Assembly: GCF_028858725.1 (NCBI RefSeq)
Contig: NC_084781.1
Location: forward strand, 5,402,513-5,466,512
Direction: 5' to 3'
DNA length: 64,000 nt
DNA from: Colius striatus
Taxonomy: Eukaryota > Chordata > Aves > Coliiformes > Coliidae
Each line of letters starts with the position of its first letter. Position 1 is the first letter of the stretch. Below are positions 1 through 64,000 of this stretch, in pieces. The position numbers and the translations under genes were made by a program. The notes below the pieces were generated by a model. That model saw nothing but the letters and a program-made list of their open reading frames with translations, was not told the origin of the DNA and did no database searches.

Positions 1-1460
1 GGAAAACCAAACCAATCTTAATATTTCAAATCCACTGCTAGATTTTTGTATTGATTTATGCTGCACCCTTCTCTTTAAATCTGAAATGTGTAAATACACA
101 TTCTCTGTTTCATAGTAACCCTCTGGTTACTGTTAGGATTTCTGCATGTGCTTATCACACCACACACATTTCAGTGTTTGTGTTCAGAGATGTTATGTTT
201 GAACCAATGAAACTTCTGTAAACTTATTTGACTACTGATGGTAGAGATAACAAATAGAGATCATTAAGCTCTAGGAGCTACCCAGACGGGCTTCTCATGG
301 GCATAGCAGTGAAATATGGCCAAGCATGGAGCAGAGTGCCTGGAGCCTTCCTGATATCAACTGGTTAACATCATCTTGGGATTTTACTCCTGAGAAGTGA
401 TGTTTTATCCACTGGAGCCTAAACACTTGCTGGTAAGCCAAGTGAACCCCAAAACCTGCACCACTGAAGTAAAGATGAAGTGGCTTCAAAGCAGGTGACC
501 AAAAATGTATCTTGGAAACCTAGGGAAGTAGAAATAAGCATTATTTCCTGGGCCTTGCTGAAAGCTCAGAAAGAACCCCCTTCCCTTCACCATCTTTCTT
601 CAGGAAAAACAATTCCTGATAACCTCAGTGTAAACTCCTTCCTCTGCCTAGAAACAACGTGGAATGATGGATGGGGGAGGGTGAAGGGGAAGAGAAGCCA
701 GGAAAATGATGGTGCTTCAGGGCACTGATGCTATGTGACCTCATGTATGTAAGTAACCAGGGCAAGTAAGGATGCCTGAAACTCCAGTCCACCTGGACTG
801 ACTTGAGACAAGAGAGGCTTCTTTAGGGCTGATCCTGCAACCTAAGAATGCAAAGCTGCATAGCATGTGAAACTCACAGGCAAACAGAATGATACAGTGT
901 GCAGCAACACTGAACTGCAGCTCCTGGCTTAGCTGCATATGTGGCCAGGGTGATCTGGGGCACAGGGATTGACACAGCTTGAGAGCTCTACTATCCAGGA
1001 TGACCAGGAACCAATGTCCTGTCCGCTCTCCTTTCCTTGCCTCTCTCCACTCTGATCCCTCTCATTTTTTCAGTTAGTGAGACTTCTTTCTGTAAGTTCA
1101 TTTCGTCTGTCCTGCCTAGCACAGCTGCAGAAACATGTCTTGTTTGAAATGGAATAATTTGGTTTCCAAGGTTCTCTGGCCACAATGAAAGCAGGAAAAA
1201 AAACTTGATGGGTGAGACTGTTCTAAAAGAATCTGAATTGGCCAAGAGCTCAGCCTCTCCCTCTTGCTTGGCTCAGAAACTTGGCTCCTCCAGCTCTGCT
1301 TGCAGTTCAGCCTGGTTGTCATCACGGGGAGATGGGGAGTTGTGGGAAACAGGACGTAGAGCGCTGTAGAGGAAACGTCAGTGTTTCTTCTTGAATGGCA
1401 GCTCTTCTTCAGTGTCCCCCTGACTCCTGTTCCTCATCTGAAAGATTACATTCTTTTTCC
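1..1460. other. Left flank beyond the minus-strand gene
   Basis: No gene recognised. Short open frames occur on both strands, but none has splice signals, recognisable domains or plausible length. The stretch lies 3' of the probable poly(A) signals of the minus-strand gene and is read as intergenic DNA. No interspersed repeat was recognised. Confidence 0.5.
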
Positions 1461-1478
1461 TTGTGTGTTAGAAGGATT

Positions 1479-1494
1479 TTTATTTAAATTTATT
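1479..1494 (-). terminator. Candidate poly(A) signals for the minus-strand NFKBIZ-like gene
   Basis: Two AATAAA hexamers on the minus strand (TTTATT at 1479-1484 and 1489-1494 on the plus strand) follow the stop of the proposed last exon by about 310 nt. Their position supports a 3' UTR of ordinary length, but no transcript evidence is available here. Confidence 0.45.
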
Positions 1495-1803
1495 TAAATC
1501 CCATGGATGTGTTTTACTTACAATCATGACATTCTTCTCTGATATTGTGTGTTAGTGGGCAACAGTTCAAATGCTTCTCAGCTAAGGTTTTGGGGATCTG
1601 GGAATCGATAGCTCATTTAAGCAAAATCCATCAGCTTTAGAGAGCCTTTGCAGCAATAAGTGTGGGTATGCAGCAAAACATGATTTCAAGGGTATATTTT
1701 TGAGGATAAAAACGAAACAGGAGGTACGTTTTCAGCTGTGGTCAGATCTGATGTGGTACCAGTCTAGGGTGACAGGATCAGAAAGCAACTGAATCCCTCC
1801 AGA

Positions 1804-2052
1804 TCAGGATACACTTCTGCAAAAAAGAACTTGGGTCCTGTTGTACCATTTGGCATAAGTAGTGGGAAAGGAGAATGATGGAGCGTTTCTGCCATCACTA
1901 GCTTCTGAAAGCAGCTCCTGGGGAAGATGTTTGCTTAAGACACCTTCCAGAGTCAGTGGTCTGTAACAGGGTCCTTGCTGCCTGCAGAATTTTATGCCAC
2001 TGAAAATCTGGGTCAGAATATCTCTGCTCCCATAGTTGTGTTTATTGAACAC
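1804..2052 (-). CDS. Possible last exon of the NFKBIZ-like gene
   Basis: An open frame of 82 codons plus stop begins directly after a good acceptor (CTCTTCTAG) in the phase needed to follow the exon ending at 5922. It starts VFNKHNYGSRDILTQIFSG, which only loosely resembles the NFKBIZ exon with KAYNGNTALHVAAS. Later residues are not recognisable. Poly(A) signals follow near 1480-1494. The intron would be 3.9 kb. The alternative is that the true last exon was missed, or that the protein ends four codons past 5922 by reading into the intron. Confidence 0.4.
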   Translation of the reverse strand: MFNKHNYGSRDILTQIFSGIKFCRQQGPCYRPLTLEGVLSKHLPQELLSEASDGRNAPSFSFPTTYAKWYNRTQVLFCRSVS

Positions 2053-5000
2053 CTAGAAGAGCTTCTATGTGTCTGCCATGCAGTTTCTTGTCAATCCATA
2101 CACTGTCTTCCCTAATCTGTTAATATTTTATAGTACCACTTGTCACCTCTGCAACTTATTTTGTGTCAGTTTCAGAGGTACAGATGACCTGGTAGGCAGA
2201 AACACTTGTTCTTTGTTTTTTTCACAGCATTTTCTAATAGACAAAAAACCCAAAGCCAACAAGAAGAAACTCTTCTGTACTTGCCATCTTTTAGAGTCTG
2301 ATTTATTTGCTTTTCTTCATGGCAGTCAGTTCTGTTGTGAGAGTAGTATGACTACATCAGTACAAAAAAAATTAATAAGTTACATTAAGTAATATATTTA
2401 TTGACAGGAAGGAACAATGAAACAATGTAAAGCATGCCTAGCAATGAATGCATAACTGTTGTAGAATATACTTTACAAGCTAGTTCAGTTTGGAGTATAT
2501 TGAATAAATGATACATACTAATAGCTTAAGGTTCCTTTCCTTTCACCTGAAAGGTTTCTGTGTAACTAAAAGAACTTGATTAGCATTGTATACTGGTAGG
2601 ATAGTTTTCTAGACTGTTAAGATTTCTTGTAAGCAAATTAATGTTTTCTTCACTGAGTGTTTATTGATGCACTTCTCTGTTTGTTCACCATACTGCTTCA
2701 TTCCTGCTTCTGTACATGATGCAGAATTTCTTGGTCAGTTTTCACTGAAAATCAGTCTTCCATGTCAATGGGTGTTGTATCTGATCCTTGAATCACGTGA
2801 CTAGAAGCTGGGTGACCTAGAAGATGCTCATTAATTCTCTTTAAATGAACAAAAAGTTCTGTGAGCATAGATGTGAGTTAAATTGCAAACGTGGAGGAAG
2901 AATGAGTGGTGGTGAGGAGACAGAGAAAAATCATCAGAGAACAAAATATTTGTATTTCCAAGTAAAACCTGGGATAAAAAGGAGTAAAGATTTCACATGA
3001 CTGAAACACGAGAGGGAGATGGATGAATATTCCATAGTATTATACAATACAGCATCTCATTCTGACTAAATACAGAAGAGTGATATTTAGCCATTCAGGA
3101 CATAAGAAATAGCAGATATGACCCAAATCCCAGTGGAATTCACTAAAACACTGTTATTTTTCAGTGAAAAAATCACGTTGTGCAGTACAGCTCTTGGAGC
3201 TTAACAATGAAGAATACCCAGTAAGAGGAAAGTAATCATTTTTTACAAGAAAACATAATGAGTACATTAAAAAAATATTCCCCAAATATGTTGAGTACTT
3301 AACACTAGATCCTGCAATGGTTACATGTGAAAAACCTCACATTTACTTCACCAGGAGATGATGCATACATGAGCTGGATCAGTCATTTTGTAGTTTGTGT
3401 AAATGTAGATTGCTTCGTATGTAGCAAACAGGGAAGTTTCATAGAAACCAGCTAATTCACAATCAGACATTGAAATCAAATGATACCAGGTCTGGGAAGA
3501 GATTTCTTCTTTTTTTTTAAACAGTAATTCTCTAATTTATAGGAATGCTACTGATATCTGGCAGCACAGAATAATTTAAGCTCATTGTTATCCTTGTAAC
3601 TTGTACAATTGCTTAGTGTAAAAAATTATTTGTAAAGTGCTGTTATGCACTTAAATTTTAGGAGAGTATATTATGCTGTTAGATTTCCCAGAGTGAAAGG
3701 ACGTGATTCAAAGCACTTTTTGTTCTAGACTTCACCTACAATGCATTATTGATGGCAAACTCTGATTGCATAGATAAAGAGCTCTTATTTTCTCTTTTCA
3801 ATGCTGTTACTGAGCATATGTTTTCTTTTGGACAGATTTTTTTTCTCAATGGAACTGCCTTAATTTATGACAACTCCAGCTTTCAATAAATTCAGAGCCA
3901 GATTGCACAAAGTATTAAATATAGCACATCAGATTTTGAGTTCTCATAGTTCATGTTGAAGCTGCCTGAGATTTTCAGCACAGATGGACATTAAGTTGGA
4001 CTATGGACACTGATTGTACAGTGCTGCTCTCAACATTAGTCTCTGTATGGTTAAAATTGAAGGGTTTTTCTTTTTTTCTTAAGCTAGACACCTGCATTAA
4101 AAAATTCTCAAGGCTTCAGAATGTAGAGCACCTACAACCCAAATGGATTTCAAAAGAGAAGTGTCAATGCTCAGCTCTGAGAAAATTAAGACCTAATCAT
4201 GTACCGGAGCATCTAAGAGTGAATACCTAATGCTTTTGAAACTTGGCTTGAGGGCTTTCCCCATTTGTTAGTTTGCTCCTTAATTCTTGGTACTGAGAAG
4301 ATATTTTCAATGGTCAGTTCAAACTATAATACAGTTGAAGACTGTTGCTGGCTGTTCTCTGTCTATTCTTCAGCAACAGTTGCAGCACATGGACAATGAG
4401 ATGCAGATAATGAGCCTTATCAGCATTTCCCTGGAAGGCAATAAAGCAACAAATATTCAGCTCAGTTTACATGCTAAGTGTTTCTTCTAATGCCACATAT
4501 TTATTGTTCTGTTTTCTACTTGGTTTTGGATGAGTAAGGAATGTTGCAAGCAAAAGAGATTCTGTGCAGAACTCTGGAGTTAATCTGAAATCTAAATCAT
4601 CAGGCAACTTTCCTGTCAGGATTAAGTGTTACACAGCAATGTAGGGAAGAGAGTGGAGCTAGCTGCTACATTACAGCTGGGGAATTGCAAAGACCTTGAC
4701 TAAGTGAAATCAACTTCCTATCACAAAATACCTTTTAGAATGGTGTCAAAGAGACCTGATGATGACGTAGAAAAAAGTTCAGAAAAGTTATCTGCTGGTG
4801 AGGGACTGGGCATTCTTCTCAGAGCATCCAGCAAACTGTAACCCTGTAGAGATGAAGAAACCAAACCAGTGAATTTCCAGTATTAAGTAATGCAGGTTTT
4901 ACATAAAGAACTTGTACTGATTTTGGCATGGCAAGACCAGATTATTCCCCTGGCCATAAGCCTGGAGAGGGTGACACATTTAACAGTTCAGGCAGTAATG

Positions 5001-8000
5001 AGATGAATTTAAACAATATTTTTCTACTGTGTGTGATCTCCTCCAGAGCATAACTGTTAAGAAGTTCCTAAATGACTTAAAATGTGTCTTCAGGTCTGTA
5101 TTTCTAATTGAAATTTTATCATGTTATCAATTTATCATATGATTGGAACTCATATCTGATGGAGTCAACAAAAACCCTGGAAAAGGTAAAAGGGCTGTAA
5201 CTTTTAGGCACTGAGTATTTGCTTGATCTTGACAAGAATACTGGAATTGATAACAGATACTCCATTATTTCAGTAGAGCAGAATTTTACCCAAGAAACTT
5301 AATCCTCTGTTAAGCAGCTTCTGCTTTTCAGTGTTTGGTGCTGCACCAAAACTACAGCAATAAATGTTGATACTGACTGGATAATTTGATTGTCTTTTAT
5401 GCCAGTCATGCAGGTTTGGAGTAGTTTTGGTGTCAAATACATATGGTAAGGGACAGAGAAAAAGAGCTCTTTCTCTTCTAAGAAGCTCCTGAACATCCCT
5501 GAGTAGAGTGACAATACTTTGGGTTGTAGCATTGTTTTATCAGCAAAAGAAGAATTGCCCTGGTGTTGCTTCTGTGATACCTCTGTCTGCTGTGCTGTGC
5601 TGTAAAATGTGGGAAATGAAGGCAGTATTGCTAGGAGGACTGGGGACAGTGTGGCAGCATGCTGTCAGCATCTGCATGCAACTTTACTCCAAATTCTAGC
5701 AAGTACAGCAGGCCCTAAAGCAGAGATGGGACCAAATGTGGTAAAAGCTTGTCTGGTGCTTTTTTTTTCCCCTGAAAAGGGGATTTTCTGCCCTATGCAA
5801 GATGAGGTAAAGCTGGGAGCAAAATCTGCTGTGTTTACAAGATGGTACAGCTTATGTTGCTGCATTTAGTTTCTCCAGTATGAATGCTGGAACCTGTGTA
5901 AAAGTGGCTTTAGATAGTTACCTCTTGAAGGATGTTCTGCCCGTTAGGTTTGTGAGCCTGAAGCAAGCTCATGAGTTCTGTGTTCTCCTCTATTTTTAAA
6001 TAGGTAGTGGCAGTTTGACATGAATTTAGTACCTGCAAACAACAGCAAGACCCATGATTGGAAAAGCAGAAGAAAACCTGATGTCATAGTCAACAGCCTG
6101 ATGCTGGTCCTCACCTGCAATTCAGGCTTTCCTCCCATTTGTAGCAGGCAGTTAATTCCCTCGAGGATTTGATCTCTGCGCAGCCTGAGAAACCTTCCCA
6201 TGTCAGTATTGATGTCAGTTCTGTGAGATTCTGCTACTAAGACAGTGTGGGCAAGAGCAGCACAGTGTAGTGGTGTTAAACCTGAAAGGAAAAAAAAGAT
6301 CATGGAAATGTCAAAGAAATCAACTGCTCCAACAGCCCAGAAAAGGTTTGTAGCCTGAAAGTTTGGGCGACTACGCTAAATGGGGGTGGTTAAGCTTTTG
6401 CTCTTACCGTAATGGTCAGTCAGGTTCACTTCCACACACACGCCGTTGCTTTTGCAATTCTTCAAAACCTGACATGAAGAAGATTGAGAAGTCCTGGTTT
6501 TTGTCAGTGCCAAAATACTTCTCAAGTTCCATCTTTCTTTAACCACACCAGCCCAAAGCTAATGCTCAAGTTTCTAAAGCCCGTGTCTGTTTTAAACAAA
6601 AGAACATGCCTTTCGTTGTCTTTGCTCTACCTTTGTTTGTATCTTTGTACAATATAAATGACCAGCTTACCTCCAAAACTCTCAAATATCCATTCTCTGC
6701 ACACAGATGGAGCGGAGTTTTCCCCAAACTGTCCTGCTCATTAACATTAGCTCCTAGGGATATCAGGTCACTCACCATCAGATGCTGGTTCTTTTCTGCG
6801 GCAAGATGTAGTGCAGTCTAAGAAGAGAACGATGGGGGAAACTCACAGTGATGGGCAAAAGTAGTTATAAATCAACATTACCTGTTACAGAGGTTTGCAA
6901 GTGATAGGAAATGACCCTATTCTTGACAAGTTAGCATCCTACCCTTTTCTCTGCATCCTTCTCATTGATCTTATTTAGGGATGCGAATCTCTGTGCAAGT
7001 GCGTAAGTCAGAGCTCTTCTTCCCTGAGCAACAGCTTTGTGCAACAGCCTGCAATAGAACAGTTTTAAACAATTAGATAAAGCAGTGGGTTAAATACCCA
7101 AAAGTAACAATAAGAATGTATTTTAGAGCATGAAATACTAAAGTTTGCAAGCAGTGAAATGTTGGGATATTTAATTGCTTATTTTGACTCTACATTACGT
7201 TGCTTATTTTGTCAGCTGGGATTTCTTGGTCCTCCCTTCTTGCTATTATTGTCATTCCTCTCCTTTCAGGAGCTATTCCACAATCCCTTTTTTGCTAATG
7301 ATGTTTCCTCCTCCTTTTTTAAAGTGTCCTTGAGTACAGGGAAAGGAGTGGAAGATACATAAAAATAAAAAGAAGGGAAACCCTCCTCTTGCATTTAAGA
7401 AGCATTTCCAAGCTATAATTCAATCCTGTGGAGGGGGAGAGCTTAATTTCTTCTGTATATTCATCCTCCCTGAACTACTCAAATTACTACAAATGTTCCT
7501 CCTGGATTTCATCTTAAAAAGGTTTCTTTTTCTTAAATTTGAGCATGTCTTTCCTTCTGGAGGAAAAAATTCGTGCCATCCATGCATTTATTTATGTCTT
7601 TTCCCATTGCCTTGTAACATGATAAGCTTGAAGATGTCTGGGGAACTCTGATACTTATTGCTTTTTCTATTCTTTTATTTTGTTTTGTTCTTTTCTTTCT
7701 TTGGCAGGGGATGTTGACACAGTAATTAATATTGTCCACCCTTCAGCATTCAGCAGAGCTCTAGGTTAGCTTCTTTAGTGTTTAGCGCTGTCTTTGTATG
7801 TTCTTGTGAGCATGTAATCTGATGTTTAAATACTTCACAGACGTAAGTGGGCTGCTGGGAGTTTTGCATGTGACTTTTATATTAACAAGGTAGGAGAAAT
7901 GTCTTAATTTCATAACTGTGATTAATGTCATTCAGGTGTGAAAGGCTTTTCTGTATTTAAAAAAACTGTATCCAGGAAATCTGGTAGCTTGTGGGTTTTT

Positions 8001-11000
8001 ATAACTTGGTTACTGTTACATTATTGCCAAAAAGTGAAGTCTAATTTTATTACTGCACTGGAAATAATAGTTATGAATGGAACATGGTACTTTATGGAAG
8101 AGGACAGTGCTGTGTTTAGTTTTCCCTGTGTATATTACTCTAAATTGGGTACAGCATTGTCCATTTGAACAGGAATTATCTTTCCCACCAAGACTAGGAC
8201 AGTTTGTCACATCATGCTTTCTGTCAATCTGATTTGATACCAGCTTCACCAAACCAGCTGAACTGTATAAAACCTAGTATGATATTTCAACTATTTTTTT
8301 AATAAATGATTATTTTCTGTATAAACATGACATTGTAGGGGAAATGGAATCCATAAAACCTTTGCTTTCATTTCATTTCTAACAAAACAGCCACTCCCAG
8401 TTCTTTGTAACTTTGTGCTCTAGATTATCAGCATATGTATGTTTTGGTGTTATCCTCCCACCCATTTTTATTACCAGCTAATACAAATAATTATCCTGAG
8501 TGTGTCTGCAGTATGGAAAACATTTCTTTTACATATCTCTTTTATGTTTTCAGTGGTAATTTCTTTTGCTCAATTTCAATTCTCTTGTGTATACCTAAAT
8601 GTACAACTCACTCTTTAGTATTATTATCGCTCTGAATTTGTCCTAATGTCAGCTGCAGTTTGGCAATACTAGTGTGAAATATGGAATCATTCTGTTCTTG
8701 CTATCTGCCTAAAATTGTATGTACTGGGGCAAGTTTGAGTTTCCAATTGAGCAAGGAAGCTTTTTGGTCTGCCCTAAACTAGCAGTTGAGATTAGAGCCA
8801 AGCCCGAGGAAACAGAAATCAGTGTATTTCAATAGAAAAATTGGAGACCTGTTGCCATTTTCATCAGGTGCCAGCAGTTTGTCCACTGGGATATTTCTCA
8901 GTAAACTTTCTTCCCTATGTAGCTGGAACTGGAAGAAAGAGATGGCAGAGAGATCCTGCTGTGTGAAAAACATTGGCGTTGACTTTGAATGTCCCTCAGT
9001 GTCTGAAGAACCTGTGTCAGCTTCCAGAAGCATCTCTGAACAGCCTCCTGATGGGTTAAAGTGTGGAGATGTGCTCTGTGAAGAATGCCTTGGGAAATCT
9101 TTCTGGGTACTTACACAAGCATCCCGTACCCACCAGCTACTCTCTTTCTCACTTGTCCTTGAGAATATTCCTGGCGAGTTGGACTCTTGCACGTTTCTCT
9201 GGTCGTCACAAAAAGAAGTCTCTACCTCTCCCCGTGGAACTGAATTGAAGTCTTTAAAACAGCAGTATGAATGCAACTTGGTTAAGCCATGCCATCTTTC
9301 CTGCAGGCCACCAGCTGCCTGCTTGCTTCCTCCAGTTTCCCATCGAGAGGCTTGCAGATCCGTGGAGAAGCCCTGCCGAAAGCCATCTGGCACGGAATGC
9401 AGAGACTCCTTCTTCACCTGGCTTTTGTTCAAATCTTCCTGCAGCACCTCCACCAGGATATCAAGGTCCTCTAAGCCTTTTAGTGTTTGCCCAATGCTGT
9501 GCCTGCTCTGAAACAGCAACAAAAACGGGGAGGGCAGAAGATGGGGGAGGAAAATCAGACATGAAGTATCCTGTTCTCACTCAGTGATATAATATGAAAT
9601 ATGCCCGAGGAGCCTGGCAGCACAAAGTTGAAGGTATTATGCATACCTGTCTAAGCTGTTTCTCTGTATAAGGGTGAACCCTTCTCTTTTCTGTTGGAGA
9701 GAAAGGAAGAAATGAGATATTTTGAGTTGGAGAAGGTGTGTGAGACATACAGAAGATATTCTCATCAGAAATATTGTCTCAGCACATTACACGGTGGCGA
9801 TGCACAGCTGGTCTGCTCCTGTAATTTAAGGGGAGCTAGGAACCAGAATGGGTCACTGGCCAGAGAGGAGTGGTCCAGCTCTTTGAGTACCTAACAGTGA
9901 TGATCCTACTAGAAAAGGAGGCTCTGTTATCAAGAGAGGAGTTTCCTAACCTGTTTTTCCTGAGGATCCTTTGGTTACCATCTTCATTAATGAGGCTTCC
10001 TGAGGAGACAAAACCACTCAACTCAATTTGAGATGCTTGCACATAAGAGAAGATGAAACAGCGGCAGATACTGTAACACGAACAGAGTAAATCGTGTCTT
10101 GCACTATGGACTTGCTCAGCAGAGCCTGATGAGGAATAAATTTCCATTAAGGGGTAATTCAGGGCAGCCTTGTAAAGATCTTTACAACAGACCAGGTATC
10201 TTGGAGTCTACCAACTTCTTGGACTGCTTTTGCAGTATTTTCAGTAAGCTGGGTTGCAAGAGCAAAATTGTTACTGGTTTTGGGGCCATCTGTGGCTTGA
10301 TTGCATGACATGTAGTATCTGAGGCATGAATGGGTTCTTGCTGTCACTGTCTTAAAAATGTTCTTAGCAGAGGCCTTCAGCCTGTTGGAAATTTGATATA
10401 TTCTCCACTTTGAGTGAAAGCATTCATGTGGTGAATGGAAGTGGCATCAACTGTAGGTGTAACCTCCAGAGCACTGGCAGAGCGGAATTGTGATGGGAGT
10501 GCACCAGGGTGTTACACCTCTGAGAGCAACCTTTGTAAACCCAGACAGAGTCCTCACCTTGCTGTGAGCTGGCTCCAGGCCTTTGGAAAGACGAATTTTT
10601 CTCAGTAATTCCCGTACTGGCATCTTCACTCTCACACCCATGTAGCGTTTCTGAGGGGGATCAGAGCTCAGTCCAGCATCTGGAAAAGTCATAACGTGAT
10701 GCTTAAAGCAATGTAATTCTCTGAGCTATTGTAGAATAGTGGGAGGATGAGGTGACCCTGAGAGGTAGCCTGTGAGTCTCGTGTTTGTCATCAGTTGTGG
10801 GAAATCTCCACATCACTCTACGTGTCCCTGGAGCTTGAGCCTGCTTCCTGCTTAACAGTTACTTTAATGCATTGTTTCTCAGGCTACAACACACGATGGA
10901 ACCTCACAAAGGGAGTTATTTTCTTAAGAAAGGAAACAAAAAGCCAAACTCCAAAGCTGGCTGTGGGATCTTCAGTCTGAGGGCATAAGCAGAGAGCTGA

Positions 11001-12631
11001 GTTAACCTGAAATTTACAGGGACAAGTTTCAGTTTTGAGTGAAGCTTCTCTTTAACTGTTTGCATTAGGCTTTCTTGCATCTTGTACTTGAATCCCCAAA
11101 CTTGAAAGACTTGCCTGGATTAAGGAGCTTAAATGCATTGCTTTTGAAGTACTTATTTAACAGTGTCATGTCATCCATTCCATGTGCTATTTGCTCTCAC
11201 CCCTTGAGAACGGTCTTCATACAGAATGCACTTAAGAACAGCTACTGTCATTACAAAATAATAGCTGTATTGCATTAGTTCTGGAACTTCCCAACTGGTT
11301 AGGATATAAAATACACTCCATAGAAAACCACTGTTCCAAAAAAACCCCCAAACAACTATGTACCAGTATTCCTCCATGACCAAAATATGTGAGTGTACTC
11401 TGTAGCAGCTGCTGGAGTCTGGCTGCCTCAGTCCTGGAGAGGAGAACTGGAGGAGCTCAACAGATGGGAATGGCACATCTCCCCAAACTTGGGGTGTCTC
11501 AGAGCAGGCAATATTGGCATGGAAACCAGCCACACAAGGTGTAGTCTGTAGCTGTGTGATACTGTTTCTCTTTCCTGCTCCAGGCACAGAGAGACTGACA
11601 CTCCTTCATCAAGAGTGTGTTGAATCCCAAGTAGCAAATGTGCATTTTGAATATCTAGCAAATTGTTGTTCTGTGCTCAGATTTCTGACATTTCTCACTG
11701 AATACCTAAAACTACTGGATGTCTTGAGGTCCCTTCCAACCCTTAAGATTCTGTGATTCTGTGTGTTTCCTTTTTTAGGCTGGTGTTTTGATGGTGCATT
11801 ATTTACTCTTTGCAGTTTAAAGGCTTCTCTAAAAGGCTTTTCTTTAAAAAAAGCCCCCAAACACAAAAAAAACTTCTCACCAAAATTGCCAAGATATTAT
11901 TATCTCTCAAGCTATTTCACATTAAAAATGCTATATGATGGATCAGATTGCACACCCAGATGTAACCTTGAAATTGCAGAACTTGGCAACAAGCAATAAT
12001 TCACTAAACACACTTTCATACAACTTTGCAATGTTAATAACTCAGAAGTTCGTGTCTGTTACCTTGCTGTTGGATTCAGATCCCAATGTGCAATTCAGAA
12101 TGTAAATGTCTGGCAAAACGCTATAGATAAACAGAAATGATGGAACATCCTTTACAAAACAGAGTCATTTCTGACTTCAGCAGGAGCCCACATCAAAATA
12201 AAAACAAGACATGAGTAGGAGAGCGTGCTGAACCTTTTCAATATCATTGCCACAGAAGCTCAATAAGTGCTGCTGTTAGTACAGCTTGCTGCTAGCACCA
12301 AAGGAGTTGCAAGTCAGTGCAATTTATCTCTTTGCAAAAGAAGCATAACAGTGTTGCATGAAACCAAAAATGTGAATAAAGGTTTGCCCTTACCCGTGGG
12401 AGCAGACATCTCTTGAAGTTTACACAGAGGAGCGCAGATCCTGGGACTTGCAGCATTCAGTTCAGTTAATCCGGAGTCTGGCAATGATGGGCTCTGTTGA
12501 AAATAGCTTTTAGGACTGGCAGTTTCTCCAGGCAGTGGAGATCCCTGGCCTGAGTGGTAGCCACAGATTTCATTTTCACCAATGTTTTGATTGACCAGTA
12601 GTTCAGGACTCATGCAGACTGTTTGTAACAT
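1804..12631 (-). CDS. NFKBIZ-like gene: OCA motif plus IkB-zeta-type ankyrin repeats
   Basis: Predicted nuclear coactivator or atypical IkB. Exons, in transcript order: 12631-12394, 10679-10558, 9507-8849, 7048-6943, 6817-6671, 6468-6408, 6281-6115, 6032-5922, and less surely 2052-1804. Every junction has GT-AG ends and the phases chain into 619 codons. Residues about 90-118 hold the OCA motif (RYMGVRVKMPVRELL), which in POU2AF1 binds octamer DNA with the POU domain. Residues about 121-340 are a Ser/Gln/Asp-rich linker ending in NIPVDKLLAPDENGNR. From 340 the ankyrin part begins LLHKAVAQGRRALTYALAQR, very close to NFKBIZ LHIAVAQGRRALSYVLAR, and includes GLTPLHCAALAH. The family binds NF-kB p50/p52 through these repeats. 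NFKBIZ itself lies elsewhere in vertebrates, so this is a paralogue. The last two exons have weak ankyrin consensus. The fold assignment is strong; the 3' end is tentative. Confidence 0.85.
5922..6032 (-). CDS. NFKBIZ-like gene, exon 8 (degenerate ankyrin repeat)
   Basis: 111 nt, phase 0 at both ends, acceptor TTTGCAG and donor GTAACT. It encodes a 37-residue segment containing YLKIEENTELMSLLQ, which aligns in place with the NFKBIZ repeat that reads LHLAAEEANLELIRLFLEL. The LH and AA consensus residues are lost, so the repeat has drifted although the exon is open. The matching exon in the right-hand gene is 117 nt. Confidence 0.7.
6115..6281 (-). CDS. NFKBIZ-like gene, exon 7 (ankyrin repeat)
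   Basis: 167 nt, acceptor TTTCAG, donor GTGAGG. It completes a split Gly codon and reads GLTPLHCAALAHTVLVAE, matching NFKBIZ GLTPLHCAVIAHNAVVHE almost residue for residue. It then has the charged insert typical of the IkB-zeta family and ends INCLLQMGGKPELQ (NFKBIZ: IKCLIQMGAAVEAK). The paralogous exon at 56509 is also exactly 167 nt. Confidence 0.9.
6408..6468 (-). CDS. NFKBIZ-like gene, exon 6 (ankyrin linker)
   Basis: 61 nt, acceptor ATGTCAG, donor GTAAGA, phase 0 in and phase 1 out. It encodes VLKNCKSNGVCVEVNLTDHY followed by a split Gly. It joins two repeats, as NFKBIZ does with its VLQAIQKG to EATNYDG segment. The right-hand paralogue has 52 nt here, three codons fewer. Confidence 0.85.
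6671..6817 (-). CDS. NFKBIZ-like gene, exon 5 (two ankyrin repeats)
   Basis: 147 nt, 49 codons, phase 0 at both ends, acceptor CTTCTTAG, donor GTAAGC. It reads TALHLAAEKNQHLMVSDLIS, then GANVNEQDSLGKTPLHLCAE, then NGYLRVLE. These are classic ankyrin signatures (TALHLAA, GANVN, GKTPLHLCA) and match NFKBIZ through GRTPLHVCAEKGHSQVLQ. The exon has the same length and phase as 54458-54604 on the plus strand. Confidence 0.92.
6943..7048 (-). CDS. NFKBIZ-like gene, exon 4 (first ankyrin exon)
   Basis: 106 nt, acceptor TATTGCAG, donor GTAGGA. After the split codon it reads LLHKAVAQGRRALTYALAQR then FASLNKINEKDAEKR, matching the NFKBIZ segment LHIAVAQGRRALSYVLARKM. The corresponding exon in the right-hand gene (53744-53849) is also 106 nt with the same phases. 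Confidence 0.92.
8849..9507 (-). CDS. NFKBIZ-like gene, exon 3 (transactivation-type linker)
   Basis: 659 nt, phase 0 in (acceptor TGTTTCAG) and phase 2 out. It begins SRHSIGQTLKGLEDLDILVE and is rich in Ser, Gln, Asp and Glu, as expected for the disordered activation region between the OCA motif and ankyrin domain of IkB-zeta. The 3' end reads FQFQLHREESLLRNIPVDK then LLAPDENGN, aligning with NFKBIZ FQWQVEQEESKLANISQDQ then FLSKDADGDT. The donor is AG|GTCTCC, weaker than consensus. If unspliced, the frame continues for 23 codons from the split codon to a stop ending at 8779, giving a product without ankyrin repeats. Confidence 0.85.
10558..10679 (-). CDS. NFKBIZ-like gene, exon 2 (OCA motif)
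   Basis: 122 nt, acceptor CTTTTCCAG, donor GTGAGG, phase 1 in and 0 out. It encodes DAGLSSDPPQKR, then YMGVRVKMPVRELLRKIRLSK, then a short tail. The core GVRVKxxVxELL is the OCA signature of POU2AF1, POU2AF2, POU2AF3 and NFKBIZ. In OCA-B this peptide clamps the POU domains on the octamer. The basic stretch after it (RKIRLSK) resembles NFKBIZ more than POU2AF1 (KRKRG). Confidence 0.92.
11713..11765 (+). repeat. CR1 LINE, truncated 3' end
   Basis: The segment reads like the avian CR1 3' terminus: an ACTGGATGTCTTGAGGTCCC stretch, then TTCCAACCC, then an ATTCTGTG tail repeated. It is only a short 5'-truncated stub in the first intron of the minus-strand gene. It points to a bird or other sauropsid. 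Confidence 0.75.
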
Positions 12632-12885
12632 TACTACTGTATGAGCAGAAAACAACCAAAAAGAAGGCAACAGGGAACACTTTGGTTGTGTAAAAAAAAC
12701 CAAACCAAAAGCAACAGTCCAGTTTCACATTGAGAAGATGGTAATTATATTTAATTCTCCAATAGAATTGGCCACTATGAGCTGAGTCCAGCTTCCCTCT
12801 TCTCTTTTTTAGCAGCAAGTTATAGCAGTTGCAGAGTAAAACCAGCCTTGGAATCCCAGCAGTCACTGGAAACAGCTTTGGAGAG
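12394..12885 (-). CDS. NFKBIZ-like gene, exon 1 (5' UTR and N terminus)
   Basis: The right edge is an estimated start site about 30 nt from the TATA box at 12913-12918. The coding part is 12631-12394, from ATG to donor GTAAGG, 79 codons plus one base. It is Ser/Pro-rich, with SGQGSPLPGETASPKSYFQQ and SPSLPDSGLTELNAASPR. Its upstream neighbour in the same transcript is only a two-codon ATG-TGA frame. A second in-frame ATG lies at 12613. An acceptor-like CATACAG ends at 12637, so a small 5' UTR intron cannot be excluded. Confidence 0.65.
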
Positions 12886-12912
12886 TTTCTTGGCTGCACT
12901 TCTCCCTTGCTC

Positions 12913-12958
12913 TTTATATTCAGGTATGGCTTGAAGGACGTCAGCATGGGAAGGCCCC
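12913..12958 (-). promoter_or_regulatory. Promoter of the NFKBIZ-like gene: TATA, CRE-like and kB sites
   Basis: Reading toward the gene on the minus strand: GGGGCCTTCC (12958-12949) fits the kB consensus GGGRNNYYCC, TGACGTCC (12943-12936) is one base off a CRE, and TATAAA (12918-12913) lies about 280 nt before the chosen ATG. Promoters of inducible atypical IkB genes are known to be driven by NF-kB, so the arrangement is functionally sensible. Start site position is inferred. Confidence 0.6.
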
Positions 12959-15900
12959 ACCCTCTTTCCTAACAATCTACAGCAGCTTATGAAGAAATTA
13001 GTTTTCCCAAGAAGAGATTGAGTATAAGCTGAAAAATATTTTTCCTTCCATACAAACCAAAAATAATTAAACTCTGGACTTAGTTGACAGGTTGTGCAAA
13101 TAAGCAACTGATCCTGAAGTAAATGTTTTGTCAATTCTTTTCTAGCTTGGCATTTTTTCCAGGGTTGTGTAAGAGGACTTATTGCCCACAGCTTTCATGA
13201 AGAAAAGCTAAATAATCTTCCTTTAAACACAAAATTTCAACTGAGGAAAGACATCTCCTGCAATCTGCTTAGCTATCAGTCTGTGAGAGAGAAGTGCTAT
13301 GTGCAAGGGTAACACGATTTCTATTTGCACGAGTGTTTTGTTTGGGTTTTTTTAGCGAGGAAGGATTCTCACATGTTGTGACAGATGCAACTATTAACTC
13401 AATGGGATTAAGAATATATTTGAGTGCTTTCCTTATAGGAGGCCCATTTCCTTGTCATAAAGAAACTTCAGTACCAGATTTTTACTCCATTCTCATGTCC
13501 TTGGGAAATATGTTTCATGGCATGATCCTACTTGTGGGCTGTGCCAATTCAGCTCAACAAGCAGATATTTCTCTCAAGTACCTAGTTTGCAAAAAGATGA
13601 TGGTTCTTATCAAATGCAGCAGCTTCTTTAGCTGTGTCTTCAAAAGCATTCCAACCTTCAAGCAGAATCACCTTATGCAGCAGTTTGAGCAGAAAGCAGC
13701 CAGACGTTCTGGAGCAAGTTAAAAGAAGTTGTGTTTTTGTTTAAACTGGGTAATGACTCCTTTCTATAGCCCTGCACAATCCTTTGTCTCCCACTTTCTC
13801 TGTTGAAAAAATTATTTAGGTATTGATCAAAGCCAGGAGATTTGATGCTTGTAGAATAAGCATAGAATCAGGAACCAATCTGCATTGCAGTAGTGCTGGG
13901 AAGGCTATTACCTGGCTCCTTGCCCCATAGATCTTACTATCTAATATCGTTACTGCATTTGGATCTGAAAAGCATGAATGTGTAGGGGAGAGGCATGGCT
14001 GATGCATCTACATCTTTGCATGGCTGCTCATGATTTCAACTGACAAGGGCAAGGCTGTGAAATCCACAGGACTCTGTAGGTCATGTTCAGGTAGCCAGAC
14101 AATATTCCACTTTCTTCCTTAGTAGATTGTTACTGATTCGCTTAAGAGAAGCGATTTGTTAAAGGATATTCAGAAGTTAAGTGTTATTTACCTTTCTGAC
14201 ATTGAAACAGACACAAAGAGTGTATGTTGTACACTGAGAATGTATTCTGCTCTTGTTTGGTATAGATTTTCCTCTGTTTCTCCTTCGGGATTGTTGTATG
14301 CATCTAGGATAAGCCAGCTCCTGGGTCCAGTTCCTTGGCGACATGAAATGTGTTACTCTTCAAATGGTACTGTTCAAATCAGTAGGGTAAGACATCATTT
14401 AAGGAACTACTCCACACTTGTACAGGTGGGAGAATTTGGCCTGCTGCAAACAGGAAATTTCTGTGGGTGAATCAGTGCATTTATTGGGCAGTAAATCACA
14501 TCTGAGATTTCTCATCTTTCTATCCTTTTCTGTACTCCAATCCATGTGTTGAATAGTTTTTTACTGCCTGTTTATAATGTGCTATTACTTTCACAGTGAA
14601 AGCAGGACTCAAGCCAGGTTTTGTGATACAAAAGGACCAAAATGCAACCTTGTAACCTTGAGAAGATAAGCAGATTTCCAGAACTAGTGAAAACCCCTTG
14701 GAATGTAGCTAAGACAAGAAACAGTCTCCAAGGCTTTGTACTTGTTTATCTGGGAATCGAGTCATTCTCCTGCTTCCAACTTCAATAGGCACCTGATATA
14801 TTAAGGTAATACACTGTTACTCTAATTTAAAATAGCTCTTATGTGCCTTATTCAATAAACAAGCACCATGGAAATGAGTTGTCCATTTATACCTCCATCT
14901 GTGGCTTTCCAATGGCAATTTTGACCTCCTAATAATGCTACATCATGTCCTCCTCTATGCATTGTGGCAAGGCAAGTTTCAGTATGCACAACAAGCAGAG
15001 AGTTTGCAAATATGGCTTTCTAGTATCTGTAGATACTGCTTCAATTAATACCTCTTAATTCCCACAGCTATCAACGGAACTATTTAGCTTATTACACAGT
15101 GAAACCTGGGCTGGCAAAAGTATTTTGTACCCAGGGACATAGAATATTCTCGTTATCTTCCACACTTTTAGTAATTGTTGCTATTTTAACCTACCCTGTA
15201 CTATCTGTTCTAAAAAAGTGAGACTAAGTATTGAAGATGTAAGAAATGAGGACGTAAGTATGACTGCTTGGGTAAAGGTCTTCAGTGGCAGTCATCTGGG
15301 GAAGGAGAAGAAGTCAAACCCCAGTTTGGGTCATAAGCAAAGCTGTCTGAGCCTTCAGGAAAGGCTTTTGCACTCCTATCTTCTGCTCATGCTCCCCTGG
15401 AGGAAAATTGTGTTGGGCTTTGGTTGTTTTCCTTTTTAGGTATACTGGTGTAATTATACTGATCTATGCTGATTACTGGTGTAATATTTTCAATAAGAAT
15501 GACCATCACCATCTGAAAGTTCCTGGTGGATAACTGTAACCAAAGCAATTCCTTTCCAACTGATTTGTGATGGGCAGCTCTGCAAATTTCTCTCCATGTA
15601 AACTTCAAGGTTATGCTGCCAGTGGATAGAGCTCCTTTTATATCTTTGGATGTAGGATGAATGCTCTCTAGCTTCCTTCATCCCTTGTTGATACATGTTT
15701 CTTCAGTGCACACACCCACTTAACGGCATTTGTTGGGTTAGATGTTATTCTGTCCTTCCCTTTAGATGCTGCTGTTTTGCTAGCTTGGCTATTAAATCCT
15801 TTGTTGCAAAAGTTTTCTTTATTAATGTTGCCTTTCACATATGTAGGGTTCAGTAGATGGTGGGCTTAATTTGCACTAACATAGGAAGAAAGAATAAGAC

Positions 15901-18900
15901 TTTTCTCTGCACGTGTTTTCAATGTCTAATTGGAAGAGAAAATATCAAGTGAATCACTATAATTATCTTTGCAGATGGATGTTTTACTGTGTAAATAGGT
16001 CTTGAACTAGTTGGATGACTAGTAATTAATTCCAAATGCAATTGCTGAATAATGATGTGGTATAAAATTCAGAAGTAGTGCAGGAGATGTGTGAATTCTT
16101 CCTTCTGAGTATCTCCTGGCAAGCAGCGGTCTGTTGCAGAGGTTCCATTGGCATGCCTTCACTGGGAGCTTAAGTTATGCTGTACTCCAGATGTGCATGC
16201 TTCTGACAGTTTTGCAACCATGCTGGCAGTGAAATGGAGTTGTGACATTGCTATCAAGTTTGTCTCACACTTTCATAGTAAATGGGAGTATCATATTACT
16301 CTGCTGAGACAGGCCATCGTGCCTGGGATGTCTGCTGACAGTGCTCTGTCTGTGATGCTTCAGAAATAAACTAATGGCAGATATCAGTGCTGAGCAAGGG
16401 AATCTGAGACACTCTTAGTTACCTTGTTGACTGTGAAATATGAACTCTACTCACCTCTTGCTTTACAAAACTGTGTTGCAAAACAAAATGAGGTTTTTTC
16501 TGACCAATTGCAGTAATTCAGAGCTTTTTGGAATGCCTGTGCTAGTACCTGATGTCCCCCTCTCCTATGGCTTTGAAATGTTTACATTTGTTAGGTGAAA
16601 TCCAATGTATTTTTGCTTAGCAGTGATTAGTTTCTTTCAGTAACTATTTATGATAGAAACAGAACATAGGACGTGAACAATGTCAGTTTTCCTATGTTAT
16701 GCCTTCTGAAGGTGTTCTGCCTTTCCTTGGATATGCTGTATGATGTTCCCTCATCTATGCCCTCATAATAACAATCTTTCCTGAGAAGGGAGGGTATCAG
16801 AAGGATTCCTGTTTATTCCTTGGTTTGCACAGATAGCTGTTTCCCCACCTGCTTCATGCAGCAATGTATCTGAGAGCTGAAGGCATCAGAGCTTGTGAAA
16901 TGGTCTGAAGTCTGCAAAACAAACTTTGCTGTAGAAGGTGAAATTACCCAGAGTGGGCTGCAGACAGTATGGAAGTGTAATTGCTATCATTGTCACTTTT
17001 TTGCATGGTTTTATTGTACATTTCCAAGAATTGTCTGCTACTGACTCATCTTTAATGATGCTCCATGGTTACTTCTAGATGTTTTCCTTGGATTCAGAGC
17101 TCCTTAGTGATGACAGAGATGGCATGTTCAGACTATTTTTACCTGTAACTGTGACGAAGTTTCTTTCACGTCAGACTGCTGGTTTGACTCAGTCTCTCAT
17201 AGATATGATCCAAGAAATTTTCCATACTCTTTGCACCTCTTCAGATCATGGAAAGTAAAGCTGGTTCTGTGTGGTGTTAGTTTCTGATTCTGTCTATTGA
17301 TGGTATTCAGTTCTCTTCTAAACTTGAAGTCAGACTCTAAGTCAGAGCTTGAAGAATTACAGGATATATCAAGGGTGAAGAGACTGTTTTGATCTGCTTA
17401 TGTTCAATGCCTTGAGGCATCTGGAGATGGGATTTGGCTTCCTCTTAATACATCTTTGAGAAGTATCAGTCTCCACTCAAAAGTGTGTATGCTTGCTTTT
17501 CAGTGTATTTCTGGAAAAGATAGTAAAGGAGAGACAGGCTGAGCTACTATAGAGAAAGGGGTGTGCTGATATTCCTACTCTGAACTGTACTGTTAACCTA
17601 CAACTGACACATCTGAGCTGTTCTATGAAGCAACAGTGACCTCCCATGGGCAGAGATGAGCTCTCGATGGTATATGTTTCTGTTTCATTGACTTCATCAC
17701 CTAATCCCAAACTACATGCATGAATTCTCAGGTTTTCAAGGAACCAGTGAGGCATGGCATTAACCTTGTTTCTTCATCAGTTTTCTGGCATAGATTGTCA
17801 CCAGCCTATACCCATCACAAACATCCAGAAGAGCTGGAGGTGAAAGTTTAAACTTAAGGGCCTGCTATCCATGTAAAGACAAAAGGGAAAAAACCTTGTA
17901 ATCTGGGAAATTGCTTTGGGTGCTTCTCACTTGGACCATATTTCATTATGAAAAGTTTTATTCAGACAGTCCTTGGAAAGAAGTTGCAAGAACAATTTTC
18001 CAGCTGTTTTGTCTTTTTTTATGTGGGTTTTCAGGTTTTTTTTTACTCTTCTGTTTTCTTTGCCAAAGCAAACCTTTAGGAGCTGTGGAGAATGGATTCA
18101 CACTCAGAAGCCTGGTTTCAAAGATGGCTTGTCTGTGCTTTCTCAGCTGAAAAGCACTAGCAGATGCTGGTCTGTTAACAGAATATTATTGTTTTCCCAG
18201 AGGGTCTAAAATGGGGGCTAGAGAACAAAATGCATCATAGTCTGCTGTTACATGTAGCTGGTGAAGTAAAACATGCTTGTGATCAACAGTAAGTCTGTTG
18301 CTGAGCTCTGTAGAGGAGTGATTCAATTTGCATGCTGTTGGAGTGGGCTGATGGAAGTTAGCAAAAATTGGTCTGCATTTGCAGGCACGAGCAGTTTCAC
18401 AGCCTCATGTCTTAAAGACTGGTTAGATTTACTGTGGTTTTGATGTGTGAGGATTAACCTGGTGTATTGTGGGCCAGGGAATCAGATCATAGTACCCTTC
18501 TATTTCCTCTCTATTTTCTTGAGCTGTCTGCATTCTTTCCAAATGAATGAGTCATCATGACTGTAGGTGGGGAAGAGCATTTCCTTATGCTTGAAGAGGT
18601 AGGGATGTCTCCAACAATAAAACTGACCTTCCTCCTCCACGACTGTTTGCTGTTACTGTTGGAAATTGCAGCATCAGGCTTTTCATACATGCCTTGTTTC
18701 CTCAGTGTTGTTTGGAAATCTGAATATTAAGTGGGCCAAGCAAAACAATTTTTAGAATCTAGGGAAGGGAACAAAGGATTTAAAGATATTTCATTTTACC
18801 TCAGTCCCTTGGTCATGTACTTCTTACATTTTGATAGGAGTGTACAGAGTTACAGCTACTGAGACCAGGGCTCTCACATGCTTGTTCTTGGTATTAATTT

Positions 18901-21900
18901 TAATACCTTCATCGAGCACTGAAGCCTTCAGCAAAAATCCATCCATATACACCTCCATTTGTGTGTACATCAAGTAGCTCTAATGTCAGTTTTAATGCTA
19001 TATTTGCCAACTGGCCATGCTCTGAAATCCACAGGTACTTCATCAATCAACCTTCAGATTGAGGAGTAACAGCGTCTAACCGTAGCTATGGGGTACTAGT
19101 GTGAGGTGATGTGGAAGCAGGGCTCAGCACTTTCTGTTCCTTGTTACATGCAGATTTAGGCTGTTTCTTAAAAATTCTGATTATTAAAAATTCTGTGGAG
19201 TTCTTTTTGTTGAAGGAGATTTGAACAGAAAGCACTGGAGATATGCAAGTACTTAGCTCTGACTTTTGAAGGAATATTTTAAAGGGGTTTTTTAGCTGAA
19301 AGTGGATTTAAGAACCTATTTTTTAAAATCCACCAAAATCAATAAAGCATTTACACCTCACCCAATGAGCTCTGTGGCTTCAACATTCTTGGTGCCACTA
19401 GTGAAGCAACAGTAAGTTGGTCTCAATGGAAACTGTTCCACTTGATCTATTTGTATTTAATGTGGCATTTTCCTTTTAATTTGCGACTATTAGAATCCAA
19501 AACCGAGCCAAGAAAGCAATAAAAAATCATGGTCCCGGTATCCCAAGTTCTGTCACTAGATGGTACTGTGACTTAGACCGTGGGAAACCCTCCCCAGCAA
19601 ACAGACATCAGATACAGACATCAGCAAGGAGCAGCATAAAGGGGACTATAGAACGGGTTTGAAACCTCATGTTGAAACAAACCTGATGTATAAAGATCTC
19701 TCTGTGTTCCCCAATGTTGTATTTAAATGTCCATTGGTAAGGAATACGGCAGAAATAGCATTTTCATGGCTTTGCCCTCCCTGCAAAATTGGTGACTGAA
19801 AATGGACACATTCTTGTGTTGGTTTCTGAACTGGCTGAGGGTTCCACTGTGAACTGTAACTAGAATTCGGGCTGAAAGAGGCAGCATGCTCTCAGAAATG
19901 CAGCTGCTCTGAGGTACTGGATGAAATTGGATGAAATTATTACTCTAAAAGGATTCAAAGAAGCTACCATATAAATGTGGGTGTTGTAGAACAAAGGAGT
20001 ATATGGTACAGATTCTCTTTTGTGAACTATGGCTTGATTCATGTCCCTGGGCATCTTCTTGTTTCAGACAAGTTGGGTATCCCACAGTGCAGCTCTTCTG
20101 AGAGTGCTGTGCCACACCTGCTGATGTTTTGGGTACCCCAAGTCTTCTCAGCATGCAGAAGACACACATGATAAGTCAGATTAAGTATCTTTTTAATGTC
20201 TTGCTATAAATACCACAGCCATTCCTCCTTTTTTCTACCTCTCAAAGCTTCTGAATCTCAAAAGTGAACTGTGCTGCTTTCCAGGATTTGTGCCTTTGAA
20301 AATGCCCCTTTTTTGTCTTCCTGCAGCTTTATGGGGATTTTTACTGGGTGTGAGTTTAATTTAGACCTGTACATCCACACCAAAACAAAGCTTGAGTTAA
20401 ACAGGGTCCTTTTGCTGGCTCTGCAGAGGACAGGCTCAATTTAAAGTTGCAGAGTTAGGGTTAATATTTTGTGCCCATAAGCTGGCACCACAAAGACATA
20501 TACTTTTGGAGACTGAGTACTCCAGCAGCCTTCTCTAGTTACAGTTATTTTTCCTTTTATGCTTTCCTTTTTTTCAAGGCTCATTTATCTGGTTACTTAC
20601 TGAAATACAATGACATGGCTGGCAGCCAGTCAAAACACTTGCTTTCTCCAACTCTTTCACAATATTGTCTCTCTCACCTTTTAAGTCCTGCTCCTGATAA
20701 ACACAGGCACATGGGATCTACTGTTCTTCTGTTGGGAGAGTGTTGCTACTAGAACAGTTTTGCTTGCTTGTGTTGAGAAGTGAGTTACTCCACCACATGA
20801 ATAAAGGTGGGGAAATTGAGCTCCAACCCCCTACATTTTTAGATTAATACAGTTCTTTGATTTGCTGATCCTTTGTCTTCACTCATGACTGAGATGGCTA
20901 TAAAATGCTTAATAGTCTGTTTTCTTTCTTCTCCTGCTTAATCTCGGACGTGATGCTGATCTACTGGAGAACCTCACTTAAGGTTGCTCTCTGCCATGTT
21001 TTATCTTGTAGTTGTCTTTGGTCTGGCTTTTCTGGCAGGGATACAGTAAAGCACTTAAGTGAGGAGGTTAAGTGCTACCCTGACATTAACCATAAATGAG
21101 TGCTGTTTGAATTGGGGCCCTTGCACTTCTTTGTTTATGGCAGTTCCAAGAAGTTCCTTGGTGCACCTGTTTTGTCATCAAACCAGGCATGTCTACAAAT
21201 GTATCAGGTTTGCTCTTCAAAAGCGTCTGATGCCTGAGTAACTGAGTACATCTGGCCTGACACAGACTCAGCTCTGGCAAGCACAATGGAAGTTTGATGA
21301 TTCTGCACTGCATCACTTACAGGACAGTAATCAATGAGGGGGGAAAACACTGAAATTGTACAGGTAGCTATGAGACTTTTGGGTATATAATACACTGCAC
21401 CAATCAAAACTCTTTCCGTAGCTACGTGAATACCATGTGTGAGAGGGTGACATGGGGACACTTAATCCTGCAGGTGATTCCTGTTTGTGGGATATCAGAG
21501 GATTTGTTTTCAAAAGCATCTCTGTATAAAGAGTAGGAGTTGTTTCATGTCCTGCTTATATTCCTTGTAGAAGGTATGGAACACAACTTCTAACAGTAGA
21601 CTTTGAGGCAAACACTGTGTTAGCACACAACTCTTCTCTTTTAATCTATTTTAGTCCCTTGATGTTGAATTTCTACTGCCTTTGAAAGGAATTCCAATAT
21701 TCACTGAAGATATTCACTGTAAATTTTATGCTTCCCCAATCAAACCCCAAGAGAACCTCTCATCTCAAACAAAACAAAACAAACCCAACCCCAAAACATT
21801 CCACACAAGCAGTGCTCCTTAATACCTGTATATCTGCATGTCAGAGAGTCTGGAGAGAAGCAGCCTATTAGTCATTCAGCAAGCCAGAGCAGCTGAATGA

Positions 21901-23149
21901 GGCAGGAATTAAGATGGACCAATTTGCAAATGCTCTCCTATTAACTGCAAGTTAGCTACATAAAAATTTGTTTATTTAGGGTTAATCATTACAGCAATAA
22001 GTAAGTAAGGATAAGAAAATAAAAGTCTTAAATCCATTTTTCCCTTCTGAACAAATACATTGAAAGTCACAAACAACAATGGTTTGTAATCTTGGGTCAA
22101 ATTTCAGAGCCTTTTTCCCATACAGTGAGATTATACATCGCTCCCCGTGGCCGTCATCCAAGTTCTTTCAGCATAAGGGAAATGACTCCCACTGAGGTCA
22201 GTGAATGCAGCCCTACCATGGCTATAATAAGGAAAAAGGGATTTCATACAAACCTAAAAATGCTACTTACTCTATATGTGGTTGGGCATGGTCCTGCCTA
22301 GATGACATAACAAGGAAAGAGCCACTGCACCTGGAGATTTGCACTATAGGTGGGTCGGGTGGGGGAAAGAACAGGCAAGTGTCCTCAGTCTTGCTGCTGC
22401 AGAGATGGGGAGGGTTGGGGTGTCACTTTGCACTCTGACAGTTATTTGAAATGTGATGCAGGATCTTTACTGCTTAATTTAAACCTGTTAAGATCTGTGA
22501 GATTGCATCACATTGATGCTGATTGTGTATGCAAATGTATCCGGCTTTTCTGATACACACCGAGAAACTGGATCTTGAGCAAGCGTATAATACTGGGTCT
22601 TTACAGCCAACAGCAGGGAAGATCAGGGAGGCTGGAGCTGTTGTCATTGTTTGTATTATTATGACACCTTTGCTGAAACTAGAGTAAAAATACTGTTGTC
22701 TCTCAGCCTTGGACTAAAACAGTCACTATGCAAATGGCAGAACAATTTTGATTTTAAAAAACCCAACGAAAACAACAACAAAAAGCATTTCCCAGAGAAA
22801 TGGTGGGCAGGAATTGAATCACATTCTGCCTGGCCTGAGAGGAGGTAGCAAGCAAAAGCCCTCTAATCAAGTTCATGATATCTAAAGTTAACACCATAAA
22901 GATTGATCCAGACATTACCATGCCAATCTCTGGACAAAAACACACTGAATAAGAACAGAACCCTGGAACACAAGTCTGTAAAATTTCTGAGATTAGGGAA
23001 CAACCTTGTTTGTTCAATGTTGTGTATAGTATTGCTTTTTGGTCTTCTTTAATAATTGTGACATCTGGTATTTATCTAAAAACAAGGAAGTACACTTTAT
23101 TAATCAACAAGGCTAAAAAATGTGTTTAGCAGCATTCAATTCCTTTGTA

Positions 23150-23192
23150 GTAGAATAAACTAATCTCTAAGGGGTAGAATAAACTAATCTCT
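23150..23192. repeat. Short tandem duplication, 24-bp period
   Basis: The 18-mer TAGAATAAACTAATCTCT occurs at 23151-23168 and again at 23175-23192. It looks like a recent local duplication. Confidence 0.8.
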
Positions 23193-23523
23193 GTTTTGAC
23201 ATAGCTTTAATAACCAAGCCTTGGTGTCCTATTAAACTTAGGCACAAAGTTTAAGGAGAAATATTACAGTAAGATGGGAATGTATGAGGGAACTCAGACA
23301 AGCCAAAGACTGTATACTTACACAAAATGGTAAGGGAGGCATTAACCTCTGTTCAGAACTTTGGGAGAACTCTTGCTGATCTTTCTGGGATCTATTCTTG
23401 TGATAGCTGAGCATGTGCTTAAACAGTTTACTCAACTGAGATTTAAGCAGTAACAGTTCTGGATGTATTTAGAGAGTACTAATTAGCTACAGTACTTGGC
23501 ATTGGGGAGAAAATGTGCTAAGC

Positions 23524-23563
23524 ATTTGATGACCTTAAAGGTCTTTTCCAATCTAAACAGGGC
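23524..23563 (+). repeat. CR1-like 3' stub
   Basis: TTGATGACCTTAAAGGTC followed by TTTTCCAATCTAAAC matches the common CR1 3' end (gatcttaaaggtcttttccaa form). The ATTCTATG tail is degraded, so the copy is old. Confidence 0.6.
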
Positions 23564-26500
23564 TACAATTATTATTTCCCTCTCTTATTTAAGAACTACA
23601 CTCCCTTGTTCTTGAAGGCAAGGAAAGCCTCAAGGTAGCCAGAAATGGTGACAGTAAGTGCAGTGTAAGAAAAACATAGTGTGCTGAATTTGCATGCAGT
23701 TTGTCAAGCATTTGGTAGCTCTGTTTCAAAGGTGGATGTGTTGCTTAAGCAGTTGTATACCTCTGAGCGACTGAATCCTTACAAGTATTGAATGGCTGCA
23801 CAGCAACAACTTTACAACATCTGGCCCCAGTTGTTAAACAGGTAGAAATGTGCAGTGGCTGTCCAGAACAGCCAAATACAGCAACCCTGTGCTCACTCCT
23901 CCAGTCACCTGTGTTCAGACTTTCTCCCTAGAAAATGAAAACCTCTGTGCTGCAGATGTGAGCTCCCAGAGAAATTCTCCATTTCACACCACCAAGATGG
24001 CTTTTGCCATCTGCAATTGCTTGTGTCCAATAAGCTTTGTCAAATAAAACATGCCACACATTGCAGATGAGGAAAATGACATGTTATCCCATAGCCCTCC
24101 AATAACAGACCATGCAGAAATCTTCATTCTGTGAAACTGATGTCTCCTGGAAATCTAAGAGGAGAAATGCTAAACTTGCTACTCCTCAGTAGCTGTACTT
24201 TAGGGAAATATGTTTGTTGGTGATAGGGGAGATTTACTTAGGATTGTTCTTGCCATAGTTCATATAATTTGCTTGAGCCATGAATAAATAAATGATTGTA
24301 ATGTCAGCTTTTGAGGATCAGACTCTCTGACCAAACCAGTCTAACCTGGCACTTGTTTGGATTGGTTTCTTGCCACGTGTGTCTTTTTTCTTGAGCAGTA
24401 GGTTCCCATGAAAGTGACAACACAATCCCCCTTGTTGTAAGTTAATATTTCATTAGCATAAATCATTTCATGTCTTGTGGAGTCTGACCTAATTTCTCCA
24501 TGAGTAGAAACCTGCATCTGATCCTTTTTTGTCATTTGTATTGCTGGGTAAATTCCAGTACCACTTCCTTATGCTACAGCTACAGCTGCTGTAATTTCTG
24601 CTCTTAGAAGACTTCATTCTGTACTCCAAGCTCCAATCTCTGTCAGTAAATCCTTCTTTCACCTAAAGATTACACAGATACAGAAGAAATGGAAACATCA
24701 AACAGCTCCACTGTCAAATACTTAGGGGGTTTTAGAACCATACTAGTGCTCCCTTGAAAAACAGCTGACAGAAATGCCCACAAAAAAGCAGTCTTATCAG
24801 GAGGGTTAATGTGTCTCACTTCAGACCACAACCTGAGCAACTTTAAATTAGGGGAACTCCACTGATTCCAGCAAGGCTTTGCTAACTGAACCAATGCTCA
24901 CAACATGAGTACTGTATTCCTACAATAAACTGCTTCACATCCAAAAAAACCCAACAGCTTGTCAAGGATCAGAGGTGAAAGATGACGTAGCTTTCTAGGA
25001 TCTGTATCTGACTGGGGGTAAGTTTGTGTAGGGAAATGAAAGAATGCAAAAATAGAGGTGTTGCTTGGAATTTGCTCCTCTTTATCCAGGGTTAAGAGGC
25101 TAATGGAAGCACAAGTCACACAAAGAGACCTTGCTAAAAAACTAGAGAAAAGAAAAAAGAATTCAATATTTACCCAGTAAAAGAAACACCAATGGACAGA
25201 TTAAATATGCAGGCTCTTTGTTATCATTCCAGTAATTCCAGAACAAAAAGTCAGAGCTGAAGGAGGAGCAAATATCTGATACAAGCTGTACACCTGTGCA
25301 AAGCAAGAAACTTCCCACCTGCAGAACAGTGACCTCCTGAAAACACTGCTTGCTTCTCGGTTCTTCTGCATCCTTGTCCACCTCAGGTGCATTTTTTTAC
25401 CCTCTTTCCACTTGTATGTGCCACAGGAATTAAGGACAAGAACCAAGCTATGCAATCTGTCAGGGTAACCCCTTCCCTGAAATAAACTAAGACAAGATGG
25501 CTAAATTGATTTTGAGGGACCTAGACATATTCATACCCCTGTGATGTGAAGTGCCCCAACCCTGATAAAGTCATTCAGACGTGGTAACCACCCAAGCTAT
25601 TGTCAGTGACCACCATCAAATTCATTGCAGGATTGAGTTTTAAAGTGGTGTAGAAACAAGACTCATGTTCCCAGTTCTGTATGTAACTTCTGGGTGGAAA
25701 ATATCTTTCTCCCTTGAAAAAAAAGAATAAACTGAGTCCTAGCCTCATGGGGAATGATTGCTTCTAGATAAAGAGGGTTTCAGTTTGCATGCCTCAAGTC
25801 CTCTGTGTTGAGGAAGAATATCGAGGGCTGGCAGTAGTGTGCGTGGCAGCCTTTAAGAGGTAGATGTTTTTCTGCTAAAACTTAAGCTAAGAATGTTGGT
25901 TTCAGTGAGGCACTGGAGTAGCACTACAGCCTTCAGTAAGAGTGAGCTTCATCCAATACCTCTGTGGCTTTCTGTCCATACTGCTTCCCCTCAGGACAAA
26001 TTGGTTTTGTCTCAGCAAGCTGAATGGCAGCTGATACAATCAGTAATACTCAGAGCAATAGTTCTGCAGGGCTGTAACTTTCATTGACTGCTATGTTTGT
26101 TCTTCCCAGAGAGAGAAGAGTTTAACAAAGACATGGACAATGCTGTATGTATTGCTCAATAGGATGACTTCTGCTCACATTTTACAGCCATGAAACTACA
26201 CCTATATGATACCATCAAACTGCTTCATTCCAAAACCTGCTGCTCCTTAAAATGACACATCTCTTGCCTTCAGACACTAGTCTAAGTTTTTGGAAGCTTT
26301 GCATTCCTGGTGATGCTGCTAAGCCCAACTGTGCATTAGGGAAGTGGGGTTGCTGTTGTGTTGGTCAGTCGCTCCTGTGGGAGAAACCAGCTGGAGGAAC
26401 ACTGATGTCTGTGTAATGTTTTGGATGCTGCTGAAAACTCTCTCTGTTTGCACTCAGGAAGGGATGTGTATGTGCAGGACTTAAACTAATCCACCCTGCT

Positions 26501-28526
26501 AAGAAAGCTTGTGCTTGGTGGGAGGCCAATTGAGTCTCTATAGCTCTGACTGGCACAGGACCCAGGAAGGCTTATTTCTATCTGCCTGTGTAGACTCACC
26601 TAGGTGTGATCTGGGGAAATGGGTTTGTCTGCTGTCAGATTCTCAGCTCTGATATCAGCAATATGTGAAGTTGAAAAAAGGTCTTTGGTCCCCATGGTTC
26701 AATTTCATCTGCTTCAAAGTCAGCATCTGTAAGATAGATGTGTAAATCTTAGTCTAAGTTCCATTTACAGTCAAGGAACAAAGAGGCAACCTGGAAGCTT
26801 GTCCTTAACTCAGATGGGTTGCATGAATTACTTGTTGGAAGCTGTCTTTCTATGGACTAGAGATGGGATATGTGTTTTGCTTCACAGTCAGAGTGATGGG
26901 TGTGTTAATACTTCTCATCTCAAGATTTTTTCCTCTTTGTGAGCAACTGATGACAGTTGTTTCTATGTTCTGTGCCCAGGGCAGCATGGTTTGAGTCATC
27001 TGGCCTCTGCTACAAGAGAAATGATAGTGTTTTGTTAACACTTTCTGCTGGCCCCATGCCTTTTACTTTTTTTGAGCCTTTCTTTGCTATTTAAAAGCAT
27101 AAACTCCTAAGACATGGCTTGGAATTTGTCTGTGTTCACTGGAATGGTTTCATGAGGGGACCCTGACCATTATCTGAGACAAAGTATGCAGTAAAAGTGG
27201 TCTTTTATGATAAAAATCTAAAGCAATGTGTTCTGCAGCTGTGAATTGCTGGAGAACCAGGTGTAGGGTAGGATTCCATGGGTGAGGAAGGGTCAGAAAC
27301 TTCATGAAGGTCAGAAATGACTATTGAACAATTTCCCTGGGAGCTTTGTCACTGAACCTAAATGGGAAAGAGCTATCACAAATCTGTTCTAGAGACTAAG
27401 CTGAGTGTTTGTGCATTTGTGCCTAACTCATGTGACAGCTTTGATTCATGTTCCTCTGGAAACCTCGAAGTAGATGATATCCTCTTGCTTACTCAATGTG
27501 TTGTTCTGCTCTCTCATAACCTGTTCTTCATCTCATGTTTCTGTTACTTTTCCAATTTCCAGCTATATCTGACAGACAAGGAGGTGACCTTGTGCATAAT
27601 GACAATTAGAAAGCATTAGAGGTAAAAAACCGCTATTTTGGGATGAAAAAAATCCCTCTTCTTAATCCTGAGCCCTGCATACTTGTGAGATGGAGTAGGT
27701 ACATGGCAACTTATGTACAGATATGACATCCTTTTTTTTTTCCTTCCTTTTTTGATACAACCAGTCAAAAAGCTCATTCAGTTTCTGACTATTCAGTGAT
27801 TTAATGACAGGGAACATTCCACTGTTGTGCTTAGAGCCTTTATGCCTCGGTTAAGGGGCTGATATATTCCTTTTGTTATGGTTGTTTTTACTCAATTGGG
27901 TGTTGACAAAGCTTGTGAGGGAAACTGAAAACAACATTTTTCCTTATATGAATGTATTTATCTTCTCAGATCAGTTAATTGGTGTGTTTGTTCCTTTGTT
28001 TCAAGCGTTTTATTTATATGTTACGAAGTTAGGAGAAACAAATCAGAATAATTGAGTCATATTTTCACAATACTGAGATGTTTGGCTGGGAAAGTCCAAC
28101 GTAAAGTCACTATAGCAAGTTACAATTGGAACAGTGTGATCTGATTTGATTTGTTTTTCTGTGATGTTATCAGATAGAACAGAAAGCTTTATGCAAATTC
28201 TGAGGAGCCTTAAGCACCACCAGCATCATGCAGATATGTGTGCCCTACCCCTTGACCTTGTGCCTTCCAAAGGTTGGTTTCTGTTGCTGGCTCCCGATAA
28301 ATTAATTCCTGGTAAAAATACACAAGGTTGCTTCTTCTGTCTGTCAAGCTCCAGTGAATGTTTCCCTTTTCCATGGCACAGGATTAACTGTGATAAACAC
28401 ACAACACCTTTGGGCTGGAGAGCCAAGTGCTCACCTTCCTACCTGTTTCTTTGCAAAGGGCAGCTGGAGGGGAGCTTGTGTGTGTGTTGGATGCGAGTGG
28501 GAATGCTGCTATAGTCCATCCACTCA

Positions 28527-28560
28527 GTTTTGCAGTGGATGAGGTTTTGCAGTGGATGAG
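28527..28560. repeat. Perfect 17-bp tandem duplication
   Basis: GTTTTGCAGTGGATGAG occurs at 28527-28543 and immediately again at 28544-28560. It is a short recent duplication with no associated gene. Confidence 0.85.
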
Positions 28561-31500
28561 AGCAGCAGTGCTGAGGTTGTGATTTTTGCCAAGGCTGGAG
28601 TGGAAGAAGGGCATAAAAATAGGTGATCTATAGCCAAGTTTTCAGGTTGGCATTGGCAACTTCCTCCTGAAAGCTATGAATTTATTCACCTGGCCATAGC
28701 ATGCCTGCATTTGGCACACTTCTGTGTCATGTATTTGAACTCCAACAAACCTAGGCTTTGTGCTCTCACTACCTGAAATTGTAAAAGAATAAATGATTTT
28801 AGCATTGTTTGATGTGTAATCTAAACTGTGTGGAGTTCTGTGCAGTATGAAAATTCTGCCCTTCAGTCAACAGAAAAGCGACTCAGAATTCTTTCATTGG
28901 AAATCACCTGGCCTTGTCTAATCAGGAAAAAATACCACAACTGACTGTCTTAATCTTTGAGTTTAGGTCTCCCAAATGGTTATAATTGCAGCTGCAACTA
29001 GTGCTACTGCACGAGTGGACAGATCACACCATAGTCGGAAGAGGATTAATGAGAGAGAATCTTTATACCAGTTGATATCTAATGTTTTAGTTGGATGTTG
29101 GAAATTTTCAGTGACCCAGGTATATGAAGTTGCATACAGAAATGATTTCCACTTTTGATCATATTGCATTGTCATTTCTCCTCATATTCTTGCCATGCTG
29201 ATATCCCTGATAAATCTGACACAATGCAGAGCATGGAAAGGCAGAAGCAGGGAAATGTGGCATTTTGTGTGTCTCATATGGGATCTTTTTAGGGGGAAAA
29301 AATTGAAGTAATTTAAACCAGGTTTGTTTCTCTTGGGTTTTTTGGTTTTGGGGTGTTTTTTTTTGCTTATTCAGCATTTCACATACTGATTATGCAAAGG
29401 GAAATCCCCAAATTCTTTCTGCAGAACTTGTGCAATGTATCCTGCTTTGGATTTATGTTGACTGGGGGAAAAGCTGTTCCTCTGAGCCCAGCTCAAATGC
29501 ATCCCCATTCATTAATCATAAAATATCTTTGCATAGCCCTTTGTCAGGTGGGGATACACAGCAACATGTCACTGAATCCCTTGTGCAGCATCAATTACTG
29601 GCAAGTGTACAATAGCTATCAGAGGGGAAATGCAGCTCCCAGGATCCTTGTTATAAGTAGGTTTTGCCAAATGGACTTTGGCTAATATTTCCAAGCTAGT
29701 TGTATATTTTCCTGTTGCAGAGGGATCACACTTTGTAACATACTTTCTGGCTGTATATACCTCCATATGTTGATAAAATATTCTTTCATAAAATACAACT
29801 AAGTGCAAATGAGTGTGTAACTGTCATAGTCATAACACTTGAGGTGTCTGTATCTTGCATAAAGAGTGTAATCACTGAAGTTTGTCAGGTTTTTATCAGG
29901 CTGGAGCTGCTAACGTTGAATGTTCCTCTGTAGAAGCAAAGTAAAAGCTAGATTATGTTGTAGTAACTGTAGTGTCTTACTGAAGAGAGGCTGGGTTGGT
30001 TCAGTAACTGGTTGCAGGACTCATGTTACAGCAGAAGAGCACGAATTGAATGAATTCTGATAGCTGAGCCTCACATTACAGGTGAGGATTCCTGGCACCC
30101 GAGTTTCTGACGTGGTAAACTTTCAAAATTAGTCTTTCCCTAGCTCAAAATACCTTAGGAGTTGACATTGTGAAGAAAATAAACTGCAGAGTGGAAAATT
30201 ATTGACATGTAAATAAAACAGAAACAAAGGAGGGGCTTAAACAGGAAAATAAGTGCCTTCATTGGTACTTGCACCAGAACCATCAAGTACAGGAACAGCT
30301 GGTTTCTGTACCTGCATTTAATACAGCAGGAGATCACCCAGTGAGAGTTCCAGTCACTGAAAGAAAAGAGCAAGGAGTTTTCACAGTCTAGCTGTACAAA
30401 AGGAAAGCCCCTAAATTTCCAGGGAACTGTCAGTGTTAATGAAATGCTTTCTGTGCATCTGGAGTGAAATAGATGAGAGGGATTACTTGAAATATATAGT
30501 ATAGATGTTTAGGCAGCAGTCAAGACTTTTAAATGAGAATGTCTGGTTTGAGCATTCTTCTCAGATGCATTCTTTGGCTGCTGGTATTACTCACAAGAAT
30601 TATGCTGATGAAACTTCTAAACATCTGCTATATTTTAAACCTCCATTTTTTTATTGGGGTTAAATAAAAGGTTTACAGACAGAGATTGATATCATAAAAT
30701 TCACATCTGCAAACAGTGTTTCTGTTTTATAGCAATGTGCCATAAATCTGTCTAGAGATACAGCAGTTTAGCTGTCCTAGCCAAAAGTCAGAACAGAGCA
30801 CCAAGTGTATTTGCTCAAGAGTGATGCTGCTCTTATACCCAGTTTGGCTATGCCTGTTGCTCTACAGTTTTCTTTTTAAAATGCTGATTCCAAAATTTTA
30901 AGATATAAAAAGCACAGGAATGAAGGAAAGCAAAGAGCTGGCCTCTGAATTATTTTTATGGGCTTGTTCTCCGATTTTACCAAGTCCCAGCAACAGGCCT
31001 TATTGTCCCTTACAGAAGTGTTGGCAGTGGCCTTGAGACAAACAGGACAACTGATTTTAATTAATGTTCTTTCTGTTACCAACCTAGTGTCAGAAGAACC
31101 CAGGAACTTGATTTGGAGCAGGCTTTTGGGTAATGTGATCTTTCTTCTGGGTTGCTATGTCATTCCTGACTGTAGCGAGTGTTAGAGAGCAGACTGGCTA
31201 AGGCTGAGCTGGAAGATCTGGCATCTGTGTATTTGCAGATCTCCTCTTTGCTTTGTCAGTCTGGTAACACAAGTGCCCAGCCCCGAACCCACTTGGATTT
31301 CCAGAGAGGTACCAGTAGGTGGCAGTTTCACCCAAAGAACACAGATGTGTTAAGGAGCAATTTTGTGTGTAATTACCGCCTTCAAAAGTGGATTTCGTTG
31401 GGCTTTACCTAAATGATAGCTTTTTCTTGTGCTTCGTTGCCCTTTTGGATGCTATTGATGACAGAGAACAACTTCCAATAAACGATTGGCATTGCTCTTT

Positions 31501-34500
31501 CTGGAGTCACTGGTGCAGTGCTGGCTGTGAGGGTTTAGGAGCTGTTTATCTTACGTAAGTGAGCCAGATGATTCAAAAGTTCATACACACCTCTGCATCC
31601 AAAGGCTGGCATATGTTTGAGTAACTTTCTGAGCGAAATGACTGCTGAAATTTTCCCAATGACTTGCAGAAACTGCACATCACATCTTACTAAACCCTGA
31701 GAGGTGCAACGTTCTTCTCAAAGTGCTTATTATTTAAACCAAAAAAAAAAAAGAGCAGTTTTGCTTCATGATGCAAAGCCCTTGTCTTACTAACTATACC
31801 AGGGCATAGAAATTTGTCACTCACACTTGCTGATGTGGCTTTTTTTCACTGCCAACCATTTAGTTTTTTGGTCAAAATGCATTTTTATATTGTCACAGTA
31901 ACACCAAAAAAGAGTATATACATGCAAGTCAGCAGGGTGGTGTATAAAGCACTGAAAGGAGAATAAGGGTATGAGAATGAGTGAGTCTTTGGCACAACAT
32001 CATCATTGCTTTTGGATGCTTCCATTGTCATTTGCCTGGATAGTGACACACATAACATCCTGGATGCTGAGTTCCAAGTTCCTAGAGTGAGTCATGAATA
32101 ACATTCAGCTCTCTCAGCTGCCAGATAAATGTGCCTTCTCACCCCTATGAATATTTCCATCTTCAGAACTTTTCTACTTCTACATATGATGCATTTAAAC
32201 TAATTAATTTAGTGTAATTGCTAGAGGGGACTAAAATATTAGTGAAACAAGGGTACACTTGGGACAAACTCCCTCCAGGATCCTTTTCTTACAGTGACTA
32301 GAAGCACTGTGTTTCAGAAGAAGGTAAAGGAACCCTGCAGAGGCAGCCTGCACATAGCAGAGGCTTGAACTAGTGGTCAGTGAGAACCCACAATCAGTTC
32401 CTGCAGACAGTTCAGCGTGAGGATGACGAGAGAGTTCCAGCAATCACTTCTAGAGATTTATTTGACTTTATAACAGACCCAGGTGGTGGCTGTTCCCTTG
32501 GCAGTGGGAAAGAAATTGGCATTCTGTCTTCTGTTCCTGCAAAGCACAGCCAACATTCAGAATTCCCCTTCCAGGACATGGCTTTCAGCTCTGCACACTT
32601 CTCTAGAGTGGGCAGTAATGCTTCCAGTTTACCAAGCTTTTAATTCTGCATTTTAGTCTAGATGGAGTTTTTTTCCATTCTCTCTTACCAGTTGTCCAAT
32701 AGGCAAGGACCTTGGTAAGAGTTCTCCCTGAAAGCCCTCTGCTGCAACTTTGCAAACTCAAAGTCAGGTTTTCTCAGTGTAACCTGGCCAGGACCTGGGG
32801 CTGGTAAGGTGGGGGTGTAGGGGGTATGTGTGTGTGGGGGGGTATTTAGTTCCCTTTTCTACACCTGAATGTGAAATCAGTTTGAAAATCTTGTGCTCTC
32901 TCCTAAGCATGAGAGCCAAATGAACATTTAACAGGTCTTGTTTTCTAAATTGGGATCAATGACTTTAGGAGGGGGAACTGACATTCCCACTAAAGTCCCA
33001 TTAGTAGCTCTGTGTGCAGCCTCCACAAACCTGTATCCTTGCAAACGATGATGAAAAAGGTGGTGCTTGACAGGACATTCCTCTCAACTTTTGCTATTTC
33101 ACTCCATCCTCCAACTTCCTAATGGAGTCCTTTCCCCTAGACTAAGCAGAGATTTCATTGAATGAAGAGATGAGCTGAGATCTGCAGGTAGTCCTGCAGG
33201 CAGCAGAGAGAATTTTCTGACCTCCCATTCTGTTTGTGTCCTGGGAAAGCCAAAGTCCTGAGTTTTCAGAATCAGCTATACCCTCGAGGGGATTCCCCAG
33301 ATGTTTGAAGGAGACCACGGAAAAGTAAATGCTAAATGAAGCAATGGGAACTTTTGTGTAGATTCACAGCTCTGTACAGTGATGTTGTTCTCTGTAGCTT
33401 TCTGCCCACTCCTCTGCAGCTGTACATGGTACATTTCAAGGTAAGACAGGCACGAGGATGCTGCCAAAGCTGCTGTGGCCTGTTTCTCTATGAAACTCCG
33501 GGGGCAAACGTGCTCAGAGAGCACTCTCAGCATGAATATTTTCCAGAAGGGACCAAGCACTGGTGACTTGACTTTCTTTGTGATACAATCAGGGTTCAAG
33601 CTTTTGCCTTGGCTCGTGTTCTAAATGAAGCATTCTGCCAGTGTGGTTTCTGGCACAAAATCTGATCTGACAGTGAAGTATCTAGCACCTGCTTAAGGCC
33701 CTTAGCTTGAAGAAATGCTGGTTGCTTTGCTTTTGTCAAGCCTGGGCCAATACTCTGCTGAGTTGGATAGCTGGCTTGGCTTTTTCAAGAGTTAATACTT
33801 CTGAGGGGGGTGTCTTCCACTGTCTGAATTCAGCCCATGCTATGTGAGCTCTAACTAAAATACCTTTCTAGGACTTGCCTTAGCATACATCCAATCAAAG
33901 CAGATATTCTCAGACAGTGAATTTCATCTGAAATTCGTGTCATCAGTGACGTGAATTTTGAATGAAACCCATCTCCAAAACCAGCAAATGTAGGTCGTGA
34001 GAAGTATCACTGAATTCAGGCTACACAAAGTCCTCCTTGTTCTTTAGTTTTGCTTCTGTGGGGAGAAAGAGATGGTATGAAAAAATGTGATTATAAGAAC
34101 TCTTTAAGGAAATGCTTTGCTTTGTCACACTTAACAAAGAGGGACCACATTCTTTAGTGAAACCGTTTACTGGCTTCTAGGCTGAACCACTGCAAAAGAA
34201 AGCCCACTTGGGTCTGCAGTAAGAGCATGGAACAAACCTTTATGCTGTATCTCTTTTATCACTGATGAAACACCAAGCGTTCCTGCTGTCTCATATCAAC
34301 AACTTCCAGAGCCAGTCATGCGATTTACATACGTAACATTCAATGATGTTCTTAATCCTGTTTTCTCTTTGTGAATCATTTGAGGTCTGCTTTTGATTTC
34401 TGCCAATTTCAGGTTTATTTTCAGGGTGGTTCTGTGTGTAATTTCTCAACCTATAGCTTGGACTGGTGGTTTTCACTGTGTTGATGCACACAAGCTGTGG

Positions 34501-37500
34501 AAGCCAGCGAGTCACCAGACCTGGTGTTACTGTAGGCGGGGAAGTTACGAAGATGCCCTGCTCCTTTCACCCCTGAACCCCATCTGCTTCATGTGACATG
34601 TGAAATGGGAGAGTCTGTGCAACTGCTCCCAGTGCCAGCTCGTGCAGGATCACTTGTCAGCGTTTCAGTCAGAGGCAACTTGCAAGAAGCACAGCCACAA
34701 GCTCTACTGAACTCATAACTGCAGGGTTGAGGGCTTCAGCATGCATTACATACACAGTAGTGTGCCTGTGTTCCCAGACTGCCTTTGTAAGCAAGGACAG
34801 CAGCCCAGGTTTGTGGCATCAGCACTGATCCTTGTCCTCTTGCTGGCTCAGACAAGGTTAATTCATGTCTCACTTCCAGCTCTAGAATGGACACAGTGCT
34901 ATGAGCTATTTTTCCTGTTGCCTGACTCAGTACCGGAAACTTGAACTAATGGTGACTTCTGTTCATTCACAGACAAACACCTGAGTGTTGGAGGAGAACG
35001 GGTAGGCTGTAAACAGATTGGGCTGAACATGAATCGTGTGTGAGCAGCAGGAAGGGAGCAGCAAGGACAGGGTAGATTTGAGCATGTGTGTGTTACTGCT
35101 ACCAGCAGCTTGCATATTTAGCTTCAAGAAGTGGTGCTTTTGGTTTGGATTTGGGTTTTGGAGAAGGGTAAACCTGAGAGCTCAGGAACAAGACCAGTTG
35201 ATCTCCTAAAGAGAATAAAGTACAAAGAACTTCTGGAAAGGTCTGTTCTACAACTTGATGTGTGATAGAAAACACAAGTGCTTATTCATGGGAAATTCAT
35301 CTCTAAGTGCAGACACAGTCTTGGTGTCAGAAATATGGTTGGCTTGTCTTTTTTTACTTCCTTTTTACTCTAGATGTCAGAACTCTCTTGAGGAAATAGC
35401 TTCACTTGGGCATCTGTGTGCAGGAGTTATGAAGGGCTTCATGCTCTCCTTTGCATCTTCTGTTAGACCTGATTGGCATGGGATGTTTCTTACTGTGAAA
35501 AAATATGGGCAGTAACCCTGAAGTGGATGTGAAATGCCTCAAGTTCAGATCCTCACTGCGAGGTCATGAGGCCTGTGGTGATTTATACTGCCCAAGGACT
35601 CTAGCACTCAGCATATATGAAAGCTGCACCATTTGTTCTGTATCAAAGCTGAGCTATGAATGAGAATTTGTTTCAAAGAGCAAAGTGAGAGGCTCATGTA
35701 AAAATTACTCCCCCCCAAAAAACCTCACCAAGTTTATTGTACCACCCTTGCTTCAACATTTCTTACAGTATTTCAAAAAGAAAGGTGATTCACTCCTCAG
35801 GAAGCACATAATTATGAGCAGTCTTGTAGACAAGGCTGTCCCCAAAAGTTTGGCTTCTGTTTCCAGCCCTACTACAGGTTTCTTACATGACCTTGGGCAA
35901 AGCACTGGAGCGGCATCAGTCTGTGTTGTGTAATGAGATGTCCACATGGCCTTGCCTTGCAGTGTCTGTCTCTTTAGAGGGGAAGTATTCCCAAGAACAG
36001 AACAAAACCACATGAACTACTCAGGACTATTGATTGATGTGGAGTTGCTGCACACTTCTCAGTGTGTAACTTGTAAAGCTGCTGGAATGGGCTGTCTCAG
36101 CAGGAGATGCCATCTTCTGTATCTGTACCAGATCCTTTCCTGAACCCATGTGAAATCAGAAAGGTGTCCTTTGGGTTTTTTTCTAGAGCATGTTCAGTGG
36201 GCATGAAGTAAATTCCAGCATGACACAGAGTCTTTGAGACTTATTACAGCTCTCATTAAAAGCCTCTCTTGTCCTGCCTGGTAAATCTCTATGAACAGGT
36301 TGTTATGATCTCCCTCTTGCTGTGACTCATGGAGTCCTAGTGACCTTCACATCAGCCCCAGCTTCTGATGAAAATGGGAAATGATCTTTCCTTTTTATTT
36401 TAATTCACCCTCCACCTTTTTGATTAAAGTGACACTTTTTCTTCAAACGTGCTTTAGAAGTTTGGACATGGGTGACTCATGTCTGGAGATGCCTGTTGTT
36501 CTTTTAGTTCTGCCAAAGGACTTCAATGGGGTGTCATGTACTGCTTCCAAGTTAGTTGATGTGATTTACATAAGCTTGCTGGAATTAATCCTAGCCTCAT
36601 CCTCTATGTGCTTTGGTTCTGGATCATTTCTTGCCATGTTTTCACAAATAATGTCATGCTACAAAATAAAGGGATGGGTTATAGAATTTGTAATCTGAAA
36701 TAGCAAATCTTTTCCAGTCAGCTGTCAGATCTTAGTGCCTCAAATGAGGCTTAACTTTTCATGTCCTGTATTCTCTCTCTTGATTTATTAGGAAAGAAGT
36801 ATAAGAGCCTTTTCTAAGCCTTGTCTCTTAAACACTGTATGAGGTAGAGATCCATCTATTAATCTAGTTATTGGACTCTCAAAGGTAAATGTTTGGTTTT
36901 GCAGACCACAAAGTTTTCTGAAATATTAAACTATATTCATATATTATGTGGCCTACCTTCAGGTAAACATAAGGCTTGGTGTGTAGAATTCTTGCTGTGC
37001 TTCAACTACTCTGCAGAATGCAAATGTACACAGACTGTGCTCTCATAATTATAAATAAGATCTTGCTCCTGGCAGAAGCCTGCCGAAAAGCTTGGTTTAA
37101 CATGCTGTTTTCCAGCAGCTCTGTGATGTCAGAATTCAGGTATTCCCAGAAGAAAACTGCAGCAGTATACAGTTCTAAACATCCTCTGACATTGTCTTAT
37201 GAACTGACTCGAGCAAGAGCTCTGCCCAGCATTTCCTGAGATTACCTTGTGCTGTAAGCTTTAAGCAAATCTAGATACACCATTGGGCCCTGAATTCCAA
37301 AGAATATAACTTGTTAGGATGAGTTTTTCTGTTGCACTACAAGCATTTATCTTAATTCTACAAATTTAAGAGGTTTTTAAAATGAGGTTCCATTAGTTCA
37401 AGGGGAAATGTGGTACTGCTTTCATATTGGAGATACGTGGCTCTTCCTTCTTTAATGTAACTGAAATGCCCCTGAAGCCAGTTTCAATACTCTTCCTTAC

Positions 37501-38942
37501 TTCATCTGGCTATATTAGGCCATGAGTAAGACTTACATTTTCATCTATGAAGTATTAGCTAACAGATTACTTGCTATTGACATGCACTTCAACAGCAAAG
37601 AGAATATTATAGTGTGTGGCTGATGATAAGAATTAATGCAGATATGCAAAACATGGCTAAACAATGCCTTAGGGCCTGAGAGCTGAGGAGGTGGGTGCTA
37701 TTTTGTAGGGCAGCAATGTGGAGGTGCACATTCCTTAGTTCTTTGCACTCTGCTTGCTTTGGGGTTGCCTTTTTTGTGAGTTTTGGATTTTGGGTGGTTT
37801 TGGTGTTTTTTACAAGCCTTTGAACTGAAAGGAACACAATTAAGCATGAATCTTCATTTGATTAATCTTGGTTTTTCCATTAAATGCAACACGAAGAGTA
37901 TGTTGCAAAATGTTTCACAAAATGGACCTACTCCCAAGAGGTGCTTGGCATCCCTAAAAGGATGGAATTCTTTTAATAAGACTTCTGGCCAAAGAACAGA
38001 CCAGATTCTTCCTTCTTCTTTTTACATGAGGAGAAATTTGTGAGAGCAAGCTTTGAGGCCACGGCAGTTAAGGAATTAAAAACTGAACAAGAATATAGGA
38101 ATTCCAAAATCCTAAACTCACTGTGCAGCCTTCAACAAACACTTCTCTGCAAATGAAGCTCCTAAGTCAGTGTTACTTGTGAAAATGCATCACCGTGGTC
38201 TGATTTTTAGAGGAAAGAACATTAAGAGCTTGAAGAGGTTACATTTGTGCAATTGTGTGAATGGGTAATGGTGCTGTTATTGATGCTAAGAATTTACTTG
38301 AACTCCAATGACAAGAATCTCTCGGCCTTCCTCTGGCTTTGCAAGCTCTTTTAGAAGAATCATCTCTTCTTTAGTAGGAAGTGGTGTATTTTGATAAAAG
38401 CAAAACAGAAAAAAAAAGGTTTCTTTTTTAAATGAAGGACGTCCTCGTTTAATGAGGCTTGAAGTGTTTACAGGTGTTTCCTCGTGAGTTCAAATTTAGT
38501 GGCCCCAGGGAGTTGAGATTCTCATAAGGCAGGAGCAAACATTCAAGTTTTGTATTTTAAAAGTGTTGCACATTTAAAGGGCCAGACAGACGTGGCATGT
38601 GAGCTGAAGTGTTTGGAACTAATAGTTAGGCCATTTGGAGCGGCAGAACGGTGTCTTACGTTAAACAAGATCATCTTCAGTGCCGCAGGAGGGCAAAATC
38701 TTACTAAAAGACTCGTGTTTTCTACTCTACAACATTTTGACCTAATTTTGGAGGGCCAAAAAGACCCGTGAGTGGCAGGTTCCAGGTTTGATTGTTTGTT
38801 CAAAGACATTTTGGTGGTAACGAGTGCCTTTTTGTGCATAATATCTTCCAGAGGTCACTGCTTTTGTAGGAACTGTTTAGCATCATGAAGAACAACATAG
38901 AACAAGGGAAAATATAGAAGTGGTTGTGGTTGGAGGATGTGA

Positions 38943-38982
38943 TGACATCACAGGGTTCAGCGGGAACGTGGGGCTTTTAAAA
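38943..38982 (+). promoter_or_regulatory. POU2AF1: POU2AF1 core promoter candidate
   Basis: TGACATCA (38943-38950), one base off a CRE, lies about 25 bp before a TATA-like TTTTAAAA (38975-38982), roughly 125 bp upstream of the ATG. CREB/ATF control of the mammalian gene has been reported, to my recollection. The start site is inferred to lie near 39005-39012. Confidence 0.55.
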
Positions 38983-39106
38983 AGCTGAAAGAAACATCCT
39001 GACAGTCAGTTATCACATCTCCGTACAGGAGTCAAACACACGTTAGCTATTAAAAAGCCAAGCCTTCTTCATCAAAGAGACAAAAAGACCCGTCCTGACT
39101 CAGAAT

Positions 39107-39122
39107 ATGCACTGGCAAAAAT
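39107..39122 (+). CDS. POU2AF1: POU2AF1 coding exon 1
   Basis: Sixteen coding bases, MHWQK plus one base, then donor GTAAGT. It is too short for ordinary ORF finding and was placed by its match to human MLWQK and by phase: the leftover T plus CT from 48919 makes Ser. An in-frame CTG lies four codons upstream; I see no reason to prefer it. Confidence 0.88.
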
Positions 39123-42100
39123 GTAAGTGAGCTCTGATTTGTTTTTCATGAGTGTGATAAAAGCTGAAGGTTGTAATGAATAAGTAAGCATTAGCATAGC
39201 ATGGGAGGCAGTGCTTGCAAGAGATGCATGGCTCAAGAGAGGGAAATGATAAGGCATGATGCTAATTTTCCAGCAGGGATATGAAGACAGGGCGGCATTG
39301 CCGCTTCGCTGGCATTGATCACTATGAATCAAGTGGAAGACTATGATTCATAAAAACAAAAACAGGATGCAGGTATTATATCAAAGGTTACGGTGGTTAC
39401 ATACCAGAAAATTTTCCCTTTTAAAAGTGAAACCTGTGAGAAATCTTATTTCTGTGCCTTTTTTTGATATGTACTTTTTTTTCAACTAATAAAAAAGATA
39501 AGGAACAAAGCAGGTGAGGGCAATACGGTTATGACTCTACAGGAAATCAGTTTTCTTGTTTTCAAGATAATTCCACCCCTCTTGGCCCACCTTTACTGAA
39601 TAGTTTACTGATCATAATGCAGGTAGGTATCTGCTTGTTGCCAGTTTTCACTCTCACTGTATGGATCTGTAGCTGATGCTCACTTTTGCGACTCCGCTGC
39701 CATCCTTTGCATTTCACCACGCTGCTTCATCAGCCTCAAATAATTCCTAAAGGGAAGGAGCTAATTCCTTAAATATTTTCCAGTGACTTCTCTGCTATGG
39801 AACTAACATTATAGATATATTTTTTAATGTAATAGCTTGTAGATTATTCAGAGTTTGGTTTAATATGTGTATGCCTTTCTGAGCTTATTGGCAGTTAATT
39901 CTATTTTGCACATTTCTCCTGCTTCTTTTTTTCTGTTTGAAGACTTTGGAAGCTCAAATGTATATTTGTGAAATTATGTCGTAGAAGGTAGTAACATCCT
40001 GTAGCAAGAATCTCTCACTGCTTGTTCAGTTGTGTTCCAAGTTGTCTGAAAAGTACTAAGCAGCAAAAGTGAGAGCACAATGGCAACACACCTTGTTTCC
40101 CTCTTCATCTTGCGCTTCAGAATCAGCAGGTATACGATGCAGAGTGTACTGGAAGATGATTAGATTAAAATCTTTAATCTTCCATCTCAGAAATCCATTG
40201 ATGGTTTATTTGTGTGGGTTTTTTTCTCTGCAGTGACAAAGCAATACCAATAACCTGATGTTTTAGGTAGGACAGAACTGGTAACTGTTTTTTTTAATTT
40301 GTGCTTTTTCTTTGACACAGGTAGTGCTTTCAAAGGTAAGTGGGAATGACAAGTCTGCATGAGAAGAGATCAAAATGTATATCTTTGATGTGAACCATTC
40401 CCTGTTGATAGTTTCTAGACAAAACAACTTCTGGCCAATACCTACCTGTCCTTCTTTTCCCCCTGAGCTTTTCATGACTTTAATTTCCTGTTATCACACT
40501 GCTTCCTGGCAGTTTTTAAAGCCTACATGAGATGTAGCAATTACCTTGATTTGACTTGTGCTTCTGAGGGAGTCCTTTTCACACTAGTCAGCTGAAGCAG
40601 CTGCTGGAATGGACAGACTTCTCTCTGACTCGTGGGCTGGTGCTAGAGCAGCCTGGTGTTATGTTCACTAAGATACAGAAGAAACTGAGGGCAACATTCT
40701 GGAAGTGGCTGCTTGGCTGAGCCTGTACTTACTGCTGGCTTTTGCTGCCTTTGTTTGCTGTGTCATTACATGGGTAGAGTTCCTTTTTCTGACACGGAAC
40801 TGTTATTAACCCCACTTCTTTTCTGTGCCATTATGGTACTGAATTATGTGCTTTGGCCTTGAAGGTAGACAGGAAGAGTATTCTGGTGACTGGGATGCAA
40901 GCAGCTTGGGTGCAAATGCCTGCTCTACTGGAAACCCCCTGTGCAACTATGGGTAGTTGCTCAGATCAGTACAAGTATTCAGGTGCCAGGTCCCAAAGGA
41001 ACTTGGGACTAACAAAGGAACTAACTTCAGGGAGTTAGGCTTCTCCATGCCTTTCCATCTGTTGTCTCTGGTGCACCCATATTTCCCATTAGTGTGACCA
41101 GCTGTGGCCTCAAGTTTCCTGCACCCTTTGGTTCAAACCACCTGTGACCACATGGATGTCCTGGTGACCACGTGGCAGCCACTGGCTTTCTCTAAAGGAT
41201 AAATTGATGCAGAGGCAGTATGGCTGGCCAGGGAACTTGGTGTGTGCTGTCATGGCCCTGGGCTAATATGAGAGCATAAAAGCCCTGCTCTGCTCCCTGC
41301 TTAGGAAATAGGAAGAGTTTTGGCCAAAGGGCATCCTGGATAGATAGGCAGTAAGACTGTGGGGACCTTCTGAGGCATGGGTGAAGCTTTACCCCAAGTA
41401 TGGGACAAAGCAGATCATAGAAACAGATGGCTCCAATCCTGGCAAGAGCAGTTGTTTTGTTTTGCATACCTGTGGTACTGTGCTCCCAGGCATTCCTGCC
41501 TTGCTGGTACAGAGCTGGTTCCCTGGTCAGAGCTGCATTTGCAATTCCAGAGAAGCTCAGTGTCAGCTTGAAAGTAAAAAAGCAAGAGGCAGAATTTTCT
41601 GTCTATACCTGTGTGAAAGAAGACTACATAGAAGTCCTGGCAACCTCTTCCATCAGGATGCCTTGACCTGGATTAAAATTGGGTTTTAGTAAAATAAGAG
41701 GTTCCAGAAGGAATGGTGTAATTTCCATACATTTTCCTCAGCTAGAAAAACCCACAACAACAACCACTAAAGAACAATAAAACTCTTGCAAACTGAAAGC
41801 CCAAGAGTGATACAAGAACTCATTTAAATAGGTGTGACCTCACCAGAGGGCATTTCACATGACCGCCTTCCACAGGGCAGTTTCCCACTCCTTCAGGGGA
41901 ACACCTGTAGAAGGTTTTGCAGGAGCAGAAGGAAAAGCAACGGGCCTTGCCTTCAGCTGCTATGGTCAGAGGCTCTTGTCCTCCAGGGAGTCTCGCACGG
42001 CTGGCCCTGTGTGCTGGAAATCGCTCCCTAGGGTCACGGCACAGTGCTCTTCTTTGCAGGAGTGGGGCCCAGAGCTTCCGCTCAGCAAAACCCCAGAGTG

Positions 42101-45100
42101 TCTCACCCTGAAATCGTCCCCTCCCACGGCAGGAGCGAAGTGACTGGCTGGGGCTTCCCAGCTTTTGGCAGGATTCTGCTGAATGGAAGCAGGGCTGCTC
42201 TGCAGCCTGGCAACCCTTCAGGGCTGGCAGGTTTCTAATGGGCAGAAGCAGAGTTTCCTCCTGCGTGTCTGTCTGTGGATGGCTGCCTCACGTTGTATTT
42301 TGAACACAAATGACCATGCCTTTTGTGTGAATGGTTTCTGTTATGAGAAGGTGCTCGAGCAGGTTGAAATTCTGCAAGAGCTTCACATTTAGGTGATGTG
42401 TTTGGCTAGGTCAGAATGCTTTGGACACTCAACTCCTGCTGCAGTCCATAAGGCAAACATTCAGTCTTGCCAACTGCTTGGATTCCCGTGCAGCTGAGAT
42501 ATGCACCTTTGAAAACCTCTTCCCAAATGCTTTTTAAGTGCATAATGCCTTTTCTGTCCTTAACAGATGTGAAGCTCTATACAGCCTTTCTGAAAGTATC
42601 AGATAAGGAGACTGAGAGGTGAAACTGCAATATGCTGCACCTTCTGAGTTTTCATTTTGGTAAAACCCCACTGGGAAAAATGGATAGTATGAAAGTTGAG
42701 CCCATCCATGCTTTACAAAGCAGGTGTCAGGCTCTATGAATGACCACATAAGCAATTAAATGGAAAGCTTGCATTACTAAAATGGAAAGAGAATCATGGG
42801 CTGGGAGGAATTGGGACGTGCGAATGAGACTTATGGTTGACACTTTCTGTCTACCTCAGCTTCCTCTTTGTAGCAGGGGTTCTCTTGTTCTGAAGCAGAT
42901 AATTTCAAGTAGCCCTCACTGCTACATGGCCAATGTGTCCAACTCTTATTGGGCACTTGGAAGCTCTAGTTTTTTTATGGTTAGAATAATTAAAGCAGCA
43001 GGGATTACTAGCCAGCCTTTCGTGTTGTTTCCCAAGTGTCTTCAGATGTTCCCTTGATTGGTTTTTTTTCCACCTGGATCGAAACAAAAAGTTAACATTT
43101 TGTTTGCCAATCTGCAACACATTCCTTATGTTGGAGCAGAATTTAGGTTCTTCACAGTGCTCTCCTGACTTCCACTCCTTCAGATCACCCAGAGGGATCT
43201 GCTAGAATCAAAGGCTAATTTGATTCTTGGCATCATCCAACTGCAGATAGACGTCTGAAAAGAAAGATACTGGGCATCGTTCTGAAATAAACTCCTGTCA
43301 ACTAATATGTTTCACTAACTGGTAGCTACAGTGCTATGTAAGAGAGCAGAAAGAGACCTAGTCAAATGCTGTGCTGAGTTGTTGGTAAGCAGGTGAAATA
43401 TTCAGTCTGTTGATTTAATTATGCTCAGAATCCTCCTGAGTTCATTTCCTTATGCTGAGCAACGAACCGTCACTGCTCTTTTGCTCGTGCTCTGAGTTCT
43501 GCTGTTTATTGTAGAGCAGATTCTCCTGCCCAGATGTTTGCTTAGTTCTTTGTGGTAACTAAATCTTTTTTGAAATACACACCCATGGCGTGACAAACAG
43601 TGTAGACAATAATCCACTCCAGTTCAGTGTTCCTTGGCAGACTTGTCTACAAAAATAATGGTCATTTTGGGATGTGTCAGATGCACAAAAAGAGCTGTGT
43701 GTTCAGTCCTTCCAATGAGCATTGACATGCAAACCTGGGGCCTTGAGACATATCACTTCATATGGAAAGGCTATGGACAAGATAATGAAGCAACCAATAG
43801 CCAAATGGAATGCAGATAAACATTTTCTGCATTGTTTTATGATGTATTTGGCGAGGCTGTACACCTGATTTTGTGTCTGGGCACATTCTCGATGTCAGAC
43901 AGAGAATTATTCAGGTCTGTGTTAGTTTAGATCAGGTAGCGGGGACCTGGTACTTAACCAGCCACTCAAGTCCATTACCACCAACACAACCTACTAAAAT
44001 GGATCTTGGTAAAAAAACCCTGGTTTTTGTTTCCAAGGGCATGAGCTCCAGATGGGTCACTTCAGAGTGTTTCATTTTTGACTAATCAGTCGCATCAGTT
44101 CAAAAAGGGACACACTCAGGAGGATGCTGACAGCTAAGGATGAGGTTGAAATGAAGAACCTTTTTCCCTGTCATGTTACTAACTGGGATCTTGAACAGTT
44201 AAATGAATGCCAGTGCTTTGTTTTTCTGCCCTGGACTAACCACAAAGCAGAGATAAAGGAAGATCACTGTTTTTCACTCTTGCATATAGAGAGAAACTGT
44301 AATTAGCCAGCAAATAAGGACAGGGCTCATCATCTCCAGTCATGACCAGGGAACCCTTATTCTGCAAGGCACTTTAAGCCTCCCAGCTGGATGGCTGTCC
44401 TTGAGGGAGCACAGAGACCTGAACAAATGTTACATTATATACTGCCTTCCATAAATTGGTGCTGATGGTGTGATTAGTATCAAAGCATCCAAGTGCTAGC
44501 CATTGCCATGAGAATTGCTGCAGCTGGATTACCTTTCCAGCACCACCTAAACACCCCTGTGGGGACTGACAGTCAGATGAAAGGAATAATGGCTGGTTTT
44601 TCTTCTGATTGTACAGATTTATAAAGTTCTGAGTTTTCAAGGGGAATCTAACTACCCAAGTACTGCAGGTCTTCCCTTGCAGGATTTCTAAAACCATTGA
44701 GAATTGCTTTTGACAGTTCTATTAAAGCACTTGTCCTTGGGGAGATTAATAACTTCAGAGATCTACCAGTTAGATCATCCTTCTCTTAACTTTGTCCAGG
44801 GATCCTGGCAGAGCTAAGAATTGGACTTAGATCTCCTTGTCTTTCCTTGCTGATCCTCTACTAGGAATTAAATAATTGTCACACAAACCTGGCTGTTAAG
44901 AGCTACATCTTAACAAAGTGCTTTTCACAGTCATCATCTATTGTGGAACATTATCAAAATCACAAAACCAGCCATTTCAGTTCTGGTGTCAGCTCTGATC
45001 ACTTAATTCATTTCCAAAGCAGCAGCAGACCCAGGTAATAGAACTAGCTTTAATACTTTAACAGTATTTTTATTGAGGGTTCTGTATCTAATGTCAAAGC

Positions 45101-48100
45101 CAAATGCAGACAGGGATGATGAAATACTTAATCTCTTGCTGAATGGGCATTGAGGTCTTATTGTAAAAAGGTTTTGATTAGAGTCTTAAGCATCCAAGTA
45201 ATGTATGCAGAGCTAAGCCACTTTTTTCTTTTATTAGCTAAAGTTCACTGTATATGAGAGAAATGTCAGCAACTGCCAAATGTAATTTGCTCTTCAGCAT
45301 TCAAGCCAGAAATTCACTAGTTGGTTAATTGAAATCATTTTTTTCTTGTAAGGGTTGCTCTTTGCTTTTTGGTGTTACTGCAAATAAGAAAAAAAGTTCT
45401 CTAATTGTGTTTCTTTCCCATTTATTGTTATACTGGAAGTGAAAGAGGAAAAGAGAAAAATATTTACACTGTTAACGCTGATCAATTGATAAACTTATCA
45501 CATGTCAGTGTGTGAGCAAAGAAACGGTAAATCTCCTGAAACAGTGACCAGTGTGTCATTTGCTGGTGTAGGCAGACGTGCAAACTCTTAAAGAGCAGCA
45601 GTATATTTCAAACTAAAAGTGAGCCTGATGGGAAATTGTTCTGGCTTGTTTGAAGGGACGAAGATTTAAACTGATTTGCAGTTCATGTGTGTGTGAAGGC
45701 CAGCGGTGCTAATATGAAGTTTAGTGATCTGAAACTCGTCACACTTCAATACTTGCAGTCTTCCAACAGCTGTTTTGTCATTATCTTCCCTCCAATTTCA
45801 GCAATAGTTAAATAAAAATGTAGAGGAAGATGTGTTTTGAAGCTGCTTGGTGTAATTGTTGGGCAATGTTGGTATGCTTTCCCTGTCCTTTTATTCAGAG
45901 CAGCATTCCATGGGTGTTATTGAGTATCTTTAAAAAATATTGTATCTACATGTAGATACTGTACTGACAAAAATCTGGGGATGACAAATACCATGCAGAA
46001 AAATGGGGTGCTGTTGACTGTTGCACTGGATGCTGTGGACATTGCTCAGTTGGGCTCTCCAAAGCATAAACTGGAGGCCAAGATTCCTAGGATTACCACC
46101 CAATATATTAGCGTGCTCAGCATTTTGCTCACCTGGGTCAAAGGGTGTCATGAAGCATGTTCCTGGAGCTCTTGTCAGCCCAAGAGCAGGTTTTGGAGCT
46201 GCTCTCTGAAAGCAAACTGTAAGATCCATATTGGCTGTGCCTGCTACTTTCTTAGACTCATACCCAGAAGGAAAAACTATATTGTTTTCCTAGGTGCAAA
46301 CTAGTTGGTGGAGGGATAGCCAGTGTAGAAATGAGTGTATTGGCCTTAACAGTAATACTGATGAAGTTGTCAAATCTTCATCCAGAGTCCACTGAACCTG
46401 GTAACCTTCAGCCTTGTCTGTGCAGTCTGGACACACTCAGGCAGAGTTGCAGAGTGGTCAGGAATCAAACATCATTATGGGCTTCCTTCTATTGTCATGT
46501 GTTACTTGGAGCTAGTGGGACTGCTGCATTTGGTACCTTTTCATTAGCTCTTGTGTTACCCAGCCACTTAGAAAGATTACTCAAAGGTCTTCAAGGTTTG
46601 TGCTCGACTTGTGTTGACATTCAACAAATAGAGTAAGCGATAACATTGATACACAGAGCCTAAGCCTACACATACACACGATGGGGTTTATGGCAGCCTA
46701 GCAAATGCATTGCAGTGAGATAAAATACAGTTACACATAGAAACTATTGCAGAGCTTCTTACTGGTTGGCTTAGATTCCTTCTCTTCTTTCTTGTCTTTG
46801 GATGCTTCATACTGCTTTAACTTCAGAGAACAGTTGCCAATCAAGGTCCAGCACCTACAAAGGAACTCTGTGGTCCTTGCGTTGCATGAGACAAGCTAGA
46901 ATTAGGTGGGCACTGGAGCACAGGAGCTGCTGTTCCTTTTATTCATTTCAATGGAATTTGGGCACATGGACCTCGGTGCATTTGCAGCTCAGGACTTAAA
47001 ATCATAATTGAAACTTGGTCCAAAGCAGACTTTATAATACTTTATTAATACAAAAGTGGTATAAGGAGTCAGAGACTACTAAATCCAAGGACTTCCTTTG
47101 CAAAGGTATTTTGTAATACCTTCTTTTTCAATGATGATATTTCTTTTACTTTACTGAAGCCACAAGTAATTTTGCTGCAGTTCATCTGCAATGCTCAGAC
47201 CTGGTACACACTTGAGCAGTGGAAAAGCAGCTGTGCTAGCATTATTTTTATTTCTGGAGGTCAGCTTGGGGGAACCGAAATACGTTCTGCAGACTTTGGG
47301 TGGTTTTTTTCTTTTTTCTTCTCTTTTTTTTTCTTTTTTGGTTACTCTGCTTACCCCGGAAACTCTGCAGAGGTATATTTGTCAGCTTTTACAGTAAATT
47401 TCTTCTTTCCCATCCCCCAAACCTGGAGCTAGAAACTGCCATGCTTCCCCACCCTAATTCTGCAAGGAGGCTGCTCTTTGAGATCAATGTGATGACTCAG
47501 GGATAGTACCCAAGAGGTACAGTTCTGCCTGTCATGCAATCTATAGCTTGTGTCTGCTTTGGTGGAGTTGATGTTTTCAAGTAGCACAAAGAGCAGCAAG
47601 GATGTCTGACTGAAGATCTTTTCAATAAAGTACAAATAAATAATTTCCAAATGTAAATACCTCTCTTATAAGACTAAGAAAGCACCTTTGTAACACTCTA
47701 TTTCATCTAGTGTTCAGCTCCTTTTCAGAGTTCCCAGCACAGCTCACACCACAGCAATTTTTAGTACTGTCTATTTAGCACTGTTTGTGTTCAGTTAAAA
47801 TAATACCAATTCAATTTAAAAAGCAAAACATGCCCTCTATTAAAAGCCCCTATGGATGATTTTTGGAGAATTGAAATGGTCTTATTTCTCTTTGTTAGCT
47901 GCATTTCCAAAGCCACAAGATTTGTGCAAATGCAAGTAACCTGATTCAAAGTCTCACAAAGAATGTCCAGAGAAAGCAAAAGTAGATCAGGCAAGGGCTG
48001 AAAAGTTGTCTTTTCTTCAGCTGCTATTTTAAAGCAAAGCATTTTCCCAACACACAGAAAGGAAACAATGACAACAGTTCAACACCTAGTGCTCCTTGAG

Positions 48101-51100
48101 CCAAAATGGTACCATAATGGCCAGTCAAGATTAGACAGTATGCAGTGAGTCAGAAGGAGTTAATGGTAGAACAAAGATGAAGGGAAAGAAGTATTTCATT
48201 AAAAAAATCCAAAAATTAAACCAGATCTATTTATTCTGTAGAATGCTTTTTGAGATTGACTTGCAATGTCTGTATTTAGCCTCTGTTTTTCTCCCCCCGC
48301 CCAGAAAAGTGTAACAGAAACACCTCAGTGTGCATGTGATTGCATGCAACCAGGAGAGATGACCAGGAGTAAAACAGTTCCTCGTGTTCTGAGCCGTGGA
48401 GCACAGAGTGTAAATCTTATTAAATGCTTCCTGGCTGGAATAATATTTCAGGTTTCAGATTTGAGGGGAATATCCAACTGTACTTTACAAACCCAAAGGC
48501 CAGTGGTGATCTTTAGAAATGGAAATTTATCAATTAGCATATTTACAAATCCAAGTGCAGTCAAAAGGGGCAGGTAGCCACTACTGCTATCAGTGGCTTT
48601 ATAAACACGGGGCCTCCCTAAACTTTCATCTCCTGTGGGCTTTTTCTGCTATCAGTTACCTCCAAAGACTTTGTGTAAAATATGTGTTGATAGTATGGGT
48701 TTATGATGAGCTGTGTTTCCTCTGCTTTCACTTGTTGCAAGGCTTTGTGATAAGCCTTTTAAGCTGGCCAAAAACTTTACTTTACAAAACGGATTGGGGT
48801 TTGTGGGTATGAGCTCTCAGGCGGCTGCCATGGACATTTGGGATCTGCACAAATGGCAGTAAAGGGAAAATAAATTCCCCTTGGTTGTTTTTTTTTCCCT
48901 TCTTCTTTTTTCCTTCAGCTTCTGCTCCAGAACAGCAGCCACAGCCTCGCCCCTATCAAGGTGTCCGTGTCAAAGAGCCAGTGAAGGAGCTATTGAAAAG
49001 GAAACGGGGGAACGTTCATAATGCCAGTGCAACGGCAGCTACAACGGTAGGAGAGAAAATAAACATAGGCAGAAAGTTCTTCCTCAGTTGCTAAATGATT
49101 GACCAATCCTGGCAGCAGCTGGCAATACTTGGGCAAGGAAAAACATCTTTGCATCTCTAAAGCGTTTTGAAGGCAATGCAGCCTCATGTTACCTGGAGGT
49201 ACCATTGAATAGGTCTTCAGATGGAGTTTCTTTATGGTGCTGGGCACCTTCAGTCACCCATTGACTTAATGGAAGGGTGAAGGTGCATTAGATCCTTGTC
49301 AGGATCTAACTCCTAGGAATAGAAAGAAAGTGGCTTGGAATTTAAGCAGCTTGTTGAAGGGCACAAAGAGAGATCAGCCATAACCATCCTTGGCTATCTG
49401 CTTCTTAGTTTCAGCTTATCCTTCCAGGAGGAAGCAGACTGACTGGCTCCTCTCTGAAGAGGAATTCCCTCTGCAACACAAGATTTAAGCACTATTTAAG
49501 GTCCTCACAAGCCATGAAGGGACATTGGGCTGGGCCCACAAAGAAGGCTGGGGTTATGAGTACTGGCTGCCAGCCTCAGCTCTCCTCTCCCTTCTGTAGA
49601 GGCAGGTGGGAATATTCAGGCACTGATGTTGAAGTAGTAGCTGATAATAGCTAATATGCTCTGTTCCTCAATGCTCTTCAGAGGGCACTGAATTTAGTGC
49701 TTACAGTCTTAATCCCTGGGTGTTTTTCTTTTCTCTTCTAGGTTGTTTTGCCCCATCAGCCACTTCCTTCCTATTCACCAATGGGTAATGTTTCCCTGAC
49801 TTTTTAAATGTTTGTTAGCCCTACTGCAGGGAAGGCTCTGATGAACTGGGCTTTAATCCTCTCCTGTTTTTCAGGCCAGCCTTGCATTGATATAGATGCT
49901 GCTGCGTCTGCATTGCCTGTCACAGATGAAGGAGCACTCTGTTCTGGCTGGATCTCCCAGCCTTCTCCCACATCCTTACAGCCTTTAACTCAGTGGACCA
50001 CTTATCCTGACTACGTGTCCCATGAAGCAGTCAGCTGTCCATACACAGCAGATATGTATGTTCAGCCTATGTGTCCCAGTTACACACTGGTTGGACCTTC
50101 ATCTGTTCTGACTTACACTTCTCAACCTCTGATCACCAATTTTGCAGTAAGTCAAAATACTTAGGTACAAATGACAGCAAATTCCCCATTTCTAGCAAGA
50201 GCCACGGGAGACGTGTGTGTGTTTGCATCCTTGCCACGTGTTTTTGATTTGTTCTTCTTTAGGGAAGGACAGAGAATTTTGTTTGGCTAGAAGTCAAGCA
50301 GCTTATTTTAATGTTTCCATTGCTACATCTGACACACTGAAGCAGCAAAGGCTCATCCCTGCATCTTTTAGTGTTCTCTAGGGAGAAAGGGCTATCATTT
50401 CAAATGTGGCTCTTCTCTGGCTGCCAGGGGCTGGTCAGGATGGACCTTCACAGAGGGCAGAATAAGCTGCTTTCAGCCTTGTGGCAGCAAGGTTGTGCCC
50501 ATGCAGTCAATTCACAAGAGAGACCAGGACTGCAAGAAGGCAGTTTTTAGCACAGGGTGTAGCTGTCTCAGGGGCCTACAGCAAGGGTGGGAGTGGGAAC
50601 AGAAAGCTAGAGGGAACTTGACATGGGTGCAAGCTGCTGGCAGCAAGCACCTGGGACACCCACAGTCACCAGTCTCATGGGAGCCAGCGTGGGAAAACTG
50701 TCACACTCAGTATAACACTTTACTCAGAGAGACAGGAAAAGGGATGTTAGAAGTGAGACTGAGAATCCTTAATCTATTCTGTGTCCTTCCCCTGCTCCCC
50801 CTGGCCACTTGTTTTATTTTCATTTATTTCTCTTCTATTTCAACAGCCTCGAAGCACCACCCCTGCCGTCGTGCCTCAGCTCGAGGTGACAGATCAGCAG
50901 CCACCTCTCACGTACTTCCCATGGGCACAGCCCCTCTCTGCACTGCCAGCCCCTACTTTACAGTACCAGCCATCTTCTTCCACGCTCTCGGGGCCTCAGT
51001 TTGTGCCCTTGCCCATCTCCATCCCCGAACCAGCCCCTCAGGAGCTGGAGGATGCCCGTCGAGTCATCGGCACGCTGCCCATTGAGAAGCTGCTCTTAGA

Positions 51101-51158
51101 AGATGAAGATAATGATACGTATGTTTTAAACCATGCTCTCTCTGTTGAAGGGCTTTAA
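39107..51158 (+). CDS. POU2AF1: POU2AF1 (OCA-B/OBF-1/BOB.1), canonical short isoform
   Basis: B-cell transcriptional coactivator that binds POU2F1/POU2F2 on the octamer. Exons 39107-39122, 48919-49046, 49742-49784, 49875-50146 and 50847-51158 have consensus splice sites and give 256 codons, the length of human POU2AF1. The N terminus reads MHWQKSSAPEQQ (human MLWQKPTAPEQ). The OCA motif is at residues 17-36 (PYQGVRVKEPVKELLKRKRG), nearly identical to human. Further landmarks are VVLPHQPL, SHEAVSCPY, TADMYVQP, CPSYTLVGPSSVLTY, PLTYFPW, FVPLPISIPEPAPQELED and the tail LNHALSVEGL (human LNHTLSVEGF). The C-terminal half is the Pro/Ser/Tyr-rich activation region. The last exon contains an internal donor at 51119 that leads to ankyrin exons. 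Confidence 0.97.
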
Positions 51159-54100
51159 GTTGCACGTCTGGGGCCTGATTCTCACCTACTCAGTACTCCA
51201 CCTGGCACTACCATGAGTTTTGAGTACAGAGGGAAAGCAGGCTGGGGGTGGGATGGAAACTGTATTTGTGATTCTGTTGTCCACCTCGAGCACACCGAGA
51301 CTTGTCTGTTGTGTGTAACTTGCTTCGTCCTGGGGCCCAGCACAAAATTTCTCTGCTGTTACAGTTCCAGATATCTCTCCCAAGCAGCCTTTTGATACTG
51401 CATAGTTCTTGTGCTCAGCATCAGCACGAGGCAACTTTCATTCTCAGATAGTGTAGCCATGGCCAACTGTAGCATTTGGTGAGGTGTAACTCAGTAAGAC
51501 TGCTTTTCAGAGCTCAGCCTTGTTTGCTTGTCTTTGCCCTGTCCATGGAGGAACCTCTACCTGATCCAAGCCACTAGAAAACGTGGTTTTTTGGTGGCCT
51601 AAAATGACATTTTTTTCAAAACTGAACTGCTCCTTTGGAAAACAGGGACATGTAGTGGTTCTGTTCTGCTGGTGCAGGTAGGTGCATTAGTCTGGAGACA
51701 AATAGCCAATAAAGCTGAACTAAATGCCAGTGCATTCAGTCCATTTACAGAGCAACTCAAAGTAGCCTAGATGAAATGTTTGAGTTCACACAGAGGTGTA
51801 ACTTGAAGGTCTCACCTTGTCTGCCATTGGAAGACAGCCATGTAGGCATGGATTGGTTTGGAGTCATGCTCTTTCAGCTGCAGAATGTTTTTGGTTTCTT
51901 ATTGCTATGGAAAGTTTCTCTGTGCTGTGGTCTCTCAGGCCTATAGGTATATGCATTTTCCTTTAGCTTTCTGATTTTCTTTCCTGGAGAATGAGTAGCT
52001 TTACTTTTTCCTTCGATGCAAATGTAAATATTGTTGTTGATGTTCAGGAGTGCTGTGCCACAGGCAAATATGTTTGTAGGAGATACATTCCCTTCTAACT
52101 CAATTTATTGTTTTCTTAATAAACAAGAGACTCTTGAGTGGTGAACACAATTTCTCTGGGTTTTTCTGCTTTCTAAAGCCCAGGCTCCTTAAATGATTTT
52201 ATTATTTGCAAGACTAACTGCAAAATAATTTATTATACTGTTTCTTACCTGGTGCCCAGTTGCCACCCAGGCAATATTTCAAGTGACCGTACAGTTCATG
52301 ACTGAATGAAGTGTGCAAGCTCAGGGTGAGAGTCTTGAGGACTTTCAAAGCATATTGTGTTATTTAATATTGACTGTTCTGGAAGGCATGAGCAATAGAT
52401 CATAAAGTGTTTTGAAAACAGCAGTAGCTCAGGTGCATTGAAATTAGTGGCTTATATTTGCAGAAAAACCCAGCAAAGAAATTAATTAGAAGGAGCTTAG
52501 TTCACCACTGCTTACTCCAGTTTTAGAAGAACAAAGGTATTAAGTAGGCAAAACTGGGATAACGCAGTTGTGAATCAAGCCTGTGGTTGCTAAGATTGCT
52601 TTTCAATTTCTTTCACTCCAATGTATGTAAATTGTGTGTGTGAATATAAAACAATGATGAACTGTTTCAGAATTTCTTTCTGGGTTGTTCTGATTAGAAA
52701 AAGATAAAATCTTTTTCAATAAAGATCTACAGTAACTTTCACATGCCTAGAGTGTTTTCTTTCCTGTCCAGAATGGTGACCCAGCATTGGTTTAGTCATC
52801 AATCAATTCAATAATGTATGTATAGGCTAGAACAACAGACTGGTTGTTAGGCTTTCTGCTAATTTTGCATGTTAAGGCAAACTAAAGAGGAACTCTACAA
52901 CCCAAATATAACCCAGAGGACTCAAGCAGTCTTTACTCTCAGAAGCACTCCTTCAGTTCAGGTGTTAGTTCAACCACTACTATCCTCTACTGGCATTCTT
53001 GGGGATATGTGAGTGTATAGCCACAACCAATGCTGAGCTCAACTGAAAGTCAAGACTAGCCATAAAGTTGCATTTCTAGTTGCTGACATTGCAGGGTGTG
53101 GCTTTGGGGTACCAAATTACCCGAGGAAAGAAACAACTGCCTACCACCTTCTGACTAAAAAGGATCAAATGTTGCTGTCTGGAGTGAAAAAAACCCAAGG
53201 GCTCGTACAGCTACCTGTAGGGTGATCTTCTCTTGTGCATAAGGAAAGGAGAATTGGAAAGCTACCTGTGCATGCTTGGTGCTGTTGCAAATAGAGACAG
53301 GCAGCCAAAGTGAAGCAGTGAAGTGTTTTCCCTGACACTAAGGGCTGTGTCACCAGCAAGCCCACAACTGCTATGGGTTATGACAACTCTGTCCTATGCA
53401 AATGGTGAGGACTCAGTCCCTCCCACTGGGAGTTTTGATAAAGTAGAGCTTAAGAGGCTGTTTACAAATACGCTGATTAGAGGAGGCTGTTTGTTACCTT
53501 GGGTGGTGAGAGGTCACCAACACCTGCAAGCCTGTCTCCCCGAGGGATGATGCACACATAGGGTACGGTGCCCTTTCCATGGAAGTGGCCAGTTTCAAGG
53601 TCAAGCCTTTTGGGGCTTGTGGCATAGTTTAGTGGAACACTGAGCTTAAAATCCCCAAAGTGGCTATGCTACCCCATAAAACTGTTTGCTCTCAGGGCCG
53701 TTCATGGTCAAGCAGTGATCAGTGTCTTTATTTACTGTCTTAGAATTCTACATATTTATGCAGCTAAAGGTATGAGAGCGTTTACACTGGCAGCTGCAGA
53801 GCGCATGAAATTGCTGCGAAGACTAGATGCCAAGGAACACAGAGGAAAGGTAATATGGACCACTTTCTCCTGCAAAGAAAGGTGTTTGGGATGGGCATGG
53901 GCTTTAGGGTGACTGAGAGCAAGTGATGCCTAGAAAAACCCATGTCTGTGTTACTGCAAAGGAAGCCTTGGGCACTGATACACCTTGTTTAAGTGACTCT
54001 GTCAGGATCCTAAAATCAGGTGGGATGAGAATAAGCTTTTTCTCTTTTCAGCCTATGGTTCATACAGCACTCTAAGACAACACTGATCCAGGCAAATATA

Positions 54101-57100
54101 TTTATATTGCCAGTGGTCTCTGAGGCTGTAGGATTTATGAGTAACAGATTTATGCTAGGAGTGCTGGAGCTGACATGAACAGTCTCAAAGATGCTGGACT
54201 TGGGTTGTCATACAAATTATGGCTGAAGAGCACTTGAGGGCATTCAGCAGGGCCTGGGAAACTCCCCCCATTTTGTGATGCCATGGGTCCTAATTTATGG
54301 GATTCAAAATCTGTTTGTGAGCAGTCTTTGGTTTATGTGCCACAGCCCTTGGTATTCTGGATACTATTCAGCCCAGACTGCTTTTCCCTGTTCCTTGTTT
54401 TATGATAGCATCAGTCTCTAAACTCTCATATTTTATCTGCTGTGCTGCTATTTTCAGACTCCTCTGCTGGTGGCTGTCACTGCCAGGCAACCAGCTATTG
54501 TGTATGATTTGATCCAGACAGGAGCAGATGTCAATGCTGTAGACAACAAAGGGCAGTCAGCTTTACATCTTGCTGCAACATATGGTTATGCTCAAGTTCT
54601 TCAGGTAGGAAAAGCTTTTATGGCTTTAATTGCTAGCAATATAAACCTGAAAAGCCTCTCAATATTGATGTCTTTAAATATCTATCTCAGAGGGCAAGAT
54701 GTCAGTAAGCAATAAAAAGTGACCAAAGAGCAAATTAGCACGTTAGAAAAGGCACTGTAGGAATTCTTTGGAGGGATTGTATGGCAGAGAGAAGCATTCT
54801 GGAACGTGCCTCTTAAATGCTTAGTTATTGGCTATAAAATCAGAAGTAGTAAAATGTGCCTTCCTTGATTCCTGTCAGGACTGAGTATAGGCAGCTTCAA
54901 TGCACTGTGCCAAGTTTACCTGAGGACAGTGCTGAGTTTACCTGTGCTAGTGGCAGTGCCAGAGGGAGCCTGGCACCCTGGCAGTCCATCTCCAGTATTC
55001 ACTAGCTCTGCCTTGCACACGCCCTGGGTGAAGTCACCAGCGGACAGTTAATGTGTAACATTGAGAGTTCTCTGGAAAACAGGTGTTCCATTCAGTCAGG
55101 AAAAGTGGGTTAGATCAGATGGTTCCAACAAAGCCTCCTGGAGTACCTGATGGTGGTTTGAGGTTTGGTTTTTGTGTGGGGAGTTTTGTTTTCCCTTGAC
55201 ATAAAGAGTCAGTGCACTCAGGCTTGCTTCTCTGTGCAGTCAAAGCCATGAAGTGCTTTCAAGTTTGTTTCTCTCTTTATTCCAGTTGTGTTTTTTTTCT
55301 AATGGATTAAACACCTAATCTCTAATCATCAGGCAGCTCAGAACTACTTGTCAATATTTGATCTGTATATATTATCATTGTTATTATATTATTGCTATGA
55401 AAAGAGTGCCCAGGTCCTAACCATTCTGGGTAACCTCTCATCAGAAGGATTCTGTCTTGATCCTTGTCTGACCTGGCATGGTTCTGGATGAGTCACTGTA
55501 CTGCCAAAACTCTGAGCCAAGACTATTGCTTTATTCTCAGAGAAAAAAAACCCATGTGTTTCCTGTAATAATATGGGCAAGGAGCTACTTGGCAGCATCA
55601 CATCAAATCTTTCATTTCCTGAAGTTAAAGAGTTAAAATTTTCACTTTCTGCTAAATCCAGGCAATGCTTATCTCCAGATCACTATTTTCTAGGCTCTGC
55701 ACCCTTGCTTACCAAGAGTAACTAAGTAAGAACTGCTGTTACTGGTGCCTTTGCTTAATCCACAATGAAAGTGAGGAGGTTAACACTCTTGAACTGGGGG
55801 CACTGACTTTATTTTGTTGTTCTGAACTGAAGAATCTGATAGGATACCATACTTAGTTTAGGGAACTAGGGAACACAATCATCTTGTGTAACTCTGAATG
55901 TCCCTGTCAGGCCATAGATTCACAGCACTGAAATATGATGTCAAATAAGGGCTTAGTTTGTAGTTAAATTATAGTTATCTGTCTGTTTTGAAGTTTTGTT
56001 ACTGGCTTGGGTGGTATTCTGCTGCACTGAAACTTTCCATTTCTTTGTTGTTTCTAGGTTATACTGTCACTAGGTTTCCCTCTTGACTTAGAAATGAAGG
56101 ATTTTGAAGGTAAAACCCTTTGTGCAGGTATTTTATAGTGGTAATTAAAATATGTCAGAACACCATACTGGCTGTTTCACTGATGGATCCTCATGGGTGG
56201 TGTGCTCAGAGGTCAGAGTGGCCTTAGAAACCGCCTGGGGGAGAGTTGTTGCGGTGTGCTTAAATGCTGCAGAAATCAGAAGTGCTGAGGATTTGGTGGT
56301 GATTCAGTGCACAGTTGGAACTGAGCACCTGCTGGAATACACCACAAAGTGCCCATACAGCCAGTATGGAACCCTTGAAACCAGAAACGTGCTCGTGCCT
56401 CGGCAGTGCACGTGCAGGGATGCACACGCTCTCCCTGCCAGTCCTCCCTTCCTCGCTGTGCATGGGTGTTTTTGTTGCTACTGCCGCTATCTCCCTCCTG
56501 TTTTCCAGGCCATACACCACTCCACTGTGCTGTTCTGGCCCACAACGCCCTGCTGCGGGAGCAGGGTTGCCAGACATGGACAGAGGAGCAGCAGAAAGAC
56601 CTTCAGCACCAGAGCAAAGAGCTGGAATCCTGTATCCAGCTCCTGGTGCAGACGGGAGCCTCCATCTACAGCCGGGTAAGAGACGGGCTCGGTTATCCAT
56701 AGGCTGCTTGTGTGAGACCTCTCCCCTGCCCTGCCTGTGCTATGCTCAAACTGTACAACTGGAGAAGGAATGAACTGCTGACACAAGGACTAAGCCTCTT
56801 CCCTTTTCAAGTGACTGTAGGTTGTTGCTGCCTTTTGGAGTTACCTTCTTGCAGCCTGAGGTAACCACTGGGCAGTGAGGGGGTGCTGGAGGGAACGCTC
56901 CACGCTTGCTGCAGCCCTGCCCTGGACTTTTCTCCACTGAGTTTATACCTTCAGATTTTCTGCAGAACATTTCTGATTTTGTTTGGCTTTTCTCTTTTTC
57001 AATAGGATGTGAAAAGCAACAAAACTGTTCTGCATTATACAGTCCAGGATGGGAACATCTCACTGCTCAGATACTTCCTGGAGCTGAATGCTTTCAAGTC

Positions 57101-60100
57101 CAAGGACTTTGTCAATAACAAGGTGAGTCAGGCCATGCATGGACAGGGTTTGTGTGCACATCCATAGGTAGAGGAGGTTTTGAGAGCAGAGCAAGAGCTG
57201 TGCTGTGGTGGGAGGCTGCATGCAGGCCTTGGGACATCTGTGGGGTCCTGCAGAAACCAGTTATTCTCTTCCCACACACTTTTTTTTCTGGAGGGAAAGA
57301 GGAACGGTTTGTGTACCTGAACTTTTCTTTCTCTTCTTTAACCTGAACCTGCATTTTCCAGTCAATGGACATTTATCCTGGAAAGCAGTGTCTGAGGTGT
57401 GTTGTGAAACACAGGCCCCTCTCCCAGCAGACAGAAACTGAGAGAATGAGAGCAAAAGAACCAGGGAAGAGGAAGGACATGGGAAGCGGTTACTTGAGGG
57501 GGAACATGAACTTTATTACATTAGGCTGAAGACTGAGAAAAGAGATCTACAGTGATGCAATGGTTTGCTGTTGGCAGCAGTGTAACGCTGAAAAACAGCT
57601 CTTTAGGGCAACCATGTAGCAAGTAATCTCTCCTTTCAAATATGCTGTCCATAGGAAGCGTGAATCTAGGAGTAAGGGAGATGATGACTCTGCTTTCAGT
57701 GTTGTCTGTAAGTCTTCTGTCTCTGTGACTGGTTGTTGTGGCGGCTGCGTGCAAGTTTGAGCCTGAGGAATCAAACTAGACCCAGGGCCCACCAAGCCCT
57801 AACAGCTGCCAGGAGCAGTGACAGAAGACAGACATGAGCTACATGCAGTGAACCAGTGGCTGAGAGTGCCAGGCAGGTGGAACACGAGGAAAAACAGCTC
57901 TTTGAAGTGAGGCACACCTTGCTGAACAGATGGGAGCCGAGGCACTGTGGCAAGTCGACCACCTCTGGCTCTGGGGTGTCCAGAAGCTGCTTTAGGCACT
58001 CTATCCAACCCTGCTTACTCATCTGAAGTTTTGCTAACGTTGGCTCCTTAGCATGGGATTTTTGGAGGCACAACCATTCCTAGGTTGAATAAAGCAAGAT
58101 AGAAACTGTCCCAGTACTGCAAGATAGTGTCACCCATCCCCTCACTGCCCCATACTTCACCTCTGAGCAGATACCAAGCGGTGACACTATCTTGCAGCTG
58201 GATCAGCTTCACCAATCCTCCCAAGCAAAAAATCTCGACATTCCCGTGCCTTAGCTGAGACATCACTCTGCACCATCAGCCAGAACCTTGGATCTCGACC
58301 ATCTGCCCTCTCTCAGCAGTGCTATGTGGGTGATTCTGGTTGCTTGTGCAAAAGGGTACTCTTGAGCAGAAAAGGAGAGAAGGAGGGGAGGACAAGGCTA
58401 GGGCTCCCTGTTTTGAGAGAGTCAATGCATTAGCTTTTTATTTCAACAGTTTCAGTCTCTTCACCTTGCTTGTACTCCCTAAACCATCCACATGCTTGTG
58501 TCCATCAGAAAAGAACTGGTTTTTTTCTGTCAATGCAGCTGCTCACTTGGGAAGCAAATACTGGTGAGCTTCAGTTTTATTTCTCCTCTGCAGATTTCTG
58601 TTGGACTGGAGGAAACATACTTTCCTTTGTGTATGTGGGTAAAACACTGGGTTTGTTTTTCTGTGCAGAGAAGGACCTTACACTGCATTTTCACTACATT
58701 CTTTCTATATCTTTTAAGACCCATTTGGCAGGTGCTATCTTGCCTGTGAGGCTCTGATGTTGTCTCTTGATCACAATCCTGTGAGAGCACCCTACTGTGA
58801 TAGGATCACTTGGAGCCTTCAGTGTTGTTGGTGAGCTGTTTGGAACAGTGAGAAATATGATGGCAATGTTGTCTGATACTCATCCTGGCTTTTTAACTCC
58901 TCCAAGTATGAAGAAAACAAGAAAACAGGGATGCTGGAGTCCATGGCTTGGCTTTCCTGGCTTACCCACAGCTTGCTGTGGTTGTCTCATTCCAAATACA
59001 TATCCTTTTCACAAGGAGAAAAGTACTAAGGCCTTTGAGGTGTTTTTCATTTGAAGGATTCCTAGAGCCCACATACTGGTGCATAAGGTCTCTTCAAATC
59101 AATGGGAGGCTTCAAGATCAGGCATTGTCAGATTGCCATGTCTTCTTAAGCATCATGACTGGATTTGAAAGCTATCAAATGCTCCTGCCACAAAGATGCA
59201 GCAGATAGAGATGTTTCCATTTAAAGAAGTCCTGTAAAGAACTTGTAACTGTACCTTGACTCCATGGGATGATAAAATTGACAAGGATCTGTTTGTTCAG
59301 GGCTCATGAAAAAATGCCTGTCCCAGAACAGCTGTAAGGCTTTTGTGTTTTGTTTTGTGTTTCAGTGTCCCTGATGTCTCAGTGGTAAATAGGACCTGAA
59401 AACTGTGTGTATTCCTTTTAATGCCTGGAATAGTAACACACGTTGCAATTTGTGTCCAGCCATTGTGAGTTCAGGACAAACGTATGATCGTTTCCGAGAG
59501 AAAAAATACACAACTGCCTGAATGAGACTTCTTGCAGACTAAAAATACCTTGCCTCATGCATTTGCTTATTAGGTTTTTTTCATTTAAAACCGTTACCAG
59601 TCATACCTGACTAGGCAGGGGCACAGATTTCTACACGGTCTGGTGATACCAGGGCTTCTCTGCCACAAATTGCAGCACGCTCCGTCCCACGCTCCCGCCG
59701 TAGCTTCACAACACAATTTGTCCGTTGTGTCTGTGCAAACCCTGTCCCTGAAAAAGCTGAAGTTGGTATGTGCTGAAATAGGCTCTTGATCTCAGGATTC
59801 TACTTATGATGACACCGTGAAAATAAAGCCAAGCACCACCTTTAGCACTCTGCAGAGGAACCAGGAGAAGGTTTGAAGCCCAGTGGGATTTCTTTCTCCT
59901 GCTGCAGAGCCAAGCTACCTGCACCTCTGTTTGGTCCATGATACACAAAGTCCTTGTGTAGCCCATGTGTGATGAGTAACATGGCATAATGTGTGTTGTG
60001 AGGTGAAATAGTTCCTATGGTTTCTTCTGCATAAACACAGATGTTACATGGCATCTGTCCATCTCTCAAATAACTCATCTGATCTCTGCTTATGTGAGGG

Positions 60101-61067
60101 TACAAATTAGCAGGGGGTTGCAGAGTGGTTAGGAATGTTGCTGATACAAGACAATTTGTTATCTGTACCCAAAGCATCAAAGCCCCCCAATCTGTAGTGC
60201 TTTATCAGAGAGAAAGATCTGAATCCATAAATCTCCTTTCTCACACACGTGTGAGAAACAGAGCAGAGACACTCCCTCACCTCTCGGTAAGTAATCGGCT
60301 TCTTCAGCCCAGCAGGCTTCTTCAGCTCTCATTTCACAGGTCTCTGTTTCTGGGGCGATTTTGAGTAGGTGGCACAGCTTATCAGGAAGTTTCTCTTCCT
60401 TTCTCCTTTTTCTTCCACTGCATTAGGCTCATGGCAACACTGCTTTGCATATGGCAGCGGCGTTGCCTCGTGACAAGAACCAGAAAGAAATTGTCCAGTT
60501 GCTCCTTGACCACGGGGCAGACCCAAGCATCCGAAACCTAGACAATGATCAGCCAATCCACATGGCTCCCTCTGGAAAAGCTGGAGATCAAGTATGTGAT
60601 TGCTACTGCTTCCTAACACGTCTGTGCATACTACAACTCGCTGTCCATACCGGGGGAACAAAGAGAACAGGTTGCATGACTTGTATCTGAGGTTACAGTG
60701 GTGTAGACTTGGGGCTTCCTCCCTAATCAAGGAGCACAAACCAGCCATTAGCCTCCAAATACGTTTGGGGAGGTACCAATGTGTAGTTCTTGTAGTTCAA
60801 TGGCAAATCTCAAGAGATGATGGGCTTTCATCCCTACAGGTATGAAAAGGCTCTTGTAACTCATTGTAGTCTCTGCCATGTTTATATATGTGTATTTAGC
60901 TAGATGTATACATACAAGTCTGTGTGTGTATGTATTGGAGTGTCTGCATGCACGGTTTCAGATGATGCATTATGAACTTCTACATTTTTTGGCAGGTTAG
61001 GCATATGCTGAAGAAAGGGAGAGTTGCATCTGCATTCGTTTCCTGCCACCGAAATGCCAGATCCTAG
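39107..61067 (+). CDS. POU2AF1: Predicted long POU2AF1-ankyrin isoform (OCA-B/IkB-zeta hybrid)
   Basis: Exons 39107-39122, 48919-49046, 49742-49784, 49875-50146, 50847-51118, 53744-53849, 54458-54604, 56058-56109, 56509-56675, 57006-57122, 60427-60591 and 60996-61067 total 1557 nt, 518 codons plus stop, with every GT-AG and phase consistent. Residues 1-244 are OCA-B without its last 12 residues. Residues 244-518 are an IkB-zeta-type ankyrin domain (SALHLAATYGYAQVLQ, GHTPLHCAVLAHNAL, GNTALHMAAALPRD, LLLDHGADPSIRNLDNDQPI). Known relatives bind NF-kB p50/p52, so the product could bridge POU and NF-kB sites in the nucleus. The ankyrin exons are certain as homology; their joining to POU2AF1 is inferred from phase, order and homology. 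A separate promoter for the ankyrin exons is the alternative, but none was found. Confidence 0.78.
39123..48918 (+). other. POU2AF1 intron 1
   Basis: A 9.8-kb intron with no gene recognised. The segment 41860-42240 is clearly GC-richer than its surroundings, open in all three forward frames, and has a kB match GGGGCTTCCC at 42150-42159. It may be an intronic enhancer or alternative promoter. A long T/C tract lies at 47300-47340. The rest is AT-rich without recognised repeats. Confidence 0.6.
48919..49046 (+). CDS. POU2AF1: POU2AF1 exon 2 (OCA motif)
   Basis: 128 nt after a strong pyrimidine tract (CCTTCAG), donor GTAGGA. It encodes the POU-binding peptide RPYQGVRVKEPVKELLKRKR, which in the crystal structure of the mammalian protein contacts both POU subdomains and the octamer base pair. 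It ends ATAATT-type Ala/Thr linker residues (ATAATT), in phase 0. Confidence 0.96.
49742..49784 (+). CDS. POU2AF1: POU2AF1 exon 3
   Basis: 43 nt, acceptor CTTCTAG, donor GTAATG. It encodes VVLPHQPLPSYSPM plus a split Gly, matching human VVLPHQPLATYTTV-G. Reading on past 49784 reaches a stop soon, so splicing to 49875 is required. Confidence 0.94.
49875..50146 (+). CDS. POU2AF1: POU2AF1 exon 4
   Basis: 272 nt, acceptor TTTTCAG, donor GTAAGT. It encodes QPCIDIDAAASALPVTDEGA, then LCSGWISQPSPTSLQPLTQW, and SHEAVSCPYTADMYVQPMCP onward to TNFA. It is highly conserved with the human activation region, including the Tyr-rich CPSYT and VGPSSVLTY runs. Confidence 0.96.
50847..51158 (+). CDS. POU2AF1: POU2AF1 exon 5 (canonical terminal exon)
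   Basis: 312 nt to the TAA at 51156-51158. It encodes PRSTTPAVVPQLEV, PLTYFPWAQPLSALP, FVPLPISIPEPAPQ, then TLPIEKLLLEDEDNDTYVLN and HALSVEGL. The first 272 nt (to 51118) are shared with the long transcript; the final 40 nt are used only when the internal donor AC|GTATGT is ignored. Confidence 0.96.
   Translation, partial: PRSTTPAVVPQLEVTDQQPPLTYFPWAQPLSALPAPTLQYQPSSSTLSGPQFVPLPISIPEPAPQELEDARRVIGTLPIEKLLLEDEDNDTYVLNHALSVEGL
51113..51124 (+). promoter_or_regulatory. POU2AF1: Internal splice donor in the POU2AF1 terminal exon
   Basis: The Thr-Tyr-Val codons read AC|G TAT GTT, so a near-consensus donor GTATGT sits at 51119-51124. Splicing from 51118 to the acceptor at 53744 completes the Thr codon (AC + A) and continues ILHI, reproducing the NFKBIZ order DGDT-FLHI. 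The donor and acceptor phases agree exactly. Confidence 0.75.
51159..53743 (+). other. POU2AF1: POU2AF1 3' UTR, also the intron before the ankyrin exons
   Basis: AATAAA hexamers occur at 51708-51713, 52118-52123 and 52718-52723. The last is followed by a T-rich, GT-containing stretch and would give a 3' UTR of about 1.6 kb. Perfect octamers lie at 52016-52023 and 53396-53403. No open frame with coding character was seen. If the donor at 51119 is used, the whole stretch is removed as a 2.6-kb intron. Confidence 0.7.
52718..52723 (+). terminator. POU2AF1: Likely main poly(A) signal of short POU2AF1
   Basis: AATAAA followed within 40 nt by a T/GT-rich downstream element. Earlier hexamers at 51708 and 52118 may serve as alternatives. 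Confidence 0.5.
53744..53849 (+). CDS. Long isoform, first ankyrin exon
   Basis: 106 nt, acceptor CTGTCTTAG, donor GTAATA, needing two bases from upstream. It encodes ILHIYAAKGMRAFTLAAAER then MKLLRRLDAKEHRGK, matching NFKBIZ FLHIAVAQGRRALSYVLARK then MNALHMLDIKEHNGQ. Length and phase equal the minus-strand exon 6943-7048. The incoming phase is what the donor at 51119 supplies. Confidence 0.92.
54458..54604 (+). CDS. Long isoform, second ankyrin exon
   Basis: 147 nt, 49 codons, acceptor ATTTTCAG, donor GTAGGA. It encodes TPLLVAVTARQPAIVYDLIQ, TGADVNAVDNKGQSALHLAA and TYGYAQVLQ. The GADVNAVDNKGQSALHLAA core is textbook ankyrin and the exon aligns with NFKBIZ. The minus-strand counterpart (6671-6817) has identical length and phase. 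Confidence 0.95.
56058..56109 (+). CDS. Long isoform, third ankyrin exon
   Basis: 52 nt, acceptor GTTTCTAG, donor GTAAAA. It encodes VILSLGFPLDLEMKDFE plus a split Gly, matching the NFKBIZ bridge ending FVDLEATNYDG. Too short to stand alone; supported by phase and homology on both sides. Confidence 0.88.
56509..56675 (+). CDS. Long isoform, fourth ankyrin exon
   Basis: 167 nt, acceptor TTTTCCAG, donor GTAAGA. It encodes HTPLHCAVLAHNALLREQGC, a Gln/Glu-rich insert (WTEEQQKDLQHQSKELES) and CIQLLVQTGASIYSR. This insert between the LHCA helix and the next helix is characteristic of IkB-zeta (LHCAVIAHNAVVHE, then IKCLIQMGAAVEAK). Same length as minus-strand exon 6115-6281. Confidence 0.94.
57006..57122 (+). 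CDS. Long isoform, fifth ankyrin exon
   Basis: 117 nt, 39 codons, acceptor TTTCAATAG, donor GTGAGT. It encodes DVKSNKTVLHYTVQDGNISL then LRYFLELNAFKSKDFVNNK, matching NFKBIZ DRKSGRTALHLAAEEANLEL then IRLFLELPSCLSFVNAK. Consensus is better kept than in the minus-strand paralogue. Confidence 0.93.
57123..60426. other. 3.3-kb intron of the long isoform with an antisense transcript-like patch
   Basis: Between 57500 and 58330 the minus strand has overlapping open frames (58266-58048 and 58073-57771) and ends with an AATAAA (57517-57512 on the minus strand). I recognise no protein in them and the frames overlap without splice logic. The patch contains the inverted repeat described separately. The remainder is unremarkable intron. 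Confidence 0.4.
58117..58197. repeat. Perfect 18-bp inverted repeat with 45-nt loop
   Basis: CTGCAAGATAGTGTCACC at 58117-58134 is matched by its exact reverse complement at 58180-58197. Transcribed either way, it would form a stable stem. It could be a small-RNA precursor, a remnant of a nonautonomous DNA transposon, or chance local inversion. No known microRNA sequence was recognised. Confidence 0.8.
60427..60591 (+). CDS. Long isoform, sixth ankyrin exon
   Basis: 165 nt, 55 codons, acceptor TGCATTAG, donor GTATGT. It encodes AHGNTALHMAAALPRDKNQK, EIVQLLLDHGADPSIRNLDN and DQPIHMAPSGKAGDQ, matching NFKBIZ YNGNTALHVAAS, LLMRKGADPSTRNLENEQPV and HLVPDGPVGEQ. This is the clearest IkB-zeta signature in the window. 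Confidence 0.95.
60996..61067 (+). CDS. Long isoform, terminal coding exon
   Basis: 72 nt to TAG, acceptor TTTTTTGGCAG. It encodes VRHMLKKGRVASAFVSCHRN and ARS, aligning with the NFKBIZ end (IRRILKGKSIQQRAPPY): a short basic helix then a free tail. Confidence 0.88.
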   Translation, partial: VRHMLKKGRVASAFVSCHRNARS

Positions 61068-62259
61068 GTTGCTTGACATTCCTGGAATGGCTTTCAACTT
61101 GCTGATTGCACATCACCTCTTAAAAAAACTGTGAGGATTGTTAACCAACACACCCCTACTCCTAGAGTCTTTAAACCAGCCTTTGTGATGTGCAATTACC
61201 TCCATTATCCCTGCTAGCCTGAGAATGCAGGAACCTGAAGAGAAAAGACTGGATGGAAGAGATCAAGTCAGCCTGAGTCATCATCTATGGCTGTACTTCA
61301 CCTGAGTGAATGGACAGCCAAACTCAAGAGCTCCAAGTGAGGGTTCCTGCAAGCTGCTGCTACTCCATTTCTCTGCACTTTGTGGAAGAAAGCTGAAGAA
61401 GCTGTCCATTGCCACAGTCCTCCCAGCCCAAGAAAGGAAAATAGATGCTTGTAAAAGCAAGTACATGGGGCAGGTTCTCAGCAGGGCAGGTTCATGTGGT
61501 TCCTGAGAGCTTCTCAGTTAGAAGGTTTCTCCAATTGGTTTGACCCAATCCAGATCTCCATCTCTGACAGCAAAGAATAGCTCTGGAAGCATCTCAGACT
61601 GGGAAGCTGAGCCCTCACCTAAGCTAATCATGTGGAGCAGACAGAGGCTTCCTTTGGGTCTTCAACAGCTTTGGACAGGGTAGAAAACCTTTGGGCCTGT
61701 GTGCAGCAGGGTCAGAGTGCAATGTGGGAAGCTCTCTCCCATTCCCATTCTTCTCTTCTAAAGGGGCATTTTAATTGATTCTTCTTTCTGTGAAATGATT
61801 TGTAAGTTGCTGTGCAATCAACTGGGAGCAGTGTCTCTGACAGGTCAGTGGGATTGAAGGCAGATGCCTGAAGGGAGTGAAAGCCATGTTTTGACAACTC
61901 TTGCACAGAGGGTGTCTCCTCTTCAGTACACATTCTGAGTTACACTTTGCTGATTTCTCAATGTTGCACAGGTTACTTTTTTCTAACAAGACTGAACAAT
62001 AAGACGAAGGGCAAATGTCTTAAATCACTGCAGTAACTTCCTTGATCACCCACTGAATAATTCAATGGGATGAGGTTTGTCTAAAGGACTCGTCACTCTC
62101 ACAGATCTGGACTGTTTAAACAACTGTTAGCAGACTTGAACAAAAGCTCTTAAGAAATGCAGTGATCTTGACTTTCTCAACCCTTCTCTGCTGTTCTGCT
62201 GTTGCTTCTCACTACTATTGTATCTACAAACCTGCCAACATCTGCTGATGGAAAAAAAC

Positions 62260-62300
62260 CCAAGCATGTATTTGCATGTGTTTGCATAAATTTGCATGTA
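62260..62300 (-). repeat. 10-bp tandem array containing octamer motifs
   Basis: Four degenerate copies of a CATGTATTTG unit place ATTTGCAT (the reverse complement of the ATGCAAAT octamer) at 62270-62277 and 62290-62297, with TTTGCAT at 62281-62287 between them. Spacing is one helical turn. It may be a simple microsatellite or a POU-factor landing array. Confidence 0.7.
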
Positions 62301-62414
62301 TCTGGGCATAGGCCAGCAAAAGCATGTGCTTTCTTACTTTGAAGGGATAACAAGCCCTGAAGTGAGTGCTGACCATATTGGTGAGTTAGTACTATGTGTC
62401 AAGACAAAATGGTC

Positions 62415-62420
62415 AATAAA
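62415..62420 (+). terminator. Candidate poly(A) signal of the long isoform
   Basis: AATAAA about 1.35 kb after the TAG, followed by a CTGTTTCTTG stretch. Confidence 0.45.
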
Positions 62421-62440
62421 ATACCTGTTTCTTGAACTTC

Positions 62441-64000
62441 CTAACAACGAAACTGTAACACTGTGACCAGTGTGTAATCAGTGTGACACGTGGCATGTGG
62501 TGGACAAGGGAAAGTGTAAAAAGCTATTTGCCCTCTGGAAATGTCTGTGAGATGACAGAGTTCTGTTTACAACAAGTGAAAAAAAATACATGAGCTGTTT
62601 TCTAGGGCAGCTTCCCTCTCCATTGTTTCAGCTGGCTGGGGAGGGATGGATGTGCTTCAAACAAAGCACAAGCCTGGCAGCCAACGTTACTCAGAGTTGA
62701 TAGAGATCTGCAAAGGGAAGAACTCAGGAAGGATTCGTTTTCTCTATGGGCAGTGTTCAGCTTCCCAAAGCTCATGCATTAGAGCCCTGCTCTGAGTGCA
62801 GCCACGTTCAACAAGATGTCTGTATTGTCTTTGGACTAGATCCACAAGACAGTTGGAGCTTGCTGCTTCTCCATACGTGTAAAGCATCTTGCTCTTTCTC
62901 TGTCAAGCCAGCCAGTTCCCATCCTGTGTATCAAGAAAATTGCTTTTATGGCTCAAAGGTGGCCTCAGTGGTAAGTCACCTGTGCTGGGGTGAGTTTCAT
63001 TGGTTTGAACAGTACCTTAGTTCATAGTTAACCTCTCAATTTTTTACAACCGTTTCAGGGAAAATGTACCTTTCCTAACCTTAGCAGTACTGGCAGTGTG
63101 TGATACCTCTTTATTTGTTCAGTTTATCTCTTCCTACCTGTGGCTTTGGATAAGTTGCTAATAACAAAGGCTTGTTATCACCAAACAAATGCTCTAAAGT
63201 GGCACCATTGAAAAGTCGCCAGTTGGTTGGCAAGGAAAACATTTTGATCAAGTACTTTGTGCAACTGGAAAGAACCGGAAAATAAGAACCTTTTATTTTC
63301 TCCAGAGCTGCAGGTTACTCCTGCAGTTATTCATTGCTTTTGTAAGAATGGGGTGATGCTCACTTTTGTATAAACAGGTGTTTTATATAGACTGGCAGGG
63401 ACTGGGGAAATGCCAGCATTTCAGGAGTGCTGTGCCAGCTCTGTTGGAGATATGACTCAAGCTACTGTCTTGTATCCTCACTCTTCCTCTTTGTTGCTGG
63501 GCAGGTTGTTAACTCCAATGTATAAGTTTTCTGTGACCAAATGTGTTTATCACTTGAGTCAACTCTGAGGATAATCAGGTAACAACAGGAGAGAAGGGAG
63601 GATATTGTTGTGAAAGTATTTTAAAGCAAGTTTTGGAGAAAAAACACCAAAGCAAGCTGCTACCTTACATAATAGAACGGAACTGGATGTTGGAAAGGTA
63701 CCAGGTATAGCAATGTCTGTGTAATCTCCTCGTCTAGAACAGGAAAAATGAAATGTCCTGTCCAGAGACCTGTCCTGGACATCGAAATAAAGCCATTTTT
63801 AGCTCATATAGAACTTCAAGGGAAGCCTCTTGCATCCTCAGCCATATGGGTAATTTCAGCTCTGGGCAGAGGAAAGCTTTTCCCTTAACTGTGGATTTGC
63901 CTGGAGGAGAACATGCAGCTAGTTAACTTATGGAGTTGTCCTCACAGGTTAGTTTTTTGTTGTTGTTTCTGTTGGATTTAATATGAAGAGATGCTTCTTT
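62441..64000. other. Right flank
   Basis: No gene recognised. Open frames such as 62746-63027 have no recognisable domain or splice partners. An AATAAA at 63786-63791 has no assignable gene. In mammals BTG4 lies beyond POU2AF1, as I recall it, but nothing like it is visible here. Confidence 0.45.

Follow-up and report, generated by a model that had tools for sequence, protein, structure and literature searches.

OCA-B, the product of POU2AF1 (also known as BOB.1 or OBF-1), is a textbook B-cell coactivator. The OCA motif of another coactivator, IkB-zeta, is reportedly the subject of a primary paper by Alpsoy (2024). IkB-zeta, encoded by NFKBIZ, is described as a coactivator that serves both NF-kB and POU factors and has an experimentally confirmed OCA motif (PMC12807641, PMC11393961), and the latter source also names its p50-binding residue. 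According to these accounts, there is already one known protein that combines an OCA motif with ankyrin repeats and links POU factors to NF-kB. A 2026 review of OCA-B presents POU2AF1-3 as a cluster, gives the origin of OCA-B in its section 6 only as arising in jawed fish, and does not use the words "ankyrin" and "NFKBIZ" in its main text (PMC13043367). In the same review, OCA-B is said to have only one mRNA, from which two start sites are used; we counted this against a longer form. Composite terminal exons produced by intronic polyadenylation are reported as common in immune cells, with IGHM as the classic case, and they made up 1648 of the 2675 classified intronic-polyadenylation isoforms in one human atlas (PMC5928244).

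We examined a window of 64,000 nucleotides (C29:5402513-5466512, in a probable bird genome of 1.21 Gb and 191 contigs) in which an earlier note had proposed that POU2AF1 can be spliced in frame into an IkB-zeta-type ankyrin domain. All positions below are those of the window unless another contig or locus is named. The reading we favour, with a probability of about 0.8, is that POU2AF1 is a complete NFKBIZ paralogue, whose transcription unit would give two products, one of them a 518-aa protein of ancestral architecture.

The POU2AF1 locus and its ankyrin exons

Exon modelling recovered 12 plus-strand exons between 39107 and 61067, with GT-AG borders at 11/11 introns, that joined into 1557 nt encoding 518 aa, the terminal TAG being the sole stop in frame; exons 1-5 correspond to POU2AF1 and exons 6-12 to the ankyrin domain. 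The length and the open frame claimed in the earlier note were thereby reproduced, as were all its coordinates: the start of exon 5 at 50847, the donor at 51119, the acceptor AG at 53742-53743 and the ankyrin exons at 53744-61067. The coding part of exon 1 (39107-39122, reading MHWQK plus one nucleotide, with a GTAAGT donor in phase 1) was chosen among 11 short ATG-to-GTRAG candidates in 11001-48900, based on this reading and its fitting phase; a pattern built on the human POU2AF1 start found no match. After joining, the N-terminus can be aligned from residue 1 with the OCA-B peptide in 1cqt. Exon 2 (48919-49046) carries the OCA motif RPYQGVRVKEPVKELLKRKRG (1cqt_I, E 1.4e-14) and is followed by exon 3 (49742-49784), exon 4 (49875-50146) and exon 5. 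Exon 3 begins in phase 0 and ends in phase 1, like NFKBIZ exon 2, and exon 4 begins in phase 1 and ends in phase 0, like NFKBIZ exon 3. Exon 5 has two forms: it either runs from 50847 to 51158, through the internal donor to the TAA at 51156-51158, giving the canonical 256-aa POU2AF1, or it ends at 51118 (50847-51118), in which case it begins in phase 0 and ends in phase 2, like NFKBIZ exon 4. The Pfam model PF09310 (PD-C2-AF1) covered residues 7-245 of the 518-aa protein with 450.5 bits, and the remainder matched ankyrin models. Together with the 1cqt peptide and the neighbouring POU2AF3, POU2AF2 and mir-34 loci, this match identifies the gene as the POU2AF1 orthologue.

The seven ankyrin exons lie at 53744-53849 (106 nt), 54458-54604 (147 nt), 56058-56109 (52 nt), 56509-56675 (167 nt), 57006-57122 (117 nt), 60427-60591 (165 nt) and 60996-61067 (72 nt, last coding exon with the TAG stop), all on the plus strand. 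They comprise 826 nt without an internal stop, a frameshift or a broken splice site; when joined, the coding frame holds the terminal stop only, and the other five frames hold 9-12 stops each. We searched the joined protein without its first six residues (512 aa) against 177,635 distinct PDB sequences using phmmer. Among the best 60 of the 437 that matched, the top chain was 9bor, NF-kappa-B inhibitor zeta (IkB-zeta), with 224 bits and an E-value of 2.9e-65. Its single alignment covered residues 218-496 of the 512-residue query, running from POU2AF1 exon 5 across the 51118/53744 junction into the repeats. Another ankyrin family as the source of these exons was rejected, as IkB-zeta was both the best PDB match and the one with a common exon structure, and on the same grounds we assign the domain to the IkB-zeta type of atypical IkB proteins.

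POU2AF1 belongs to a larger cluster. A genome-wide search for OCA exons recovered at least four places: POU2AF1, two others to its right on the same contig (C29), and NFKBIZ on contig C1. This count is a lower bound, since the search missed a further OCA gene within the window (gene B, described below). The two loci to the right are on the minus strand and correspond to POU2AF3 (OCA-T2) at window coordinate ~69.5 kb (best match 9pfn, E 8.9e-13) and POU2AF2 (OCA-T1) at ~80 kb (best match 9pfp, E 5.9e-12). They share the OCA motif and the cluster with POU2AF1, but an ankyrin domain was not found in them: a tblastn search to the right of POU2AF1 with E up to 5 returned only two chance-level pieces, one inside a POU2AF3 exon (E 3.8) and one with E 3.2. 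Ankyrin exons in either gene were rejected on this basis, and POU2AF3 seemingly ends in a plain last exon, as judged by eye.

The order of the region is mir-34, gene B (-), POU2AF1 (+), POU2AF3 (-), POU2AF2 (-). Two mir-34 precursors were located ~32 kb to the left of the window (L012:7476-7546 and 6842-6908, minus strand) in a scan that covered 134 kb and left out L010 and L014. At human 11q23, mir-34 also lies near the POU2AF cluster, and the two mir-34 loci therefore support synteny with that region. Of 141 ORFs in the left flank, the 40 longest were inspected by eye and included what are presumably SIK2 and LAYN. In a duck study, LAYN, POU2AF1 and POU2F3 are among the candidates of one chromosome 25 region (PMC8962612). 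Long minus-strand ORFs ~5.8-16.6 kb to the left of the window start encode a repetitive "PVLGVTIHPHTGQKL"-like protein and a cysteine-rich "CPPGTFRSEGA" segment, and account for one or two genes between mir-34 and gene B. A tRNA scan returned none.

Exon layout of NFKBIZ and of a second OCA-ankyrin gene

The NFKBIZ gene of the same genome was modelled with 11 exons and 618 aa, counted from an ATG in the OCA exon. Its layout follows that of POU2AF1 exon by exon. The OCA exon ends in phase 0 in both genes, and the following exons run 0-1, 1-0 and 0-2 in both, so that the intron phases from the OCA exon to the pre-ankyrin exon are 0, 1 and 0, in this order, in either gene. From the junction on, POU2AF1 and NFKBIZ share both column and phase at seven of 7 introns in an alignment made from the proteins only. 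The ankyrin exons of NFKBIZ measure 106, 147, 64, 170, 111, 168 and 54 nt, the first two being identical in length to those of POU2AF1. In the ankyrin part, 119/266 aligned residues (~45%) are identical, so the description of this domain as closely matching NFKBIZ was a fair one, and the exons proved to be, as the note had proposed, intact, of IkB-zeta type and in register with POU2AF1. Nucleotide identity in the same part was 0.556, 0.654 and 0.365 at the first, second and third codon positions, a pattern as expected under long protein-level constraint, although it does not date that constraint.

We also found a second gene that appears to combine an OCA motif with ankyrin repeats, on the minus strand at the left of the window (gene B). 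Its OCA exon (10558-10679, first full codon at 10677) carries KRYMGVRVKMPVRELLRKIR. The pre-ankyrin exon (8849-9507, phase 0 to 2) ends with RNIPVDKLLAPDENGNR (also written IPVDKLLAPDENGNR), where the last codon is completed by the next exon. Six ankyrin exons follow within 4721-7048, at 7048-6943, 6817-6671, 6468-6408, 6281-6115, 6032-5922 and 4843-4721, the last one with a TGA stop at 4721. Their lengths (106, 147, 61, 167, 111 and 123 nt) agree with those of POU2AF1 in exons 1, 2 and 4 and with those of NFKBIZ in exons 1, 2 and 5. The first repeats are intact and the last are eroded, and the model holds no seventh ankyrin exon, no first exon and possibly lacks a small exon; a 44-nt candidate at 9690-9647, picked by eye, was rejected for its misfitting phase. 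From the junction on, 5/6 of its introns share column and phase with POU2AF1 and fall in the same columns as those of NFKBIZ, and the sixth lies in the eroded stretch.

Gene B matched IkB-zeta (9bor) in one stretch over query residues 1-209 with 153.5 bits; twelve chains ranked above it through summed short matches, namely ten designed repeat proteins, NOMPC and ankyrin-1. When the stretch before the junction was included, identity was 124/287 between POU2AF1 and NFKBIZ, 101/261 between NFKBIZ and gene B, and 76/253 between POU2AF1 and gene B. The OCA motifs of NFKBIZ and gene B scored 19.7 and 14.2 bits against PF09310, both under its cut-off of 25.7 bits. Gene B was rejected as an orthologue of POU2AF2 or POU2AF3, since those two genes lie on the other side of POU2AF1. 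It appears to be a second, divergent OCA-plus-ankyrin gene and the fourth OCA gene of the cluster, and it appears new within the literature searched.

These comparisons bear on the possibility of a recent fusion, in which a copy of the NFKBIZ ankyrin exons would have been inserted behind an unrelated POU2AF1. Both genes are present in this genome, as such an event would require, but their ankyrin domains are only ~45% identical, the match to NFKBIZ is not confined to the repeats but continues before the junction and includes the intron phases of the N-terminal part, and gene B has the same architecture. We therefore consider a recent fusion very improbable.

The 51118/53744 junction

The internal donor GTATGT (51119-51124, plus strand) lies within the canonical last coding exon and closes the long form of exon 5 at 51118 in phase 2. 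Joined to ankyrin exon 1, it reads DNDT-ILHI, and the same-genome NFKBIZ reads DGDT-FLHI, also in phase 2; the claim that this splice would be in phase and recreate the NFKBIZ junction was borne out. The residues before the junction, TLPIEKLLLEDEDNDT in POU2AF1, are homologous to NISQDQFLAKDSDGDT in NFKBIZ. There are 12 GTs in exon 5 up to the canonical stop, four of which are phase-compatible with 53744, and only that at 51119 is at the homologous place: the 22 residues before this join gave a score of 27 with NFKBIZ and of 36 with gene B, whereas scores for the remaining three phase-compatible GTs were below 0. Shuffled versions of these 22 residues scored as well in 1/20,000 cases against NFKBIZ and 0/20,000 against gene B; without the last five residues the resemblance was weaker, at 58/20,000 and 3/20,000. 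From these scores and shuffles, the donor is placed at an old exon end inside the canonical last coding exon. A chance in-frame join was rejected, as the junction is homologous to those of NFKBIZ and gene B and only 51119 fits. Because both these genes share its place and phase, the junction is predicted by homology, beyond mere permission by phase.

The long-form intron after exon 5 (51119-53743) is 2625 nt long and contains the canonical stop and three AATAAA motifs at 51708, 52118 and 52718 (51708-52723, plus strand), which are candidate 3' ends of the short form at the level of motif matches. A weak in-exon donor with three AATAAA in the next intron, again at motif level, would be compatible with a composite terminal exon. 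For the long form, a candidate poly(A) signal, also a motif match, is found at 62415-62420 (plus strand), with another at 63786. Reading from exon 5 into the intron gives the canonical C-terminus YVLNHALSVEGL, including a 12-residue tail that is presumably conserved in mammals; reading NFKBIZ past its own donor gives an immediate stop instead (DGDT*).

The same intron is where the ankyrin exons could have a start of their own, if they were a separate IkB-zeta-like gene next to an ordinary POU2AF1, with its promoter and first exon in 51.2-53.7 kb or further off. Upstream of the exon at 53744, the frame reaches a stop at 53625 without passing an ATG; translation of the ankyrin exons therefore requires either a spliced upstream exon or an internal start. 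Five ATG-to-phase-2-donor mini-exons with a donor score of at least 5 in 51159-53743 could lead into 53744 and would serve a separate gene, though short frames of this kind easily arise by chance. Exon 5 of POU2AF1, however, is itself homologous to the pre-ankyrin exons of NFKBIZ and gene B and has the same phase-2 end, so that the piece missing from a separate gene would be precisely the one that POU2AF1 supplies. Automatic annotation can split genes of this kind. A trout paper has separate entries for pou2af1 and an IkB-zeta-like gene, which at face value favours two genes but is therefore no argument for them; the two entries rather hint, across differing assemblies, at a zeta-like gene near pou2af1 in fish too. 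On balance, we regard a separate gene as unlikely.

The donor at 51119 is weak: it scored 1.78 bits in a small matrix built from 27 local introns, in which the 27 other local donors ranged from 1.27 to 11.54 (leave-one-out) and only 2/27 were lower, and 985/3793 plus-strand GTs scored as high. The pre-ankyrin donor of NFKBIZ is stronger (5.53 bits), and that of gene B, CAG/GTCTCC (8849/8848, minus strand), is about as weak (1.42 bits). The weak donor at 51119 fits a regulated or minor choice, and equally decay. With decay, the ankyrin exons would be a relic that once belonged to POU2AF1 and is now unused, with only the 256-aa form being made. Their CpG content, compared with that of introns as a gauge of present constraint, would agree with this, as it is not clearly higher (390/5000 intron samples were as high). 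Yet the seven exons are free of internal stops, frameshifts and broken splice sites over their whole 826 nt, a condition in which unconstrained exons are not expected to remain for long at general neutral rates. Moreover, the repeats align with the solved IkB-zeta over nearly their whole length, and a donor as weak as that of gene B before its own ankyrin exons argues against reading weakness as decay; perhaps the two weak donors represent a shared regulated junction. A relic seems to us slightly less likely than a separate gene.

Two predicted products and their relation to known systems

The exon-by-exon match to NFKBIZ and the sole homologous donor at 51119 lead us to prefer one ancestral OCA-plus-ankyrin gene with OCA-B as its short form. 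The evidence, all of it at sequence level, points to OCA-B as a relative of IkB-zeta that has been shortened: the ancestral architecture is likely that of the 518-aa form, and the 256-aa form would be derived from it by truncation. In part, this departs from the interpretation in the earlier note: the ankyrin exons in register and the homologous junction stand, but the arrangement does not look like one gene splicing into its neighbour, since the whole of POU2AF1 is laid out like NFKBIZ.

In the predicted mechanism, ignoring the donor at 51119 and using an intronic AATAAA would form a composite terminal exon and yield the classical 256-aa OCA-B, whereas use of the donor would join the seven ankyrin exons and yield the 518-aa form. 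In the long coactivator, the OCA peptide would clamp a POU2F factor on the octamer and be connected through a middle part to the IkB-zeta-type ankyrin domain at the C-terminus, which is predicted to bind NF-kB p50. We infer that both RNAs are made, that the choice between them is regulated, and that the long protein binds p50 and POU factors and is nuclear.

All OCA genes would, by common descent, share an OCA-ankyrin ancestor. A wider scenario, which we consider somewhat better than an even bet, would derive OCA-B, OCA-T1 and OCA-T2 from an IkB-zeta-like OCA-plus-ankyrin gene and the OCA-B tail from intron sequence after the old donor that came to be translated. A full-length OCA-B that binds p50 and octamer-bound POU factors would then still be made in birds, and perhaps in other non-mammals, under the control of intronic polyadenylation, and another OCA-ankyrin gene would be its neighbour.

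An ankyrin-bearing POU2AF1 was not found among the literature matches listed, in agreement with the novelty claimed earlier, and automatic database annotations may already hold such a model. The idea of a POU/NF-kB bridge is not new, being known from IkB-zeta, but the layout of POU2AF1 as a full IkB-zeta paralogue appears to be, within the literature searched. Should OCA-B prove to be a paralogue of IkB-zeta whose ankyrin domain was lost or can be skipped, OCA coactivators and nuclear IkB proteins would form one family, and the C-terminus of OCA-B would be explained. In bird B cells, a single protein may then integrate octamer and NF-kB signals, for which mammals use two.

Among known systems, the secreted/membrane IgM switch of IGHM would be of the same kind, with a donor in a terminal coding exon and poly(A) signals in the next intron, which in POU2AF1 are candidates; the switch is observed in IGHM and predicted from sequence in POU2AF1. 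Relative to OCA-B as found among the literature matches listed, the POU2AF1 of this genome has seven further ankyrin-coding exons. NFKBIZ differs from it in its location (C1, compared with C29 for POU2AF1), in a longer pre-ankyrin exon (764 nt vs 272 nt), and in ankyrin parts that have diverged to the ~45% identity given above. POU2AF1 and NFKBIZ have in common an N-terminal OCA motif, seven ankyrin exons whose boundaries and phases coincide, and the same junction before the first repeat.
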